In this document: positions 1 to 64,000 of the stretch, in pieces | Numbering within the stretch: position 1 is the first letter of the stretch | Layout of the letters: every line of letters starts with the position of its first letter | Assembly: GCA_947502815.1 (NCBI GenBank) | Contig: CANNBH010000001.1 | Coordinates: 1,488,001 to 1,552,000 of the forward strand | Source of the DNA: an uncultured Erythrobacter sp. | Lineage (GTDB): Bacteria; Pseudomonadota; Alphaproteobacteria; Sphingomonadales; Sphingomonadaceae | DNA: 64,000 bases | Direction: 5' to 3' | Translations under genes and position numbers: made by a program | Notes under the pieces: model-generated | What the model was told of the DNA's origin: nothing | Database searches by the model: none | What the model saw: only the letters and a program-made list of their open reading frames with translations

Positions 1-35
1 GTCCGCACATTGATTTCCAGTTTTAAGAAACGGGA

Positions 36-509
36 TTAGATGAGCGGCGCAAATTCCGCGACGATCGCGGCGTAGACATCGCGTTTGAAAGGCACGATCA
101 GCTCGGTCAATTGGCCGGTATCGACCCATTGAAACGAGTCAAATTCTGGCGGATTGTGCGCGTTCAGATTGACGTCGGCATCGCTGCCAAGAAAACGGCC
201 CAAATACCAATATTGCTCTTGGCCGCGATATTTGCCCTTCCAAACGCGGCCCAGCAGGTCAGGCGGAAGGTCATAACGGATGGGTTTGGATGCGGCTGCG
301 ATCACTTCGACCAGATTGGGGCCGATACCGGTCTCTTCCTCCAATTCGCGTAAGGCCGCGACCTGTGCATCTTCGCCCGGGTCAATTCCGCCCTGCGGCA
401 TTTGCCAGCTGCCGCGCGCGCGCTTTTCCATCCGCTGACCGACGAAGACTTTGCCGTCTGCATTGACGAGCATGAACCCGGCGCAGGGCCGGTAAGGCAG
501 GTCGTTCAT
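36..509 (-). CDS. rppH: RNA pyrophosphohydrolase (Nudix)
   Basis: The 157-residue protein is the usual length for RppH, which removes pyrophosphate from the 5' triphosphate end of mRNA and so starts decay; family members can also cleave dinucleoside polyphosphates. A complete Nudix box spans residues 40-62 (G40-x5-E46-x7-R54-E55-L56-x-E58-E59-x-G61-I62), with the QMPQGG lead-in typical of RppH rather than of other Nudix enzymes. Its ATG overlaps the TGA of the upstream hydrolase gene by 4 bp (ATGA), which suggests translational coupling in a two-gene transcript. The 35 bases after its stop hold nothing recognisable. Confidence 0.93.
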   Translation of the reverse strand: MNDLPYRPCAGFMLVNADGKVFVGQRMEKRARGSWQMPQGGIDPGEDAQVAALRELEEETGIGPNLVEVIAAASKPIRYDLPPDLLGRVWKGKYRGQEQYWYLGRFLGSDADVNLNAHNPPEFDSFQWVDTGQLTELIVPFKRDVYAAIVAEFAPLI

Positions 510-1468
510 GCGCCGCTGGCCTCTGACGTCGCAAGGGTGAATTTCATCGCAGCGATCATCCGTTCCAGATCGGCCTGTGTGCTGGGCACGGCCCCACGCA
601 AATTTGTGAAGCTGTGCGTTACGCCGCGCATTTCAAGGAAGGTAAAACTGACGCCGGCATCTGTCAGCGCCTTAGCATAGTCGCGCCCGGAATCGCGGAT
701 GGGGTCAAGGCTTGCGGTGACCAACACGGTTGGCGGCGCGGCCGCATGATCGCCAAGAATGGGAAAGCCGCGCGGATCGCTGCGGTCGGCAGCGTATGCT
801 ACGTCAAAGAATTCAATTGCGGGTTTGGTCAGCACAAATCCGTCGGAAAATTGGTCGAGGCTGGCTGAACCCATCGCATCGCTCGCCAATGGGAAAATCG
901 GAACTTGCAAGACCACGGGCGCGTCTGCCGCATTGCTTGCGAGCAATTGCCCCACGGCCAATGTCGCCGTGCCGCCCGCGCTGTCTCCAATGGTGATGAT
1001 GCCGGTGCAGCCGCGCCCCAATGCGCCGGGGGATGACGCGATCCAGCGGGTTGCTGCTTCGCAATCGTCAATCGCTGCGGGGAAGGGGTGTTCGGGTGCG
1101 CGGCGATAATCCACCGCAACCACTGGCAGGTCCATCAAAGCGGCGATTTCCGTGCACAACGCATGGTGCGTTTCCAAATCACCAATAACAAAGCCGCCGC
1201 CATGGTAGAATGTGATCACCGGACCGGGATCGCGATCTTCGCGTGTATCATAAAGGCGCAGCGGAATGTCCCCGCCCGGGCCAGGGCATGTAAGGTCGCG
1301 CATGACAGGTAAATCGCGGGCGGGACGATCCGCCATACCGTGCAGCGCCACATACGACGCGCGCGCTTCCTCCAACGTCATATCCGCAATGCTGGGCCCC
1401 GCCATAGCGGCCAAGCCATCCAGAAAGGCTTTCATATCAGGGCGGACAAATGGGGTTTGGTCGGTCAT
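506..1468 (-). CDS. alpha/beta hydrolase, HSL (hormone-sensitive lipase) family
   Basis: This is a 320-residue carboxylesterase/lipase-type enzyme. The HGGG oxyanion-hole motif is at 89-92 and the nucleophile elbow GDSAGG at 161-166 (Ser163). A later SLDPIRDSG segment and GVTHSF near the C-terminus should supply the catalytic Asp and His. The reading frame is open 16 codons further upstream, but the ATG used here has a GAGAGA ribosome-binding site about 8 bases before it, and the extra residues do not resemble the family. It overlaps rppH by 4 bp. The substrate cannot be told from sequence; small acyl esters are usual for the family. Confidence 0.85.
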   Translation of the reverse strand: MTDQTPFVRPDMKAFLDGLAAMAGPSIADMTLEEARASYVALHGMADRPARDLPVMRDLTCPGPGGDIPLRLYDTREDRDPGPVITFYHGGGFVIGDLETHHALCTEIAALMDLPVVAVDYRRAPEHPFPAAIDDCEAATRWIASSPGALGRGCTGIITIGDSAGGTATLAVGQLLASNAADAPVVLQVPIFPLASDAMGSASLDQFSDGFVLTKPAIEFFDVAYAADRSDPRGFPILGDHAAAPPTVLVTASLDPIRDSGRDYAKALTDAGVSFTFLEMRGVTHSFTNLRGAVPSTQADLERMIAAMKFTLATSEASGA

Positions 1469-1565
1469 GAATGCGGTCTCTCTCAGTGACTTTTGCGAAT
1501 GCGATAGAGCCATCACTCCGTCTTTTCCACTCGCAATGAGGAGGCGCGCGGATTAGGCAAGCGGT

Positions 1566-2528
1566 ATGGACAATCTAACGCACAGCCTCGTCGGGGCGGT
1601 CATGGGGCAAGCGGGCCTTAAGAAGAAAACCGGTTTGGCGATGCCCGCGCTGATTATCGGGGCGAACCTGCCCGATGTGGATGCGGCGTGTTTCTTTTGG
1701 CTGGAGGGGACGGAGCATCTGGGGTTTCGCCGGGGCATCACCCACGGCCCGCCCGCTTGGGTGCTGTTGCCACTGATACTGGCGGGGCTGTTGTGGTGGT
1801 TTGACCGTTGGCAGACAAAGCGCGGAAAACGGCCCGAGGATCGGTTACCGGTGAACTTCAAATGGCTTTATCTCCTCAGTTTCATCGGCTGTCTCAGCCA
1901 TCCGCTGTTCGACTGGTTCAACGTCTATGGCATTCGGTTTCTGGAGCCGTTTTCTTCTCAATGGTTCTATGGCGATACGCTGTTCATCATCGACGTTTGG
2001 CTGTGGGCGTTGCTCGCGATCAGTGTTGGCTGGTCCATTGTACGAGAACGGCGCGGTAAACCCTATCATTGGCCAGCGATTGGCGGCCTCGTCCTGTCGA
2101 TTGCTTACATCGGCGCCAATATGGCTGCCACGATAGGGCACGTCGCTTCGTTCTCGATCAGCAACAAAGACATGGCGTTCCCGTCAGAAACGCTGATTGC
2201 GTCGCCGGTTGTGTTTTTCGCGAATGAGCGAGAGATGATTGTCGGAGAGCACAACGATTATTTTATCATCCCAGCAGGGGAAGAGCCGATCCGAAGCAAC
2301 GCCAAGCCGATCACGGATGCGCGCTGCGAATGGCCAGATTTGACTGAGGAACGGGCGGTCAATTCACAAGTCGACGCCTTCCTCTTTTGGTCCCGCACAC
2401 CCTTTGCGACCCGCGCTGATGACGGCTCGGTTATCCTCTACGACGCCCGGTTTTATGATCCGCGTGCACGCGATCGGTTCTCGATCGCACTTCCCGATGT
2501 CGAATGTGTGGAACTGGCGAGCGATTGA
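1566..2528 (+). CDS. YdjM/DUF457-type membrane metal-dependent hydrolase
   Basis: The 320-residue protein starts with MDNLTHSLVGA and continues to GANLPDVD and GITHGP. These His/Asp clusters are the signature of the YdjM (LexA-regulated, inner-membrane) putative metal-dependent hydrolase family. Several hydrophobic segments follow (near residues 58-75, 98-112, 135-160 and 175-195), and a C-terminal soluble domain of about 120 residues comes after them. Biochemical function is not established for the family. It is divergent from the HSL-type hydrolase and 15 bp upstream of the photolyase gene. No LexA box was seen upstream, although the E. coli member is SOS-regulated. Confidence 0.8.
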   Translation: MDNLTHSLVGAVMGQAGLKKKTGLAMPALIIGANLPDVDAACFFWLEGTEHLGFRRGITHGPPAWVLLPLILAGLLWWFDRWQTKRGKRPEDRLPVNFKWLYLLSFIGCLSHPLFDWFNVYGIRFLEPFSSQWFYGDTLFIIDVWLWALLAISVGWSIVRERRGKPYHWPAIGGLVLSIAYIGANMAATIGHVASFSISNKDMAFPSETLIASPVVFFANEREMIVGEHNDYFIIPAGEEPIRSNAKPITDARCEWPDLTEERAVNSQVDAFLFWSRTPFATRADDGSVILYDARFYDPRARDRFSIALPDVECVELASD

Positions 2529-2543
2529 TGCGCTTCAAGACCC

Positions 2544-3935
2544 ATGAGTGACACCCAAATCCTTTGGCTTCGGCGTGACCTGCGCGTGGCCGATAATCCT
2601 GCACTGTCCGCGGCAGCGCGGCGCGGGCCCGTCGTTGCGGTCTATGTTCTGGATGATGACCGGGCCAAGACGCATGCTTACGGCGGCGCATCGCGGTGGT
2701 GGCTGCATCATTCGTTGGAGAGCCTAAGCGCCTCTTTGGCCAAGCTGGGCATTCCATTGATCTTGCGGCGGGGCGATGCGGTGGAGGAATTGACCGCTAT
2801 CGCCAAGGAAGCCGGCGCGACCACCATTCACGCCAACCGCCATTACGAGCCGTGGTGGCGTAATGCGCAGCGCGCTCTGGATGAGGCGGCCGATCTGCAG
2901 CTGTATGATGGGAACTACCTGCTTCCGATGGGGTCGGTCACAACTGGATCGGGCGGACAATACAAAATCTACACGCCGTTCAGCCGCGCCGTGCGGGCGA
3001 ACTTTCCTCCACGCGCGTTGGCGCCCACTCCCGAGGCGCAAACCGCGCCGGTTGCTTTGCCCGCGAGCGATGCTTTGGAGCAATGGAACCTGCTGCCCAC
3101 TCGGCCCGATTGGTCGGAGGGAATCGATGAATTTTGGGAAGTGGGGGAGGACGCGGCGCATGCGCAGCTTGAATGGTGGAGCGACCACGTCGATGATTAC
3201 CAAGACGCGCGCAATCTGCCCTCCAAAGACAAAGTTTCGCGTCTGTCCCCGCACCTGCACTTTGGCGAGATCAGCCCGGTTCAAATCTGGCACCACTTTC
3301 AAGGTAAATCCACAAAGGGATGGGAGGTTTACGAAAGCGAGCTGATCTGGCGCGATTACGCCGCGAACGCAGTGAACCAATTCCCGCTTTATGCGCGCAG
3401 CAATTACCGCGAAGATTTTGATAAGCTTCCTTGGCGCGATCCCGAAACTGATCCCGCCGCCGCGCGCGACCTAAAGGCCTGGCAAAAGGGGAAGACCGGA
3501 TACCCCATCGTCGATGCGGGAATGCGTCAATTGTGGCAGACCGGATGGATGCACAACCGCGTGCGCATGATCACGGCGAGTTTCCTGATCAAACATCTGC
3601 TGATTGATTGGCGGCATGGGGAACAATGGTTCTGGGATACGTTGGTGGATGCCGATTACGCGTCGAACGCGACCAATTGGCAATGGACCGCCGGGACGGG
3701 CGTCGATTCCAACATGTTTGTGCGGATTATGGCGCCGCTTACTCAGTCAGAGAAATTCAACTGCGCCGACTATATTCGCGACTTCGTGCCAGAACTTAGC
3801 CGTTTGGACGAACCCTATATCCACAATCCAGATGAATTTGGCAGGCGGCCTGAAAATTACCCTTCCAAGATTATCGGCCACCGCGAAGCGCGCGAAAGGG
3901 CTCTTTCGGCGTATCAGGTAATGAAGGCCCAATGA
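2544..3935 (+). CDS. phrB: deoxyribodipyrimidine photolyase
   Basis: This 463-residue class I photolyase/cryptochrome family enzyme repairs UV-induced cyclobutane pyrimidine dimers with blue light. The N-terminal Rossmann-like antenna domain starts with ILWLRRDLRVADNPAL (residues 5-20). The C-terminal FAD domain carries the conserved stretches GYPIVDAGMRQLWQTGWMHN, RMITASFLIKHLL, and the ASNATNWQWTAGTG segment that binds FAD and the lesion. The length matches bacterial CPD photolyases, and the conserved Trp residues of the electron-transfer chain appear present. It probably shares a transcript with the YdjM-like gene 15 bp upstream. Confidence 0.94.
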   Translation: MSDTQILWLRRDLRVADNPALSAAARRGPVVAVYVLDDDRAKTHAYGGASRWWLHHSLESLSASLAKLGIPLILRRGDAVEELTAIAKEAGATTIHANRHYEPWWRNAQRALDEAADLQLYDGNYLLPMGSVTTGSGGQYKIYTPFSRAVRANFPPRALAPTPEAQTAPVALPASDALEQWNLLPTRPDWSEGIDEFWEVGEDAAHAQLEWWSDHVDDYQDARNLPSKDKVSRLSPHLHFGEISPVQIWHHFQGKSTKGWEVYESELIWRDYAANAVNQFPLYARSNYREDFDKLPWRDPETDPAAARDLKAWQKGKTGYPIVDAGMRQLWQTGWMHNRVRMITASFLIKHLLIDWRHGEQWFWDTLVDADYASNATNWQWTAGTGVDSNMFVRIMAPLTQSEKFNCADYIRDFVPELSRLDEPYIHNPDEFGRRPENYPSKIIGHREARERALSAYQVMKAQ

Positions 3936-4000
3936 TTGCGAAGTGATCACGCGGTGATCGCCGAAAACGGGTATTTGTCAGGCCTAATCCCTTGCGGCAA

Positions 4001-5263
4001 ATGGCCGCTGGCGCTTATGTGACCGGCATGACCGTGGAGGGGATTAGAGGCGAGCGTTTGTTAAGCTCTGGCGAGCGGTTTTCCGCCAAGCCGGGCTTGA
4101 TCGCACGCCTGATTGCGCCCGGTTTTCGCAAAATAGTCGACCGAGTAGACGAAGGGCTCGAGACGGGGTCTTTGCTCGCCCATCTGCCCGATGGATCAAC
4201 CCGGATGCTGGGCGGACGCGCGCCCGGTTTTGATGTTGAGGTTGAGCTTAAAGACTGGCGCGCCTTGCTGCGCCTAGCCACGGGCGGGGCGATTGGGTGG
4301 TTTCAGGGATACGAAGCGGGCGAGTGGGAGGCGAGTGATCACGCCATTCTCTTCGCGCTGTTCGGCGCAAATGCGCGGACGTTGGGTGACACTGCGCGCA
4401 GTTCCGGGCCGTTCAAATGGGCATCGCAAATTGGCCACTGGCTAAACCGCAACAACCGCAGCGGTTCGGCCCGAAATATCTCTGCGCATTATGATCTGGG
4501 CAATGATTTCTACGCAGCTTGGCTGGATGAAAGCATGACCTATTCCAGCGCTCTCGGTCTGGATGGCGGCGATCTGAAACTCGCACAGCAGCGCAAATTG
4601 GAAGGGATTTCCCAAAGGCTGGGTGAACCAGAGACTGTCCTTGAGGTCGGATGCGGTTGGGGCGCGCTGGCAGAGCATCTTTCAGGTAGGGGCGCCAAAG
4701 TCACAGCGATCAGTCTGTCCGAACAGCAATTGGCTTGGGCTAGGGCGCACACATCGTCGGAAATTGATTACCGGCTTCAGGATTACCGCGATGTCACCGG
4801 CACGTTTGATGCGGTTGCCAGCGTCGAAATGGTCGAAGCCTTGGGCCGCGAATATTGGGGCACGTTTATGGACTGCATCGCGCGCAGTTTGAAGCCCGGA
4901 GGGCGCGCGGCGATCCAATATATCTCTATCGCTGATGATCTGTTTGAAGCCTATGCCGGCACGGTCGATTTCATTCAGGCCTATGTCTTTCCGGGCGGAT
5001 TGCTGATTAAGACCAGCGAATTTCGCGCGCTCGCGCAGGAACGCGGGCTTGAATGGCGCAGCCAGCACGATTTTGGCCGCGATTATGCAGAAACGCTGAA
5101 AATCTGGCACGACGCCTTTAACCGCGCGGTTGATGAAGGGCGTCTGCCGGCCGGGTTCGACGAACGCTTTATCCGGCTCTGGCGGTTCTACTTGTCCTAT
5201 TGCGAAGGCGGTTTTCGAGCGGGCAATATAGATGTTCACCAGGTCACTCTCATAAAAAACTGA
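4001..5263 (+). CDS. cyclopropane-fatty-acyl-phospholipid synthase family methyltransferase
   Basis: This SAM-dependent enzyme of the CFA synthase (Cfa/mycolic acid methyltransferase) family would add a methylene or methyl group to unsaturated acyl chains in membrane lipids. The SAM-binding motif is ETVLEVGCGWGALAEHL, preceded by ISAHYDLGNDFYAAWLDESMTYSSA, which is diagnostic of the family. A later GGRAAIQYISI strand and the FIQAYVFPGG segment also fit. The start is unsure: ATG at 4001 is used here, a TTG lies at 3992 and another ATG at 4028, and none has a clear ribosome-binding site. The N-terminal 110 residues are less conserved, as usual. Confidence 0.88.
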   Translation: MAAGAYVTGMTVEGIRGERLLSSGERFSAKPGLIARLIAPGFRKIVDRVDEGLETGSLLAHLPDGSTRMLGGRAPGFDVEVELKDWRALLRLATGGAIGWFQGYEAGEWEASDHAILFALFGANARTLGDTARSSGPFKWASQIGHWLNRNNRSGSARNISAHYDLGNDFYAAWLDESMTYSSALGLDGGDLKLAQQRKLEGISQRLGEPETVLEVGCGWGALAEHLSGRGAKVTAISLSEQQLAWARAHTSSEIDYRLQDYRDVTGTFDAVASVEMVEALGREYWGTFMDCIARSLKPGGRAAIQYISIADDLFEAYAGTVDFIQAYVFPGGLLIKTSEFRALAQERGLEWRSQHDFGRDYAETLKIWHDAFNRAVDEGRLPAGFDERFIRLWRFYLSYCEGGFRAGNIDVHQVTLIKN

Positions 5264-5296
5264 GGGCCAAGTATTGAGACGGGAAAGGTCCAATCT

Positions 5297-6496
5297 ATGA
5301 AACAGACAAGCCTCACATTCGGCGCGATGACTGCTTTGGGCGCGCTCGCGCTGAGCGGCTGCAGCTATGGCGCGGCAAGCGGGATCGATGCAGTTCCCGC
5401 CGCATTGGACCCTGTAACAGTGACGCAGCCGCCGGCGCGCGACCCATCCGAATTGCAGGTGCTGTTTTGGAACGATGATCAGCGTTCTGACCGGTTCCGC
5501 GACATGGAAAGCTGGTTTGCTGGTCACGAAGTGCCCGCCGCATCCAATCCGCGGGCGCTGGCTGAGGGAGCGCCTTTGCCAGAGGCGCTCGCGCAGGAAA
5601 TTCGCCAGACGATGCTCGACACGGGTGCAGCCGGGGTGATGGTTCACAAGGGCGGCAGTGTTCGATTTGAAGAATATGGATTGGGCTTTACTGCCGACCA
5701 GCGATGGACCAGTTTTTCGGTGGCAAAGAGCTTCACATCCACCTTGCTCGGGGCGGCTGTCCAAGATGGCTTTATCGCCAGTCTGGATGATCCGGTGACG
5801 CAATATGTGCCGGGCCTTGTCGGATCGGCCTATGACGGGGTGACTGTCCGCCAGATCGCCACCATGACCAGCGGCGTTGCGTGGAACGAAGATTACACCG
5901 ACCCCAACAGCGATGTGGCGCAAATGAACCGCTTTGTCGTGGAATACGGTGCGGATGCGATTGTCGCGCAGATGCGCGAATTGGACCGCGAAGCTGAGCC
6001 CGGCGAGAAATGGGTCTACAATACGGGTGAGACCAATTTAATCGGCATGGTGGTGGAGAACGCCGTTGGGCTGTCTCTCGCGGAATACGCGCAGGAAAAG
6101 ATCGTCGAACCTGCTGGTTTCGAAAACAGCCTGTTCTGGATGATCGATCCGCGCGGCGGCAATATCGGTGGGTGCTGCCTGTCGCTGACTCTGTCCGATT
6201 ACACGCGGATGGGGTTGTTCGCTCTGGAGGGCGGCGGCGACATTGTGCCGACCGGGTGGTTTGCAGAAGCGGGCGATTCGCTGGTCGATTTTGGCGATTC
6301 CGGCTTTGGATATGGCTACCAGTGGTGGACCTATCCCGGCGCTTACGGCGCGCAGGGTATCTTTGGCCAATCCATCACACTCGTCCCGTCACAGGACTTG
6401 GTCCTGACCGTGGTCAGCAATTGGTCCACCGCAACCAGCAATGACCACCGCGCCGCATGGCGAGCGGTTGGGGCAAAGATTGCGGCGGTTGATTAA
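5297..6496 (+). CDS. lipoprotein serine hydrolase (class C beta-lactamase/esterase fold)
   Basis: The 399-residue protein has a lipoprotein signal peptide ending in LALSGC (Cys22 is the lipidation site). The beta-lactamase-related domain follows, with the SxxK nucleophile motif S141-V-A-K144 and a YNT motif in KWVYNTGETN standing for the Tyr-x-Asn element. Family members include esterases, D-aminopeptidases, 6-aminohexanoate-dimer hydrolase-type enzymes and true class C beta-lactamases; this one looks more like the 6-aminohexanoate hydrolase/esterase branch than AmpC. It probably acts in the periplasm or on the outer membrane. A GGGAAAGG ribosome-binding site precedes the ATG. A strong hairpin follows the stop. 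Confidence 0.82.
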   Translation: MKQTSLTFGAMTALGALALSGCSYGAASGIDAVPAALDPVTVTQPPARDPSELQVLFWNDDQRSDRFRDMESWFAGHEVPAASNPRALAEGAPLPEALAQEIRQTMLDTGAAGVMVHKGGSVRFEEYGLGFTADQRWTSFSVAKSFTSTLLGAAVQDGFIASLDDPVTQYVPGLVGSAYDGVTVRQIATMTSGVAWNEDYTDPNSDVAQMNRFVVEYGADAIVAQMRELDREAEPGEKWVYNTGETNLIGMVVENAVGLSLAEYAQEKIVEPAGFENSLFWMIDPRGGNIGGCCLSLTLSDYTRMGLFALEGGGDIVPTGWFAEAGDSLVDFGDSGFGYGYQWWTYPGAYGAQGIFGQSITLVPSQDLVLTVVSNWSTATSNDHRAAWRAVGAKIAAVD

Positions 6497-6509
6497 GGGG
6501 TGATCCGGG

Positions 6510-6533
6510 AAAGGCCGCGATCCTGCGGCCTTT
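6510..6533. terminator. hairpin between convergent genes
   Basis: Perfect 9-bp stem (AAAGGCCGC / GCGGCCTTT) with a 6-base loop, 14 bp after the stop of the serine hydrolase gene and 12 bp from the stop of the facing PilZ gene. There is no long T-run on either side, so termination may be weak or bidirectional. Confidence 0.65.
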
Positions 6534-6545
6534 CACCGGTGCGGG

Positions 6546-6890
6546 TCACATCGGGCGGTAAACGCCGGTGTTGCTGTAACGCTGCAAGATGTTGTCGTGG
6601 ACGATTGGGCTAAGCAGTTCTTCGAAGGCACAGCCGACGATGCAGTTGTCCCACCACACCACCTGACCTTGGAGCGATTCCAATCCCGGCAGCGTAAGCC
6701 AGCACATTTGCCCATCGTGCATGCGATTGATCGAAGCGGCGGAAAAGCCAGAGATCGAGAGGTCGTGAACCACGCTTTGAAACGCGCGGCCGCCCGATGC
6801 CCGCAAGGTTGCAGGGATCGTCAGGCGCGTGCGCGGCGAACAGCGATCTTCTTGCGCTGCCACTTTATAACGGTCGCTGTCGGTCGGCAT
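6546..6890 (-). CDS. PilZ domain protein (c-di-GMP binding)
   Basis: This small single-domain protein (114 residues from the ATG used here) carries both halves of the PilZ c-di-GMP site: R16-C-S-P-R20 (RxxxR) and D43-L-S-I-S-G48 (DxSxxG). Such proteins work as cytoplasmic c-di-GMP effectors that adjust motility, polymer export or enzyme activity; the partner here is unknown. The longest frame begins at a TTG at 6911, but the ATG at 6890 is preferred, with AAAGG just before it. A CtrA-like site lies about 80 bp upstream. The C-terminal 45 residues contain the hydrophobic strand QGQVVWWDNCIVGCAF that completes the beta-barrel. Confidence 0.87.
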   Translation of the reverse strand: MPTDSDRYKVAAQEDRCSPRTRLTIPATLRASGGRAFQSVVHDLSISGFSAASINRMHDGQMCWLTLPGLESLQGQVVWWDNCIVGCAFEELLSPIVHDNILQRYSNTGVYRPM

Positions 6891-6972
6891 GGCCTTTACA
6901 ACTTTCTCCAATAGTCGGGATTTACGGTCCGAATATTGATGCCAGCAATGGCTTTATGGAGTGTTGCTGCCG

Positions 6973-6991
6973 ATGGTTAACAACCCGGTAA
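6973..6991 (-). promoter_or_regulatory. possible CtrA binding site upstream of the PilZ gene
   Basis: Read on the minus strand the site is TTAC-N7-TTAAC-CAT. The alphaproteobacterial CtrA consensus is TTAA-N7-TTAA, with TTAACCAT a known strong half-site, so there is one mismatch. It lies in the 5' region of the PilZ gene. Such 8-9-base matches also occur by chance, so this is only a candidate. Confidence 0.35.
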
Positions 6992-7074
6992 GCTGCTGGT
7001 TTTTACGTAAAATAACCTTGCTAACCGATGCTTTATTGGAGCGCTTGGAAACTGCGGGAATTCGGGAGTTGATA

Positions 7075-7788
7075 TCAATCAACCCGTTCGCGGTGCCCTG
7101 TTTCAAAATCTTCTTGCACCAGCGCCGTAATCCGCGCGGCAACAGCCTCTGGCGGTTTAACACTATCAGGGTTTTCCCCTGGATAGGCGCGTGCGCGCAT
7201 TTCTGTGCGTGTGGCGCCGGGATCGATGATCGCAACGCGCAGCGGGCTCAGCTTGGCCACTTCCGCGCCGTAGGTATCAAGCAAGTTGTCAAACGCCGCC
7301 TTGGTTGATCCATAGGCTCCCCAGAACGGGCGAGGGCCCGCGCCGACGCTGCTGGTGAGGCCAATGACCCGGCCCGCCTCAGCGTTGCGAAGCAGCGGGT
7401 CGAACGCGGCCAACAGAGCCTGCGTGGCGACCACATTGGTCATGATCGCTTGAACAAATTCCTTGGAATCAATTTGAGCAAAGGGTGTGAGCTGCGGCAA
7501 ATAGGCCGCTGAAATCACAAGAATATCCAGACTGTCCCAGCGTCCCGAAATGGCCGTGGCAAGGCGCGCAACCGCGTCTTGTTCGGCAATATCTATCGGC
7601 GCGATGGTGGATGTGCCGCCCACTGCGTGGATGCGATCTTCGACCTCTTCCAGTGCCTTCACTTTGCGCGCAACCAGAATGACATGCGCCCCCGCTTCGG
7701 CCAGAGCCAGTGCTGTCGCAGCCCCGATCCCGCGGCTTGCGCCGGTCACAAGCGCGGTGCGCCCGGAAAGCGGTTTCGTCTCAGTCAT
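7075..7788 (-). CDS. SDR family NAD(P)-dependent oxidoreductase
   Basis: The 237-residue classical short-chain dehydrogenase/reductase has the cofactor motif TGASRGIG at residues 15-22, an SAAYLPQ strand in place of the usual NNAG, a catalytic Ser in GLTSSVG, and the Y-x-x-x-K active site in GAYGSTKAAF. The Lys/Arg pattern after strand 2 (LVARK) suggests NADP(H). It starts 3 bp after the purF stop and is almost surely co-transcribed with it, but the pairing does not reveal the substrate. A 180-bp stretch without a gene separates its stop from the PilZ gene. Confidence 0.88.
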   Translation of the reverse strand: MTETKPLSGRTALVTGASRGIGAATALALAEAGAHVILVARKVKALEEVEDRIHAVGGTSTIAPIDIAEQDAVARLATAISGRWDSLDILVISAAYLPQLTPFAQIDSKEFVQAIMTNVVATQALLAAFDPLLRNAEAGRVIGLTSSVGAGPRPFWGAYGSTKAAFDNLLDTYGAEVAKLSPLRVAIIDPGATRTEMRARAYPGENPDSVKPPEAVAARITALVQEDFETGHRERVD

Positions 7789-7791
7789 GGA

Positions 7792-9327
7792 TTACGCGGC
7801 CCTGGTGTCGGTGGGGGGAGTGTCGGTGAAGGGCAGCTCATCCGACCGGTCATCTGTCCGCGCAATGTCGGTCAGCGTGGTGGGATAGTCACCGGTGAAA
7901 CATGCATCGCAAAATTGCGGGCAAGCAGAGTTACGCTCCGATGACCCAACCGCGCGGTACAGGCCATCGATAGAGATAAAGGCGAGGCTATCGGCTTTGA
8001 TAAACTCACGCATCGGTTCCAAATCCATCCGCGCGGCCAGCAGTTTTGACCGTTCCGGTGTATCGACACCGTAATAGCAAGAATGCGCGGTGGGCGGGCT
8101 GGCGACGCGGAAGTGCACTTCGCTGGCCCCTGCTTCGCGCATCATCTCAACGATTTTCATGCTTGTGGTGCCGCGCACGATCGAATCGTCGATCAGAACG
8201 ATTTTTTTTCCCGCGACCAATTCGCGATTGGCGTTGTGCTTGCGCTTGACGCCGGCGTGGCGCGCGCTGTCTGATGGCTGGATGAATGTGCGCCCGACAT
8301 AGTGCGACCGGATAATGCCCAATTCAAACGGCAGGCCCGATTGCTGGGCATAGCCGATGGCAGCGGGAACGCCGCTGTCAGGAACAGGCACGACCAAATC
8401 CGCATCACAGGCCGATTCGATTGCGAGCTGTGCTCCAATGGCTTTGCGCGCTCCATAGACGCTTTGTCCGGCAAAAAAGCTGTCAGGGCGGCTGAAATAG
8501 ACATGTTCGAAAATGCACGGGCGCGGGCGTTGATTGCCAAAGGGGTGCAGGCTTTTGACTTCGCCTTCGAAATCGACCTGAATCATTTCACCCGGTTCAA
8601 CTTCGCGGATCATTTCTGCGCCCACCACGTCAAAGGCGACGCTTTCGCTGGCGAACAGGATCGAATCGCCCAGCTTGCCCATGACCAAAGGACGAATGCC
8701 CAACGGATCCCGGCAAGCGATCATTCCAGCAGGGGTCATCACGACCAGGGCATAGGCGCCTTCGACCAGACGCAGCGCGTCGATCAAACGATCGGCAACG
8801 GTGGGATAGCGCGAGGTCGCGACAAGGTGGATGATAACCTCTGTGTCAGAGGTCGATTGGAAGATCGAACCTTTCCCGACGAGGTCTTTTCGCAGCGCCA
8901 TCGCGTTGGAAATATTGCCGTTGTGCGCAATCGCAAAACCGCCGCTGGCAAGCTCTGCATACAGCGGCTGCACATTGCGCAGGCCCGCGCCGCCGGTGGT
9001 GGAATACCGCACATGGCCAGACGCCATCCCCCCCGGCAATTCGGAAATCGCATCGGCCGAAGAGAAATTTTCCGCAACATGGCCAAGGCCGCGCCGAGAA
9101 ATGAAGTCTGTGCCGTCAAAACTGGTTATGCCGACGGCTTCTTGCCCGCGATGCTGCAAAGCGTGGAGGCCCAAAGCCGTCGTCGCGGCGGCCTGATCCG
9201 CGTTGATAACGCCAAACACGCCGCACTCTTCGCGCAGTTTATCCCCATCGTCATCCAGGAAAGGATGCGTGACGTTGCCAAACGGTCTTTGAGAGTCGGC
9301 CAGTCGTTGAAAATCGGTCTTTGCCAT
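7792..9327 (-). CDS. purF: amidophosphoribosyltransferase
   Basis: PurF carries out the first committed step of purine synthesis: PRPP plus glutamine gives 5-phosphoribosylamine. The N-terminal Ntn glutaminase domain begins at Cys35 (REECGVFGV) after a short leader, so the enzyme is of the propeptide-processed type; HALQHRGQEAVGI and SGHVRYSTTG follow. The C-terminal phosphoribosyltransferase domain shows the PRPP loop IVLIDDSIVRGTT. The reading frame extends 15 codons further upstream, but the ATG at 9327 gives the usual start (511 residues). A trailing run of D/E/T residues at the C-terminus is not conserved. It heads a transcript with the SDR gene. Confidence 0.94.
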   Translation of the reverse strand: MAKTDFQRLADSQRPFGNVTHPFLDDDGDKLREECGVFGVINADQAAATTALGLHALQHRGQEAVGITSFDGTDFISRRGLGHVAENFSSADAISELPGGMASGHVRYSTTGGAGLRNVQPLYAELASGGFAIAHNGNISNAMALRKDLVGKGSIFQSTSDTEVIIHLVATSRYPTVADRLIDALRLVEGAYALVVMTPAGMIACRDPLGIRPLVMGKLGDSILFASESVAFDVVGAEMIREVEPGEMIQVDFEGEVKSLHPFGNQRPRPCIFEHVYFSRPDSFFAGQSVYGARKAIGAQLAIESACDADLVVPVPDSGVPAAIGYAQQSGLPFELGIIRSHYVGRTFIQPSDSARHAGVKRKHNANRELVAGKKIVLIDDSIVRGTTSMKIVEMMREAGASEVHFRVASPPTAHSCYYGVDTPERSKLLAARMDLEPMREFIKADSLAFISIDGLYRAVGSSERNSACPQFCDACFTGDYPTTLTDIARTDDRSDELPFTDTPPTDTRAA

Positions 9328-9567
9328 CGCGATATTGTGTCCGCTGCGCTGCCCGAGCTGATGCGGGCTCAATGACGATGTTGCAGATCAATTACAAGAC
9401 CTGATCGGGGTCTGCGGGGTGCGTTTTTCACCGATCATTTGCATATGGCACCTGTGTTGCGGCGTTACGCCGGTTGTGCACAAGTTTCGCCCGGCTTACA
9501 GGCACAGTTCAGCTTTGCGTCTTCAACGGGGCATTGCACCAATTGCCATTAACGATCCGGGTCACAC

Positions 9568-10806
9568 ATGCTCACTCCTTTCGAACGAATGATTGCAAAG
9601 CGATATCTGTGGCCGGGCAAGGGTGAGGCCTTCATTGCATTGGTCGCCGGGATATCCGTTGGCGTTGTCATGCTGTCGGTTGCCATGCTGGTTTTGGTGA
9701 TGAGCGTGATGGGCGGATTCCGGTCAGAGATGCTGGAGAAGTTTTCTGGGCTAAACGGCCACGCGATCATTCAGGCATACGGCGGTGAGCTCGACAATTG
9801 GGAAGGCGTCTTGGAGCAAGTGCGCGAGACAGAAGGCGTGACGAACGCCTCGCCTTTGATCGAACGGCCGTTGCTCGCCAGCCTGAATGGACGCGCCAAT
9901 GCGATCTTTGTTCGCGGCAACACCGCTGAAGACATCGCGGATCTGGGCGACAAGGTCCTGATGGGTGACATCGCCAGCATCCAGCCAGAGGCCGGCAAGG
10001 TCGCAATCGGAGTGCAGCTGGCCACCAATATGGGCGCGCGGGTGGGTGACACGATCACCATTATCAATCCCCAGGGCAGGTCCACACCGTTTGGAACCTC
10101 GATCCGTCAGGTCGGCTATGAAGTCGGCGCGATCTTTGAAATTGGCCTGTATGATTTTGATGAGACGTTTGTGATCATGCCGATGTCGGATGCTCAAACG
10201 CTGTTGTTGCTGGGCGACAAAATCGGCTTGATCGAGGTCACCGTTGCCGATCCCGACAATGTGGCAGGCATTTTGGCACCGGTGGAGCAAACCCTGACCG
10301 GTAGAGCGGCGATCGCCGATTGGAAAACCATCAACTCAACTTTGTTTGAAGCGTTGGAGGTTGAACGGGTGGCCATGTTCTTTGTTTTGAGTTTCATGGT
10401 GGTGGTTGCTTCTTTTAACATCCTTTCGAGTCTTGTGATGCTAGTCCGGGCAAAGACTCGCGACATTGCGATTATGCGCACGATGGGCGCGACCCGGCGC
10501 AGCTTGCTCAAGATTTTCGTGACCACGGGCACCACGATTGGGACACTGGGGACGGTAACGGGGCTAATCCTCGGTTTTGTCCTGCTGTATTTCCGCAATC
10601 CGATTGTAGAGGGCGTTGCGTGGTTGACGGGGGTTGAGCTTTGGGATCCCGAAATCCGATTCCTGACGACCCTGCCGGTGCGCGTGGATCCGTGGGAAAT
10701 TGTGGGTATCACCGCTTTGGGCATTGGTCTCAGCTTCCTTGCCACCCTTTACCCCGCGCTCAAGGCGTCCAACACTGATCCTGTGCAGGTGCTGCGCTAT
10801 GAATAG
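9568..10806 (+). CDS. lolC: lipoprotein-releasing ABC transporter permease (LolC/LolE family)
   Basis: The 412-residue inner-membrane permease extracts outer-membrane lipoproteins and hands them to LolA. It has the family plan: one membrane helix near residues 22-48 ([15 protein letters not shown]), a periplasmic domain of about 220 residues, and three C-terminal helices (near 268-295, 315-340 and 370-395). [10 protein letters not shown] at the N-terminus and the [20 protein letters not shown] coupling segment are typical. It overlaps lolD by 8 bp. Only one permease gene is present, as in bacteria that use a homodimeric or hybrid LolF-type permease; LolC or LolE naming is therefore arbitrary. 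Confidence 0.9.
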
Positions 10807-11491
10807 TTCTGAACTCGCCAATGAACCAATAGTCGCTCTGCGCGAATTGCGCCGCAGTTTTGAACAAGGCGGGCAGCGCATTGATGTGCTTCGCGGGGTC
10901 AATCTCGACATTATGCCGGGCGAAGTTGTTGCTTTGCTGGGGCCGTCGGGATCGGGCAAATCGACGATGCTGCAAGCCGTGGGTCTGCTCGAAGGGGGCT
11001 TTGAGGGCTCCATCGCGATTGCGGGTGAACGCGCCGAAAGCTTGGCATCGGATCAACGCACTCGGGTGCGGCGGGAGCATTTGGGATTTGTCTATCAATT
11101 CCACCACTTGCTGCCTGATTTCAACGCGACCGAAAATGTGGTGATGCCGCAAATTGTGGCGGGCACTGGGCGAGAGGCGGCGAATGACCGTGCAGAAAGC
11201 CTGCTGTCCAGTCTGGGTCTGGCGCATCGGTTGACCCACCGGCCCAGCCAATTGTCAGGCGGGGAACAACAACGCGTCGCGGTTGCGCGGGCGCTGGCCA
11301 ATCAGCCGACATTGGTGCTGGCCGATGAACCCACGGGCAATCTGGATGAGGCAACGGCGGACACGGTGTTGTCGCAGTTCCTAGAGCTTGTGCGCGGGGA
11401 AGGCAGCGCAGCCTTGATTGCGACGCATAACGAACGCCTCGCAAAACGTATGGACCGCGTGGTTCGCCTGCATGAAGGCGTGCTGACCTAA
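10799..11491 (+). CDS. lolD: lipoprotein-releasing ABC transporter ATP-binding protein
   Basis: This 230-residue ABC ATPase powers the Lol permease. Walker [10 protein letters not shown] is at 48-56, the signature LSGGEQQR and Walker [13 protein letters not shown] follow, and the LDEATAD segment and H-loop THNE are present. Closest by pattern to LolD/MacB-type ATPases. The longest frame begins 33 codons earlier inside lolC, but the ATG at 10799 overlaps the lolC stop (ATGAATAG) and gives the standard length. It is co-transcribed with lolC. Confidence 0.93.
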
Positions 11492-11562
11492 CCCATTGGC
11501 CATTTCCCCTTGCACGGTTTGATCAAAGCCCCCATTTTGGCGCTCTAATTCAGGGAACCGTT

Positions 11563-12042
11563 ATGACCACTATTGCCGATTTCACCGTCACCACCAATCG
11601 CGGCGAAAGCCTCGATCTCGCGACCAAACAAGGCAAAGTGCTGTTGGTGGTCAACACGGCGAGCAAATGCGGATTTACCCCGCAATATGACGGGCTTGAA
11701 GAGCTCTATCAGCAATTCAAGGACAAGGACTTCGAAGTCCTCGGTTTTCCATGCAACCAATTCGGCGCTCAAGAACCGGGCAACGCCGATGAGATCGCCG
11801 AATTTTGCAAGGTCAATTTTGGCGTCACCTTCCCGCTGATGAAGAAAATCGACGTCAACGGGCCCGACGCATCGCCGCTTTATGATTGGATGAAGTCGGA
11901 GAAAAAGGGCCTGATGGGCAGCACGTCGGTCAAATGGAATTTCACCAAATTCCTGATCAATCGCAACGGCGAAGTGGTCAAACGCTATGGTCCGCAAGAC
12001 ACGCCCAAGGGCATTGCGAAAGACATCGAAAAGTTGCTCTAA
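11563..12042 (+). CDS. glutathione peroxidase family protein
   Basis: The 159-residue thiol peroxidase of the GPx/BtuE family reduces H2O2 and lipid peroxides. The peroxidatic Cys36 is in NTASKCGFTPQY, the FPCNQFG motif supplies Gln66 and a further Cys64, and WNFTKF provides the catalytic Trp and Asn. Bacterial members with this pattern often use thioredoxin more than glutathione. An AGGGA ribosome-binding site precedes the ATG. It stands alone between lolD and dnaE. Confidence 0.92.
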   Translation: MTTIADFTVTTNRGESLDLATKQGKVLLVVNTASKCGFTPQYDGLEELYQQFKDKDFEVLGFPCNQFGAQEPGNADEIAEFCKVNFGVTFPLMKKIDVNGPDASPLYDWMKSEKKGLMGSTSVKWNFTKFLINRNGEVVKRYGPQDTPKGIAKDIEKLL

Positions 12043-12115
12043 ATTGTCCACGCCCTGTGGAGAATTAAACGGCGCGAATCCTTCCGAATCTGGCGAAATT
12101 TCTTAGATTGACGGG

Positions 12116-15100
12116 ATGGCATTTGCTCCCTTCATTCCGCTGCGCGTTTTGTCGTCTTATTCGATGCTCGAAGGGGCGATCGATCCCAAGGGGATCGCGA
12201 AGCTGGCCAAGGAACGCGGCTTTCCCGCGATAGCGATTTGTGACCGCAATGGCCTGTATGGTGCGGTGATGTTTGCCAATGCGTGCAAAAGCGAAGGCAT
12301 TCAGCCGATCATCGGCACATTGCTGGGCGTGGCGCGTGACGGGTCTGAAGGGAAGACGGTCGACTATTTGCCGCTCTACGCTCAGGATGAGGCAGGGTAT
12401 GACAATCTGTGCCACCTCGTTTCAAAAGCGCATTTGGACCGGCCACTGGAGCTGGAGCCCCATGTCGAGATGTCCGAATTGGACGGGCACACAGACGGCC
12501 TGATTGCCTTGACCGGAGCGGGTGAGGGCGGCTTGACCCGGCTATTGGCTGAAGAGCAGACCCCAGCGGCGCTGGCGCTCGCCGATCGGTTGCAGGCACT
12601 TTTCCCTGAGCGGCTCTATATTGAGCTAGCGCGCAACAATGATGACGTCGCGGCGCGCGCGGAAGACGCGTTGATCGACATGGCCTATGCGCGCGACATT
12701 CCACTGGTCGCGAGCAACCCAGCAAACTTTGCAGAGCCGCATATGCACAAGGCGCATGACGCCATGCTGTGCATTGCCAATTCGACCTATGTTGAAAACG
12801 ACGACCGGCCGACATCCAACGCGCAAAACTTCGTCAAATCCGCGCCGATGATGGGTGAGCTGTTCGCGGATCTTCCCGAAGCCACCGCCAACACGCTCGT
12901 TATCGCTCAGCGGTGCGCCTATATGCCGCCTTACCGCGATCCGATCTTGCCCAGCCTTGCAGGTGATCTTGAGGGTGAGGCCAAAATGCTCGCGGAACTG
13001 TCGCGTTCGGGTTTGGAAGATCGTCTCAAACCTTATGGTGAGTTGAGCGATGATGCTCGCAAGACGTACTTCGACCGGCTTGATTATGAGATCAAGATTA
13101 TCGTCGACATGGGCTTTCCCGGATACTTTTTGATCGTTGCTGATTTTATCAAATGGGCCAAAGATCAAGGTATTCCGGTGGGGCCGGGACGGGGGTCTGG
13201 CGCGGGTTCCATCGTTGCATGGGCGCTGACCATCACCGATCTTGATCCGATCCAACTGGGATTGCTGTTCGAACGGTTCCTAAACCCCGAACGTGTGTCG
13301 ATGCCCGATTTCGACATCGACTTCTGCGAAACGCGGCGGGGTGAAGTCATCCGCTATGTGCAACAGAAATACGGCGCGGATCACGTCGCGCAGATCATCA
13401 CATTTGGTAAGCTGAAAGCGCGCGCAGTTTTGCGCGATTGCGGGCGGATTTTGCAGATGAGCTATGGTCAGGTCGACCGGCTCACAAAAATGGTGCCCAA
13501 CCATCCGACCGATCCGTGGACGCTGCCGCGCGCTCTCAACGGTGCGTCTGATTTCAAACAGGAATACAACAACGACAATGAGGTGAAACGCCTTGTTGAT
13601 CTGGCGATGCAGCTTGAGGGGTTACCGCGCAATTCATCGACCCACGCCGCCGGTGTTGTGATCGGGGATCGTCCTCTGGCGCAATTGGTGCCGCTGTACC
13701 GCGACCCGCGTTCGGACATGCCGGTGACACAGTTCGACATGAAGCATGTGGAGAGCAGCGGTCTCGTCAAGTTTGACTTTTTGGGGCTGAAGACTCTGTC
13801 GGTTCTGCGCAAGGCGGTCGACCTGCTGGAACTGCGCGGGATCACGATTGATCTGGGCGAGTTGCCGCTGGATGACATGGCGGTTTACGACATGATGCAG
13901 GCGGGTAACACGGTCGGCGTGTTCCAGCTGGAATCCGAAGGGATGCGGCGCACGCTTAAGGCCGTGAAGCCGTCCAACTTTGGTGACATTATCGCGCTCG
14001 TCTCGCTCTATCGCCCCGGCCCGATGGACAACATCCCGCTGTTTGGGCAGCGCAAAGCGGGTGAAGTGGCGATCGAATATCCGCATGAGAAACTCGAAGG
14101 TATTCTGGCCGAGACGTACGGTATTTTCGTCTATCAGGAACAGGTGATGCAGGCCGCGCAGATCCTGGCAGGGTATTCGCTGGGTGATGCCGATTTGCTG
14201 CGCCGCGCGATGGGCAAAAAGGTTCAGGCGGAGATGGACGTCCAGCGGGGCACATTCGTAACTGGGTGCAGGGAAAACTCTGACATTGAGGCCAAGCAAG
14301 CCAACGAATTGTTCGATCTGATCGACAAATTCGCAGGCTACGGTTTCAACAAATCGCACGCTGCGGCCTATGCCTTGCTCGCCTATCAAACCGGCTGGTT
14401 GAAAGCGCATTACCCCGAAGAATTCTACGCCGCGTCCATGTGTTTTGACCTGCACCAATCGGAAAAACTCAACATCTTTGTTGATGACGCTCGGCGGTAT
14501 CCGGCCTCAAAGGAAGACGGGTCGGGCGTTACGGTTCTGCCGCCGGATATCAACATGTCGGAATCCCGCTTTACCGTGCAGCAGACCGATGATGGATACG
14601 GCGTGCGCTACGCGCTCGCAGGAATTCGCAATGTCGGCGAAAAAGCGATGGATACCATCGTCGCTGAGCGTGAGGAGAACGGCAAGTTTGAAAGCCTGAA
14701 GGACTTTTTCGAACGGCTTCCGCAAGGTTCAATGAACCGCCGCCAACTCGAAGGTTTGATTTGCGCCGGCGCGCTCGATGGACTGGAAGAGAGCAGGGGT
14801 ATGCTCTTTGCCAATGCCGACATGTTGCTGGCCGTGGCGGATGCGGCGATGCGGGAACGGTCCAGCGGGCAGGGCGGCCTGTTCGGCGGGGAAAACGCGC
14901 CGCAAGAGGATTTGCGGTTGCAGGACGCTGAGCCGTGGTCGCGGCCCGAACAGATGGCGAAAGAGCGTGAGAACTTCGGTTTCTATTTCTCCGCTCATCC
15001 AATTCAGCAATACCGCGAGGTTGCCTCGGCCCAAGGTGCGCGCACGTACCAAAGCTTGATGGAAGCGGGCGCGCCTGCTGGTGGGCGCAGCACGGCGGTG

Positions 15101-15616
15101 ATTGCGGCCATGGTGGAAAATGCCAGCAAGGGGCGGACGAAACGCGGGGCAGAGTTTATCCGCGCCGATTTCTCCGATGCGTCTGGGCAATTCTCATCAG
15201 CCTGTTTTGAAGACACATTGGTTGAGAGCTTTCAGAAATGGGCGGCGGACGGTGAATGCGTGCTGCTGAATGTTGAATTGGATTCGCCCAATCCGGGTGA
15301 ACCACCGCGCCTGACCGTGCGCGGCGCGCGGCCCTTGGCATCGGTCAGCGGGTCAACGCCGATGATCCTAAAGGCTGATATCGTGTCGATTGATGCGCTG
15401 ACCGCGCTGAAATTGGAGCTGGAAACGGGCAATCAGGCGCCCGGTGAAGTGCTCGTTCGGCTTGTGCTGAGCGCGGATGAAGACGCCTATATGCGGCTTG
15501 GCACCAATTTTGTCCTGAACGGCGAATTGGCCGAACGTCTTTCCGATGTGGAAGGGATTGAGAATGTTGCGCTGGAGCCTGTGCGCGGGCGTGCCAATCT
15601 CAAACTTGTCGCGTAA
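12116..15616 (+). CDS. dnaE: DNA polymerase III subunit alpha
   Basis: The 1166-residue replicative polymerase has the length of DnaE1. The N-terminal PHP domain starts at FIPLRVLSSYSMLEGA. The catalytic core holds PGRGSGAGSIVAWAL and PDFDIDF with Asp400 and Asp402 (E. coli Asp401/Asp403), followed by GFNKSHAAAYALLAYQT and a C-terminal OB fold (residues about 970-1050). The core DnaE order PHP-polymerase-OB separates it from error-prone DnaE2 with its shorter tail and SOS cassette; no imuA/imuB is nearby. The start ATG follows a weak GACGGG site. Confidence 0.95.
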   Translation: MAFAPFIPLRVLSSYSMLEGAIDPKGIAKLAKERGFPAIAICDRNGLYGAVMFANACKSEGIQPIIGTLLGVARDGSEGKTVDYLPLYAQDEAGYDNLCHLVSKAHLDRPLELEPHVEMSELDGHTDGLIALTGAGEGGLTRLLAEEQTPAALALADRLQALFPERLYIELARNNDDVAARAEDALIDMAYARDIPLVASNPANFAEPHMHKAHDAMLCIANSTYVENDDRPTSNAQNFVKSAPMMGELFADLPEATANTLVIAQRCAYMPPYRDPILPSLAGDLEGEAKMLAELSRSGLEDRLKPYGELSDDARKTYFDRLDYEIKIIVDMGFPGYFLIVADFIKWAKDQGIPVGPGRGSGAGSIVAWALTITDLDPIQLGLLFERFLNPERVSMPDFDIDFCETRRGEVIRYVQQKYGADHVAQIITFGKLKARAVLRDCGRILQMSYGQVDRLTKMVPNHPTDPWTLPRALNGASDFKQEYNNDNEVKRLVDLAMQLEGLPRNSSTHAAGVVIGDRPLAQLVPLYRDPRSDMPVTQFDMKHVESSGLVKFDFLGLKTLSVLRKAVDLLELRGITIDLGELPLDDMAVYDMMQAGNTVGVFQLESEGMRRTLKAVKPSNFGDIIALVSLYRPGPMDNIPLFGQRKAGEVAIEYPHEKLEGILAETYGIFVYQEQVMQAAQILAGYSLGDADLLRRAMGKKVQAEMDVQRGTFVTGCRENSDIEAKQANELFDLIDKFAGYGFNKSHAAAYALLAYQTGWLKAHYPEEFYAASMCFDLHQSEKLNIFVDDARRYPASKEDGSGVTVLPPDINMSESRFTVQQTDDGYGVRYALAGIRNVGEKAMDTIVAEREENGKFESLKDFFERLPQGSMNRRQLEGLICAGALDGLEESRGMLFANADMLLAVADAAMRERSSGQGGLFGGENAPQEDLRLQDAEPWSRPEQMAKERENFGFYFSAHPIQQYREVASAQGARTYQSLMEAGAPAGGRSTAVIAAMVENASKGRTKRGAEFIRADFSDASGQFSSACFEDTLVESFQKWAADGECVLLNVELDSPNPGEPPRLTVRGARPLASVSGSTPMILKADIVSIDALTALKLELETGNQAPGEVLVRLVLSADEDAYMRLGTNFVLNGELAERLSDVEGIENVALEPVRGRANLKLVA

Positions 15617-15624
15617 CATTTGAC

Positions 15625-15656
15625 CGATTGCCAAGCGCGATTGCCAAGCGCGATTG
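15625..15656. repeat. short tandem repeat, 13-bp unit
   Basis: The unit CGATTGCCAAGCG occurs twice in tandem (15625-15637 and 15638-15650) with a third partial copy, 8 bp after the dnaE stop. Probably replication slippage in a non-coding spacer; no function is implied. Confidence 0.7.
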
Positions 15657-15720
15657 TCCGCGCCATGATCGCTCTTGAAACAGCCCCTAAGATGGGCATG
15701 ATTTGGGAGAATATCGGGAC

Positions 15721-17331
15721 ATGACCACTCAGAGCTTAGGCGCAATGCAAGAATGGAGCATGCGGATTACGCATGTGATCGACCACGCCGCTCGCGAAGC
15801 GGGTTCGCGCGAAATCGTTACGCGCTGGGCCGATGGCAATGAAACGCGCACCGACTGGGCGGGCATTCGCACGGACGCATTGAAAATGGCTCAGGCGCTT
15901 CAGGCGCTCGGCATCAAGCCGGGTGAACGCGTGGCGAGCCTTGCGATGAACCATTCGCGCCATTTGGTCAGCTGGTACGGCGTCGCCGGGATGGGCGGGG
16001 TGCTGCACACCGTGAACCCGCGTCTGTTCGAAGATCAGCTGGAATATATCGTCGGCCATGCCGAAGACCGCGTGCTTTTGTATGATGCCGCGTTCCAGCC
16101 CATCGTCGATAAGATGCGCGACCGGTGGACCACGGTTGAGCATTACATTTGCTACGATTCCGGCGAACATGCGCCAGCGTTTGAGGATTGGATCGGCGAA
16201 CAAGACGGCGATTTTGAATGGGTCACAGGAGCGGAGAATGACCCGTGCATGATCTGTTACACCAGCGGCACGACCGGCAATCCAAAGGGCGTGCAATACG
16301 AACACCGTTCAACTGTGCTGCATGCCATTTCGGGGCTGCAACCGGCCTCGTTTAACTTCTCTGGTTCATCGGTGATGCTGCCCGTGGTGCCAATGTTCCA
16401 CGCGGCCAGCTGGGGCCTGCCCTATGCAGGCGCGATGGCGGGGATCAAATTTGTGTTCTCTGCGGTCAATGACCCGGCGGTTTTGCACGAATTGATGCTG
16501 CGCGAAAAAGTCACCGACAGCGCCGGTGTGCCGACCGTTTGGCTGGCGCATTTCCAATATTGCGATGCAAACAATCTTGACCTTCCGCCGCTGAAGGCTG
16601 CGACGATTGGCGGGTCGGCGTGTCCGCGCTTTATGATTGAGCGGCTGATGAAAAACGGCACGCGGGTTCAGCATGCGTGGGGCATGACGGAGACATCGCC
16701 GATTGGTACCGTTGGCGGGCCAACATGGGATTGGGATGATCTGACCTTTGAGCAAAAGGTCGACAAAACCGCCATGCAGGGCCGGCCAATCTTTGGCGTG
16801 GAACTGCGCACGGTGGACCTTGACGATATGGCGACCGAACTGCCGCGCGATGGCGTGGCCTCTGGCGCGCTGCAAATCCGTGGCCCGTGGATTATCAAGC
16901 GTTACTTTAAGGCCGAAGAAGACGCCGTCGGCAATGATGGCTGGTTTGACACGGGCGATGTTGGCATCCTGCACCCGGATGGCACGTTGCAGCTCACCGA
17001 CCGGACCAAGGATGTGATCAAATCGGGCGGCGAATGGATCAGCTCGGTTGAGCTTGAAAACGCCGCCGTGGGTCACCCTGATGTGGCCGAGGCCGCGTGT
17101 GTGGGCATGTACCACTCCAAGTGGGACGAACGGCCCGTGCTGTTCGTGATCAAGAACGAAGGCTCGGATGTGACCGCCGATGACATCATCGAACATCTCA
17201 AACCACTGATCGCAAAGTGGTGGTTGCCCGATGCGGTCGAATTTGTGGATGATATCCCGCACACGGCGACAGGCAAGATTTCCAAGAAAGACCTGCGCGA
17301 CCGCTTCTCTGATTATTCGCTGGAGGGGTAA
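15721..17331 (+). CDS. fatty-acid--CoA ligase, AlkK-like (medium/long chain)
   Basis: The 536-residue ANL-family adenylating enzyme activates a fatty acid as acyl-AMP and transfers it to CoA. The P-loop-like motif [11 protein letters not shown] starts near residue 180. The A5-type motif GMTETSPIG and the hinge region [27 protein letters not shown] follow, and the C-terminal lysine is in [11 protein letters not shown]. The gene order and pattern match AlkK-like enzymes widespread in Sphingomonadales. A TTG lies 18 bp upstream in frame; the ATG is preferred. The following DUF1330 gene begins 2 bp after its stop, so the two are co-transcribed. Confidence 0.9.
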
Positions 17332-17333
17332 GG

Positions 17334-17774
17334 GTGGCCAAAGCTTACATCGACCCGTCGCCCGCCAATTTTCAGGCGTTTAAAGACCTGCCGCGCGATC
17401 AGCCGATCCATATGCTCAACCTTTTGAGGTTCCGCGACCTTGCGGAATATCCCGAAGGCCATCAGCACCAAGGAAACGGATGGAGCGGCAAGCGGGCCTA
17501 TGAGGAATATGGCAAAACCTCCGGCCCAATTTTCAGCCGGGTGGGCGGAGAGATCGTGTGGCGCGGCGCGTTCCAAACGATGGTCACCGGGCCAGAGCCG
17601 GATGAGAAGATCTGGCACGACGGCTTTGTCGCGCAATACCCCAATTCGGGCGCATTTTTTGAGATGATCAAGGACGCGGATTACCAACTGGCCGTGGTGA
17701 ACCGGACAGCGGCGCTGCTGGATAGCCGCTTGATGCGGTTTGAGCCGGGTGAGGTCGGCGGGGGCTTTGGGTGA
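17334..17774 (+). CDS. DUF1330 domain protein
   Basis: This 146-residue protein is of the DUF1330 family (ferredoxin-like dimeric alpha/beta barrel). The family signature is seen in IHMLNLLRF, the Y-x-x-Y region RAYEEYG, and the DGFVAQYPNSGAFFEMIKD segment. No enzymatic role is proven for the family. It starts at GTG two bases after the stop of the acyl-CoA ligase, with GGAGGGG as ribosome-binding site, so it is translationally linked to it and may act on or near the acyl-CoA product. Confidence 0.82.
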   Translation: MAKAYIDPSPANFQAFKDLPRDQPIHMLNLLRFRDLAEYPEGHQHQGNGWSGKRAYEEYGKTSGPIFSRVGGEIVWRGAFQTMVTGPEPDEKIWHDGFVAQYPNSGAFFEMIKDADYQLAVVNRTAALLDSRLMRFEPGEVGGGFG

Positions 17775-18022
17775 GGGGCTTCGCGCTCTTAAATCCAGCC
17801 TACCAATTTTGCGTCAAATTGGCCGCTAAAAAATTCAGTGGGAAAATGTCAGCAAGAAACAGCGCGAATGTAGGATTGCGGCGCTTTGATGGTTCAAATT
17901 GATGCAAATTGCGTTTGCGAATTGCGACGTTTTTTGTCAATCAGAGTCAGGAGGGGGCGACACCGCCATATACAGGTCGTGTGAATAGACCGCAGCTGGC
18001 AAGCAAGGCAGTGTGCCCCCCC

Positions 18023-18113
18023 ACGATTAGGGTTTGGACCCGAAATCGCTTCTAACCACTAGATCATGAATAACATGTGGAATCCGGTCAACGGGTGATT
18101 AACCCTAAATCGT
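18023..18113. repeat. inverted repeat, 12/13 bp arms
   Basis: The left arm ACGATTAGGGTT (18023-18034) is answered by AACCCTAAATCGT (18101-18113), which is its reverse complement with one extra base. The arms enclose 66 bp. The left arm also folds locally: CGATT-A-GGGT-TTGG-ACCC-GA-AATCG at 18024-18048. No target duplication was found around it, so a mobile-element origin is not shown. Confidence 0.5.
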
Positions 18114-18118
18114 GTGAA

Positions 18119-18153
18119 AAAGCAGGTGTGTTATACCACTGCACCACCGCGAC
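18119..18153 (-). pseudogene. possible tRNA 5'-half remnant
   Basis: Read on the minus strand, 35 bases fit the geometry of a tRNA 5' half: 7 acceptor bases, TG at positions 8-9, a D-arm (GTG / CAC around a loop with AGTGGTA), one base, then CCTGC as the 5' side of an anticodon stem and TTT opening the anticodon loop. After that the match stops: no 3' anticodon stem and no T-arm in the right place. Anticodon loops are common crossover points for integrases, so this may be an integration scar, but chance similarity is not excluded. Confidence 0.3.
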
Positions 18154-18413
18154 GCGCGGTCAAAGCTTGAGTCGTGAAGCGCGCAAGCCCCAAAGTGAAT
18201 CTGTGAAGAAAAATTTGGTGATTTATTCATGTGAATCAATCTTGGGATCTTTCACCTCTGGTTCGGTAATTTTGTTGCTCAAAGGCGGCGTCCCGCCAGG
18301 TCACTGCTTGCCGAATCTCGTTGAGAATCAGTCCGCAATTTCAGATGAATCGCAGTCTTCCCCACCCAGACTTTCAGAACTGACGCCGAAAACAACCAGT
18401 TCTGCGCGCTCAC

Positions 18414-18851
18414 CTAAAGCCGCTTCACCAAGCAATATGTCGTGTGACCTTTCGGGAAATCCGCGAGCTCGCCGTACACGTCATACCCCAGTTTTTCGTA
18501 GAACGGCTTGGCCTGAAAGCTTACCGTTTCGGTGCGGATGTACTCGAAGCCTAACGCGCGGCAGTGTTCTTCCACTTTGGCCATTAGCTGGCTGCCGACG
18601 CGCATTCCGCGCGCTTCTTCGGAAATCCACACGAGTTCGAGCAGGCAGTAATTCCAGTAGGCGTTGGCGCGAATGCCGCCCACGACCTCTCCCGCCGAAT
18701 TCCGCGCAAACACGGCAAAGCGTGTGTCGGGTTCGAACACCACAGAATCAGGCAAATGCTGCTGATTGAACGCCTTGATACCGTCGCTCATCACCGCAAG
18801 ATCAACCTCGCTGGGCGATCGTGCCAATTCGATAATCACGTCTTTGCTCAT
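18414..18851 (-). CDS. GNAT family N-acetyltransferase
   Basis: The 145-residue single-domain protein has the acetyl-CoA pyrophosphate-binding motif A as RGMRVGSQLM (R-x-x-R-V-G-x pattern) and the C-terminal motif B FYEKLGYDVYGEL. The upstream strand LLELVWISEEARG is typical of GNAT proteins. The acceptor (small molecule or protein) cannot be predicted. It is a monocistronic gene flanked by gene-poor sequence on both sides. Confidence 0.85.
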   Translation of the reverse strand: MSKDVIIELARSPSEVDLAVMSDGIKAFNQQHLPDSVVFEPDTRFAVFARNSAGEVVGGIRANAYWNYCLLELVWISEEARGMRVGSQLMAKVEEHCRALGFEYIRTETVSFQAKPFYEKLGYDVYGELADFPKGHTTYCLVKRL

Positions 18852-19039
18852 GTCTGAAACCTCTTGCGGCGATCGCGCATATCCAAACGCAAGTATCGCC
18901 GCATTTATAGGGGTTCACAACAGCCACCGCGGCGCGCCGAGAATTGGTCCCGCAATCGCTTGATTGACAAGGGAGGCGGGGGGCTTTGATCGAGCGGCGT
19001 TCAGCGCCTCAATCATGGCCGTTTGGCAAAGGTCTCCCT

Positions 19040-19576
19040 TCAATCAGAAGCTCGAACCATCCTGAGAAACGACAGGCGGTCCTCCCCATCTACTGTCCAT
19101 TGTTCGGATCGGTAGACCGTATCCTCGTCCTCAAATGCGTAACCGAAACCTGAATTGTGACTTTGGTCGGTGGATGCCAGGTTCGAGATTGCTCGCGGTA
19201 CAAAATTGTATGTCCCGGCCGGGCTTTCCGGATCGAGGGCCATCGTGGGATGGATGCCCGAAGCGCAGTAATGCGTGGCCACCAAGACTCCATTGTCCAT
19301 GTGAAACACTGTCAGCTCTCTTTTGCCATTGGGGCCATAGGTGCCCGCTGGCATAATCCAGGTTTCTTGAAGCGCATTGCCCCGCGAAATAAGCCGATAT
19401 TCGATTATCGCCGGAGCGCCGTCGACGTCTATCTCTTGAAATGTGCCAGCCAGTTGCTTGAACTTCTCAAAAACTGCCGCGTCATCTTGGGGCTCGCTTT
19501 GGGCCGCGTCTTGCGCAGAGAGTGATGGCGAGTTCAGCAGTGCAGCGATGCCAAAGGTTGAGAGCCACTTGCGCAT
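19040..19576 (-). CDS. secreted protein of unknown function
   Basis: 178 residues from the ATG chosen here, which is preceded by AAGGA about 10 bases away; the open frame continues far upstream but without coding character. Residues 1-21 form a signal peptide (MRKWLSTFGIAALLNS..LSAQ). The mature part, from FEKFKQLAGTFQEIDVDGAP to the end, looks like an all-beta lipocalin/DUF1579-like fold: LAGTF start, ETWIMPAGTYGPNGKRELTV, and repeated short strands. I do not recognise a characterised family. It is divergent from the XRE-cupin regulator, 55 bp away, so it is a likely target of that regulator. Confidence 0.65.
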   Translation of the reverse strand: MRKWLSTFGIAALLNSPSLSAQDAAQSEPQDDAAVFEKFKQLAGTFQEIDVDGAPAIIEYRLISRGNALQETWIMPAGTYGPNGKRELTVFHMDNGVLVATHYCASGIHPTMALDPESPAGTYNFVPRAISNLASTDQSHNSGFGYAFEDEDTVYRSEQWTVDGEDRLSFLRMVRASD

Positions 19577-19605
19577 GAGAAAGGTCCTTTCGGGAGAGGT
19601 CATTT

Positions 19606-19640
19606 TTCTATAATATAAGAATTCTATTATAATGGAATTG
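19606..19640. promoter_or_regulatory. AT-rich overlapping divergent promoter/operator
   Basis: Between the secreted-protein gene and the XRE-cupin gene is an A/T-only stretch with an imperfect palindrome centred on GAATTC. It offers a perfect TATAAT on the plus strand (19628-19633) and a TATTATAG-type -10 on the minus strand. The plus -10 overlaps the first ATG (19632) of the regulator, so if it is used, translation must begin at ATG 19641 or 19647. An autoregulatory operator is a reasonable guess. Confidence 0.4.
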
Positions 19641-20258
19641 ATGTCAATGACTGAATTGCCCAGCGCAGAGGATGAAACCGGCGCCATCGGAGATCGCGTG
19701 AAGAGCTTACGGAAAGCCCGAGAGCTTACCCTTGTTCGGCTTGCTGAACTGTCCGGCGTTTCCCGCGCGGCGCTTTCAAAAATTGAGCGCGGCGAAATAT
19801 CACCGACATACGCCACTGTCCGCAAAATCGGCATTGGCCTTAACATAACGGTGGCGACCTTGGTTTCCGCGGAAACAAGCGAGGCCGCTGTCGATTTCGA
19901 AGTCGTTAGATCGGATGAGAGCAATCCGTTCGATGCAGAAAGCAATGGGTACAAACTGCTCGCAGGAAGCGCCGCCAGCCGTTCGGTGCGATGCTTCACC
20001 AGTGAAGTGCGCTCACCCTATTCCTCAAACCCCGAAAACCGCCACGTCCACAACACGGAAGACACCGTTCTTGTCTTAAACGGCGCGATTGTCTGCCATT
20101 TGGAGGGACATGCCCCGATACAGCTGAGCAAGGGAGACAGCCTTTTCTACAAAGCAAGCATTCCGCACACTTTCACCCGTGCACCTGAAGCAGACGACAC
20201 AAGCGCCGGTGACGGAAGTTTCCCAACCGCGCTTTGGATATCGACAGGTCTCAATTAA
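19632..20258 (+). CDS. XRE-family transcriptional regulator with cupin sensor domain
   Basis: The 208-residue regulator has an N-terminal Cro/CI-type helix-turn-helix (residues 22-77: VKSLRKARELTLVRLAELSG, then SRAALSKIERGEISPTYATV). Its C-terminal cupin (about 115-200) contains HVHNTEDTVLVLNGAIVCHL and LSKGDSLFYKASIPHTF, so the metal-binding His residues are kept. Such HTH-cupin regulators (PuuR/SutR type) sense small ligands and often repress their neighbours. Alternative starts at 19641 and 19647 are likely if the TATAAT just upstream is used. The divergent secreted-protein gene is the obvious candidate target. Confidence 0.87.
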   Translation: MELMSMTELPSAEDETGAIGDRVKSLRKARELTLVRLAELSGVSRAALSKIERGEISPTYATVRKIGIGLNITVATLVSAETSEAAVDFEVVRSDESNPFDAESNGYKLLAGSAASRSVRCFTSEVRSPYSSNPENRHVHNTEDTVLVLNGAIVCHLEGHAPIQLSKGDSLFYKASIPHTFTRAPEADDTSAGDGSFPTALWISTGLN

Positions 20259-20311
20259 CCGAGGCCGTGCGGGGCTTGGGGGAGTGGCCGCTAACGACCC
20301 AGTTTCGGACT

Positions 20312-21079
20312 TCAGGACTTTTTCAGACAGGCCTTGAGCGTCGAGTAGTGGGAAAGCCCATCCATTATCTCGAGGCTTTGACAATTCGGCAAAGTTTTAG
20401 CCAAGTCACTGGCCATCTCCACCGGCGACCAGTTGTCAGAACGACCATGGAAGATCGAAACCGGTTGAGATACCTCCGATAGGAGCTGCGACCAATCCCC
20501 AACGTATGAGCGTATCTCAGACCTGTAGGTATCAAGACTGCTGACAAGGCATTTCGTCAATTGGTGTGCCATCAAACTCTTAAAATGTGGATCGTCGCGC
20601 AGATCAATGTCCGCGCCTTGCGCCGACGAAAACAAAGCGGAGTAAAGCGTGAAAGGCGACGCTTTTGCCAACCACGATTGACCTTTTGAAAGCGCATTGA
20701 AAGCAAAAGGATAGTTTTTTGCGCAACGGAAAACAGGTGCCCCGGCCATTTCGCCGAGGTATTCGCCTAGGTCGAGCGGTGCCGCTGGTGAAATCAGCAC
20801 AATGCCCTCGACTTGATCCCCAAGCAGTGGTGCAACTCTAAGTGCCGCAACTGACCCCAGCGAAAACCCGATAAGCTGCAACGGTTGATCTGGGCATTTC
20901 TGCCGAACGGCATCGGCTATGAGTGCAAATCTGTCGATGTTTGGCGGCTGCTTCGGAAAGTCTCGGCGCGCGACGAAAAACTTGCCAGAACGTGCTGAGA
21001 CGTCTGGACCGAACAAATCCAATTCCGCTGGGCCTCCCGGAACACCATGAAAATATACGGGAAGGGCATGCGACATCAT
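20312..21079 (-). CDS. alpha/beta hydrolase
   Basis: 255 residues from the ATG used here. HGVPGG at 11-16 forms the oxyanion region and GFSLGS carries the nucleophile Ser73. A later HGRSDNWSPVE provides the Asp, and a final GLSHYS the His. It resembles small cytoplasmic esterase/thioesterase-type hydrolases; the substrate is unknown. The frame is open up to an ATG at 21166 that abuts the stop of the radical SAM gene (TGAATG), so it could be translationally coupled with an extra 29 residues. Either way it is downstream of, and probably co-transcribed with, the SOS-box radical SAM gene. Confidence 0.75.
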   Translation of the reverse strand: MMSHALPVYFHGVPGGPAELDLFGPDVSARSGKFFVARRDFPKQPPNIDRFALIADAVRQKCPDQPLQLIGFSLGSVAALRVAPLLGDQVEGIVLISPAAPLDLGEYLGEMAGAPVFRCAKNYPFAFNALSKGQSWLAKASPFTLYSALFSSAQGADIDLRDDPHFKSLMAHQLTKCLVSSLDTYRSEIRSYVGDWSQLLSEVSQPVSIFHGRSDNWSPVEMASDLAKTLPNCQSLEIMDGLSHYSTLKACLKKS

Positions 21080-21166
21080 CTCAGCGCGTTTAGCACAATG
21101 AACTGTGAGCGAACACCGAAGTCTCAAGTCTGGCCCGCGTCCGCTTTCACCCCCAAAATCAGACAT

Positions 21167-22264
21167 TCACAACAGCCGCAATTGCCCGCCAACCTCAGGC
21201 CGCCTGAACTGCGAACAATCCAGTTCAAACCCTGCTTTGCCAATTCCGGATTTTCGGCACGCAACCCGAAACCGCGTGCGCAGCAAATCTGCCCAAACGC
21301 CGCTGGGTTTCATCCGGGTGAAGAAGTCGGGATCATTGTCCTTCCCGCCTCTGATTGAGCGCACGATGCTCATCACCTTGCCCGCGCGGTCGGGATAGTG
21401 GACGTCCAGCCATTCGCGAAACAGCGGCGCGACTTCGTGGGGCAGGCGTAGGGGAATCCAGCCCATGCTGGTCACACCCAAATCGGCGGCATGCGCGACA
21501 ATCCCTTCCATAAATTCATCCGTTATCGCGGGGATGATGGGGGAGATGGAGCAATGGGTTTGCACCCCGGCCTCCACCAATGTGCCCAAAGCCGCCATGC
21601 GTTTCGCAGGCGCGGCGCAGCGCGGCTCCAACTTGGCGGACAACGCCGGATCGAGCGAGGTGACGGATATTGCCACCGCAACCAGCTTGCGCGCTGCCAT
21701 CTCCTCCAGCAGATCCAGATCGTGCAGGATGCGATCGGACTTGGTTGTGATGGTGACGGGGTGGCGCGCGTCCAGGCACACTTTGAGCAAGTCGCGGGTG
21801 ATGCGGTAATCGCGCTCAATCGGTTGATAGGGATCGGTGTTGGTCCCCATCGCAATCGCGCGCGGCGTGTATTTGCGCTTTGCCAAAGTGGCGCGCAGCA
21901 GCTCTGCCGCATTGGGCTTTGCGAACAGCTGCGTCTCAAAATCCAGCCCCGGCGACAGGTCGTGATAGGCGTGGGTGGGGCGGGCAAAGCAATAGACGCA
22001 GCCATGCTCGCACCCTCTGTAGGCGTTGATGGAGCGGTCAAAGGGAATATCGGGCGACTGGTTAAAGCTGACGATAGTCTTGGGGTGTTCTTCGGTAACA
22101 TGGGTGCGCAGTTTGACGGGCGGGCCGTCTTCGTGGGCGAGCGCCTGCATATGATCGCGCCAGTCGCCATCGGCCTCACGCGTCGCAAGTCCAAAACGGG
22201 TGGGAACCTTGGCCGAAGCCGCGCCTCTGCCGCGTTCAAATTCTGGATGCTGCGCCGTTTTCAT
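21167..22264 (-). CDS. PA0069-family radical SAM protein (SplB-related)
   Basis: The 365-residue radical SAM enzyme has the 4Fe-4S motif C85-x3-C89-x2-C92 in YRGCEHGCVYCFARP, as in the PA0069 family, which is related to spore photoproduct lyase (SplB). AMGTNTDPYQPIER and TITTKSDRILHDL follow in the TIM-barrel. The reaction is not established in this family; repair of a DNA photolesion is an attractive guess because a perfect LexA-type direct repeat lies 5 bp before the ATG. There is no obvious Shine-Dalgarno, so the message may be leaderless. The alpha/beta hydrolase follows. Confidence 0.88.
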   Translation of the reverse strand: MKTAQHPEFERGRGAASAKVPTRFGLATREADGDWRDHMQALAHEDGPPVKLRTHVTEEHPKTIVSFNQSPDIPFDRSINAYRGCEHGCVYCFARPTHAYHDLSPGLDFETQLFAKPNAAELLRATLAKRKYTPRAIAMGTNTDPYQPIERDYRITRDLLKVCLDARHPVTITTKSDRILHDLDLLEEMAARKLVAVAISVTSLDPALSAKLEPRCAAPAKRMAALGTLVEAGVQTHCSISPIIPAITDEFMEGIVAHAADLGVTSMGWIPLRLPHEVAPLFREWLDVHYPDRAGKVMSIVRSIRGGKDNDPDFFTRMKPSGVWADLLRTRFRVACRKSGIGKAGFELDCSQFRRPEVGGQLRLL

Positions 22265-22269
22265 AGATG

Positions 22270-22284
22270 GAACAAATAGAGAAC
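22270..22284 (-). promoter_or_regulatory. LexA-type SOS box before the radical SAM gene
   Basis: On the minus strand the sequence is GTTC-TCTATTT-GTTC, an exact match to the alphaproteobacterial LexA consensus GTTC-N7-GTTC. It ends 5 bp before the ATG of the radical SAM gene, so LexA bound there would block transcription start or early elongation. This is the only exact match I noticed in an intergenic position of the window. Confidence 0.75.
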
Positions 22285-22443
22285 ATATGATGCCGTGTCA
22301 CGCAATTTCGCTTTCCTACAGGACGGCGAAATTGCATGACTGCGCGGGTCAAGTGTCAGACCGCAAAGGAGGAGAGAGTTTTGGCCCTTGGACCGTGTAA
22401 CATGCGGTCCATGTCTCAGTTAAGTGGCTGAAAAGAGGCGCGG

Positions 22444-22974
22444 TTAGGTTTCGCGCAAGCGGGGCATCAATTCGACGAAGTTGCAAGGCTTGTTCCGGCT
22501 GTCGAGCTGCTCAGCAAGGATGCCATCCCACCCGTCCTTCACCGCGCCGTTGGAACCGGGCAGGGCGAAGATATAGGTGCCCCGAGCGACCACAGCGCAG
22601 GCGCGCGATTGGATGGTGCTGGTGCCGATGGTTTGGAAGCTGAGCCAGCGGAACAGCTCCCCAAAGCCGGGGATGTCGCGGGCGTCGTCGATACGGGACA
22701 GCGCCTCTGGGGTGACATCGCGGCCCGTCAGGCCCGTGCCGCCGGTGCTGACGATGGCGTCGATCTGCGGATCGTCGATCCATGTGTTGAGATGCTGGGT
22801 TAGCAGTTCGGCATCGTCGCGGATGATGGTGCGCGCGGTGAGTGCATGGCCAGCGGCCTCTACCCGTGCGGCGAGGATGTCGCCGGATGTGTCATCCGCC
22901 GCCGTGCGGGTGTCGGAAACGGTGAGGACAGCGATGTTGATTGGGGTGAAACTCTTTGCTTCATCAATCGCCAT
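22444..22974 (-). CDS. moaB: molybdenum cofactor biosynthesis protein B
   Basis: This 176-residue MoaB/MogA-fold protein of the MPT adenylyltransferase family has the conserved VLTVSDTRT N-terminus, the D-DTSGD element, and the STGGTGLTGRDVTPEAL motif that binds molybdopterin. The C-terminal PGSNGAVKDGWDGIL is also typical. The role would be in adenylating molybdopterin before metal insertion. It follows the lytic transglycosylase gene by 16 bp and is the last gene of the UDG-slt-moaB transcript. No other moa/moe gene is in the window. Confidence 0.93.
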   Translation of the reverse strand: MAIDEAKSFTPINIAVLTVSDTRTAADDTSGDILAARVEAAGHALTARTIIRDDAELLTQHLNTWIDDPQIDAIVSTGGTGLTGRDVTPEALSRIDDARDIPGFGELFRWLSFQTIGTSTIQSRACAVVARGTYIFALPGSNGAVKDGWDGILAEQLDSRNKPCNFVELMPRLRET

Positions 22975-22990
22975 CGCATTGCTCCTGTTG

Positions 22991-24811
22991 TTACCGACTC
23001 AATTGTGCCGTCCGAGTGGTAGCCATATGCGGGAATTGTGGCCAGAGGCCTTGTGCCAGAGCGCGGCGACTGGGTGAGGGCACGCCAGCGGCGCGTTCAT
23101 ACATCCAGTAATTGCGCATCACGATGGAGACATAACCGCGCGTTTCCCAATAGGGGATCGATTCCATCCAAAGCAGAGCATCGCCCTGGTCGTTGATTTC
23201 GCTGTTCCAGCGGCTGACTGGGGTAAGCCCGGCGTTGTAAGCGGCCATGATTTTGGGCAGCAAACCTTGGGTCGCGGCGCTGTCTCGCAACATCTCCAAA
23301 TGTTGTTGGCCATAGGCGAGGTTCACTTCGGGATCATTGAGATCGGCGTAGCTCGCCCCAAGGTTCAAATTGCGATTGTGGTCGCGGGCGGTGCCCGGCA
23401 TGATTTGCATCAACCCGCGCGCGTTCGCCGGGCTGACCGCGCCTGCTCGAAAGTTCGATTCTTGCAAAGCATGGGCAAAGGCAAGAGACGGATCGACGCG
23501 CCAGCCTGTCGTTGGTTGCCAACGGGCCACCGGGAAACGCAGCGCTCCGTCGCTTTGCACGCCGTATGGTGCGTGGTGAGCCATAAAGAGTTGGGTCGAA
23601 GGTAGACCAAGTTCGCGGGCGAAACGGGCAATCGCGGCGTAATCGCTTTGACGGCCAATGCGGGCCTCATGGCGCAGCACTTCGTCGGCGAGGGCAGGCC
23701 GATTGATCTCAACCAGCGCAGCAGCGATCTGCACATTGCTGCGATCGGAAATCGCGGACCAATCGCGGTCAGAGAATGGCTGCGGAGCGATGCCAGAAGG
23801 CAATTCGGCTCCGAGCTGATCAATGGCCAGCATGCCATACAGCGTCTCGTCATACTGAGCGGCGGCGGACAGATGCTCTTGCGCCTGCCCGGGTTCGCGG
23901 CAACGGACTAAAGAGCGATGCGCCCAATAATGCGCGGCTGAGGTCAGTTCAACATTCGACGATTGGCTCGCGGCATTGGCGAAGGCCTCTGAAGCAAGCG
24001 AGCAATAGCCAAGCCGCCAAGAAGCAAGACCGGCAACCCATTCCCCTTCGGCGACCCAAGCGCCCGAGCCGTCGGAGACCGTTTCTGCCAGCGCGAGGGC
24101 GTTCTGGTCATCGTTCTCAATGTAAAAGCTCCACGCAACGCGTTGGCGCCATTCTGCGCGGGCGGCCGAACTGAGGGCATCGTCCACGCCTTGCAGCACA
24201 GCATAGGCGCCGTGTGGATCATCATTGCGGATTGCATCCAAAATTGCGGAACGAGAGCTGGCGGGCATTGTGCCATCCACCACTGAACGCGGGCGAATGC
24301 GTTTTGACGCTTCGGGCTGGCGGCTAAACCGTTGGACCTGAGGGAAAGCGGGCAATTGTTCGATGCCGCGCCGCGCGCCGAGCCGGCCAAGTTGCTCTGA
24401 TTGCGGTAGAGTGACGCCGGCACTGAACCAATTGTTGATTTTGCCGGCGCTAACCTGCGGGCTGTTGGCGTGCGTATAATATTCGGCAAGCGCGATTTGA
24501 TGCAGCACGCTGTCGCTGCGACGATCCAACAGCGCTTCGACCCGCGACCATTCTTCGCGGTCGATTGCAGCGAACACATCAAGGAAATGACGGCGTTCGG
24601 AATCGGACAAGACTTTGGGAACAGTTTGGCTGACTTGGCCGCCTGAACGGTCGTAATGCGCGGCCATGCTACCAGACACCCGGCCTGCACCGTCTGCCGT
24701 TTGCGCCAAGGCGGCGGGAGCAGCAAAAACGGAGGACATCAGACCAAGCGCAGCAAGCATACCTCGGGGTACGGCGCGCAGACGCTTAGAATTCGCTATT
24801 GGGCCGTCCAT
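22991..24811 (-). CDS. slt: soluble lytic murein transglycosylase
   Basis: The 606-residue periplasmic enzyme cleaves peptidoglycan between MurNAc and GlcNAc to give 1,6-anhydro ends. A signal peptide covers about residues 1-37 (basic start, then a hydrophobic run to PAALAQT). A long alpha-helical superhelix region precedes the C-terminal SLT domain, where the catalytic Glu (about residue 451) sits in ALQESNFRAGAVS, followed by GLMQIMPGTA and NLAYGQQHL. The N-terminal part is divergent from E. coli Slt70 but has the same plan. It overlaps the UDG-like gene by 16 bp. Confidence 0.9.
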   Translation of the reverse strand: MDGPIANSKRLRAVPRGMLAALGLMSSVFAAPAALAQTADGAGRVSGSMAAHYDRSGGQVSQTVPKVLSDSERRHFLDVFAAIDREEWSRVEALLDRRSDSVLHQIALAEYYTHANSPQVSAGKINNWFSAGVTLPQSEQLGRLGARRGIEQLPAFPQVQRFSRQPEASKRIRPRSVVDGTMPASSRSAILDAIRNDDPHGAYAVLQGVDDALSSAARAEWRQRVAWSFYIENDDQNALALAETVSDGSGAWVAEGEWVAGLASWRLGYCSLASEAFANAASQSSNVELTSAAHYWAHRSLVRCREPGQAQEHLSAAAQYDETLYGMLAIDQLGAELPSGIAPQPFSDRDWSAISDRSNVQIAAALVEINRPALADEVLRHEARIGRQSDYAAIARFARELGLPSTQLFMAHHAPYGVQSDGALRFPVARWQPTTGWRVDPSLAFAHALQESNFRAGAVSPANARGLMQIMPGTARDHNRNLNLGASYADLNDPEVNLAYGQQHLEMLRDSAATQGLLPKIMAAYNAGLTPVSRWNSEINDQGDALLWMESIPYWETRGYVSIVMRNYWMYERAAGVPSPSRRALAQGLWPQFPHMATTRTAQLSR

Positions 24812-25590
24812 TCAATCCATCTCCGCCAGAATCGGGCTTTGAGACGAGGCATTGCCATAAGGCTTTCGAGTCCCTCGCTCACCAGGGCTGGTACCTTTGA
24901 CCCATTCTGGTTGATTTCGCGTAAATACGTATCGGGTTTCGATACATCCTGTCCGATTAGGGGCAAGATGCCGGAACCCAGCGCAATCAACCTTTGCGGC
25001 GAAACGAGATTTATATGGTGCAAAGTGACCGTATCCATCCCGCCAGCGGCCAAAGCGGCGGTGTCGGCCATGGGGGTATGTCGCGGAAGAGCGGACGCAA
25101 AATAGGTTTCTTCTTGCGAAATGCCGGTCGCTTTGATGATCCGGGACAGCAATTGGCCATGCGGTCCGCTCAGCAGTTCGGTCTTATCCCGCTCTTCTGG
25201 GTCAATCACCAAAACCATCAATGCCGCGTTTTTGGGGCCCCTTGGTGCAATCCGTCCGCGCGGCCCGATGGCATCCAAACCGGGCGTCTCAATCCACCAT
25301 TGGCGAAACTCCGTAAGGTCTTTCGGCGGTTCATCCCCCAGAAAATCCGTGCGCGCGGCCGAAATTTTTGGGCTTTGTTCAGCGCTCGTTTGCGCAGGCG
25401 AATGAGCGGAATCGCCGGTTGAAGGGGTCTTGCCCTGCGGCTCCAATGCCGCCTTATCACGCGCAGAATTAAGCCAATCCGTAGCGTCATCGGAAAAATC
25501 ACAGTCAACGCCCGCATCGCGCCACCATTGCAGCGCGGCGGTGTATTCGGCGGCCAATTCGGCAGATTGAGGCGAAGTTTGTACGGTCAT
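24796..25590 (-). CDS. uracil-DNA glycosylase family protein, Cys-poor
   Basis: 264 residues from the ATG at 25590; a TTG lies 9 bp upstream. The C-terminal two thirds resemble the UDG superfamily fold: MVLVIDPEERD where active enzymes have a GEAPG-type motif, SGPHGQLLSRIIKATG, then YFASALPRHTP and RLIALGSGIL. The four Fe-S cysteines of type 4/5 UDGs are missing (the only Cys is near the N-terminus), and the N-terminal 90 residues are low complexity. It may be an inactive or altered relative. It heads the slt-moaB transcript. Confidence 0.65.
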   Translation of the reverse strand: MTVQTSPQSAELAAEYTAALQWWRDAGVDCDFSDDATDWLNSARDKAALEPQGKTPSTGDSAHSPAQTSAEQSPKISAARTDFLGDEPPKDLTEFRQWWIETPGLDAIGPRGRIAPRGPKNAALMVLVIDPEERDKTELLSGPHGQLLSRIIKATGISQEETYFASALPRHTPMADTAALAAGGMDTVTLHHINLVSPQRLIALGSGILPLIGQDVSKPDTYLREINQNGSKVPALVSEGLESLMAMPRLKARFWRRWIEWTAQ

Positions 25591-25693
25591 CCTATGCAAT
25601 GCAGGTCTTGACTGTCCAAACCCCAGTTAGCAAGTGCATCAAGACACAAATTTGCGAAGAAGATCGCGACAAAACCAAGGGTGAGAAGAGCGC

Positions 25694-27340
25694 ATGAGCG
25701 AACGGGAATCAATGCCATGTGATGTTGTTATCGTAGGCGGCGGGCCAGCTGGCCTATCCGCAGCGATCCGGCTGAAACAGATTAATGACGAACTTGAGGT
25801 GGTTGTGCTTGAGAAAGGCTCTGAAATCGGAGCCCACATCCTCTCAGGCGCTGTCGTCGATCCCAAAGCTTTGGGCGAGCTCTTCCCCGACTGGCGCGAT
25901 ATGGATTGCCCGATGGCTGAAACGCCAGTGACGGATAACTGGCATTGGTCGCTCAGCAAGAGCGGCAAGACCTCGATCCCGCACATCATCATGCCGCCTT
26001 TGATGAGCAATGACGGGTGCTACACCGGATCGCTCGGCAACATGACCCGCTGGCTTGGTGAAAAAGCCGAAGAGATGGGCGTCATGGTATTCCCCGGCTT
26101 CCCAGCATCCGAAGTCATGTTCGATGATAAAGGCGCGGTTCGCGGTGTCATCACGCAAGACATGGGCATTGCCGAAGATGGCAGCCAAAAGGGCGACTAT
26201 CAGCCCGGCATGGAAATTGAGGCGAAATACACTCTATTTGCAGAAGGCGCGCGCGGCAGCCTTACCAAACAGATGAAAGCCAAATACGACCTTGAGGCCG
26301 ATTGTGAGCCGCAGGTTTACGGTCTTGGTATCAAGGAACTCTGGGACATTGATCCTAAGAAACACGTTCCCGGACGTGTGATCCACACCCAAGGCTGGCC
26401 TCTGAGCGAAAGCCAAACATGGGGCGGGGGCTTCTTCTATCATCAGGCCAACAACCAAGTCGCTTTAGGCTTCGTCACGGCGCTTGGTTACAAAAATCCA
26501 TGGGTATCGCCCTATCAGGAATTCCAACGCTGGAAACAGCACCCTGCGATCCGAGAAATGCTCGAAGGCGGCACTCGTGTCGCTTACGGCGCGCGTGTCA
26601 TCAACGAAGGCGGCTGGCAGTCTGTGCCAAAGCTTGCCTTCCCCGGCGGCGCATTGATCGGCTGTGCGGCTGGTTTCGTAAACGTACCGCGCATTAAAGG
26701 CAGCCACACCGCTATGAAGAGCGGTATGCTGTGCGCAGAAGCCATCGCCGCTGAGATTGCAGGTCACGAGAGCCAGCCAGAGCTGCAAGGGTATGAACCG
26801 GCTGTGCGCTCAAGCTGGATCGCCAAGGAATTGAAGCTGGTCCAAAACGCAGAGCCAGCGGTTGCCAAATATGGCGAGGACATCGGCACCATCCTCGCAG
26901 GCGCAGACATGTGGATGCGGACGCTTAAGATCGGTCTGCCCATCAGCATGAAGCATCACGCCGATTACACCATGACCGGCCGCGCCGACCTGTATCCCAA
27001 AATCGACTATCCCAAGCCCGATGGCGTGATCAGCTTTGATCGCCTGACTAATGTCGCCTTCAGCTTCACCAACCATGCAGAGGACCAACCGGTTCACTTG
27101 CAATTGGGCGATGCCGATCTGCAAAAGTCGAGCGAGTATGACGTATTTGGCGGACCGTCGAACCGCTATTGCCCGGCGGGCGTGTATGAGTGGATTGAGG
27201 AAGAAGGCAAGGAGCCCCGCTTCCAAATCAACTCGCAAAACTGCGTCCACTGCAAGACCTGCGACATCAAAGACCCCAACCAAAACATCAACTGGGTGAC
27301 ACCAGAGGGTGCAGGTGGGCCTAACTATCCGAATATGTAG
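25694..27340 (+). CDS. electron transfer flavoprotein-ubiquinone oxidoreductase
   Basis: The 548-residue ETF-QO passes electrons from ETF (fed by acyl-CoA and other dehydrogenases) to ubiquinone at the inner membrane. The FAD motif VVIVGGGPAGLSAA is at residues 11-24, and GAHILSGAVVDP and GCAAGFVNVPRIKG follow. The C-terminal 4Fe-4S domain has CVHCKTCDIKDPNQNINW, with a further Cys in NRYCPAG. The length fits bacterial ETF-QO (about 550). It does not adjoin etfA/etfB here. The small membrane protein gene follows 2 bp after the stop. Confidence 0.94.
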   Translation: MSERESMPCDVVIVGGGPAGLSAAIRLKQINDELEVVVLEKGSEIGAHILSGAVVDPKALGELFPDWRDMDCPMAETPVTDNWHWSLSKSGKTSIPHIIMPPLMSNDGCYTGSLGNMTRWLGEKAEEMGVMVFPGFPASEVMFDDKGAVRGVITQDMGIAEDGSQKGDYQPGMEIEAKYTLFAEGARGSLTKQMKAKYDLEADCEPQVYGLGIKELWDIDPKKHVPGRVIHTQGWPLSESQTWGGGFFYHQANNQVALGFVTALGYKNPWVSPYQEFQRWKQHPAIREMLEGGTRVAYGARVINEGGWQSVPKLAFPGGALIGCAAGFVNVPRIKGSHTAMKSGMLCAEAIAAEIAGHESQPELQGYEPAVRSSWIAKELKLVQNAEPAVAKYGEDIGTILAGADMWMRTLKIGLPISMKHHADYTMTGRADLYPKIDYPKPDGVISFDRLTNVAFSFTNHAEDQPVHLQLGDADLQKSSEYDVFGGPSNRYCPAGVYEWIEEEGKEPRFQINSQNCVHCKTCDIKDPNQNINWVTPEGAGGPNYPNM

Positions 27341-27342
27341 GT

Positions 27343-27666
27343 TTGAAGGTGGACCCTATTGGCCTTTCCAGTTTTGTCAGAAATCCTTCGACCGGAAAGC
27401 CGGAGGAGCACCCAAGCTGGGTGCCTGAACGTGTAAGCAGTTGGATTTTTTGGCTCATTCCCTTGGGAATTGGGGGCTTGCTTCTTGATGATGTCTTGAG
27501 ACGAGGCGGCGAGAACGTTATCTTGTTGTCTGGTTGCGTTGCGCTCTCGCTTGCGTTCAGTACTTGGCGAAATATCCAAGTGGGCAAAAAAGTCAGATCA
27601 TCAAAGGTGGCTTCCGAAGAATACGAGAAGGCAATGGCCAGGCTAACTGATGACCGTGCTGGTTGA
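27343..27666 (+). CDS. small membrane protein, unknown
   Basis: 107 residues, starting at TTG 27343 or GTG 27349; there is no ATG near the start. Two hydrophobic segments (about residues 33-50 and 57-72; SSWIFWLIPLGIGGLLL then VILLSGCVALSLAF) predict a two-helix membrane protein, with a basic cytoplasmic tail. No family is recognised. It sits between ETF-QO and ispE, two bases after the former, which supports a real co-transcribed gene, but the unusual start leaves doubt. Confidence 0.5.
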   Translation: MKVDPIGLSSFVRNPSTGKPEEHPSWVPERVSSWIFWLIPLGIGGLLLDDVLRRGGENVILLSGCVALSLAFSTWRNIQVGKKVRSSKVASEEYEKAMARLTDDRAG

Positions 27667-27697
27667 TCGGCTGCACGGAAAGGCCAGTATTCTAGTT

Positions 27698-28510
27698 ATG
27701 ATTGAAACCGCCTACGCCAAGATCAACCTTGCGCTGCATGTTCGCAGGCGGCGTGAGGATGGCTATCATGAGCTTGAGACGCTGTTCGCCTTTGTCGATG
27801 CAGGCGATACTCTGAGCGCGCACACCAGTGAGCAAGACCAAGTCACCACAACTGGCGAGTTTGCAGGCGGGATCGACGATCCGTTCGACAATCTCGTGGC
27901 CAAGGCCCTATCCGCCCTTCCGCGTGCAGAGGGCATGGGCATGGGCATCATCCTCGAAAAGAACCTCCCCGTCGCCGCTGGCCTTGGGGGAGGCTCGGCT
28001 GACGCAGGCGCAGTCTTCCGGCTGGTGGAGCGCCTCCACGGCCTCCCCGACGATTGGCAGGCGCGCGCGGCAAAACTCGGCGCAGATGTGCCATGCTGTG
28101 TGCGAAGTGAGACTGTGATCGGGCGGGGCACTGGCACTGCGCTTGAGCCAATTGAAAACGAGCTTACAGGGACACCCGTTTTGCTGGTAAACCCGCGCAT
28201 TCCGCTTGCCACAGGGCCAGTGTTCAAGGCGTGGGATCAGACGGACCATGGCCCGCTCCCAGAAGGGACAGCGCGACAGATCACACTGGAGGGCCGCAAC
28301 GACCTTGAAGCGCCTGCGGTTGCGCTGTGCCCGGCCATCGCCGAGGTGCTGGAAAAACTCGGCAAGGGCCAAGCATGGCTCACCCGCATGTCAGGATCAG
28401 GCGCAACCTGCTTTGCGCTCTACGACACGCTTGAGGCCCGCGATGCGGCGGCGGCGCAGCTCGCCAAGTTTCATCCCGAATGGTGGACGCTCGCAGGAAA
28501 GCTGCGATGA
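27698..28510 (+). CDS. ispE: 4-diphosphocytidyl-2-C-methyl-D-erythritol kinase
   Basis: The 270-residue GHMP kinase phosphorylates CDP-ME in the MEP isoprenoid pathway. MIETAYAKINLALHV is the standard N-terminus, and the ATP-binding glycine motif LPVAAGLGGGSADAGA and the C-terminal MSGSGATCFAL match. The frame is open 16 codons upstream, overlapping the small membrane protein gene, but the ATG here gives the family start. It shares an ATGA overlap with the next gene. Confidence 0.94.
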   Translation: MIETAYAKINLALHVRRRREDGYHELETLFAFVDAGDTLSAHTSEQDQVTTTGEFAGGIDDPFDNLVAKALSALPRAEGMGMGIILEKNLPVAAGLGGGSADAGAVFRLVERLHGLPDDWQARAAKLGADVPCCVRSETVIGRGTGTALEPIENELTGTPVLLVNPRIPLATGPVFKAWDQTDHGPLPEGTARQITLEGRNDLEAPAVALCPAIAEVLEKLGKGQAWLTRMSGSGATCFALYDTLEARDAAAAQLAKFHPEWWTLAGKLR

Positions 28511-29223
28511 GCATACCTTACCGCCAAATCGGGGAGCCAACACGCGGCGGCATCGTGTGCGTTTCCGACCATGCCTCAAACCGGGTGCCTGATGATATCG
28601 ATCTTGGTATCGACCCGGCATTGATGAACGAACACATCGCCATCGATGTTGGTGTGGAGGGCATTGCCGAGACGATGGCCGCAGAGCACGGCATTCCGGC
28701 CCATCTGGCGACAATCAGCCGTTTGGTGGTCGACCTCCACCGAGAGGAGGATCATCCCGGTGTCGTTCCTCCGCAAAGCGATGGGCACGCGATCCCCGGC
28801 AATGCGGATATTGATGTGGAAGCACGCTTGGACCGCTTTCACCGGCCGTATCATGACGCTTTGGCGAAATGGCTGGATGGTCGTCAGCCCGATCTGATCA
28901 TCTCACTCCACAGCTTCACGCCCAAACTCGCCACCAGCGAAGAGCCGCGCCCGTGGGAAGTTGCACTGCTCTACAACCAAGACGAACGCGCCGCTCGCCA
29001 TGCGATCCGCTTCTTTGGTGAAGAGGGGCTAACCGTCGGCGACAATGTGCCTTATTCCGGCAGACAACTCAACGCGACGATGAACCGCCATGCGGAGGCG
29101 CACGGTCGGTGTTATTGCGCCTTAGAAGTGCGTCAGGATCTGATCGCAAACGCTGCGGATCAAGCGCGATGGGCCGCGACGATTGCGGATGTCATGCGAA
29201 GGGTTGCGCTTGCGCTCGACTAG
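28507..29223 (+). CDS. N-formylglutamate amidohydrolase family protein
   Basis: The 238-residue protein belongs to the FGase/HutG family (zinc amidohydrolase fold). The pattern GGIVCVSDHASNRVP, DIGV..EGIAETMA, SRLVVDLHRE and IISLHSFTP is seen, with DHAS and the HS/H residues as expected metal ligands. Canonical HutG takes part in histidine breakdown, but no hut gene is nearby, so the substrate may differ. Its ATG overlaps the ispE stop by 4 bp. Confidence 0.87.
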   Translation: MSIPYRQIGEPTRGGIVCVSDHASNRVPDDIDLGIDPALMNEHIAIDVGVEGIAETMAAEHGIPAHLATISRLVVDLHREEDHPGVVPPQSDGHAIPGNADIDVEARLDRFHRPYHDALAKWLDGRQPDLIISLHSFTPKLATSEEPRPWEVALLYNQDERAARHAIRFFGEEGLTVGDNVPYSGRQLNATMNRHAEAHGRCYCALEVRQDLIANAADQARWAATIADVMRRVALALD

Positions 29224-29265
29224 AGGCAGTGCTCGTTTCGTAAAAACCAAGCATCAGGAAACATA

Positions 29266-30981
29266 ATGTCTTTCGACAAATCCAAACTGCCAAGCCGTCA
29301 CGTTTCTGTCGGACCAGAGAGGGCGCCCCACCGCTCATATTATTACGCAATGGGCATGAGCGAAGAAGAAATCGCGCGCCCGTTTGTGGCCGTGGCCAGC
29401 GCTGGCAATGACAGCGCGCCGTGCAACACCACACTCGACCCGCAAGCCAACATTTGCCGCGAAGGCGTGATTGCGGGCGGCGGCACACCGCGCCGTTTCA
29501 ACACGATCACCGTCACCGATGGTATCGCCATGGGCCATCAGGGCATGAAAAGCTCGCTCATCAGCCGCGAGGTTATCGCCGACAGCGTCGAGGTATCGGT
29601 TCGCGGGCACTGTTATGACGCGCTGGTCGGTTTTGCTGGATGCGATAAAAGCCTGCCGGGCATGATGATGGCCATGCTGCGGCTGAATGTGCCCAGCATC
29701 TTTGTCTACGGCGGCTCGATCCTTCCTGGAACGCATCACGGCAAAGACGTCACGGTGGTTGATGTCTTTGAGGCGGTTGGCCAACACGCTGCGGGGAATT
29801 GCCCGCTGCAAGAGCTGATCGCGCTCGAAAAAGTGGCCTGTCCCGGACACGGGGCATGCGGCGGCCAGTTTACGGCCAACACTATGGCATGCGTTGGTGA
29901 AGCGATCGGATTATCGCTTCCTAACAGCAATATGGCACCCGCTCCTTACACTTCACGTGAAGAGATTGCCCGCGCCGCGGGGGCACAGGTTATGGAACTT
30001 CTGAAGCTTAATCTGCGCCCTCGTGATATTTGCACTAAGGCCGCGTTCGAGAACGCCGCGCGCGTGGTGGCAGCGACCGGTGGTTCGACCAATGCGGCGC
30101 TCCATCTGCCTGCAATGGCGAGCGAGGCAGGGATCGACTTCGACCTGTTCGACGTCGCCGAGATATTCAAATCAACGCCTTACATCGCTGACCTCAAACC
30201 CGGCGGCAAATATGTGGCCAAGGACATGCACGAGGCTGGCGGTATCTATATGGGAATGAAGACGCTTCTCGAGGGCGGTTTCCTTGACCCCAATCCGATC
30301 ACCGTGACCGGTAAGACATTGGGTGAGAACATCGAGGAGATCACGTGGAAGCCTGATCAAAAAGTCTTCTACGATGTGAATACACCGATCACTCCAACAG
30401 GCGGCGTTGTGGGTCTTAAGGGCTCGCTTGCACCCGATGGCGCGATTGTGAAAGTGGCTGGTATGGAGCGGCTGCAATTCACCGGCAAAGCTCGTGTGTT
30501 CGACTGCGAGGAAGATGCTTTTTCTGCCGTTGAGAAGCGCGATATCACCGAAGGCAGCGTCATCATCATCCGCTATGAAGGGCCTAAAGGCGGCCCTGGA
30601 ATGCGCGAAATGCTATCCACCACCGCTGCGCTTTATGGGCAAGGCATGGGCGAGAAAGTCGCGCTTATCACCGATGGGCGTTTCTCTGGCGCCACGCGCG
30701 GCTTCTGCATCGGCCACGTTGGCCCAGAGGCCGCAGAATGCGGACCGATTGCGCTGGTCCAAGATGGCGACATCATCTCAATCGATGCTGAGGCGGGCAC
30801 GATTGACCTTGAGGTCGATGAGGCAACCCTCGCAAGCCGCAGAGAGGCCTGGCATCCGCGCACGAATGACTATCAATCTGGCGCGCTTTGGCGCTATGCT
30901 CAAAACGTAGGGCCAGCACGCGACGGCGCTCTCACCCATCCCGGAGCAAAGGCGGAAACCCATGTTTTTGCGGATATTTAG
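29266..30981 (+). CDS. ilvD: dihydroxy-acid dehydratase
   Basis: This 571-residue IlvD/Edd-family enzyme dehydrates 2,3-dihydroxy-acids in valine and isoleucine synthesis. The Fe-S cysteines are in [19 protein letters not shown] and [17 protein letters not shown]. The C-terminal domain ends with the GGPGMREML and [18 protein letters not shown] motifs typical of IlvD. The gene for a short lipoprotein overlaps its last 20 bp. Confidence 0.95.
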
Positions 30982-31330
30982 CAGCGTAACACTCTTTGCG
31001 GCCTTGGCGGCGTGTGGTTCAGCGACCGAGACGTCAGAAGGAGCGCCAGAAGGAAGCATGGTCAGCTGTGCAATCGGGCCGGGTTCTGATTTTTCGGACG
31101 TGTGCACGTTTGAGAAAATCTCAGGCGGAGAATTCGTGATCCATCACCCAGACGGTGGGTTTCGCAGATTTGCGCTTACTGACGACGCGGCTGCTCCGAT
31201 TGGCGTGGCCGATGGTGCAGAACCGCTGACTTTCCAAACCAACGGCGGCGAAGGCGGTATGCTCGAATTCAGCATGGCTGTTGATAGATACCGGCTTGAT
31301 CCAAGCTTGATCGCCATCAACCCAGAATGA
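30962..31330 (+). CDS. small lipoprotein, unknown
   Basis: 122 residues with a lipoprotein signal peptide ending LAAC (Cys18), then a Ser/Glu/Gly linker and an all-beta-looking domain with a conserved-looking [17 protein letters not shown] segment, whose two cysteines could form a disulphide in the periplasm. The function is unknown; it resembles small envelope proteins annotated as hypothetical in related genomes. It overlaps ilvD by 20 bp and nnr by 4 bp (ATGA), so the reading frame is anchored on both sides. Confidence 0.75.
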
Positions 31331-32718
31331 GCCACAATCAGGTCCTGACCACGGCTCAAATGCGCGCTGCAGAACAGGCGCTGTTTGATGCGGGGACCAG
31401 CGTTTATGAATTGATGGAGATCGCCGCCGATTCTGCCGCTGAATGGGTAAGGCGGATCGCTGCGGGCCGCGCCATCACGGTGCTGTGTGGGCCGGGGAAC
31501 AATGGCGGCGATGGGTATGTCATTGCACGTAAGCTGCAAGAGGCCGGCAATGCCGTCCAAGTGATCGCGCCGCTGCCTCCAAAAACCAAAGCTGCAATTA
31601 AGGTCCGCGACAATTGGCAGGGGCAAATTGATAGCTCTGGTGGTCCGCATTCGGGCGAGGTGCTCGTCGATTGCTTGTTTGGCTGTGGATTGTCGCGCCC
31701 GCTCAGCGCGGAACACGCTTTGTTGCTGCGTGATCTGGCAGAAAGGCACGCAACCACGATAGCGATTGACGTTCCGTCAGGCGTGGCGAGCGACACTGGG
31801 GCTCATTTGAACGACAAATTGCCGGATTGCGATGTGACCTTGGCCCTCGGCGCGTGGAAGTATGCGCATTGGTCTTTGCCCGGGCGCTCAAATATGGGGG
31901 AACGCCGGCTTGTTCCGATCGGAATCGGCCCTGCAGAAGTGGCGGCGCAACTCGTTTCAAAACCGCTTCTTCGCGCGCCCGCTGTTGATACGCACAAATA
32001 TCGCAGAGGGCTGGCCGTGATCGTCGCCGGAGCCATGCCGGGAGCGAGCCAGCTTGCGGCAGCATCGGCCATGAGGGGCGGTGCAGGATATGTGAAATTG
32101 ATCGCCGATGGGCCAGAGGCGAGCAGCAATCCGGCGCTGGTTATCGAAACTGGGCCATTGGAAGACGCCCTGAGCGATAAGCGTATCAACGCGTTGTTGA
32201 TTGGCCCCGGTCTTGGGCGAGACTCTCATGCTGAGGACAAATTGGCGCAGGCTCTCAATTCACGCAGGCCCATAGTTCTGGATGCGGATGCCTTGGTTGC
32301 TCTCAAACCGTCTCAATTGCCTGAGGATTTGCCTGTCATCGCGACCCCGCATGATGGTGAACTTGATATACTGTGCCGCAATTTTGGGGTCTTGGCTGAA
32401 ACACGCCGGGATAAAGCGCGCGCTCTCGCCAAAATCAGCAAAATGATCGTCCTTGCCAAAGGGCCAGATAGCATCATCGCCGCCCCCGATGGCAGGCTTG
32501 GGATCGTCCCGCCCGCCTCAAGCTGGCTTTCCGTCGCGGGCAGCGGCGATGTGCTGGCAGGAATAGTGCTCAGCCGTCTGTCCGCTGGAGCGGATCCTTT
32601 TGACGCGGCCTGCGAAGCCGTTTGGCTGCACGCAGAGGCCGCCCGGTGCTGCGGCGCGGCGTTTACGCCGATGGAGCTGGCTCACCGCGTGTCTTCCGCG
32701 GTAGAGGCGTGTTTATGA
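31327..32718 (+). CDS. nnr: bifunctional NAD(P)H-hydrate epimerase / ADP-dependent dehydratase
   Basis: The 463-residue fusion repairs hydrated NAD(P)H. The N-terminal YjeF_N epimerase domain (about 1-205) has VLCGPGNNGGDGYVIARKL. The C-terminal ribokinase-like dehydratase (about 220-455) shows LIGPGLGRD, LDADAL, and the catalytic AGSGDVLAGI. The two-domain plan and length match E. coli Nnr. It overlaps both its upstream and downstream neighbours by 4 bp (ATGA). Confidence 0.93.
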   Translation: MSHNQVLTTAQMRAAEQALFDAGTSVYELMEIAADSAAEWVRRIAAGRAITVLCGPGNNGGDGYVIARKLQEAGNAVQVIAPLPPKTKAAIKVRDNWQGQIDSSGGPHSGEVLVDCLFGCGLSRPLSAEHALLLRDLAERHATTIAIDVPSGVASDTGAHLNDKLPDCDVTLALGAWKYAHWSLPGRSNMGERRLVPIGIGPAEVAAQLVSKPLLRAPAVDTHKYRRGLAVIVAGAMPGASQLAAASAMRGGAGYVKLIADGPEASSNPALVIETGPLEDALSDKRINALLIGPGLGRDSHAEDKLAQALNSRRPIVLDADALVALKPSQLPEDLPVIATPHDGELDILCRNFGVLAETRRDKARALAKISKMIVLAKGPDSIIAAPDGRLGIVPPASSWLSVAGSGDVLAGIVLSRLSAGADPFDAACEAVWLHAEAARCCGAAFTPMELAHRVSSAVEACL

Positions 32719-33956
32719 GCGAAATTTCAGAAATTATACGTCTCGCGGCAAAAGGCGACGGGATCACCGACAGCGGGGCGCATCACGCACGCGCCGTTCC
32801 GGGTGATCTGATTGGGGCAGACGGGTCCCTTAAACGCGGGCCGCACCATGTGGATGCGCCCTGCCAGCATTTTGGCTCATGCGGCGGATGCCAATTGCAG
32901 CATGCCGATGATGCCGTGCTGAGAGACTTTGTTCGTGGCCGAGTGGTGAACGCGGCCAAGGGGCAGGGACTTTCGATCGGTGAATTGCTGCCCGAACACC
33001 TTTCTCCGCAGCAATCGCGCAGGCGGGCGACACTGCACGGATTGCGCAAACAGGGCGGGGCTGTTGTGGGTTTCCGTGAAGAGGGCTCTCATCGCTTGGT
33101 CGATCTGCGCGAATGCCCGATCCTGCGCAGCGATTTGGCACAATTGATTGCTCCCTTGCGCGTGTTCATTGGAAAATACGGACCAAAGGGCAGTGCCGAT
33201 ATTGCGCTCTCGTTGAGCGATCAGGGTGTCGATCTGGGGCTAACCAATTTTGACTTGCAAGGGTTGGAAGCAACGGAGGCGGCGCTCGATTTTGCACGCG
33301 ATAATGGTCTGGCGCGGTTAAGCATTGATCAGGGCTATGGCGCGGAAACAGTGTGGGAGCCGGAGCCTGCCACCATCACTTTATCGGGTTATCCGGTTGG
33401 CATGCCCGTCGGTGCCTTTTTACAAGCAACGCAAGATGCCGAAGATCAAATGGTCCGCGACGCTGCCGATTGGCTGACTGGTGCGCGGGTGACCGCCGAT
33501 CTGTTTGCGGGTCTTGGGACATTTGCCTTTGCTCTTGCAAAGAGAGCGGCCGCGAATGCATCAGACAGCGGCAGCGCCCATAAGGTGTTGGCGGTGGAGG
33601 CTGAGCAAGCGGCGCATCTGTCGTGCAAAAAGGCGGCTGCGCGCACGGGTGCGAATGGCGCAGGGCGGGTCCATGCGATGCACCGCGACTTGTTTCGCAA
33701 CCCTTTGCAGGCTGCGGAGCTTAATCGCTTCGATGCCGTCTTGCTCGACCCTCCTCGGGCCGGAGCCAAGGCGCAAATTGCAGAGATTGCGCAGAGCGAT
33801 GTTGCCCGCGTGGTTTATGTGAGCTGCAATCCATCAAGCTGGGCGCGGGATGCCGCAGTCTTGGCAGAGGCGGGCTACAATCTGGCGCGGCTGCGTCCGG
33901 TGGGGCAATTCCGGTGGTCGACCCATGTTGAACTTGTGAGTCTTTTCGAACGTTAA
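32715..33956 (+). CDS. class I SAM-dependent RNA m5U-type methyltransferase (RlmD/TrmA family)
   Basis: The 413-residue enzyme has the 4Fe-4S cysteine pattern C50-x5-C56-x2-C59 and Cys134 (CPI), as in RlmD/RumA. SAM-binding VTADLFAGLGTFAFAL, the LDPPRAG motif and the catalytic Cys in VVYVSCNPSSW follow. A TRAM domain is short or absent at the N-terminus. The target is probably a uridine in rRNA or tRNA; which one cannot be said. The start overlaps the nnr stop by 4 bp. It faces the XrtA-locus hydrolase 1 gene, one base from its stop. Confidence 0.88.
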   Translation: MSEISEIIRLAAKGDGITDSGAHHARAVPGDLIGADGSLKRGPHHVDAPCQHFGSCGGCQLQHADDAVLRDFVRGRVVNAAKGQGLSIGELLPEHLSPQQSRRRATLHGLRKQGGAVVGFREEGSHRLVDLRECPILRSDLAQLIAPLRVFIGKYGPKGSADIALSLSDQGVDLGLTNFDLQGLEATEAALDFARDNGLARLSIDQGYGAETVWEPEPATITLSGYPVGMPVGAFLQATQDAEDQMVRDAADWLTGARVTADLFAGLGTFAFALAKRAAANASDSGSAHKVLAVEAEQAAHLSCKKAAARTGANGAGRVHAMHRDLFRNPLQAAELNRFDAVLLDPPRAGAKAQIAEIAQSDVARVVYVSCNPSSWARDAAVLAEAGYNLARLRPVGQFRWSTHVELVSLFER

Positions 33957-33957
33957 T

Positions 33958-34752
33958 TCAGCTGCGCAAAGCGGCCAGAACCTGATTTTCGAGCCAAACC
34001 CGGTGATCGGGTGCGACATAGCCGTGACCGGCCCCTTCGCAGCGCCGGATGCGATCATCTGTTTTGTCCCAGGTGCTTTCAAACAACTGCGCTGTTCTAT
34101 CACCTGTGGCCAGAAGGATATGAACCGGCCCTTCGAAGCCGATCAATCCACCCTGCATTTCCTGCGCCAGCGATGAAGGTTGCGGGGAGGGCCGCAGCGC
34201 CGATGTTAGGCCGCGCGCAAGCTTGCGCAGATCCACGCCTCCGCGCAGCAATCGGGCGATTTCTCCGGGGCTCTTTAGCTTCTCAAGGTAACGTGACCGG
34301 ATTGCTTCGGGAGCATGCTTATGGCCGTTCCCATCCTCTGCTCCTTCGCTCTCCTCAATGGTCCACGGATTGGATAGGATAAGACCGTCGCAACCCCGGC
34401 CACCCATCAGCATCAAGGCCGAGGCTGCATCGCAATTGCCGATGGCCAGAACACGCTCCATCTGCGGCGCCATCGCGCGGAACGCTTCGAGAGCGGCGCG
34501 GATGTCACCTTCGCTCGATCGAAAACCTCGGTTGTCGCCTTCGCTGTCGCCAACACCGCGTCTGTCAAATCGAAAGACGGGGAAACCAGCAGCCGCAATC
34601 CGATTGGCCAAATGAGATTGGCCAGCAAAAGCTCCTGAACGTATTTCATTGCCGCCGGTGACGATCAAAAGCCCGGTTGTTCCAGGAGCGGTATCAAGCG
34701 TGCCCCCGAGTTTGAGGCTGCCGCAGCCGAATTGGAATTGCAGTCGGCTCAT
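33958..34752 (-). CDS. exosortase A system-associated hydrolase 1 (Cys nucleophile)
   Basis: This 264-residue alpha/beta-hydrolase-fold protein of the XrtA-associated hydrolase 1 group has the strand-turn GNEIRSGAFAGQ. The nucleophile elbow G-N-C107-D-A carries Cys in place of Ser, which I recall as typical of this group (GLCDAAS-like). FRFDRRGVGDSEG and a C-terminal GAGHGY give the remaining triad. The substrate is unknown; it may hydrolyse or transfer an acyl group made by the neighbouring ligase and carrier protein. It overlaps hydrolase 2 by 4 bp. Confidence 0.85.
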   Translation of the reverse strand: MSRLQFQFGCGSLKLGGTLDTAPGTTGLLIVTGGNEIRSGAFAGQSHLANRIAAAGFPVFRFDRRGVGDSEGDNRGFRSSEGDIRAALEAFRAMAPQMERVLAIGNCDAASALMLMGGRGCDGLILSNPWTIEESEGAEDGNGHKHAPEAIRSRYLEKLKSPGEIARLLRGGVDLRKLARGLTSALRPSPQPSSLAQEMQGGLIGFEGPVHILLATGDRTAQLFESTWDKTDDRIRRCEGAGHGYVAPDHRVWLENQVLAALRS

Positions 34753-35432
34753 GATTGGGTGACCAATGTCTCAAGCACAATGCTGGCAAGTGCATCAGAT
34801 TGCGCATTATCCTGATCTGGTTCAGCCCGCAGCCAAAGCCCAGCGCCGCCAAGTGCTTTTTGCTCAACACTTGTGATCCGTTCACCGACAACAGGCTCTG
34901 CCGTTTCGAGCTGATTCAGCATGGCGCTGCCGATAAACCACCCGTTTAATTCAATGCCTTGGCTGCGCCCGACCGTGAGCATTTGATCTGATGACGTGTC
35001 CCGGCCAGCCTCTCGTTCAGCGATGATCTTGGCCCGCATCATACCGCGCAGCAGCTTTGCGCCGGTTTGCGGAGCATAATGCCATCCGGGCAAAGATGCA
35101 GGCGCAATAAGAGCGCCCGCACGCACGCTTAGAAAATGCGTCACGCCAAATTGTTTTGCAGCGGCGTCAACGGCGCTGCGCCATGATGCGAGCGTCTGTT
35201 CGCTCAAAGGAGAGAGGCTATCGTTGCAACCCGGTAAATCAGGCAGAAAACAGTCCACTTCTGCGGAATTCAATCGGCGCATAAGCTGGACTGTGAAGCG
35301 GCGCATTTTGTTTGCTTCATCGAACAGCGCGGGAAGGATCAAAATGCGCCGATCGCGCCCTTCATCGAAGGATAACAGCAATTCTTCGCTGTCTTTTCCG
35401 CTTTCGAGCGGTGCTTGCCATGTGGCAATCAT
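34749..35432 (-). CDS. exosortase A system-associated hydrolase 2
   Basis: The alpha/beta-hydrolase-like protein is 227 residues from the ATG at 35432; an upstream ATG at 35483 would overlap the carrier-protein gene by 29 bp. LILPALFDEANKMRRF and the FLSVRAGALIAPAS elbow region fit the XrtA-associated hydrolase 2 group, in which a classical G-x-S-x-G is missing. So it may be a non-catalytic binding partner or use another residue. It lies between the acyl carrier protein and hydrolase 1 in one transcript. Confidence 0.8.
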   Translation of the reverse strand: MIATWQAPLESGKDSEELLLSFDEGRDRRILILPALFDEANKMRRFTVQLMRRLNSAEVDCFLPDLPGCNDSLSPLSEQTLASWRSAVDAAAKQFGVTHFLSVRAGALIAPASLPGWHYAPQTGAKLLRGMMRAKIIAEREAGRDTSSDQMLTVGRSQGIELNGWFIGSAMLNQLETAEPVVGERITSVEQKALGGAGLWLRAEPDQDNAQSDALASIVLETLVTQS

Positions 35433-35454
35433 AGAAGGCTTGCCCGCCGCCCGT

Positions 35455-35805
35455 TCAGGCTTCGGCGAGCTTGCTTTCAGCAAAGGTGAGCAAACCGCCG
35501 TAGGTTTCTAACATTTCGCCATCCACATCATCATCTTCGATAACGATGTCGAGCCGATCTTCCATTTCGGTTAGCAACCCGGCGACGGCCATAGAGTCCA
35601 ATTCCGGCAAATGGCCGAACAGGCCGCTGTCAGAGGTAAGCTCATCGGCTTGTTCTGGATCAATGCCCAGCACATCGGCAAGAATGGACTTCAGCTCTTC
35701 GTCCAAAGCCGCCCGGTTCATGGGAAGACCGCTGTCTTTTTCAGCCGGGGTTTCGCCAGACTTATCGCCCGTGGGCGTGCAATCTGAGGCTTGATCTGTG
35801 TTCAT
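35455..35805 (-). CDS. acyl carrier protein, exosortase-associated
   Basis: The 116-residue protein has a variable 30-residue N-terminal extension and then a four-helix ACP domain. Ser71 in ELDSMAV is the expected 4'-phosphopantetheine site (the DSM variant of DSL). The rest (KSILADVLGIDPEQ, DRLDIVIEDDDVD) is acidic like other ACPs. It would carry an acyl or aminoacyl group activated by the divergent AMP ligase at 36943. No phosphopantetheinyl transferase gene is in the window. Confidence 0.88.
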   Translation of the reverse strand: MNTDQASDCTPTGDKSGETPAEKDSGLPMNRAALDEELKSILADVLGIDPEQADELTSDSGLFGHLPELDSMAVAGLLTEMEDRLDIVIEDDDVDGEMLETYGGLLTFAESKLAEA

Positions 35806-35875
35806 GTCTGAAAGTGATCCCTCTTATGGGTCGCCAAACATTGGCGCACTAGCATACGCGGTTAGTCGGGGGCCC

Positions 35876-36907
35876 TTACCGGCGGGGCGGGGCGGGCGCA
35901 AGTTCGGGAACATCGCTTTGACTCAATCGGCCCAAAGTCTGGCGTGCTAAATCAGCCCATGCGGCCCCTTTTGCCATATTGAGGCAATCAATCCGATATC
36001 GCGGACGAACTGCGTTCATCCAGTCCGCTTTGTATGGTTGATCGCCGGTTCCAAAATCGACCATGTCCACCCGATCAATATCGATTACGTGTTGGAACAA
36101 GGCGGCTGAAAGTGTTGTTCCAGCAGACAGTTTGCGCATACTTTCAAGATAGGCGAGCTTGTGAATATAGGCGGTTCCGTTTTCTACGGTCCAGCATTGT
36201 GCAGCAACCGGTTCGCCATCATGCCACGCCATGCCAAAGCGCAGCCGTCCGCTGTCTGCTTCATCCTTGGCAAATTGGCGCAGCATTGCCGGGTGATCTT
36301 CCCGCGGCTTCCAGCTTGAGGCATAGATCCGCTCATAAGCATCCCAAAGCGTTTCATCGAAATGGGTTAGGACTTTGGTTTCGACCTTCTTGGCCTTGCG
36401 CTTAAGGGTCGTGCGAAGCGGCCCAGGGCGATCCGCCCAATATTGGGCAAAATCTTGGCCGCGAACATGCAGAATGTGATTGGTGTCACATGGCGTCACT
36501 TCAACGCGCCAACCCGCTTTGGTGAACGCCCGTGAAAGCCGTGTGGCGGACCCATCCTCATCCGGCACTGGTTCCAAAGTCACCCGGTGACCGCGTGCTT
36601 TTAGCCGGCTGGCAATCTCCGCCAGCAAAGAGTCCCCATGCTCACCGTCAGGAGCGAGCTGCCTCCAGGTAAAGCTGTACCAATTGCGCAAGGGGGCAAT
36701 TCTTCCAGCATCTTCCATCAAGGCCAGCGCGGCTTTGGTGTCGCTGTCGCTGTCGTCGGCAATAGCGATAAGGGGAGACAATCCTGTCTCTGCCAGCAAA
36801 GCAAACCAGTCGGCGCGATCAAATGGCGAAGGCGCAGGCGCAACATTCCCCTTTGCAAAGAGATCATGCAAGACGTTAACCCTGTCGTGATACTGCGCTT
36901 CGATCAC
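35876..36907 (-). CDS. GNAT/FemAB-like acyltransferase, exosortase-associated
   Basis: The 343-residue protein of the Acetyltransf_6/FemAB-like type starts at GTG; there is no nearby ATG. The N-terminal half lacks clear motifs, while the C-terminal half (about 170-300) has DETLWDAYERIYASSWK and LAYLESMRKLSAGTTL, followed by DFGTGDQPYKADW. These segments are typical of GNAT-related proteins in XrtA loci. It probably acylates a sugar or lipid precursor. It diverges from the AMP ligase with a 35-bp gap, so the two arms have closely spaced promoters. Confidence 0.78.
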   Translation of the reverse strand: MIEAQYHDRVNVLHDLFAKGNVAPAPSPFDRADWFALLAETGLSPLIAIADDSDSDTKAALALMEDAGRIAPLRNWYSFTWRQLAPDGEHGDSLLAEIASRLKARGHRVTLEPVPDEDGSATRLSRAFTKAGWRVEVTPCDTNHILHVRGQDFAQYWADRPGPLRTTLKRKAKKVETKVLTHFDETLWDAYERIYASSWKPREDHPAMLRQFAKDEADSGRLRFGMAWHDGEPVAAQCWTVENGTAYIHKLAYLESMRKLSAGTTLSAALFQHVIDIDRVDMVDFGTGDQPYKADWMNAVRPRYRIDCLNMAKGAAWADLARQTLGRLSQSDVPELAPAPPRR

Positions 36908-36942
36908 CGATTGTATGCCTTTTGCCCTATGCCTATTGATGA

Positions 36943-38493
36943 ATGACCATGTCTAACAGCCCCGATCCAACACCCTATCCGATAGATCGTCTCGCCGAAT
37001 TGGCGGGGCTTTACGGGTACGGCGATGCACCGGCTCTGGTGCTGCGTGACGGTGTGCTTAACTATGATGAGTTAAGACAGCGTGTCGATTGGCTTGCCGG
37101 GTGGCTTGCCCGCGAAGTGCCAGAACGCGGCGCGCGGGTTGCGAGCTGGGGAGCAAAGGGTGAGCTGACGTGCCTAATGCCGCTAGCAGCGGCGCGGGCG
37201 GGGCTGATCTATGTTCCAGTCAATCCGCTGCTAAAACGCGCGCAGGCGGTGCATATCCTTGAAGATTGCAGCGCTCAGCTTTTGATTGGCACCGCGTCGC
37301 GCATTAGTTCGTTTGAGACCGGCGATGCCCCCCACAACTGCACGATGGTAGAGGAAAGCGCAGCCTTGGCTGCGGCCTATGATGCGGCGATTGCCCATGG
37401 GCCTTCTGCCGCTGATCCTGATGATCTGGCGGCTATATTGTACACGAGCGGATCAACTGGGCGGCCAAAGGGGGTAATGCTGTCGCATGCCAATCTTTGG
37501 CTCGGCGCGGTCAGTGTCGCGCATTACCTTGGCATGGCGGGTGATGATGTGACTTTGGCGGTGCTGCCCTTGTCGTTCGATTATGGGCAAAACCAACTGT
37601 ATTCGACTTGGATCGCCGGCGGCAGCGTGGTGCCGCTTGATTTCCTGTTTCCGAAGGACGTCGCAAAGGCGTGCGCCAAACATTCTGTTACGACGCTTGC
37701 GGCGGTGCCCCCTTTGTGGGTGCAATTGACCGAATTGGATTGGCCGCAAGATGCAAGCGTGCCGTTAAGGCGTCTAACCAACAGCGGCGGCGCCTTGACG
37801 GTGGATTTGGTAAACGGGCTGCGCCAGATATTTGCACAGGCCGATATCTATCCGATGTACGGCCTGACAGAGGCGTTTCGTTCGACCTATCTGGAACCAT
37901 CGCTGGTTGCCGATCATCCCACTTCGATGGGAACAGCCATCCCCTTCGCTGAAATCTTGGTCATTGATGATGATGGCGAAGTGGCCGGGCCTGATGAAGA
38001 AGGGGAACTGGTTCATTGCGGTCCATTGGTCGCAAAGGGGTATTGGCAAGACCCCGAACGAACGGCGCAGCGCTTCAAAACCGCCCCAGCAGCATCGCGT
38101 TATGGAGGCATGTCGGTTTGGTCAGGCGACCGGGTTAAAAGGGCCGCAAACGGCTTGCTCTATTTCGTCGGTCGCCGCGATGCGATGATCAAAAGCGCCG
38201 GCAACCGGATTAGCCCGCAAGAGATCGAGGAAGCCGCAATCGCAACCGATCTGGCGATTGAAGCGGTGGCACTTGGCATCCCAGATGAACGCTTGGGTCA
38301 TGCCGTCCATTTGGTGGTGCGCGGCACGCAGGATGAGGCGGAACAAGCCAACTTTTCCAAAATGTTGCGCAAAGAACTTCCCAACTTTATGCAACCGCAA
38401 GCCATCCATTGGCGCGACGCTATGCCGCTTAATCCCAATGGCAAAATTGATCGCACCGCGCTGACCCGCGAATTGACCGAGAAGAGCGCATGA
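36943..38493 (+). CDS. acyl-CoA ligase (AMP-forming), exosortase A system-associated
   Basis: The 516-residue ANL-family enzyme has AILYTSGSTGRPKGVMLS (motif A3) near residue 167, YGLTEAFRSTYLEP, and SGDRVKRAANGLLYFVGRRD. The hinge/C-terminal domain has the expected NPNGKIDR lysine. It would adenylate a carboxylic acid and load it on the acyl carrier protein encoded at 35455. Starts at ATG 36943; a second ATG is 6 bp on. It overlaps the PLP decarboxylase gene by 4 bp. Confidence 0.9.
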   Translation: MTMSNSPDPTPYPIDRLAELAGLYGYGDAPALVLRDGVLNYDELRQRVDWLAGWLAREVPERGARVASWGAKGELTCLMPLAAARAGLIYVPVNPLLKRAQAVHILEDCSAQLLIGTASRISSFETGDAPHNCTMVEESAALAAAYDAAIAHGPSAADPDDLAAILYTSGSTGRPKGVMLSHANLWLGAVSVAHYLGMAGDDVTLAVLPLSFDYGQNQLYSTWIAGGSVVPLDFLFPKDVAKACAKHSVTTLAAVPPLWVQLTELDWPQDASVPLRRLTNSGGALTVDLVNGLRQIFAQADIYPMYGLTEAFRSTYLEPSLVADHPTSMGTAIPFAEILVIDDDGEVAGPDEEGELVHCGPLVAKGYWQDPERTAQRFKTAPAASRYGGMSVWSGDRVKRAANGLLYFVGRRDAMIKSAGNRISPQEIEEAAIATDLAIEAVALGIPDERLGHAVHLVVRGTQDEAEQANFSKMLRKELPNFMQPQAIHWRDAMPLNPNGKIDRTALTRELTEKSA

Positions 38494-39725
38494 TAAAGAC
38501 GAAGCCAGTTGGTCCTATCCCTGATGGATATGGGGCGCACAATGGCGAATTGGCCATTGGCGGGCGTACAGCCAGCGATCTCGTCGCCGCAGCGGGAAAG
38601 ACACCGCTGTTCGTTTATTCACGTGCCCATTTGGACAATCGCGTTGCCGCACTTCGCGCTGCCCTGCCTGCGCGGATCGGGATCAATTATGCGGTAAAGG
38701 CCAATCCCCATGCCGATGTGATCGCGCATATGGAACCGTTGGTCGATGGTTTTGATATTGCGTCATCGGGCGAATTGGAGATGGTGAATGCGGCAGGAAT
38801 TGATCCTGCGCGTGTCAGTTTTGCCGGACCTGGCAAACGCGATGACGAATTGGAGGCGGCGATTGCCGCTGGCGTCACGCTCAATTGCGAATCTGAAGGG
38901 GAAGCGGAGCGATCGCTGGCGATTGGCCAAAAACTGGGCAAAGCGCCGCGCATTGCTATCCGGGTCAATCCTGATTTTGAGCTCAAAGGCTCTGGCATGA
39001 AGATGGGCGGCGGGGCGAAACCGTTTGGTGTAGACGCCGAACGAGTACCCGCGCTTGCCCGCTTGGTGGTGGAGGGGGGTGCCCAGTGGCGCGGGCTTCA
39101 TATCTTTACCGGCAGCCAAGCGTTGAGCGCGGACGCCATTATCGAAGCGCAGGGAAATGTTCTCGGCCTTGCAGCGAAACTGGCCAATGAAATCGGCGCA
39201 CCCCTGCCAAAGCTGAATATGGGCGGCGGATTTGGCATTCCCTATTTCCCCAATGACACGGCTTTGGACCTGTCTGCGATCGGCAAGGCGCTGCACACCT
39301 ATGTCGATGAATTGCCCGAATCCTTCACCGAAACAGAGCTTTGCCTTGAGTTGGGGCGCTATCTTGTGGGGGAGGCCGGCGTTTACCTGTGCCGGGTTAT
39401 TGACCGCAAAGTGAGCCATGGAACGACCTATTTGGTGACAGATGGAGGCTTGCATCATCAGCTTGCCGCCTCAGGCAATTTTGGCACCGTTGTGCGTCGC
39501 AATTACCCGGTTGCCATCGCGTCACGCTATGATGCGGAGCCAAGCGATGTGGTTAACGTGGTCGGTTGCCTTTGCACCCCGCTTGACCGTTTGGCTGATA
39601 ACGCGCTCATGCCCGCGGCCAAGGTTGGCGATATCGTGGCGGTGTTTTGCGCTGGAGCATACGGCGCATCGGCGTCTCCGACGGCTTTCCTAGGGCACGG
39701 CCCGGCCGCCGAATTGCTGGTTTAG
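38490..39725 (+). CDS. PLP-dependent decarboxylase, exosortase A system-associated
   Basis: This 411-residue fold-type III decarboxylase is of the LysA/Orn-DC type. The PLP lysine K70 is in GINYAVKANPHADV, followed by HIFTGSQALS (phosphate-binding), NMGGGFGIPYF, and the C-terminal VVGCLCTPLDRL with the catalytic Cys. It belongs to the XrtA-associated decarboxylase group, which is distinct from diaminopimelate decarboxylase although similar in length. It may supply an amine for the polymer or the ACP-bound acyl unit. Together with the AMP ligase it forms a small-molecule branch of the locus. Confidence 0.9.
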   Translation: MIKTKPVGPIPDGYGAHNGELAIGGRTASDLVAAAGKTPLFVYSRAHLDNRVAALRAALPARIGINYAVKANPHADVIAHMEPLVDGFDIASSGELEMVNAAGIDPARVSFAGPGKRDDELEAAIAAGVTLNCESEGEAERSLAIGQKLGKAPRIAIRVNPDFELKGSGMKMGGGAKPFGVDAERVPALARLVVEGGAQWRGLHIFTGSQALSADAIIEAQGNVLGLAAKLANEIGAPLPKLNMGGGFGIPYFPNDTALDLSAIGKALHTYVDELPESFTETELCLELGRYLVGEAGVYLCRVIDRKVSHGTTYLVTDGGLHHQLAASGNFGTVVRRNYPVAIASRYDAEPSDVVNVVGCLCTPLDRLADNALMPAAKVGDIVAVFCAGAYGASASPTAFLGHGPAAELLV

Positions 39726-39899
39726 TCTTTGCCAGAGCACTGTCCCGATATGGGATGGGAGCGGAAATGACCCAGTATCACTAACAATATGTTCACCATT
39801 ATCAGCGACAAACAACGGGTCACTCGCGGACCCAGATGTGCAGGTCGCTCCTGAAGCACGCATCCCGGTCTGCAGCACCGACCCAAGGATACGTATCAA

Positions 39900-40541
39900 A
39901 TGCTCAAGTCAATGCCACTCACTCGCTGCGCGGGAATAGCTCTCGCCACCGCCACTTTGTCTGCATGCGCTGCAGGCGGGGCAGAACTGCCGTCTGCCAG
40001 CTACACCGGGGAACCAACCGAGCCGAGTGCTGAATACATCATCGGTCCATTGGACAAGGTGACGATCCATGTCTGGCGCAATCCAGAGCTGAGCGCGGAA
40101 GACATTCAGGTCCGTCCAGATGGCCGGATCACGATCCCATTGGTTCGCGATATGCCCGCCGTAGGTAAGACCGCGACACAGCTTCAAAACGACATCCATG
40201 ACGAGCTGGTTCAATATATCGAGCAGCCGATCGTTTCAGTCATCGTCAATGAGTTCAATTCCACATTCGAGCAACAAATCCGCATAGTCGGCTCCACTGA
40301 ACAGCCCGCGTCGTTGCCGTACCGTGCGAACATGACGGTTCTGGACGCGATGATTGCGGTTGGCGGTCTTGGCGAATTTGCGGCGGGCAACCGCGCCAAA
40401 CTGCTTCGCATTAACCGAGAAACCGGCGTGCAAACCGAATACCGTTTGCGCCTTTCAGACTTGCTTAAACGCGGTGACAGCAGCGCCAACGTGATGCTGA
40501 CACCGGGCGACACCATCATCATTCCGGAGAGTCGCTTCTAA
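39900..40541 (+). CDS. XrtA-system exopolysaccharide export lipoprotein (Wza-like)
   Basis: The 213-residue outer-membrane polysaccharide export protein has a lipoprotein signal ending LSAC (Cys23). The Poly_export domain begins YIIGPLDKVTIHVWRNPELS and continues with VRPDGRITIPL; an SLBB-type repeat region follows (IRIVGSTEQPASLPYRANMT, VLDAMIAVGGLGEFAAGNRA). It is shorter than E. coli Wza (about 360) and lacks its C-terminal helix. An AAGGA site about 14 bases upstream serves the ATG. 174 bp separate it from the decarboxylase gene, so a new promoter for the EPS arm is plausible. Confidence 0.88.
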   Translation: MLKSMPLTRCAGIALATATLSACAAGGAELPSASYTGEPTEPSAEYIIGPLDKVTIHVWRNPELSAEDIQVRPDGRITIPLVRDMPAVGKTATQLQNDIHDELVQYIEQPIVSVIVNEFNSTFEQQIRIVGSTEQPASLPYRANMTVLDAMIAVGGLGEFAAGNRAKLLRINRETGVQTEYRLRLSDLLKRGDSSANVMLTPGDTIIIPESRF

Positions 40542-40553
40542 GGCGCGCGCACA

Positions 40554-42077
40554 ATGAACGAGATTTTCGAAGAAGTACGCACAGCGCTCTACTCAGTTTG
40601 GCACCGGCGCTGGCTGGCGCTGGCTGTTGCCTGGGGTGTTTGCCTGCTTGGCTGGTTAGTGGTCGCGATGATCCCGAACACCTATGAATCCAAAGCGCGC
40701 ATCTATGTTGATGTTGATGATGTTCTTTCCGAACAACTCGGCATTGCAGGCGATGGCCGTGAAGAGATCACCAAGGTGCGCCAAACCCTTTTGGGTTCGG
40801 TCAATTTGGAGAAAGTGATCACATCCACCGAATTGGGCGAAGGGATTTCCGAACGCAGCCAAATGGATGCAGCCATTGCGAGTCTGGCGCAAAATGTTCG
40901 GGTTGAGAGCGAGCAGGACAATCTGTTTTCGATCACAGCCGAAGTCGGCAAAAGCGGCCTGAGCGATTCTCAGAACGCCGTTCTTGCGCGCAACGTCGTG
41001 CAAAAGCTGCTCGACATTTTTCGCGAAGAGCACATTTCGGGCAACCGCGCAGAAATCAGCGGCGCGATCGCGGATCTCAATGATCAGCTCGAAGAGCGAA
41101 AGTTGGAACTGGAAGCGGCCGAAGAACGCCGTCTGACCTTTGAAACGCAATATCCCGAATTGATCGGCGGATCGCAAACTTTGTCGACCAAGGTGCAGCA
41201 ATCCCGCACCGAACTGCGCGACATTGACGCCAATCTTGCCGCTGCGGAAAGCGCGCTTGCGGCGATCAGCAGTCAATTGTCCACGACCCCGCGCACGATT
41301 GCGGGCGGGGCGAATGCTGTCGGGCCGCGTGCGTCCTTGCTGCAAGTGCAATCCCAGCTTGCAGAGCTGCGTTCGCGCGGGCTCACGGATCAGCATCCTG
41401 ATGTCGTTTCAACATCACGTCAGGTCGAAATATTGACGCGCCAAGTGGCAGCATCCGGGCCTGCTGCCGATACCGGCACGCCCAATCCTGCCTATTCATC
41501 ATTGCTTGCGGTCCGCGCCGACCGCCAGGCCGGTGTGGAGGCGTTGCAGGCCCGCCGTGCTGCGATCCAATCCTCGTTGGCATCTTTGATGGCCAGCCAA
41601 GCGTCAGAGCCGGCTGTCGCCGCCGAAGCGAACCGGATCAGCCGAGATTACGACGTGCTGCGCACCAATTACGAAAGGCTCTTAGAAGACCGTGAAAAGC
41701 TGCGCACGCGCGGCGATGTGGTCGACGAAACGAGCCAGTATAAGTTCGACCTTGTCGATCCGCCGGTTGTTCCCCAATCGCCCGCCGCTCCGAACCGTCC
41801 GTTGCTCCTAATCGGAGTGTTGTTCGTCGGGATCGCAGCTGGGGCAGGGGTGGCATACGCTTTGAGCCAACTGCGTTCGAGCTTTGCAACGCCGAACAAG
41901 CTAGAAAAATCGATGGGTCTGCCGGTTATCGGTTCGATCTCTTTGGCAGTCTCGGATGCAGCCAAGTCGCTGAGTCGCAAACGGTTCAAGCAATTTGCTG
42001 CGGCATCAGCCGGATTGGTTGGTGTTTTGGTGATCTTGCTTGTCGTTGAGATCGTCTCTGTCGGAACGATTGCGTGA
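40554..42077 (+). CDS. XrtA-system polysaccharide chain length determinant (Wzz/PCP)
   Basis: The 507-residue inner-membrane co-polymerase has membrane helices near residues 20-38 (LALAVAWGVCLLGWLVVAMI) and about 420-440, plus a final hydrophobic segment (about 485-505). A long periplasmic coiled coil lies between, clearest at residues 160-225 (GAIADLNDQLEERKLELEAA). The NTYESKARIYVD start of the PCP domain is present. It controls chain length in Wzy-type or related assembly, working with the autokinase that follows 10 bp after its stop. Confidence 0.88.
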   Translation: MNEIFEEVRTALYSVWHRRWLALAVAWGVCLLGWLVVAMIPNTYESKARIYVDVDDVLSEQLGIAGDGREEITKVRQTLLGSVNLEKVITSTELGEGISERSQMDAAIASLAQNVRVESEQDNLFSITAEVGKSGLSDSQNAVLARNVVQKLLDIFREEHISGNRAEISGAIADLNDQLEERKLELEAAEERRLTFETQYPELIGGSQTLSTKVQQSRTELRDIDANLAAAESALAAISSQLSTTPRTIAGGANAVGPRASLLQVQSQLAELRSRGLTDQHPDVVSTSRQVEILTRQVAASGPAADTGTPNPAYSSLLAVRADRQAGVEALQARRAAIQSSLASLMASQASEPAVAAEANRISRDYDVLRTNYERLLEDREKLRTRGDVVDETSQYKFDLVDPPVVPQSPAAPNRPLLLIGVLFVGIAAGAGVAYALSQLRSSFATPNKLEKSMGLPVIGSISLAVSDAAKSLSRKRFKQFAAASAGLVGVLVILLVVEIVSVGTIA

Positions 42078-42087
42078 GGGGGCGGCT

Positions 42088-43122
42088 ATGACTGAACAAA
42101 GCAAAATTGACCGGGAAAACTCCCAGCGCACGCCGAAAAAGGTTTCCTTGTTCGAGCGGGCAGATGCCGCCTTTGGTTTGGACAATTTGGGACCCTCCTC
42201 GGTCCCCAAAAACCTTCCAAAGGGCAAGGTTGTTGCGCCTCGCGCCAAAGCGTCGGCGGTTGCGGACAGCGCAGTTGAAAGACCGATTGAGCGCAGAGCC
42301 GCTGCCCCTCAACCGGTGCCTGCTGCGGTGTATGAACCAGCGCCGAAACCCGTTTCCGAACCCGAAGTGGCGGCGCCCGTTCGCGCCGTTACCTTGTGCG
42401 GGCCGCGCATGGAAATTGGCCGCGACTATCTCGCTGATGCGGATCTAATCGTGCCAGAAAACCCTGTGACGGGGCTGCTTGAAGAATTTCGCATCGTAAA
42501 GCGCGAATTGCTCGCCGATGCTCGCGCCAGCGATGTTGACAATGCACGCCGCATTCTGATCTGTTCGCCGCTGCCTGGCGAAGGCAAAACCTATTGCGCC
42601 ACGAACCTTGCGATCGCTCTGGCTGCAGAGCGGGATATTGAGGTTGTGTTGGTCGATGCTGATATGATCAACCCATCGATCACGCGCCGTCTTGGGGTTG
42701 AGGCAGGTGCCGGGTTGATGGATGCTTTGGCAGACAAAACACTCAAACCAGAAGAATTGGTTTCGCCAACTGATATTGATGGTCTGTTCATCATGCCCGC
42801 TGGCACCAGCAGCGCGCGCGATGCGGAATATTTGACCAGCACCAGAACACAGCAAGTGCTCGATCGCCTAACGCGCGGCGCGCCAAATCGCTTTATCATT
42901 TTCGATACACCGCCTGCTCTTGCCGCATCGCCAGCCGCCGAATTGGCCGCGCATGTTGGTCAGGCCGTTTTGGTGGTTCGCGCCGATCAAACCGGTCGCG
43001 CGTCTTTGGACGATGCGTGCCAGCTGTTGTCGGCATGCCCAGATATTAAGCTGCTTCTTAACGCAGCACAATTCAGCCCGTCGGGTCGCCGTTTTGGCGA
43101 TTACGGCGAAAGGGAGGAATAA
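42088..43122 (+). CDS. XrtA-associated tyrosine autokinase (BY-kinase)
   Basis: 344 residues from the ATG at 42088. Residues 1-100 are a low-complexity, Pro/Ala-rich lead. The P-loop kinase domain has Walker A SPLPGEGKT (160-168), Walker A' VVLVDADMINPSI and Walker B IIFDTPPAL. It is of the CpsD/Wzc/EpsG type and would phosphorylate itself and the export machinery to tune polymer assembly. Unlike many BY-kinases its tail has no Tyr cluster (only one Tyr, in FGDYGE), which is unusual. The frame reaches back to 42040, inside the previous gene, without a reason to use it. Confidence 0.85.
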   Translation: MTEQSKIDRENSQRTPKKVSLFERADAAFGLDNLGPSSVPKNLPKGKVVAPRAKASAVADSAVERPIERRAAAPQPVPAAVYEPAPKPVSEPEVAAPVRAVTLCGPRMEIGRDYLADADLIVPENPVTGLLEEFRIVKRELLADARASDVDNARRILICSPLPGEGKTYCATNLAIALAAERDIEVVLVDADMINPSITRRLGVEAGAGLMDALADKTLKPEELVSPTDIDGLFIMPAGTSSARDAEYLTSTRTQQVLDRLTRGAPNRFIIFDTPPALAASPAAELAAHVGQAVLVVRADQTGRASLDDACQLLSACPDIKLLLNAAQFSPSGRRFGDYGEREE

Positions 43123-43124
43123 TC

Positions 43125-44744
43125 ATGCGCTTCTCAAAAGGAACGCTTTTGGTCGGATTGGCTGCGGGTGTCGTTGCCAATCCTGCTTTCGCTCAAGATT
43201 CCGGTTCGCGCGGCAGTGATCGCGCGGTCACCGTTCAACCCTATATCGAAGTCAGCCAAATTCTGTCCGCAGAACTGACGCCGGGCGATGAAGTGGTGAC
43301 GTTCACACAGATCGCCGCAGGGGTCGATTTGAACGCTCAGGGCCGCAATTCAGGGGCATCTGTCTCGGTTCGGTATGAGCGGAACATCGGTTATGGCGAC
43401 GCGGTTGATAACGACACGATCAGCGGCATCGCCCGCGGTTATGTCGCGGTTGTTCCGCAAACTCTCAACCTCGAAGCAGGCGCATTGGCCAGCCGCACAC
43501 GGCTTGACGGAGGCGGCGCTGTTTCGCCCAATCCGTTGGTAAGCGCCGATGCCACCAGCCAGACTTACGCGCTTTACGCAGGTCCAACGTTGTCAACGCG
43601 CGTCGGTGCGGTTGATCTCACCGCAAATGCGCGGGTGGGATACAATCGCTTTGAAACCGATGATGCGGTCTTGGATGCCAATGGCAATCCGGTCGATATC
43701 TTTGACGACAGCGTCACCTACAGTGGCCAAGTCCGAGCAGGAACGCGCCCTGGCGATGTTCTGCCGATCGGCGTCGCCGTAACCGCAGGCGGTTATCAGG
43801 AAGATATCTCCAACCTCGATCAACGCGTCCGCGATGTTTATGTGCGCGGTGATGTTGTTGTTCCAGTCAGCCCAACTCTGGCTCTGACCGGGGGCGTTGG
43901 ATACGAAGATGTCGAAGTGTCGAGCCGCGATGCGCTGCGCGATGCCAATGGCGATCCTGTAATCGGCAATGATGGACGGCTTGTCACAGACACCGCTTCT
44001 CCGCGCCTTGTCGCGTTTGATGTGGATGGCTTGCTTTGGGATGTCGGCGTTCTGTGGCGGCCCAGTTCGCGCACATCGCTCGCTGCGAGTGTTGGCGAAC
44101 GCTACGATTCGACTACCTATTACGGTTCATTCACCTATGTTCCGAGTGAGCGCAGTTCGCTCGGCATCAATGTCTATGACGGCATTTCTGGTGTCGGCGG
44201 TGCTCTCAACAATTCGCTGGCGAGCTTGTCGAGCGATTTTGTCGCCTCGCGCAATCCTTTAACGGGTGATTTCGGCGGCCTTGTGTCGGGCACGGATGGC
44301 GGCGGCCTTGTCAATTCGCTGGGTTCGGCGCGTTCTTCCGCATTCCGGGGCCGCGGTGTCTCTGCCTATTACCAACGCCAGATCGGCCGGCTCACCGCTG
44401 CCTTTGGAGCTGGATATGATCGCCGCACCTTTATCGCAGCCTCTGGGTCCGCGTTGGAAGCGGCCGATGGCCTGACCGATGAAAGCTACTACCTCACCGG
44501 GGCATTGACCCGTGAAGTTGGGCGCAGCGGCACACTACAAACCAACGCCTACATCAATTGGTTTGATGCAGGCGCAGGGGATGGCGATCTGACCGCGTTT
44601 GGCGCTTCGGCGGCTTACAACCGGCTTATCACCGGCAGGCTTTCCGCCCGTGCGGCGGTTGCCGTTGACTATTTTGACAGCGATTTCTCAGCAGAAGATT
44701 TCGCCACCGCAACGGCGCTGCTTGGCCTGCGCTACGATTTCTGA
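43125..44744 (+). CDS. TIGR03016-type PEP-CTERM/XrtA-associated outer membrane protein
   Basis: The 539-residue beta-barrel-type protein has a signal peptide of about 23 residues ending PAFAQ, then many short amphipathic strands separated by turns, and a C-terminal aromatic residue (LLGLRYDF) that suits BAM recognition. The gene order places it exactly where TIGR03016 proteins occur in XrtA loci. It starts 2 bp after the autokinase stop. Its likely job is outer-membrane passage of the polymer, but it could also be an anchoring or structural protein. Confidence 0.82.
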   Translation: MRFSKGTLLVGLAAGVVANPAFAQDSGSRGSDRAVTVQPYIEVSQILSAELTPGDEVVTFTQIAAGVDLNAQGRNSGASVSVRYERNIGYGDAVDNDTISGIARGYVAVVPQTLNLEAGALASRTRLDGGGAVSPNPLVSADATSQTYALYAGPTLSTRVGAVDLTANARVGYNRFETDDAVLDANGNPVDIFDDSVTYSGQVRAGTRPGDVLPIGVAVTAGGYQEDISNLDQRVRDVYVRGDVVVPVSPTLALTGGVGYEDVEVSSRDALRDANGDPVIGNDGRLVTDTASPRLVAFDVDGLLWDVGVLWRPSSRTSLAASVGERYDSTTYYGSFTYVPSERSSLGINVYDGISGVGGALNNSLASLSSDFVASRNPLTGDFGGLVSGTDGGGLVNSLGSARSSAFRGRGVSAYYQRQIGRLTAAFGAGYDRRTFIAASGSALEAADGLTDESYYLTGALTREVGRSGTLQTNAYINWFDAGAGDGDLTAFGASAAYNRLITGRLSARAAVAVDYFDSDFSAEDFATATALLGLRYDF

Positions 44745-44764
44745 TCCACGGAGCTTTCAACGTC

Positions 44765-45919
44765 ATGTACGATCAATATTACGGCTTTAGCGGACGACCA
44801 TTTCAGCTGACCCCTGATCCCGATTTCTATTTTGAAAGCGGCAGCCACAAAAAAGCGATGAGCTATCTTGGATACGGCCTCAACCAAGGTGAAGGCTTTA
44901 TTGTCATCACGGGTGAAGTCGGCGCGGGCAAATCGACGCTGGTTGCGCATTTGATGGAGCGGATCGACCGCGCCGCGCTGACAGTGGCGCAAATCGTTAC
45001 CACGGCTCTTGATGGGGAAGAGTTGATCCATGTGGTCGCCGCGGCCTTTGGCCTAGAGGTTGAAGGCCGCGATAAGGCAAGTGCATTGGGCGCGATTGAA
45101 AGCTTCCTCCAAGACGAAGCGCGCGCCGGACGCCGGTGCCTTTTGGTCGTGGATGAATGCCAAAACCTTGACCTCACCGCTCTCGAAGAGCTGCGGATGC
45201 TGTCAAACTTTCAATTGGGCGCGCATCCCTTACTGCAAAGCTTGCTGCTGGGTCAGCCTGAGTTTCGCCGGACTTTGGCGCATCATCCTGACTTAGAGCA
45301 ATTGCGTCAGCGGATCATCGCTTCGCACCATCTTGAAGCGCTCGATGCGGATGAAGTGGAAGATTACATCCACCACCGTCTTACGCATGTGGGCTGGGAT
45401 GGCCGGCCTTTGTTCGAAGACGGGCTATTGTCCGCGCTCTATGGCGCGACCGATGGTATTCCGCGCCGCGTCAACCAGGTTATGAACCGTCTCTTGCTGT
45501 TGGGTGCAATTGAGGAACAAGACGCTGTTGGCACCGCAATGTTGGATGCTGTTCTTGCCGAAATGTCTGCCGATCAATCGCGCGGATCGCGCGCCGAACC
45601 CAGCCCGTTGAGCATCGAACCCGACGCAGCAAGCCCCGCGTCGGACAAGGACATCGACAGTGTTCCTGCTGCCGAAGTGGCCGCTTTGCTGGCCGAACGC
45701 GATGCACGCACAGCGGATCTGGAGGCGGCAATCAATGAACTGCAGGCGGCAGGCGCACAAGGCAGTGTCGCATCAGAAGTCGGCGTTGACGAGGCTCACG
45801 TGAACGAAGCTCTTAGCCGGATTGAGCAGCGCCTCGCTGAACAAGAGCGGTCTTTCCGCCATGTTTTGACAATGCTGATCGAATGGCTTGAGGAAGATCC
45901 TTCGCGCGAGGCGGCCTGA
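44765..45919 (+). CDS. XrtA-associated AAA ATPase (ExeA/GspA-like)
   Basis: The 384-residue ATPase starts MYDQYYGFSGRPFQLTPDPD, the standard opening of the ExeA-like family. Walker A GEVGAGKST is at 50-58, Walker B CLLVVDECQN and the sensor region RILYGATDGIPRRVNQV-like follow. The C-terminal third (about 270-384) is acidic and coiled-coil-like. Such ATPases may remodel peptidoglycan or assemble the export complex. It is followed after 2 bp by the deacetylase gene. Confidence 0.88.
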   Translation: MYDQYYGFSGRPFQLTPDPDFYFESGSHKKAMSYLGYGLNQGEGFIVITGEVGAGKSTLVAHLMERIDRAALTVAQIVTTALDGEELIHVVAAAFGLEVEGRDKASALGAIESFLQDEARAGRRCLLVVDECQNLDLTALEELRMLSNFQLGAHPLLQSLLLGQPEFRRTLAHHPDLEQLRQRIIASHHLEALDADEVEDYIHHRLTHVGWDGRPLFEDGLLSALYGATDGIPRRVNQVMNRLLLLGAIEEQDAVGTAMLDAVLAEMSADQSRGSRAEPSPLSIEPDAASPASDKDIDSVPAAEVAALLAERDARTADLEAAINELQAAGAQGSVASEVGVDEAHVNEALSRIEQRLAEQERSFRHVLTMLIEWLEEDPSREAA

Positions 45920-45921
45920 TC

Positions 45922-46836
45922 ATGAACGCGCAAAGTTCATTCCCGGACACAGACACGCGAATAGCAAACGGTCTTTCCGTCGATGTCGAAGATTGGTTTC
46001 AAGTCGGTGCCTTCGAAAATGTGATTGACCGGGATGACTGGGATACGCTGCGCACGCGCGTTGATAACAATATCGACCGGATACTGGACCTGTTCGCTGA
46101 AGCGGATGTGAGCGCGACATTCTTCACATTGGGCTGGGTCGCCAAACGGCACCCGGCTATGATCCGCCGGATCGCCGATGCAGGGCATGAAATCGCCAGT
46201 CACGGCTATGACCATGCGCGCGTTTTCACATTTGATCGCAAAGGTTTCGGCGAAGACATCCGCCTTGCTCGCGATATTTTGCAAGATTGCTCTGGCAAGA
46301 GCGTGACGGGTTATCGTGCGCCCAGTTTCTCGATCGATCAACGCACGCCTTGGGCGTTCATGGAATTGGCGGAGCAAGGCTACGCCTATTCCTCAAGCGT
46401 GGCGCCGGTTGCGCATGATCATTATGGTTGGCCAGAAGCCCCGCGTTTTGCCTTTAAGCCGCTGCCTTGGTCGGATTTGATCGAGATTCCGGTGACGACC
46501 GCAATATTGGGCGGTCGCCGGGTCGCGGCAGGCGGAGGCGGTTTTTTCCGCGTTCTGCCTTACGGATTTTCGCGTTGGGCCATTCGGCAAGTGAACCGGC
46601 GCGATGAACGACCCGCAGTGTTTTACTTCCATCCGTGGGAGATCGACCCCGATCAGCCACGCGTGAAGCATGCGCCAATGCGTTCGCGGCTGCGCCATTA
46701 CACCGGTCTGGAAAAGATGGCGGTCAAATTACGCGGCCTCGTGCATGAATTTCGCTGGGGCCGTATGGATGTGCTCGCCCATCGCGAAGCAGCGCGGGCA
46801 TTAACTTTGGGTTCTGAAAGCGAGAAGGCCGCTTGA
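45922..46836 (+). CDS. XrtA-system polysaccharide deacetylase
   Basis: The 304-residue protein belongs to the NodB/CE4 family. The metal-binding Asp is in GLSVDVEDWFQ (D21/D24), and two His are in HEIASHGYDHARV. The AVTGYRAPSFSID-like TGYRAPSFSI segment and YFHPWEID near the C-terminus are typical of the DUF3473-containing XrtA deacetylase. It has no signal peptide, so it may act on lipid-linked sugar in the cytoplasm. Free amines made by it could be the site for the FemAB or amidotransferase step. Confidence 0.9.
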   Translation: MNAQSSFPDTDTRIANGLSVDVEDWFQVGAFENVIDRDDWDTLRTRVDNNIDRILDLFAEADVSATFFTLGWVAKRHPAMIRRIADAGHEIASHGYDHARVFTFDRKGFGEDIRLARDILQDCSGKSVTGYRAPSFSIDQRTPWAFMELAEQGYAYSSSVAPVAHDHYGWPEAPRFAFKPLPWSDLIEIPVTTAILGGRRVAAGGGGFFRVLPYGFSRWAIRQVNRRDERPAVFYFHPWEIDPDQPRVKHAPMRSRLRHYTGLEKMAVKLRGLVHEFRWGRMDVLAHREAARALTLGSESEKAA

Positions 46837-47894
46837 ACGCTCCGGTTAACATGGCTCAACGGGTGTGCATTGCCGACCTATCCGACCCAGCGATGGTGGA
46901 GCGGATAGAGGCGTTCGTGCGCGAGCAGCAAGGCGATGTGTTTCACCGTCCTGCATGGCTCAAAGCCGTGGAAGCCGGTACGGGGCAGCGCGCTTGCGGA
47001 ATGGTTGCGGAACAATTGGGCGCTGTAACCGGGTGGTTGCCGCTAACTGAAGTGCGGTCGGTCCTGTTCGGTAAAGCTCTGGTCTCAAGCGGCTTTGGCG
47101 TCGGTGGCGGTATTCTCGCCAATGGTGCGGATGCGGCCGCGATCTTGGCTGACACGGTTCAGGATCACGCCATCAAATTCGGTTTCCCCAGCGTTGAATT
47201 GCGCGGCGGGATGGTGCCTGATGGGTGGCGTGCTTGGGATGATAAGCATTGCAATTTTGCCCGGCCACTGGCTGCGGATGATGAGGCTGAATTGCTCGCC
47301 ATTCCGCGCAAGGCACGGGCCGAAGTTCGTAAGGGTCTGAAGAACAATTTGACCGTGCGAATTGGCCGATCAGCAGATGATTTGGCCGATCACTACGCCG
47401 TCTATTCCGAAAGCGTGCGCAATCTAGGGACCCCGGTTTTTCCTAAGTCTCTGTTTCGCGAGATGCTCGGCGCCTTTCCAGAAACCAGCGACATTCTCGC
47501 CATTTCGCAGGATGGCACGCCGCTGGCGAGTGTTCTGTCGCTCTATCACAACGGTGCCGTTATGCCGTTTTGGGGCGGGGGCAGTTTTGCCGCGCGCGGC
47601 GCACGCGCAAACGAGCTGATGTATTATGAATTGATGCTCCATGCCCGCAAGCAGGGCATGGCCGTGTTCGATTTTGGCCGGTCAAAAACAGACAGCGGGC
47701 CGTTTAAGTTCAAGAAAAACTGGGGCTTTGAACCGCAGCCCCTGACCTATTGCGAATGGACCGCACCCGGCGAGACGCCGCGAGATATTGATCCCACCAG
47801 CGAAGCCTATTCGCGCAAAATTGATGCGTGGAAACGGCTGCCATTGCCCATCGCCAATATGGTTGGGCCCTTTATTTCGCGCAGCCTCGCGTAA
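46833..47894 (+). CDS. FemAB-family XrtA/PEP-CTERM-associated protein
   Basis: The 353-residue GNAT-type acyl/aminoacyltransferase of the FemAB family has VFHRPAWLKAVEAGTGQ near the N-terminus, PLTEVRSVLFGKALVSSGFG, and the C-terminal AVFDFGRSKTDSGPFKFK segment. It may transfer an amino acid to the polymer or to peptidoglycan. Its TTG start overlaps the deacetylase stop (TTGA); an ATG lies 18 bp on. The TTG is kept because MNAP-type beginnings are common for this group. Confidence 0.88.
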   Translation: MNAPVNMAQRVCIADLSDPAMVERIEAFVREQQGDVFHRPAWLKAVEAGTGQRACGMVAEQLGAVTGWLPLTEVRSVLFGKALVSSGFGVGGGILANGADAAAILADTVQDHAIKFGFPSVELRGGMVPDGWRAWDDKHCNFARPLAADDEAELLAIPRKARAEVRKGLKNNLTVRIGRSADDLADHYAVYSESVRNLGTPVFPKSLFREMLGAFPETSDILAISQDGTPLASVLSLYHNGAVMPFWGGGSFAARGARANELMYYELMLHARKQGMAVFDFGRSKTDSGPFKFKKNWGFEPQPLTYCEWTAPGETPRDIDPTSEAYSRKIDAWKRLPLPIANMVGPFISRSLA

Positions 47895-47907
47895 AGAGGC
47901 GCGCATC

Positions 47908-49134
47908 ATGGGTGACATTCTTTTCCTCGCACATCGAGTGCCATTTCCTCCCAATCGCGGCGACAAAATCCGCGCGCATCATCTGCTCAAGAAGCTGGCG
48001 CAATTGGGCAGGGTACATGCCGGCTGCTTTGCCGAAAGCGAGGAAGACCGCGCGGGCGAGGGTGAACTGACCCAAATCACCGCTTCGCATTGTATTGTGA
48101 ACCGGACAAAGCCGTTGGTTCTGGCCGGGGTTGAGGCAGTGGTGGCGCGCAAACCGGTCAGCCTCACTGCATTTCACAGCGACGCATTAGACAATTGGGT
48201 GCGTCAGACAATTTTGGAGAATGCAATCACGACCATCGTGATATTCTCAGGGCAAATGGGGCAATATGTACCCGACGATTTCACAGGGCAGGTGGTGATT
48301 GACCTGTGCGATGTGGATAGCGCCAAATTCGAAGGATATGCTGCCGCCGGGCAGCGCGTCTGGCTCAACAATCGCGAAGGACATTTGCTCTCTCGGCAAG
48401 AGGAATATCTTGCCCAACGCGCCGATGCGACAATTTTGATCAGCGATGCAGAAGCCGCCCTGTTCCGGTCGCGCCTGAAATACCCAGCAACCGCCAATGT
48501 ACAGGTGATCGGCAACGGGATTGATGCTGCGTTTTTTGATCCGCTAACCGTAATGCCGCACTCTGCCATTGCGGCGCGTTCTGGTCCGCATTTCGTCTTT
48601 ACCGGGCAGATGGATTATTCGCCCAATGAAACGGCGGCCTTGTGGGCTTTTGATCATTTCTTGCCCGCCATTCGCGCGAAATTTCCCTCGGCGGAGTTGC
48701 ACATCGTGGGGCGCAACCCGACCAAAAAGCTGTTGGCGTATGCTGGGTTGGACGGGCTCACGATCTGGGGTGAAGTTCCCGATGTTCGTCCCTTTATTGC
48801 GGCGGCCACCTGCGTCATCGCGCCGCTTTTGATTGCGCGCGGGGTGCAAAACAAAGTGCTGGAAGCGATGGCGATGCAGCGGCCCGTTATGCTGACGCCC
48901 GAAGCAGCGACAGGCATTGATGCCGTGGATGGTGTGCAATGGTTGCTTTGCGAGGCAGACGCTGGCGCCATGTGCGAGCGAATTGGCGCAATGCTGCATG
49001 ATGCCGGTGCCCTTTCAAACATGGGCGAAGCCGCGCGGCAATTTGTTCTAAGCAACCATGATTGGGGGGCTATGCTGGCGCCGATCGAAGCCTTGGTGAA
49101 CGCAGACCGAGTGGAGGCCTCCAATGCCGCATGA
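47908..49134 (+). CDS. TIGR03087-type XrtA-system glycosyltransferase
   Basis: The 408-residue GT4-type glycosyltransferase has the GT-B N-terminus ILFLAHRVPFPPNRGDKIRA, then HFVFTGQMDYSPNE and LHIVGRNPTKK in the nucleotide-sugar domain, and VQNKVLEAMAMQRPVMLTPE as the catalytic E-x7-E region. It is the only glycosyltransferase in the locus, so the repeat unit is either short or completed by enzymes encoded elsewhere. AGAGG precedes the ATG at a good distance; the frame is open further upstream, into the FemAB gene. It overlaps xrtA by 11 bp. Confidence 0.88.
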   Translation: MGDILFLAHRVPFPPNRGDKIRAHHLLKKLAQLGRVHAGCFAESEEDRAGEGELTQITASHCIVNRTKPLVLAGVEAVVARKPVSLTAFHSDALDNWVRQTILENAITTIVIFSGQMGQYVPDDFTGQVVIDLCDVDSAKFEGYAAAGQRVWLNNREGHLLSRQEEYLAQRADATILISDAEAALFRSRLKYPATANVQVIGNGIDAAFFDPLTVMPHSAIAARSGPHFVFTGQMDYSPNETAALWAFDHFLPAIRAKFPSAELHIVGRNPTKKLLAYAGLDGLTIWGEVPDVRPFIAAATCVIAPLLIARGVQNKVLEAMAMQRPVMLTPEAATGIDAVDGVQWLLCEADAGAMCERIGAMLHDAGALSNMGEAARQFVLSNHDWGAMLAPIEALVNADRVEASNAA

Positions 49135-50167
49135 CGCCGTGACACAAGGATCGTCTCTGCCGAATAAGGCGGCAAAACGGTTGGCCCAAGTTCCTGCGGA
49201 ATGGCGCAAAACACTCATCGTGCTCGCCATTGGTGCAGCGTCAGTGATTCTGCTTGCCGCTCGTGAATGGGGTGAGATGGCGCACCAATGGTGGAACATC
49301 GATACCTACACCCATATCCTATTGGTGCCGGTAATTGTGGGATGGCTGTCCGCGTTGAAGCTGGGTGAATTGGCCAATATCACACCACGTCCTTGGATGC
49401 CGGGCCTCGCGATTGTGGCGGCCGCATTGGTGATCTGGATTGCGGGACGCACCAGCGGGATCAATATCCTTGCCCATGCCGGCGCGGTTGGCTTGCTTCA
49501 AGCGGTGGTGGTCACCGCGCTCGGGCCAAGAGCCTCGTTGGTGTTGGCCTTACCGATTGGCTTTGCCGCGTTTCTTGTCCCTGTCGGAGATGAATTTATC
49601 GCACCCCTGCAGGCGATTACCGCCGACATTGCGGTTGCGTTGACGCATTGGAGCGGTATTCCCGCGGTTGTCGACGGCATTTACATCGACACGCCGATTG
49701 GGTTGTTCATCGTTGCGGAGGCCTGTTCCGGGGTCAAATTCCTTGCTGCAATGGTCACGCTCGCCGTGCTGGTGGCGTTTACGCGTTTTGAAAGTTGGCG
49801 GCGCCGTGCAGCGTTTATGGCTGCGTCGATCATCGTGCCCATCATTGCCAACGGCATTCGCGCTTGGGGCACAATCTTTATCGCACAAAGCCAAGGCGTC
49901 GAATTTGCCGCAGGATTTGATCACATATTCTATGGCTGGATATTCTTCGCGATCGTCGTGGCAATCATCCTTTCCGTTGCTTGGCGCTTCTTTGAAAGAG
50001 AGCCCGAGGAAAATGGCTGGAGCGCATCGCAAGTCGCTGCCTTCCCTTGGTTATCTCGGCTTGAGGCAGGCTCGATCAGCCCGATTGTCGCCGTTGCAGG
50101 TTTTGCCGGCCTGTGTATCGGCGCGGGCATTATCGGGGCGATTGTCGCGCCGGCTGCATTGGGCTAA
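49124..50167 (+). CDS. xrtA: exosortase A
   Basis: The 347-residue multi-pass membrane transpeptidase has about eight hydrophobic helices. The catalytic Cys201 is in EACSGVKFL, Arg is in NGIRAWGT, and His in FDHIFYGW. The rest after residue 300 is a short Ser/Ile-rich hydrophobic tail. In some relatives the exosortase is fused to or followed by an EpsI (DUF3485) domain; here there is none. Its N-terminal 30 residues are cytoplasmic. It overlaps the TIGR03087-type glycosyltransferase gene by 11 bp and is followed 14 bp later by the amidotransferase. Confidence 0.9.
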   Translation: MPHDAVTQGSSLPNKAAKRLAQVPAEWRKTLIVLAIGAASVILLAAREWGEMAHQWWNIDTYTHILLVPVIVGWLSALKLGELANITPRPWMPGLAIVAAALVIWIAGRTSGINILAHAGAVGLLQAVVVTALGPRASLVLALPIGFAAFLVPVGDEFIAPLQAITADIAVALTHWSGIPAVVDGIYIDTPIGLFIVAEACSGVKFLAAMVTLAVLVAFTRFESWRRRAAFMAASIIVPIIANGIRAWGTIFIAQSQGVEFAAGFDHIFYGWIFFAIVVAIILSVAWRFFEREPEENGWSASQVAAFPWLSRLEAGSISPIVAVAGFAGLCIGAGIIGAIVAPAALG

Positions 50168-50181
50168 TCGCGCAACTGATT

Positions 50182-52080
50182 ATGTGCGGCATTGCAGGTC
50201 TCTTTCACGCGGAAACGCCCAAACCCGTTGATCCCACTCGAGTGGAGGGGATGTGCAACGCTTTGGTGCACCGCGGGCCGGACGGGGCTGGCGTATGGAC
50301 AGACCACGGCGTCGGGCTTGGCCATCGGCGATTGTCGATCATCGATCTCGAAGGGTCGCCGCAGCCCATGCACAGCGCCGATGGCCGCGCTGTCATCGTG
50401 TTCAACGGCGAAATCTACAATTTTCGTGAGCTCCGGCGCGAGCTGGAGCTGGGCGGGGCACAGTTCCGCACCAGCGGCGACACCGAGGTCATTTTGGCCG
50501 CTTACCAGCGCTGGGGCCTTGATTGCCTTGAAAAGCTGCACGGCATGTTCGCATTTGCGCTCTTTGATTTGGATAAGCGGTGCCTGCTGCTGGCGCGTGA
50601 TCGTTTTGGGGTAAAGCCGCTTTTTCTGACCAAATTGTCAGATGGCAGCGTGGCTTTTGCCTCTGAATTGAAGGGCCTTTTGGCGCACCCCCTGATGCGG
50701 CGGCGCGTCGATCCGCAGGCGCTCGAAGCATATATGACTTGGGGCTATGTGCCCGATAGCCATTCGATTTTGTCTGGTGTGGAAAAGCTGCCTGCAGGCC
50801 ATTTCCTGCTGCTTGAACACGGCAAACCCATGCCCGCGCCGCGCCGTTGGTGGGATATTGATTTCACCCAAAGAGCGACCGAGAGCGAAGCGGATCTGTC
50901 GGCCGAGTTGGTCCACCTTTTGCGAGAAGCGGTGCAATCACGCATGGTTTCTGACGTGCCGCTGGGAGCGTTTTTGTCGGGCGGGGTCGATAGCTCAAGT
51001 GTGGTGGCTTTGATGAGCGAGGCCAGTGCGGAGCCGGTGCGGACGTGTTCCATCGGCTTCGATGTCGCGGCCCTAGATGAAACAAGTTATGCGCAGCAGA
51101 TCGCCGAAAAATTCGGCACACAGCATGAGGCGCGCACCGTCGGTCAGGACGATTTTACCGCCATCGATGATATCGCTGCGATGTTTGATGAACCCTTCGC
51201 CGATGCCTCTGCCTTACCCACATGGCGGGTGTGCCAGTTGGCCCGAGAAAAGGTGACAGTGGCGCTGTCTGGTGACGGAGCGGATGAGGCGTTTGCAGGC
51301 TATCGCCGCCAAGTGTTCCACCACAATGAAGAACGCGTCCGTTCCTTGCTGCCTGCCGGCCTGCGAGAGCCCATGTTTGGCGGGTTGGGGCGCATGTGGC
51401 CCAAGGCGGATTGGGCGCCGCGACCTTTCCGCGCAAAATCGACATTGCTGGCGCTCGCTGAGAGCGGCGAGGCGGGCTATGCGCGCGGCCTTTCGGTTAC
51501 AACGCCCGATGCGCGCGGTCATCTTTACACGCCGAGTTTTGCGAAAGGTCTTAATGGATTTCGGGCCGAAGATGAATTGATCGAGATTATGGCCAACGCT
51601 CCGGCGCGCAGTGGGTTGGACCGGGCTCAATATGCTGATCTGACATTCTGGATGCCCGGCGATATTCTGACGAAGGTGGACCGCACGAGTATGGCTGTCA
51701 GCCTAGAGGCGCGCGAGCCGCTGCTGGATCATCGCCTGGTCGAATTTGCGGCCCGCTTGCCGGAAAGGATGCGGGTCAAACGGAGCACAGGGAAGTTCCT
51801 CCTTAAGAAGTGTATGGAGCGATATCTACCGCAAGACATCCTCTATCGGTCCAAACAAGGGTTTGTGACCCCGATAGCCGATTGGCTGCGCGGGCCTCTG
51901 CGTAAAGAGGCAAGGGCGATCGCCTCCAGCTCGGTCTTGGCGCAATCCGATTGGTTCGATCCAAAAGCGCTATCCGCATTAGCCGAAGCCCACATCTCCG
52001 GCAGAAGCGATAACTCGCGCGTTTTGTGGCAATTGTTGATGCTCGAAAAATCACTCTCGCATTTGGGTGTCAGTGACTAA
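50182..52080 (+). CDS. XrtA/PEP-CTERM-system amidotransferase (AsnB-like)
   Basis: The 632-residue protein is an asparagine-synthetase-like enzyme. The N-terminal class II glutaminase has the catalytic Cys2 after Met removal (MCGIAGLFH), and the ATP-pyrophosphatase domain has the SGGVDSSSV PP-motif. In XrtA loci such enzymes are thought to amidate a precursor rather than to make asparagine. The frame continues upstream into xrtA, but the Cys must be residue 2, which fixes the start. It ends the plus-strand arm; the next gene lies 222 bp on. Confidence 0.9.
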   Translation: MCGIAGLFHAETPKPVDPTRVEGMCNALVHRGPDGAGVWTDHGVGLGHRRLSIIDLEGSPQPMHSADGRAVIVFNGEIYNFRELRRELELGGAQFRTSGDTEVILAAYQRWGLDCLEKLHGMFAFALFDLDKRCLLLARDRFGVKPLFLTKLSDGSVAFASELKGLLAHPLMRRRVDPQALEAYMTWGYVPDSHSILSGVEKLPAGHFLLLEHGKPMPAPRRWWDIDFTQRATESEADLSAELVHLLREAVQSRMVSDVPLGAFLSGGVDSSSVVALMSEASAEPVRTCSIGFDVAALDETSYAQQIAEKFGTQHEARTVGQDDFTAIDDIAAMFDEPFADASALPTWRVCQLAREKVTVALSGDGADEAFAGYRRQVFHHNEERVRSLLPAGLREPMFGGLGRMWPKADWAPRPFRAKSTLLALAESGEAGYARGLSVTTPDARGHLYTPSFAKGLNGFRAEDELIEIMANAPARSGLDRAQYADLTFWMPGDILTKVDRTSMAVSLEAREPLLDHRLVEFAARLPERMRVKRSTGKFLLKKCMERYLPQDILYRSKQGFVTPIADWLRGPLRKEARAIASSSVLAQSDWFDPKALSALAEAHISGRSDNSRVLWQLLMLEKSLSHLGVSD

Positions 52081-52255
52081 CGGGGGCATTGATCTAGTTT
52101 TCCACAAGTCGCGAAAATCTATGCTTAATCTTCCAGTCCGATGACCCGATTTGAGACGTTTGCCGCCGAATCTTGTAAAACTATGTATTGCCAGCTTTCC
52201 AATCGGTAGATTACTATCGTCTCCAACAGGACCGACGAGGTCGCGATATTTCTTG

Positions 52256-52289
52256 ACACGATAGCGTGTATAGAGTGTTTGGTTACACT
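52256..52289. promoter_or_regulatory. two dyads just before the rpfF-like start
   Basis: ACACG-ATAG-CGTGT (52256-52269) and AGTGT-TTGGTT-ACACT (52274-52289) are both perfect dyads. The second has GTG-N8-CAC geometry as in CRP/FNR-family sites and abuts the GGAG ribosome-binding site, so it could also act as an RNA hairpin. A TTGACA hexamer at 52253-52258 overlaps the first dyad, but no good -10 stands 17 bp from it. Confidence 0.35.
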
Positions 52290-52302
52290 GGAGTAATGTA
52301 AA

Positions 52303-53226
52303 TTGGACAGCGGCGCGAGCAAAGCAGTTCCATTGACGGGCGATGACGAATTGCTCGCGGAAAGCGTAGTGCACGCCGCTATTCCAAACGAGTTGTTCGA
52401 ATTGAATGAACTCGATGTGCTGTATGAAGATCGTACATCGACGCTTTGGTCCTTCATTAATCCTGAAGGTAGGCCAAGTTTTACTCCATCTATGCTTGAT
52501 GATTTCGATCAGTGGCAGGATATTATTCAACACAGTTTTGGCCCAGATAAGGTGCCGTTGCGGTACCTAATTCTCGGCAGCCGATCACCGGATGTATTTT
52601 GTTTTGGCGGTGATCTTGAGCTGTTCCAACAATTGATCCGAAATAATGACCGCGAAGCCTTGGTGGCATATGGCCATCGCTGCTGCCGCATTCTGGATCG
52701 CAACATTCGCACCCTTGAAATCCCGATGCTGACAGTCGGCATGGTGCAGGGGTCGGCATTGGGCGGCGGTTTTGAGGCGCTTCTCTCTTTCGATTACATC
52801 GTCGCGGAAAAACAGGCGACGTTTGGCCTGCCTGAAATCATGTTTGGGCTTTATCCTGGGATGGGCGCGCACGCCTTCTTGTCTCGCAAGCTTGGCAGCG
52901 CGATGGCGGACCGGATCATTGTTTCCAACGAGACATTCACCGCGCAGCAGATGTATGATCTTGGCATTGTCCATCATCTCGCAGAGCCGGGTGACGGGGT
53001 GAATGCGGTGCGTGAATTTATCAAGAAATCCGATCGGCGCCACGCCGGGCTGGTTGGTTCGCGCCGCGCGATCAAGGAAGTTTGGAAGCTGGAATTGGCA
53101 GAGCTCAACCGGATCACGGAGATGTGGGCGGATACGGCGTTGCAATTGCGCGAACAGGATCTGAAAGTGATGAGCCGTCTCGTCAGCGCCCAAGGTCGCT
53201 TGGCTGAGCGTATCGCAGTCGCTTAA
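52303..53226 (+). CDS. rpfF: RpfF-like crotonase (DSF-family signal synthase type)
   Basis: The 307-residue enoyl-CoA hydratase-family protein contains GGGFEALLSFDYIVAE and FGLPEIMFGLYPGMGAHAF. Two Glu residues, E158 and E178, are 20 apart, as are the catalytic pair Glu141/Glu161 of Xanthomonas RpfF, which makes cis-2-unsaturated DSF fatty-acid signals from acyl-ACP. The start is TTG with a good GGAG site 9 bases away; a tiny ATG-TAA lies between them. It follows the XrtA locus on the same strand but 222 bp away. No RpfC/RpfG-like sensor gene is in the window. Confidence 0.8.
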   Translation: MDSGASKAVPLTGDDELLAESVVHAAIPNELFELNELDVLYEDRTSTLWSFINPEGRPSFTPSMLDDFDQWQDIIQHSFGPDKVPLRYLILGSRSPDVFCFGGDLELFQQLIRNNDREALVAYGHRCCRILDRNIRTLEIPMLTVGMVQGSALGGGFEALLSFDYIVAEKQATFGLPEIMFGLYPGMGAHAFLSRKLGSAMADRIIVSNETFTAQQMYDLGIVHHLAEPGDGVNAVREFIKKSDRRHAGLVGSRRAIKEVWKLELAELNRITEMWADTALQLREQDLKVMSRLVSAQGRLAERIAVA

Positions 53227-53268
53227 TTGGCGGGCTTTTGCCCGAACAGTCGCTTCCACCTTAGTGTT

Positions 53269-54375
53269 TTAGTGTTCTGCCCCGTGGCCTAGAGCCAGAT
53301 ATTCGTCGCTGCGCATCTCATTTAGTCGGCTCGCGGTGCGTTCAAATTCAAAACTTCCATCGCCCGCATTGTAGAGGCCATCCGGCAGCACCTCTGCGGT
53401 GGCGAACAGCTTGACGCGGTGTTCGTAGAGAGCATCAATTAAGGTGACAAAACGCGCAGCCTCATTGCGTTTTTCCGGCCCCATTTGTGGAATGCCCACG
53501 ATAATGACCGTGTGATAGGCGCGGGCAATTGCAAGGTAATCGGGTGCGCCGCGCGCCTCTGCACACAGCCTTTTGAAACTGAAGACGGCCACGCCTTTCA
53601 CAGTTTTCGGCACATGGATTGTGCGCGTTGGACCTACGGCAACCTCTCCTGATGGAACGTTGGCTGCGTCTTGCGGGTCAAAATCGGTGAGACGGAAAAA
53701 CGCCTCGCGCACGCGGTCTGTTGCTTCGTCGCCCAGCGGGTGGTGCCAGGTCGCTAGATCGCCAATCCGGTCCAGTCGATAGTCAGTCGGTCCGTTCAGG
53801 CCGACAACGTCAAGTTCCTCCGATATCAGATCGATAAAGGGCAGAAAATGTTCGCGGTTGAGCCCGTCTTTGTAGAGGTCAGTCGGTGCGCGGTTGGATG
53901 TTGTGACGATGGTCACATCCTGTTCTTGGATCAATTGCGTGAACAACCGGCTCATGATCATCGCATCGGCCGAATTGGTCACCACCATTTCATCAAACGC
54001 AAGAACGCGCAAGTTTTCAGAGAGCTTTGCCGCAACCGGGGGGATGGGGTCACCACTGTGCGATTTGCGGGCGATGCGCATCTCCTCGTGCACTTCCTGC
54101 ATAAAAGCATGGAAGTGCGCACGGCGTTTTTCGGGGATTTTCAACTGATCATGGAAAAGATCCATCAGCATGGATTTGCCGCGACCAACGCCGCCCCACA
54201 TATAGACCCCTTGGGGACGGGTCTTCTTGCGAGCAAAAAGCTGAGTTAAGAGGCCGCCGGGGCGATCCGCCTCCAGTTCTTTTTGAAGCTGGTCAAGCCG
54301 GACTGCCGCGCGCCGTTGATCAGGGTCTTCGCGCAATTCCCCGCGAGCGATCAGTTTTTCGTACTGCGCCAACAC
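53269..54375 (-). CDS. zapE: cell division protein ZapE (AFG1-like ATPase)
   Basis: This 368-residue P-loop ATPase of the AFG1/ZapE family has Walker A GGVGRGKS (61-68), then HFHAFMQEVHEEM. The Walker B-type LRVLAFDEM and sensor TSNRAPTDLYKDGLNREHFL are clear. ZapE interacts with the Z-ring in other proteobacteria. The start is the first ATG, 4 bp after the thioesterase stop, in a transcript of sdhB - thioesterase - zapE. Confidence 0.93.
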   Translation of the reverse strand: MLAQYEKLIARGELREDPDQRRAAVRLDQLQKELEADRPGGLLTQLFARKKTRPQGVYMWGGVGRGKSMLMDLFHDQLKIPEKRRAHFHAFMQEVHEEMRIARKSHSGDPIPPVAAKLSENLRVLAFDEMVVTNSADAMIMSRLFTQLIQEQDVTIVTTSNRAPTDLYKDGLNREHFLPFIDLISEELDVVGLNGPTDYRLDRIGDLATWHHPLGDEATDRVREAFFRLTDFDPQDAANVPSGEVAVGPTRTIHVPKTVKGVAVFSFKRLCAEARGAPDYLAIARAYHTVIIVGIPQMGPEKRNEAARFVTLIDALYEHRVKLFATAEVLPDGLYNAGDGSFEFERTASRLNEMRSDEYLALGHGAEH

Positions 54376-54379
54376 GGGC

Positions 54380-54844
54380 CTAGTCCGCTCTTGGCTGCAT
54401 CTTGCGCACGATACCCGAATAGCTTGCGACCACGTCGTCGTCCTGCATGGCTTGCCCGCGGACGAAGACGAGTTTGCCGGTTTCGCGCACGATTTCGTTC
54501 ACTGCATCAAGCGGCCGTGCAGGATCACCGCCACCCACGAATTGGGTTGAAAGCTCCAACGTGACCGAGGGACCTGCATTTCCCGAACCGATCGTGTGCA
54601 TCGTCGTAAACATCGAGATGTCGATCAGCGACAGCGTCACCGCGCCATGGATGATGCCTTGCAGGTTTTCATGCCGCCGTTCTGGGAACATGCGAAGGCG
54701 GGCTTTCCCATCATCATCAACCCGCGTGATGAGCCGTCCCATGACGGCGCCATTGAACAGCGTCTCGTCCTTAAGGTTCCAATGCTGCCAACCCGGATTC
54801 TCCGGGTCGGGGCCGTGTTCGAAAACGTCGTCTCTAAGCGCCAT
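54380..54844 (-). CDS. PaaI-type acyl-CoA thioesterase (hotdog fold)
   Basis: The 154-residue protein has the hotdog-fold signature of the PaaI/YdiI group: IHGAVTLSLIDISMFTTM with the N-terminal HG motif, followed by GPSVTLELSTQFVGG and GKLVFVRGQ. It would hydrolyse an acyl-CoA. It starts 14 bp after the sdhB stop and is followed 4 bp later by zapE, so it lies in the same transcript, but the role in it is unclear. Confidence 0.87.
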   Translation of the reverse strand: MALRDDVFEHGPDPENPGWQHWNLKDETLFNGAVMGRLITRVDDDGKARLRMFPERRHENLQGIIHGAVTLSLIDISMFTTMHTIGSGNAGPSVTLELSTQFVGGGDPARPLDAVNEIVRETGKLVFVRGQAMQDDDVVASYSGIVRKMQPRAD

Positions 54845-54858
54845 GAGAGGCTGGACCT

Positions 54859-55641
54859 TTAGATCGCGCGCTCGGCCATCATCTTCTTGGTTTCAGCGAT
54901 CGCCTTTGCTGGCGAGAGCCCCTTGGGGCACACATTGGCGCAGTTCATGATGGTGTGGCAGCGATAGAGGCGGAACGGGTCCTCAAGTTCGTTAAGGCGT
55001 TCACCGGTCATTTCATCGCGGCTGTCAGCGAGCCAGCGATACGCCTGAAGCAGGATCGCAGGGCCTAGGAACTTGTCCGAATTCCACCAATATGATGGGC
55101 ATGACGTTGAACAGCACGCGCACAGAATGCACTCATACAATCCGTCCAGTTTCTCACGTTGCTCTGGCGTTTGCAGCCGTTCTTTGCCCGATGGTGTTGG
55201 GGTGACGGTTTGCAGCCAAGGCCGGATCGAGGCGTATTGCGCATAGAAATGCGTGAAGTCTGGAACCAGATCCTTGACCACATCCATATGGGGCAGGGGA
55301 GTGATCCGAATTTCACCCTTAAGGTCTTCGATCGATGTGGTGCAGGCAAGTCCGTTCTTGCCATTCAGGTTCATCGAGCAGGAACCGCAGATCCCTTCAC
55401 GGCAGGAGCGGCGAAAGGTCAGCGTCGGGTCGATCTCGTTCTTGATCTTAAGCAGAGCATCCAGAACCATCGGGCCGCAATCATCAAGGTCGAGCTCGAA
55501 CTTGTCATAGCGTGGGTTCTCACCGCTATCAGGATCATAGCGATAGATTTTGAACGACTTTACCCGCTTACCGCCGGATGCCGTGTGCACCTTGCCGTCT
55601 TTGCGGATTTTCGAATTCTTCGGAAGGGTGAAAGTCGCCAT
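54859..55641 (-). CDS. sdhB: succinate dehydrogenase iron-sulfur subunit
   Basis: 260 residues from the ATG at 55641, which follows an AGGGA site by 9 bases; the open frame to 56205 is spurious. The N-terminal [2Fe-2S] ligands are C80, C85, C88 and C100 in [18 protein letters not shown]. The C-terminal ferredoxin domain has [17 protein letters not shown] and [17 protein letters not shown] for the [4Fe-4S] and [3Fe-4S] clusters. It transfers electrons from SdhA flavin to quinone. No sdhC, sdhD or sdhA gene adjoins it within this window. Confidence 0.94.
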
Positions 55642-55977
55642 TGTGTCGTGATCCCTGGTTGCCCCGGCCATCTGTTTAACGCCTATGCCATAGGAGGCAA
55701 GACGCCATATGGGATGATGCGCGGCAGAGTGTTTGTGCTTCCTCCAATCGCCTAACGCAGTGTTACACGCAAGTGCACTGTTTCGAAATGTTGAACAGTT
55801 CCGTGCAACCCCGGATTTCTGCCGTTTTGGGCGTATCAGACGCGGTTTGAGTGTCAGTTTCCAATTCCCGCGCACACGCGCACCTGTCGGAGCGGCGCGA
55901 GAAGGGTAGGGACATGGGAACTTAGCGGGCATTGCTTCGCTGTAACCGGCATGGACGTTGTAGGAAAACCGCAGACT
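55642..55977. other. 336-bp divergent intergenic region
   Basis: It lies between the start of sdhB (minus) and of the SDR (plus). Apart from the ribosome-binding sites at both ends I see no clear promoter, repeat or hairpin. The longest open frame in it is the upstream extension of sdhB, which lacks coding character. Confidence 0.6.
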
Positions 55978-56721
55978 ATGCCTGAGACAAAACTGATCCG
56001 CCGCGCCGCAATCTTTGGCAGCAGCGGCGCAATTGGCCGGGCGCTGTGCGTGCAATTGGCGCAGCAGGGATGCGAGACCATCTATGCCGGATCGCGCGGC
56101 GGGGAAATTCCCCCCGGCTTTCCCGCGGGTACCCGCGTTCAAAACTTTGCCTTTGATTTGGGCGATGAAGCCAGCATCAAAGCCGCTGCGGAGCGGATGA
56201 AGCATAATCCACCCGAATTGACCATCGCCGCCACCGGCCTACTGACGTTGCCCGATGGCACCGGGCCAGAGCGCACCGTTAAACGGTTGGATCCCGTCGT
56301 TATGGCTCGGGTGATGGCGATCAACACCATTGGCCCTGCAATGATCGCCAAACATATGCTTGCGCTGATGCCGCGCGATCGGCGCTGTGTGTTTGCCGCG
56401 CTCAGCGCGCGCGTGGGATCGATCAGCGACAATGGCCTTGGCGGATGGCATTCTTACCGCGCATCCAAGACGGCGCTCAACATGTTGATCAAGAATTTCG
56501 CATTGGAAATGCGCCGCACCCACCAACACGCTGTCATCGCAGGCTTGCATCCCGGAACCGTCGACAGCGCCCTGTCGCGGCCTTTTCAATCGAACGTGCC
56601 AGAGGGGCAATTGACCAATCCAACAGACGCGGCCGAAAATTTGCTTTCGGTGCTGGCGGGTTTGACCGCGCAGGATAGCGGCAACATCTTCGATTATGCG
56701 GGCGAAAAGATCCCGGCTTGA
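55978..56721 (+). CDS. SDR family oxidoreductase (C-factor-like)
   Basis: 247 residues from the ATG at 55978, which has AGGA about 12 bases before it; an upstream ATG at 55951 lacks one. The Rossmann motif is [12 protein letters not shown], and the active site Tyr-x3-Lys is in [13 protein letters not shown]. The family resembles the csgA/C-factor-type SDRs, which take part in development in Myxococcus, but the role here is unknown. A strong hairpin follows its stop before the convergent curlin-like gene. Confidence 0.85.
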
Positions 56722-56752
56722 TTGGGCATTCACAGGTTTGTTGAGACAAACA

Positions 56753-56787
56753 ATTGGGGCCGAAAGCGGTTACGCCTCGGCCCCAAT
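56753..56787. terminator. bidirectional hairpin terminator
   Basis: An 11-bp perfect stem (ATTGGGGCCGA / TCGGCCCCAAT), which extends inward by GCG/CGC, stands 31 bp after the SDR stop and 34 bp from the stop of the facing curlin-like gene. On the minus strand it is followed by TTGTTTGTC. A smaller hairpin (GTTTGT-TGAG-ACAAAC) precedes it. Confidence 0.7.
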
Positions 56788-56821
56788 GGTATGCCTGTTT
56801 CTGCTGCGCAGCGGCAGGGTC

Positions 56822-59800
56822 TTAGTTTTGGCTAACCGTAATGCTGTTGCCCGTGCCGGCCTGATTGACGGTTGAGAAGTTGCCGTCAGAGCCTTGTGTC
56901 ACGGTCGTGGTGTTGGTCGCACCGCTTTGCGTGATCAGACTGGTGTTGAGATCACCCGTTTGGAAGAGCTCTGCGAACTGGCTGTCACCGCTCTGCGTGA
57001 TTGTTGACGTGCCGTTGTCGCCCTCTTGGTTGATGTCGACAGAATTGTTCGTGCCGCCAGCAGCCATAGTCAGCGTCGAGGTGTTGCCCTGACCGATTTG
57101 ATCGATGAACGCCACGTCGCCTGTGCCAAGCTGAGTTATGGTCGAGGTGTGATCATCGCCGTCTTGGAGCAATGTGGCCTCGTTGCCGTCACCGCCTTGC
57201 GTGGTGGTTGAGGTGTTGCCCAGCCCGCCTTGGGTTAGAGTGAACACCTGATTGACACCGCTTTGCGCGACGGTTGAAGCGTTTTCGTCACCGACCTGTG
57301 TTGAGGTCACGGTTTGGTTGTCACCATCTTGAGTGATGGTGCTTTCATTGGTGAAGAAGTTGGGTGAAAGCAGGTCAAACCCTTCTTGCGTCACGGTCGC
57401 CGTGCTGTTGGTCGCGTTCTGCGTAATGGCTGAGTTGTTAAAGCCAACTGGCCCAAGCTGCGTCACATTCGAGGTGCTGTTTGCGCCGAACTGCGTGACA
57501 AGCGAGCGGTTGCCTTCTGCTGCCTGGCTCACAACCGCTGTGCTGTCCGATGCAAACTGCGCCACTTCTGAGAAGCTGTCGTCTGAGGACTGGGTAACGT
57601 CTGCATTACCACTCAAAGCGGTTTGAATGATAAGCGAGGTGTTGCCATCGCCATCTTGTTCAATGTCAGCAAGACCGAGCCCGCCGCTTTGGGTGATCGT
57701 CGAAGCGTTTCCAACGCCGCCGGTCAGAACAATCGCGTTGTTATTACCATTGCTTTGAGTAACCTCAGAGCTGTTGCCATCACCAACCTGTGTAACATTA
57801 GCGCCTTCCCCACTTCCGGTCTGCGTAATGATGCTGGTGTCGGTGGTGCCAGAGCCATCAAGGTCGATGCCCTCTTGGCTGACTGTCGCGAAATTGGCTG
57901 AGCCTGCTTGATTGACGGTTGAGCTTGCGCCCTCTCCGACCTGACTGACGGCGGCAGTTTCAGCTGTGCCCGTTTGCGTCACGAAAGAGGTGTTGCCATC
58001 GCCAGTTTGGAAAGTGTCAGCGTCGTTAGCAACGCTGAACTGAGTTATCTCTGAGGTGTTATCATCACCTGATTGAACCACATTGGCATCGTTTAAGCCT
58101 AGGGCACCACTCTGTTGGTTGACGATCGAGCTGTTGTTGTCGCCACCTTGATTGACGAAGATGTCGCCTTCATTGCCAGCTTGAATGGCGTTCGAGAAGT
58201 TGTCTTCACCGGTCTGATCAAGGTCAACATTGCCGTCCGTGCCGCTCTGCGTGATGAAGCTTGTGTTCTCCACGCCCGATTGGTTCACATCGGCAAAGTT
58301 GCTGTCGTTGTTCTGCGTAACTTCGCTGCGGCCGTTCAGGCCAGCTTGAAGGACAACCGCCTGTTGATCGGTGCCGGTTTGCGCGACGATGGATGTGTCT
58401 TCGTCGCCCTGCTGGGTGACCGTCACATCGCTGAGGCTATCGGCCTGTGTCACGGTCGATGAGTTTGCATCGCCGTCTTGTGAGACGGTTGCGGTCACAT
58501 CTGTGCCCGACTGGGTGATGCCTGAAGAGTTACCAACGCCGCCGGTGATCAGCGAGGCTGTGCTAAGCGAGCCGCTTTGCGCAACAAAAGAGCTGTTGTT
58601 GTCGCCCACTTGTTCAACATCAGCGGTGTTTTGATCGCCCGATTGCAGAACCGTGCTGCTGTTCGCTGCAAGGCTGCCATCAAGGTCGAACCCGGTTTGG
58701 GTGACTGTGGCGGTGTTGTCATCATCAAGCTGGTTGATGGTCGAGCTGTCGAAATCGCCGTTCTGCGTGATCGTCGCCGTGACGTTGTCAGCGACATCAG
58801 TTTCAAGACCTTGCGTGGTGACGCTGGAGTTGAAATTGCCTGTCTGCGTCAGCGTGTGTGTGCTGTCTTCGCTGTCCTGATCGACAGTGGCGAAGTTGTC
58901 ATCGCCGCCCTGTGTGATGGTGCTGGTGTTGTTGTCATCACCCGGCCCGGAGAAATCGACCCCTTGGCCCAAAACACGCGCAGTGTTGCGATTGCCAGAC
59001 TGAGTAATTGTGCTGGTCTGATCGTCTGAGACATCGCCCTGAATGACGCTGGCAATATTGTCATCGCCAGACTGAAGGATCGTGCTGATGCTGTCTTCGG
59101 ATCCCTGATCGGTGTCAGCAGTGTTGCCATTGCCCGATTGCGTGTGAGTGATGGTCGAATCGTCATCATCTTGGAACGCGACCGAACTGTTGCCATCGCC
59201 GCTTTGCGTGATGAGCACGATGCCGCGGTCGGTGTTGCCGTCCTGATCGACAAAGCTGGTGTTGCCGGTGCCCGATTGAATGACATCGACATCGCTGTCT
59301 TCACCATCTTGAAGAATGGTCGACGAATTGTCCGCGGCCGTTTGCAAAACATTGGCGTCGTTGGTGTTTTGCGATTGGGTGATGTCGGAGAAATTGTTGT
59401 CGCCGTCTTGGCTAACGGTTGCGATTTGATCGTCACCCGCCTGTTCAACCAGCGAGGTCACATTCGTGCCCGCAACCTGAGTCACGGTCGCCGTTGCTGT
59501 ATCGCCGGTTTGAATGACCAGGCTGACCGCGTCGGTCGTCGGTGCTTCCTGCCGGATAATCGCTGTGCCAGCCACGCCGGATTGATCAATGAACGAACCT
59601 GTTCCCGAACCGAAACCGGACCCCGTGCCGTCTTGGATCACGTCAGCGGAGTTGCTCGCGCCGCCGCCGGCGTTCACCTGAGAAATTTCAGAATTCATCC
59701 CAACGCTGGGGCCGTCCTGTTCAACGGTAGCGATATTGTCGCCGGTTTGGGTGATTTCGGAGAAACCATCCGTGCCGTTCTGATTAACAATCGCTTCGTT

Positions 59801-59989
59801 GGAGATGCCGTCACCGCTCAAAACGGTGCCGTCCTGCGTAACAACCGAACCGTTATTGGTTCCGGGCTGGTTAACGATGGCAGAGTTGGCGTTGCCCGTT
59901 TGATCAACGGTGCTGTTGTTCTGCGCATAGGCCTGCGCAGAAACGCTCAGCGCCAAAACAGACGCGCTAGCAAAGATAATATTTTTCAC
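56822..59989 (-). CDS. giant secreted curlin-repeat protein
   Basis: The 1055-residue protein has a signal peptide of about 22 residues (MKNIIFASASVLALSVSAQA, cleaved near AYA-Q). The rest is an array of roughly 80-90 units of about 11 residues matching the curlin motif Q-x-G-x2-N-x-S/A-x3-Q, for example QDGDNNFSDITQ. CsgA has five 22-residue repeats, so this is many times larger. It is rich in Asp, Ser, Thr, Asn and Gln, nearly lacks Lys, and has very few Arg. At least six units carry longer loops of about 6-9 extra residues (near 55, 340, 395, 433, 705 and 866). The start is GTG with GGGGGA. It ends SITVSQN with no PEP-CTERM. No csgB/E/F/G gene is nearby. A surface amyloid or beta-solenoid is the inference. 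Confidence 0.82.
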   Translation of the reverse strand: MKNIIFASASVLALSVSAQAYAQNNSTVDQTGNANSAIVNQPGTNNGSVVTQDGTVLSGDGISNEAIVNQNGTDGFSEITQTGDNIATVEQDGPSVGMNSEISQVNAGGGASNSADVIQDGTGSGFGSGTGSFIDQSGVAGTAIIRQEAPTTDAVSLVIQTGDTATATVTQVAGTNVTSLVEQAGDDQIATVSQDGDNNFSDITQSQNTNDANVLQTAADNSSTILQDGEDSDVDVIQSGTGNTSFVDQDGNTDRGIVLITQSGDGNSSVAFQDDDDSTITHTQSGNGNTADTDQGSEDSISTILQSGDDNIASVIQGDVSDDQTSTITQSGNRNTARVLGQGVDFSGPGDDNNTSTITQGGDDNFATVDQDSEDSTHTLTQTGNFNSSVTTQGLETDVADNVTATITQNGDFDSSTINQLDDDNTATVTQTGFDLDGSLAANSSTVLQSGDQNTADVEQVGDNNSSFVAQSGSLSTASLITGGVGNSSGITQSGTDVTATVSQDGDANSSTVTQADSLSDVTVTQQGDEDTSIVAQTGTDQQAVVLQAGLNGRSEVTQNNDSNFADVNQSGVENTSFITQSGTDGNVDLDQTGEDNFSNAIQAGNEGDIFVNQGGDNNSSIVNQQSGALGLNDANVVQSGDDNTSEITQFSVANDADTFQTGDGNTSFVTQTGTAETAAVSQVGEGASSTVNQAGSANFATVSQEGIDLDGSGTTDTSIITQTGSGEGANVTQVGDGNSSEVTQSNGNNNAIVLTGGVGNASTITQSGGLGLADIEQDGDGNTSLIIQTALSGNADVTQSSDDSFSEVAQFASDSTAVVSQAAEGNRSLVTQFGANSTSNVTQLGPVGFNNSAITQNATNSTATVTQEGFDLLSPNFFTNESTITQDGDNQTVTSTQVGDENASTVAQSGVNQVFTLTQGGLGNTSTTTQGGDGNEATLLQDGDDHTSTITQLGTGDVAFIDQIGQGNTSTLTMAAGGTNNSVDINQEGDNGTSTITQSGDSQFAELFQTGDLNTSLITQSGATNTTTVTQGSDGNFSTVNQAGTGNSITVSQN

Positions 59990-60154
59990 AGATTTCCCCC
60001 GGTTGGTGGCTCACCACCATCAAAAACTCGTTTTGCGACCCGAGCGCGGAGGCTTTTAGCCTTCCGTTAGGAGAAAACGACTAACAGGAACACTGGCACA
60101 GGTAAATACACTTATCGCAAGGTTTTCCGCTTGTAGGGCATGCCCACGCAGCGG

Positions 60155-61174
60155 TCAGATTAGGCCGTGACGCGCCAATCCCTCGGCCAATATCGTCTCG
60201 ATCAGGTCTTCTTGCGTCCAACCTGCCATCACTGCCGCGCGGCCAAAGACCTTTTGCGACCACAAATTGCAGTTTAGGTTGAGCTCAAGGAACGTGATCT
60301 CGCCCGTTTCTTCGTTCACGCGGAATTCGAACCGGCCATAATCAAACGGGCGATATTCCTGCCAGACCCGCTTTGTCAGTTCAGAAATGCGGGCGACCAT
60401 TTCAGGATCGGTGAACGGATCGAGCGAGTATTTCTGGCTGCGGTCGACCAAGTCGCGTTTTTCGTAATAGGTGCGAAGATGCGAAGGGTCTGCCTGTCTG
60501 AAAATCAGCATGGGCAGGATCTGCGGCTCACCATTGATCGTGACAACCGGAACTTCGACATCGCTGCCGTCCAGAAACGGTTCGACAATGGCGTCTTGCC
60601 CGCCGTTTGCCGGGTCTTCGTGGATGCGTTTGACAGCTGCGGCGACACTGTCCCAATCACGCGCGTCCTCAACCCCCCAGCTGGCGGAGGAGTTGTTCGG
60701 CTTCACCACATAACGCGATGCTTTGGGCAAACCCTCGGCAGAGACAGGCGCGCCTTTGCGATAGACTGCCCACGGAGCCGTGGGAACGTCTGCCTGTGCG
60801 GCTGACCTTTTGGCGAGATGCTTATCGTCCGACAGCCCGCGAAGAATGGGGTTGGCCCCCAAATACGGGATGCCGGCTTTTTCGCACAAGAGCGGAACAA
60901 GCATCTCAGAATTGAAAAATCCAGCGCGGTTCAAAAGCGGAAACACGAAGTCGATGCCCGAGGGGGCATCGAACAAAATGTCATGCGTTTGAGATATCTC
61001 GAGGTTCAGACCCAACCCCTCCAGCACTCTGCGCATTTCCTGATGGTAATAGGCGTGGTTCCCATCCTTCGGATGCAATTCGCCTTCCCATAGCGCGTTT
61101 TTCGCCAGGAACAGGATTTTCAGCCGCTCTTTGGCTGCATCAGGAATACGTAATGGGTTCAATTTTTGCGGCAT
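60155..61174 (-). CDS. ATP-grasp ligase, D-Ala-D-Ala-ligase-like
   Basis: The 339-residue ATP-grasp protein resembles D-alanine--D-alanine ligase in its central and C-terminal domains: K158 in VVKPNNSSASWGV, the IVEPFLDGSDVEVPVV strand, and E297-L-N299 in FLELNLNCNLW as Mg ligands. It lacks the EVNTxPG loop of true Ddl, and the N-terminal part (residues 18-110) has GIDFVFPLLNRAG in place of the usual serine loop, so the product is probably not D-Ala-D-Ala. It is divergent from the PLP enzyme, with 182 bp between. Confidence 0.8.
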   Translation of the reverse strand: MPQKLNPLRIPDAAKERLKILFLAKNALWEGELHPKDGNHAYYHQEMRRVLEGLGLNLEISQTHDILFDAPSGIDFVFPLLNRAGFFNSEMLVPLLCEKAGIPYLGANPILRGLSDDKHLAKRSAAQADVPTAPWAVYRKGAPVSAEGLPKASRYVVKPNNSSASWGVEDARDWDSVAAAVKRIHEDPANGGQDAIVEPFLDGSDVEVPVVTINGEPQILPMLIFRQADPSHLRTYYEKRDLVDRSQKYSLDPFTDPEMVARISELTKRVWQEYRPFDYGRFEFRVNEETGEITFLELNLNCNLWSQKVFGRAAVMAGWTQEDLIETILAEGLARHGLI

Positions 61175-61356
61175 GGGGTAGGGTAATTCTCTGCCTGAAA
61201 TTGCAAGACCCGATCGATCGGTAAGCGGGCAGCGAGCGCTTTAGGCAATGCGCGGTGCTGAGGCCAGCCGAATTTGCTGTTTTCTTGCAGGGCAGCTTTG
61301 TCTAAACCGATTCTGCAGCGACGCAGATCGCGTTATCGGGCAGCTAAGAACCCGAA

Positions 61357-62877
61357 ATGCATCACGCGTTATTCAGGCGAGTGCGCTCAAATTCGGGATC
61401 GAAAACTATCTCTCAAATCAGGCTAAGTCGGCCCCATGCGGGCTTTGAATTTGCGGCAGCTGATCGCCGCCTTATCAAATCCCTCTCAAGCGGCGGCGAT
61501 GCGCGCATCAAATTGCAGGCGGAAACGGGGCTCAACATCTATCTGTCTGGGCCTTACCCGCGCGATGTGATTGCCTATTCCTCTTCGACGGTTAGCGATA
61601 TTTCACCCGCCGCCTTTGATCATTTGCGCGACCTCGGCCCAGAACAAAGTGATTATGCGCAAAATGATTATGCGCATTGGTTGGCCAATTTGGCGCTGCG
61701 GATTAAGACTGCGTTTCAGATTGGCCAGCATGCCGAAGTGGTGTTTGCCCCATCGGGAACCGATCTTGAATATGTCAGCTTGGCGGCTGTCACCGGCCTT
61801 GGCGCGGGCGGGGTGCACAATATCCTGCTGGGCGCGGACGAAATTGGCAGCGGGTGCGTCCATTCGGCCCGGGCGCGGTATTTTGCGCGCGAAACGGCAT
61901 TGGGAAATCTGGTTTCGGCGGGTCAGGACGTGCCCGGATTTGGCGATGTCAGCATGATCGATGTTCCGGTCAGATGCGGCGCCGGGCAAAGGCGGTCCAG
62001 CGCCGAGATTACGCACGATATGATCCGCGAAATTGAATCGGCACAGCGGGCTGGGAAACACAGTTTGGTTCATGGTGTCCATGGATCAAAAACGGGTTTG
62101 GTGCTGCCCGGATTATCCGACATCGAAGCTATGAAGACGCGTTTCGGCGACGATGTTACCTTTGTTATCGATGCGTGTCAGGCGCGCATAACCCAACCCG
62201 CCATCGCCGGTTATCTCGCGCGCGGGGCGATCGTGTTGATGACGGGGTCCAAATTTGTCGGCGCGCCGCCGTTCAATGGTTGGGCGCTGGTTCCGCCTGC
62301 ATTGATTGACCGTGCCCGCGATTTGCCAAAGGGGCTTTCTACCATTTTTCGCAGTGCAGAATGGCCGAAACGGTGGCCGGGCGCTGAGATATTGCCTGAC
62401 ACAGACAATCTGTCGCTTGCGCTGCGGCTAGAGGCGGCGGTGTTTGAGTTGGAGCGTTTCCAGCGGATCGAGATGGAGCGCGTGACCGCCATCATTGCCG
62501 AATTTGAAGCGGCCGTTACCCACTGTCTGATCGAAAAATTGCCCGCCAAACGAGTATGCCCAGGCGGGGCAGGCGCTGATTTGCCGATCGAAATGCGCAC
62601 TCTGGTTACGCTGGATGTCAGCCAAATGCCGGGTCTTGCGACATTCGATGAGGCCAAGGCTGTTCACGCCAAACTTGCTCTGGATGGCATTCGTCTGGGG
62701 CAGCCGGTCAAATGCGTAGCGTTGGACGACAATCGCGGGTGGGGTGGAACATTGCGGTTGGGCCTGTCTATGCCAATGATAACCAATTGGGCGGAGCAAC
62801 CGATCGAGCAGGTGCGCAGCAGTTTGGAGCAAGACATGGCCCGCATTGCCCATGCGATTAAGGCTGCCGTCGCTTGA
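61357..62877 (+). CDS. PLP-dependent aminotransferase class V-like enzyme
   Basis: Up to 506 residues; the start is unsure (ATG 61357 or GTG 61381, and family similarity may start as late as residue 28). The fold-type I core shows APSGTDLEYVSLAAV, the Asp and Gln of the PLP site in VIDACQARI (D272, Q275), and the Schiff-base lysine K299 in MTGSKFVGAPPFNGW. I do not recognise a specific function; it looks like a cysteine desulfurase/selenocysteine lyase relative without the usual cysteine loop. It is divergent from the ATP-grasp gene and 100 bp upstream of a methyltransferase. Confidence 0.72.
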   Translation: MHHALFRRVRSNSGSKTISQIRLSRPHAGFEFAAADRRLIKSLSSGGDARIKLQAETGLNIYLSGPYPRDVIAYSSSTVSDISPAAFDHLRDLGPEQSDYAQNDYAHWLANLALRIKTAFQIGQHAEVVFAPSGTDLEYVSLAAVTGLGAGGVHNILLGADEIGSGCVHSARARYFARETALGNLVSAGQDVPGFGDVSMIDVPVRCGAGQRRSSAEITHDMIREIESAQRAGKHSLVHGVHGSKTGLVLPGLSDIEAMKTRFGDDVTFVIDACQARITQPAIAGYLARGAIVLMTGSKFVGAPPFNGWALVPPALIDRARDLPKGLSTIFRSAEWPKRWPGAEILPDTDNLSLALRLEAAVFELERFQRIEMERVTAIIAEFEAAVTHCLIEKLPAKRVCPGGAGADLPIEMRTLVTLDVSQMPGLATFDEAKAVHAKLALDGIRLGQPVKCVALDDNRGWGGTLRLGLSMPMITNWAEQPIEQVRSSLEQDMARIAHAIKAAVA

Positions 62878-62977
62878 TTGACCGGGCGATTGCCCTCTGG
62901 GCATTCCCCGATAGAGATTGCAATTCAGTGCGATAGGGGCAAGACCATAGCCAAACACCCGGCAAAGGGAGAGTGCT

Positions 62978-63613
62978 ATGGGGTTGGGGACTTGGTACGA
63001 TGCGCATGTGATGCCGCGCCTTATCCGCTGCGTTTGCGGCACGGGTCAGGTGATGAAACGCCGGTCAGCCATTGTGCCATTGGCACGCGGCGACGTGTTT
63101 GAATTGGGCTGTGGCGGCGGCATCAATCAGGAATTCTACGACGTCAACGCCATCACATCCTTTGCCGGAATTGATCCGCATGGCGCATTGTTGGAAAACG
63201 CGAGAGAAACGGCGCAGGTCAAAGGTTGGCCCGCCGATCTGCGCGAAGGGATTGGGGAAGATATTCCGTTCCCATCAAGCTTTTTCGATACGGTCGTGTG
63301 CACTTTCACCTTGTGCTCTGTGCAAGAGCCGGGCCGGGTGCTGTCCGAAATGCACCGCATTTTGCGCCCCGGCGGTCAGGTCCTGTTTTTGGAACATGGC
63401 CGTTCACCCGATACCGATGTTGCCAAATGGCAGGACCGGATTGAGCCGGTTTGGAAACGAATGGCAGGCGGCTGCCATTTGACCCGGCCAATTGGGTCGG
63501 CGTTTCGCGGGGCGGGATTTGAAGTGGAACCGATGGGGCAGGGGTATCTGCCCAAGGCTCCCAAATTTGCGATGTGGAACGAATGGGGCGTGGCGCGGCG
63601 ACCCGGCATTTGA
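62978..63613 (+). CDS. class I SAM-dependent methyltransferase
   Basis: The 211-residue methyltransferase has the SAM motif VFELGCGGGINQEF (residues 40-53), the acidic end of strand 2 in FAGIDPHGALLENA, and post-I motifs TVVCTFTLCSV and LRPGGQVLFLEH. The N- and C-terminal parts (AMWNEWGVARRPG) match methyltransferases close to the UbiE/phosphatidylethanolamine methyltransferase group. The substrate is unknown. A strong terminator lies 37 bp after its stop. Confidence 0.85.
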   Translation: MGLGTWYDAHVMPRLIRCVCGTGQVMKRRSAIVPLARGDVFELGCGGGINQEFYDVNAITSFAGIDPHGALLENARETAQVKGWPADLREGIGEDIPFPSSFFDTVVCTFTLCSVQEPGRVLSEMHRILRPGGQVLFLEHGRSPDTDVAKWQDRIEPVWKRMAGGCHLTRPIGSAFRGAGFEVEPMGQGYLPKAPKFAMWNEWGVARRPGI

Positions 63614-63650
63614 GTGCCGTTTGATACAGGTTTTGTAATGGCAAAGAAAA

Positions 63651-63685
63651 GGGGCCGGGAAAGCGAACTTTCCCGGCCCCTTTTT
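63651..63685. terminator. strong rho-independent terminator, bidirectional
   Basis: A perfect 13-bp stem (GGGGCCGGGAAAG / CTTTCCCGGCCCC) with a CGAA tetraloop and a TTTTT tail on the plus strand. On the minus strand the complement of AAAGAAAA gives TTTTCTTT after the stem. It would end transcripts of both the methyltransferase (plus) and the RNase E gene (minus). Confidence 0.9.
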
Positions 63686-63698
63686 AAAATTGTGCAGT

Positions 63699-64000
63699 TT
63701 ATTCGCCGAAGGTGCGCTGCCACCAACCGCGCTTGCGCGGTCCCGACGCGTCTGAACCGCCTTCGGTGCCTCCGCTTTCAGCCTGATCCGAACTCGCCGC
63801 GGCAGCGGGTTCAGCTTCCGCTTTTGGGGCCTCTGCCTGAGTCTCAGCGGCCGGTTCTTCGACTTTCTTCTTGCGCGGAGCGCGCTTGCGCTTGGGCTTT
63901 TCTGCCGGGGCTTCCTCAGCCGCAGGCTCTTCGCCCTTTGGTTCCTCGGTTTCTGCCGCCGGCTCTTCGACCTTCTTCTTGCGAGGGGCCCGTTTGCGCT
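63699..64000 (-). CDS. rne: ribonuclease E, C-terminal end (partial)
   Basis: The stop TAA is at 63699-63701 and the frame is open to the window edge (about 99 codons). The end RKRGWWQRTFGE is the terminus typical of RNase E/G in Sphingomonadales. Before it is a disordered Lys/Arg and Glu/Pro/Ala-rich tail in which KRAPRKKKVEEPAAET occurs twice. This tail is the scaffold and RNA-binding region of the degradosome; the catalytic part lies outside the window. The call rests on the tail alone, so a different protein with a similar tail is possible. Confidence 0.72.
   Translation of the reverse strand, partial: RKRAPRKKKVEEPAAETEEPKGEEPAAEEAPAEKPKRKRAPRKKKVEEPAAETQAEAPKAEAEPAAAASSDQAESGGTEGGSDASGPRKRGWWQRTFGE

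Follow-up and report, generated by a model that had tools for sequence, protein, structure and literature searches.

A giant curlin-repeat protein of an uncultured Erythrobacter encoded far from the csg cluster of its genome

W1055, a gene in a 64,000-nt stretch of the genome of an uncultured Erythrobacter (the window, C1:1488001-1552000), encodes a 1055-residue protein that appears to be a giant CsgA-type paralogue. We propose that it is exported in trans by CsgG and folds outside the cell into a curli-like solenoid fibre segment of about 44 rungs, a reading to which we give a probability of roughly 0.72. W1055 is thus best seen as an unusual member of a known family and not as the sign of a new secretion system. 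A previous, sequence-only reading of the window had pointed to the absence of csg genes and supposed an unknown secretion route. The absence holds for the window, which contains no CsgG, CsgE or other curlin (in a whole-genome search, W1055 was the only curlin gene found there), but the genome as a whole carries csgF, csgG, csgH and five more curlins in one cluster. With CsgG, CsgF and CsgH in the genome, and with curlins tracking CsgG across the order, the supposition of an unknown route is not supported. An exporter located elsewhere in the genome removes the apparent paradox of a giant amyloid-type protein without an exporter.

The curlin-repeat chain and its predicted fold

The 1055-residue frame reported from the sequence alone is present, although on the minus strand (Table 1); over the same interval (56822-59989), stops interrupt frame 1 of the plus strand. 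The signal peptide reported with it is likewise there as judged by eye, with an MKN start, a hydrophobic core and an AYA-Q cut, and the signal peptides of curlins look similar to it. The chain is as acidic and lysine-poor as had been described: its net charge is -130, Asp and Glu make up 13% of residues, the single Lys is residue 2, within the signal peptide, and there are 6 Arg and neither Cys nor Trp. As far as codon comparisons can tell, the coding sequence is under purifying selection, with a dN/dS of 0.13 relative to the G030 curlin over aa 1-425 (425 codons, dS 0.96) and of 0.20 relative to the G377 curlin over 826 codons (dS 1.23). A sigma-70 scan, covering this one promoter type, gave no promoter match on the W1055 strand, and an alignment of the upstream regions of curlin genes revealed no shared promoter, the G030 stretch being uninformative beyond the ribosome-binding region.

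Table 1 Features of W1055, its surroundings and two other loci. Positions are those of the window unless a contig (C1) or locus (L010) is given.
Feature	Position	Strand	Remarks
Short-chain dehydrogenase gene	55951..56721	plus	left border of the curlin-empty site in relatives
Giant curlin-repeat protein CDS (W1055)	56822..59989	minus	GTG start at 59989, 1055 aa
Mature curlin-repeat chain	56825..59920	minus	1032 aa without Lys or Cys; ~88 half-repeats predicted, forming 44 two-strand rungs
Tract identical to O1031	58320..58714	minus	395 nt, likely gene conversion
Sec-type signal peptide	59921..59989	minus	23 residues, expected cut after AYA; by eye
Candidate ribosome-binding site	59992..60000	minus	GGGGGAAAT, just upstream of the GTG; by eye
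D-Ala-D-Ala-ligase-like ATP-grasp gene	60155..61174	minus	right border of the curlin-empty site in relatives
CsgH	L010:15297-15665		122 aa, NF041112 35.1 bits against a cut-off of 35
O1031, second unlinked giant curlin	C1:2676-2679 kb		1031 aa

The Pfam family Curlin_rpt (PF07012) matched 32 stretches of W1055 (E 3e-87; 286.6 bits against a cut-off of 20.7). A motif rule derived from W1055 itself parsed 80 units in the 1032-residue mature chain, compared with 24.7 ± 3.9 (maximum 35) in 300 composition shuffles, and 62 of the 79 unit spacings are 11 residues. Gln positions with at least five of the six motif features also number 80 in the mature chain (shuffles 17.1 ± 3.8, maximum 27), and 56 of 96 Gln-to-Gln gaps are exactly 11 residues long, compared with 3.4 ± 2.0 in the shuffles. 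Within runs of 11-residue units, the residue at Q-4 alternates between Ser and Ala/Val/Ile. Adjacent units agree at this position in 2% of pairs (n=57) and units two apart in 66% (n=41), with values of 11% (n=28) and 53% (n=19) for units three and four apart. The underlying repeat is therefore a rung of two strands and 22 residues, as in curli. Insertion loops occur at some turns. The repeats begin immediately in the mature chain, with no E. coli-like N22 targeting stretch, and reach the last residue, where W1055, O1031 and three of the five csg-cluster curlins share a TGNxxxVxQ ending.

An AlphaFold2 model of W1055, built on a 16-sequence alignment, is all-beta and has 86 strand elements, or 88 if each of two double-length elements counts as two (pLDDT 61.5-78.2 across five models, 78.2 being the best; pTM 0.54). 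Since prediction gives 86 or 88 strands, the earlier estimate of 80-90 units was correct, and the 80 units parsed agree with it. The Q-4 alternation and the model together support the description of W1055 as one long chain built of curlin rungs with two strands each, for which a beta-solenoid is predicted. The structure prediction suggested as a check delivered the all-beta chain of 88 strands; it did not extend to a structural match, as a Foldseek search listed beta-helices but no curlin chain among its matches and none at E <= 0.001. That list does not by itself exclude a curlin fold for W1055. In sequence searches of the PDB, the best match was 8c50, a solved curlin fibre protein (E 5.1e-26), and CsgA 8enq matched at E 9.8e-6. 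NCBIfam scores exceed the cut-offs for both CsgB (328.8 against 165) and CsgA (242.1 against 160), both being inflated by the many repeats.

At 151 residues, E. coli CsgA comprises five repeats, and W1055 is about seven times the size of an ordinary curli subunit. In both proteins curlin repeats follow a signal peptide (PDB 8enq/8enr; PMC11005368), but E. coli CsgA carries an N22 targeting stretch and W1055 none; N22-like stretches are described as the exception among CsgA homologues (PMC10192328). The best-matching solved relative is R15.5, a CsgA homologue of Pontibacter korlensis (PDB 8c50; PMC10192328), which is acidic and built of two-strand rungs of about 22-23 residues, like W1055. It has 15.5 rungs compared with the 44 predicted for W1055, which is about three times longer, and it is the more acidic of the two (20% Asp+Glu and pI 2.98, as against 13% Asp+Glu). 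Fibril aggregation of R15.5 responds to calcium (PMC10192328). Published CsgA homologues have from 4 to 62 curlin repeats per protein, with up to 30 csgA copies per genome (PMC10192328), the maximum in an older survey being 22 repeats (PMC3521004), and both the length of W1055 and the curlin copy number of its genome fall within the ranges given in PMC10192328. Nor is W1055 the longest curlin, because a protein search, among the best 7995 candidates scored, returned at least 34 relatives, which all carry PF07012 and range from 593 to 1632 aa, and because a G030 curlin (frame 1129) is of similar or greater length.

The csg cluster and the distribution of curlins and CsgG

The only CsgG match in the whole genome (C1:618390-619043, E 1.4e-58; E 8.3e-51 to the solved CsgG 3x2r) lies 0.93 Mb from W1055; with this CsgG in the genome, the idea that there is no exporter was rejected. 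The gene belongs to a csg cluster (L010, C1:617.8-627.7 kb) comprising csgF, csgG, four long curlins (478, 345, 687 and 544 aa), a 200-aa curlin, an unnamed 268-aa protein and csgH. The genes of the alphaproteobacterial csgF-csgG-csgA/B-csgH cluster are all represented here, and what distinguishes this cluster from the usual one is the presence of the four long curlins, the 200-aa curlin and the unnamed protein before csgH. The 200-aa curlin is CsgB-sized, yet scores only 60.6 bits against a CsgB cut-off of 165. A genome search for csgG, csgE and csgF, also suggested earlier, was answered in part: csgG was found, and CsgF, looked for at the csgG locus, lies beside it (E 2.9e-31), but CsgE was not found by whole-genome search. 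All Alphaproteobacteria are stated to lack csgE (PMC3521004); in the published surveys the class also lacks csgC and csgD, and many of its members have csgH (PMC10192328, PMC3521004). The CsgH candidate has a predicted structure of seven strands, with which Foldseek ranked CsgC 2xsk first (1.0e-4) and CsgH 2n59 third (4.0e-4). It reaches 14.9 bits against PF10610 (CsgC, cut-off 25), PDB sequence searches with it returned no CsgC or CsgH match, and unrelated Ig-like domains score as high as CsgC and CsgH in a VIA-align comparison of the model.

At the search threshold, the genome contains seven curlin genes, five in the csg cluster and two as unlinked giants, W1055 and O1031. This arrangement differs from that of E. 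coli, where the csg genes form the csgBAC and csgDEFG operons, whereas W1055 is unlinked to csgG in a genome without detected CsgE. It also differs from the published surveys (PMC10192328, PMC3521004), in which curlin genes mostly lie in curli operons and extra copies often in extra operons, whereas W1055 and O1031 stand alone.

Curlin repeats were found in 13 of 61 genomes (the own genome and 60 relatives), and CsgG reaches E <= 1.1e-55 in these 13 and in none of the rest; ten further genomes show only weaker CsgG-like matches, and no curlin. In a 297-genome sample of the order, 33 genomes have curlins and 31 have strong CsgG (E <= 2.6e-49), all 31 falling within the 33, and none of the 65 further genomes with only weaker CsgG-like matches has a curlin match. 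Since the two sets overlap and the genomes are related, these co-occurrences are not independent events. Two genomes go against strict dependence of curlins on CsgG: G267, a 99%-complete draft of 40 contigs in which one long curlin (~550 aa) and no CsgG was found, and G264, with two weak curlin matches (best 2e-4) and no CsgG match. In the literature, about 2% of CsgA genomes are without CsgG (PMC10192328).

Curlins unlinked to csgG occur in six of the 13 curlin genomes (the own genome, G000, and G020, G021, G024, G029 and G030, with G024 among the matches listed). In G020, the csg cluster has a single curlin, of 221 aa, beside csgF, csgG, csgH and a 272-aa protein, and all five long curlins found are unlinked to csgG, at four other sites. 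Given that the giants are unlinked to csgG, their export, if it is by CsgG, takes place in trans.

Origin of the W1055 site and a tract shared with O1031

G036, G026 and G012, three relatives that share the flanking genes, have neither a curlin nor a significant remnant of one between the dehydrogenase and ATP-grasp genes; this comparison left out the curlin genomes G004, G021 and G030, whose ATP-grasp match is 48-53% identical. When the first 180 residues of W1055 were compared with 114 genomes of the genus, there were 12 non-self matches at E <= 1e-20. Five of them, including the two closest (G377, 80%; G030, 73%), lie at the ribE-ompA site, for the other seven, neither the neighbours of W1055 nor those of the ribE site were found within the fetched stretch, and none of the 12 was located at the site of W1055 itself. 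The ribE-ompA site is that of O1031 (ribD-ribE to an ompA-like or aspartate aminotransferase gene), and it carries curlins in ten genomes, all selected as curlin-bearing (loci L011, L012, L023, L044, L046, L050, L051, L081, L085 and L088). With its closest matches at that site and none at its own, W1055 looks like a giant of the ribE-site type that is now at a new location.

The affinities of W1055 shift along the chain. Over aa 1-425 it is 86% identical to the G377 curlin and 81% to that of G030; in a comparison along the whole chain that left out G377, the closest curlin is that of G030 for aa 1-470 (72-87%), O1031 for the stretch that follows and that of G024 for the final 95 residues (67%). 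Recent import from a distant genome was considered and rejected, because the GC (0.556) and GC3 (0.644) of W1055 match the four measured neighbour genes and the nearest relatives found are of the same genus.

Residues 426-556 of W1055 are identical to O1031, although the two genes are 1.13 Mb apart, and the 395-nt identical tract sits within 664 nt at 89.8% identity. On one side the change is sharp, the identity of successive 50-nt blocks being 0.42, 0.44 and 0.64 followed by seven blocks of 1.00, whereas on the other side it declines gradually through 0.94, 0.84, 0.78, 0.72, 0.68 and 0.48. Among 71 curlin frames, no second pair has an exact run of this length in common; the only other exact run within a genome is 92 nt in G007, where the two frames apparently cover the same stretch in overlap, and a 44-nt run joins curlin frames of G029 and G031. 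Shared ancestry alone was rejected as the source of the tract because identity falls in the flanks (to 0.42-0.64 on one side and stepwise from 0.94 to 0.48 on the other) and because the run has no equal in the 71 frames. Recent gene conversion is the simplest reading and a likely one; an assembly error may instead have produced the tract.

Export, fibre formation and alternative readings

If W1055 is exported by CsgG, the Sec signal would take the chain out, CsgH would help to hold it unfolded in the periplasm, and the unfolded chain would thread the CsgG channel with CsgF, encoded 0.93 Mb off. Folding outside the cell would yield a solenoid of about 44 rungs, or about 21 nm at the curli spacing of 4.8 Å per repeat (PMC10192328), and such solenoids might stack end to end, with themselves or perhaps with smaller paralogues. 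The sequence-only reading had imagined a pre-made single-chain amyloid or beta-solenoid fibre. The predicted two-strand solenoid bears out one half of this idea, but the other half is doubtful, since 44 rungs of 4.8 Å would make a long subunit of about 21 nm and not a micrometre fibre. A thioflavin T test, which it had recommended, may mislead and would not be decisive, because R15.5 binds the dye poorly (PMC10192328). Counted against the CsgG-exported curlin are the missing N22 stretch, G267, G264, the Foldseek list and the lack of a promoter match.

Could W1055 instead be a self-sufficient fibre, made in advance as a single chain and leaving by another route, independently of the curli machinery? 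The window without csgG, the unlinked position and the G267 curlin without detected CsgG would all fit, but we consider this very improbable: a csgF/G/H cluster is present in the same genome, strong CsgG accompanies curlins in all 13 curlin genomes of one set and in 31 of 33 in the other, the long curlins of G020 lie exclusively outside its csg cluster, and about 21 nm is short for such a fibre. It is also conceivable, though unlikely, that W1055 is a silent or rarely expressed copy, acting chiefly as a sequence donor that exchanges segments with expressed curlin genes. Against such a copy speak an intact frame of 1055 codons, a GTG preceded by an RBS-like stretch, a signal peptide and purifying selection. 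The 395-nt tract shared with O1031 favours exchange, as do the mosaic affinities along the chain, but it has no counterpart in the 71 curlin frames compared. The absence of curlin from this site in three relatives and the lack of a sigma-70-like promoter match on the W1055 strand are also in favour of a donor copy, but the promoter scan covered one promoter type only.

There is similarly little to recommend a non-amyloid beta-solenoid surface protein, an adhesin or matrix scaffold in which the curlin repeats serve as a rod and do not polymerise. W1055 has no other domain, its repeats filling the whole mature chain, its end is of the same kind as in most cluster curlins, and R15.5, its closest solved relative, forms polymers in vitro (PMC10192328); against these points stand the very acidic and regular chain, the insertion loops at some turns and the reported occurrence of curli-like repeats in very large adhesion proteins of Shewanella (PMC3521004). 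The CsgG-exported giant paralogue remains the reading that we prefer.

New details in the present case are the lack of curlin at the W1055 site in three relatives and the 395 nt in which W1055 and O1031 do not differ. Unlinked stand-alone giants, a csg cluster devoid of long curlins and the exchange of segments by curlin genes that lie far apart are less described in PMC10192328 and PMC3521004, and a literature search by titles and abstract openings, covering few subscription journals, returned no stand-alone giant curlins, no curli in Erythrobacter and no csgA gene conversion. Operon-based surveys can overlook the largest curli subunits. Within the genus, the curlins of CsgG-bearing genomes range from about 200 to more than 1000 residues, a natural series that would allow tests of whether CsgG limits chain length and of how subunit length relates to fibre mechanics.

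More tentatively, we suggest that W1055 may be part of a distributed curli system, in which one CsgG serves scattered giants that move between sites and swap segments by gene conversion, giving each strain its own mix of long-solenoid fibres whose surface is altered by recombination. If this were so, the change of fibre surface by recombination would resemble surface-protein variation in other bacteria. In its extreme form, which G020 would represent, the csg cluster would retain only the genes for export, nucleation and chaperones, with all major subunits encoded elsewhere.

Insertion loops in curlin repeats

The 11-residue spacing of W1055, the giant curlin-repeat protein, is interrupted at several turns by insertion loops that recur as GFDLDGS, GIDLDGS and GFDLLSP, and a resembling loop is carried by a 478-aa curlin of the csg cluster in the same genome. 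It is possible, if speculative, that the W1055 loops act as cation-binding decorations.

Locations of the features discussed
Feature	Location	Strand	Context
Insertion loops in W1055	aa 432-442, 706-716, 869-880	-	gene 59989-56822
XrtA/PEP-CTERM exopolysaccharide cluster	window 36943-52080	+	
506-aa ORF	window 61357-62877	+	adjoins D-Ala-D-Ala-ligase-like ATP-grasp and methyltransferase genes
268-aa protein	L010 (csg cluster):14480-15283	+	between CsgB-sized curlin and csgH
Orphan curlin, ~550 aa	L091:17003-18754	-	G267

Candidate accessory protein and orphan curlin

Relatives of the 268-aa protein, whose N-terminus resembles a signal peptide and which matched nothing in Pfam or NCBIfam, occur in other csg clusters (9 of 12), and we regard it as a candidate for an undescribed curli accessory protein. 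CsgG was not found on searching the 40-contig draft genome G267, despite its orphan curlin; this may reflect a relic, a draft gap or the use of another export route.

Genes neighbouring W1055

The XrtA/PEP-CTERM cluster, ending ~5 kb from the W1055 gene, comprises an XrtA-associated acyl-CoA ligase, PLP decarboxylase, chain-length determinant, ATPase, deacetylase, FemAB, exosortase A and amidotransferase, together with a tyrosine kinase matched below the cut-off. The position of the amidotransferase gene is conserved in two relatives lacking a curlin there (G036 and G026). The 506-aa ORF, for which neither Pfam nor NCBIfam gave a hit at the thresholds applied, remains linked to its ATP-grasp and methyltransferase neighbours in G036 and another relative, G012.
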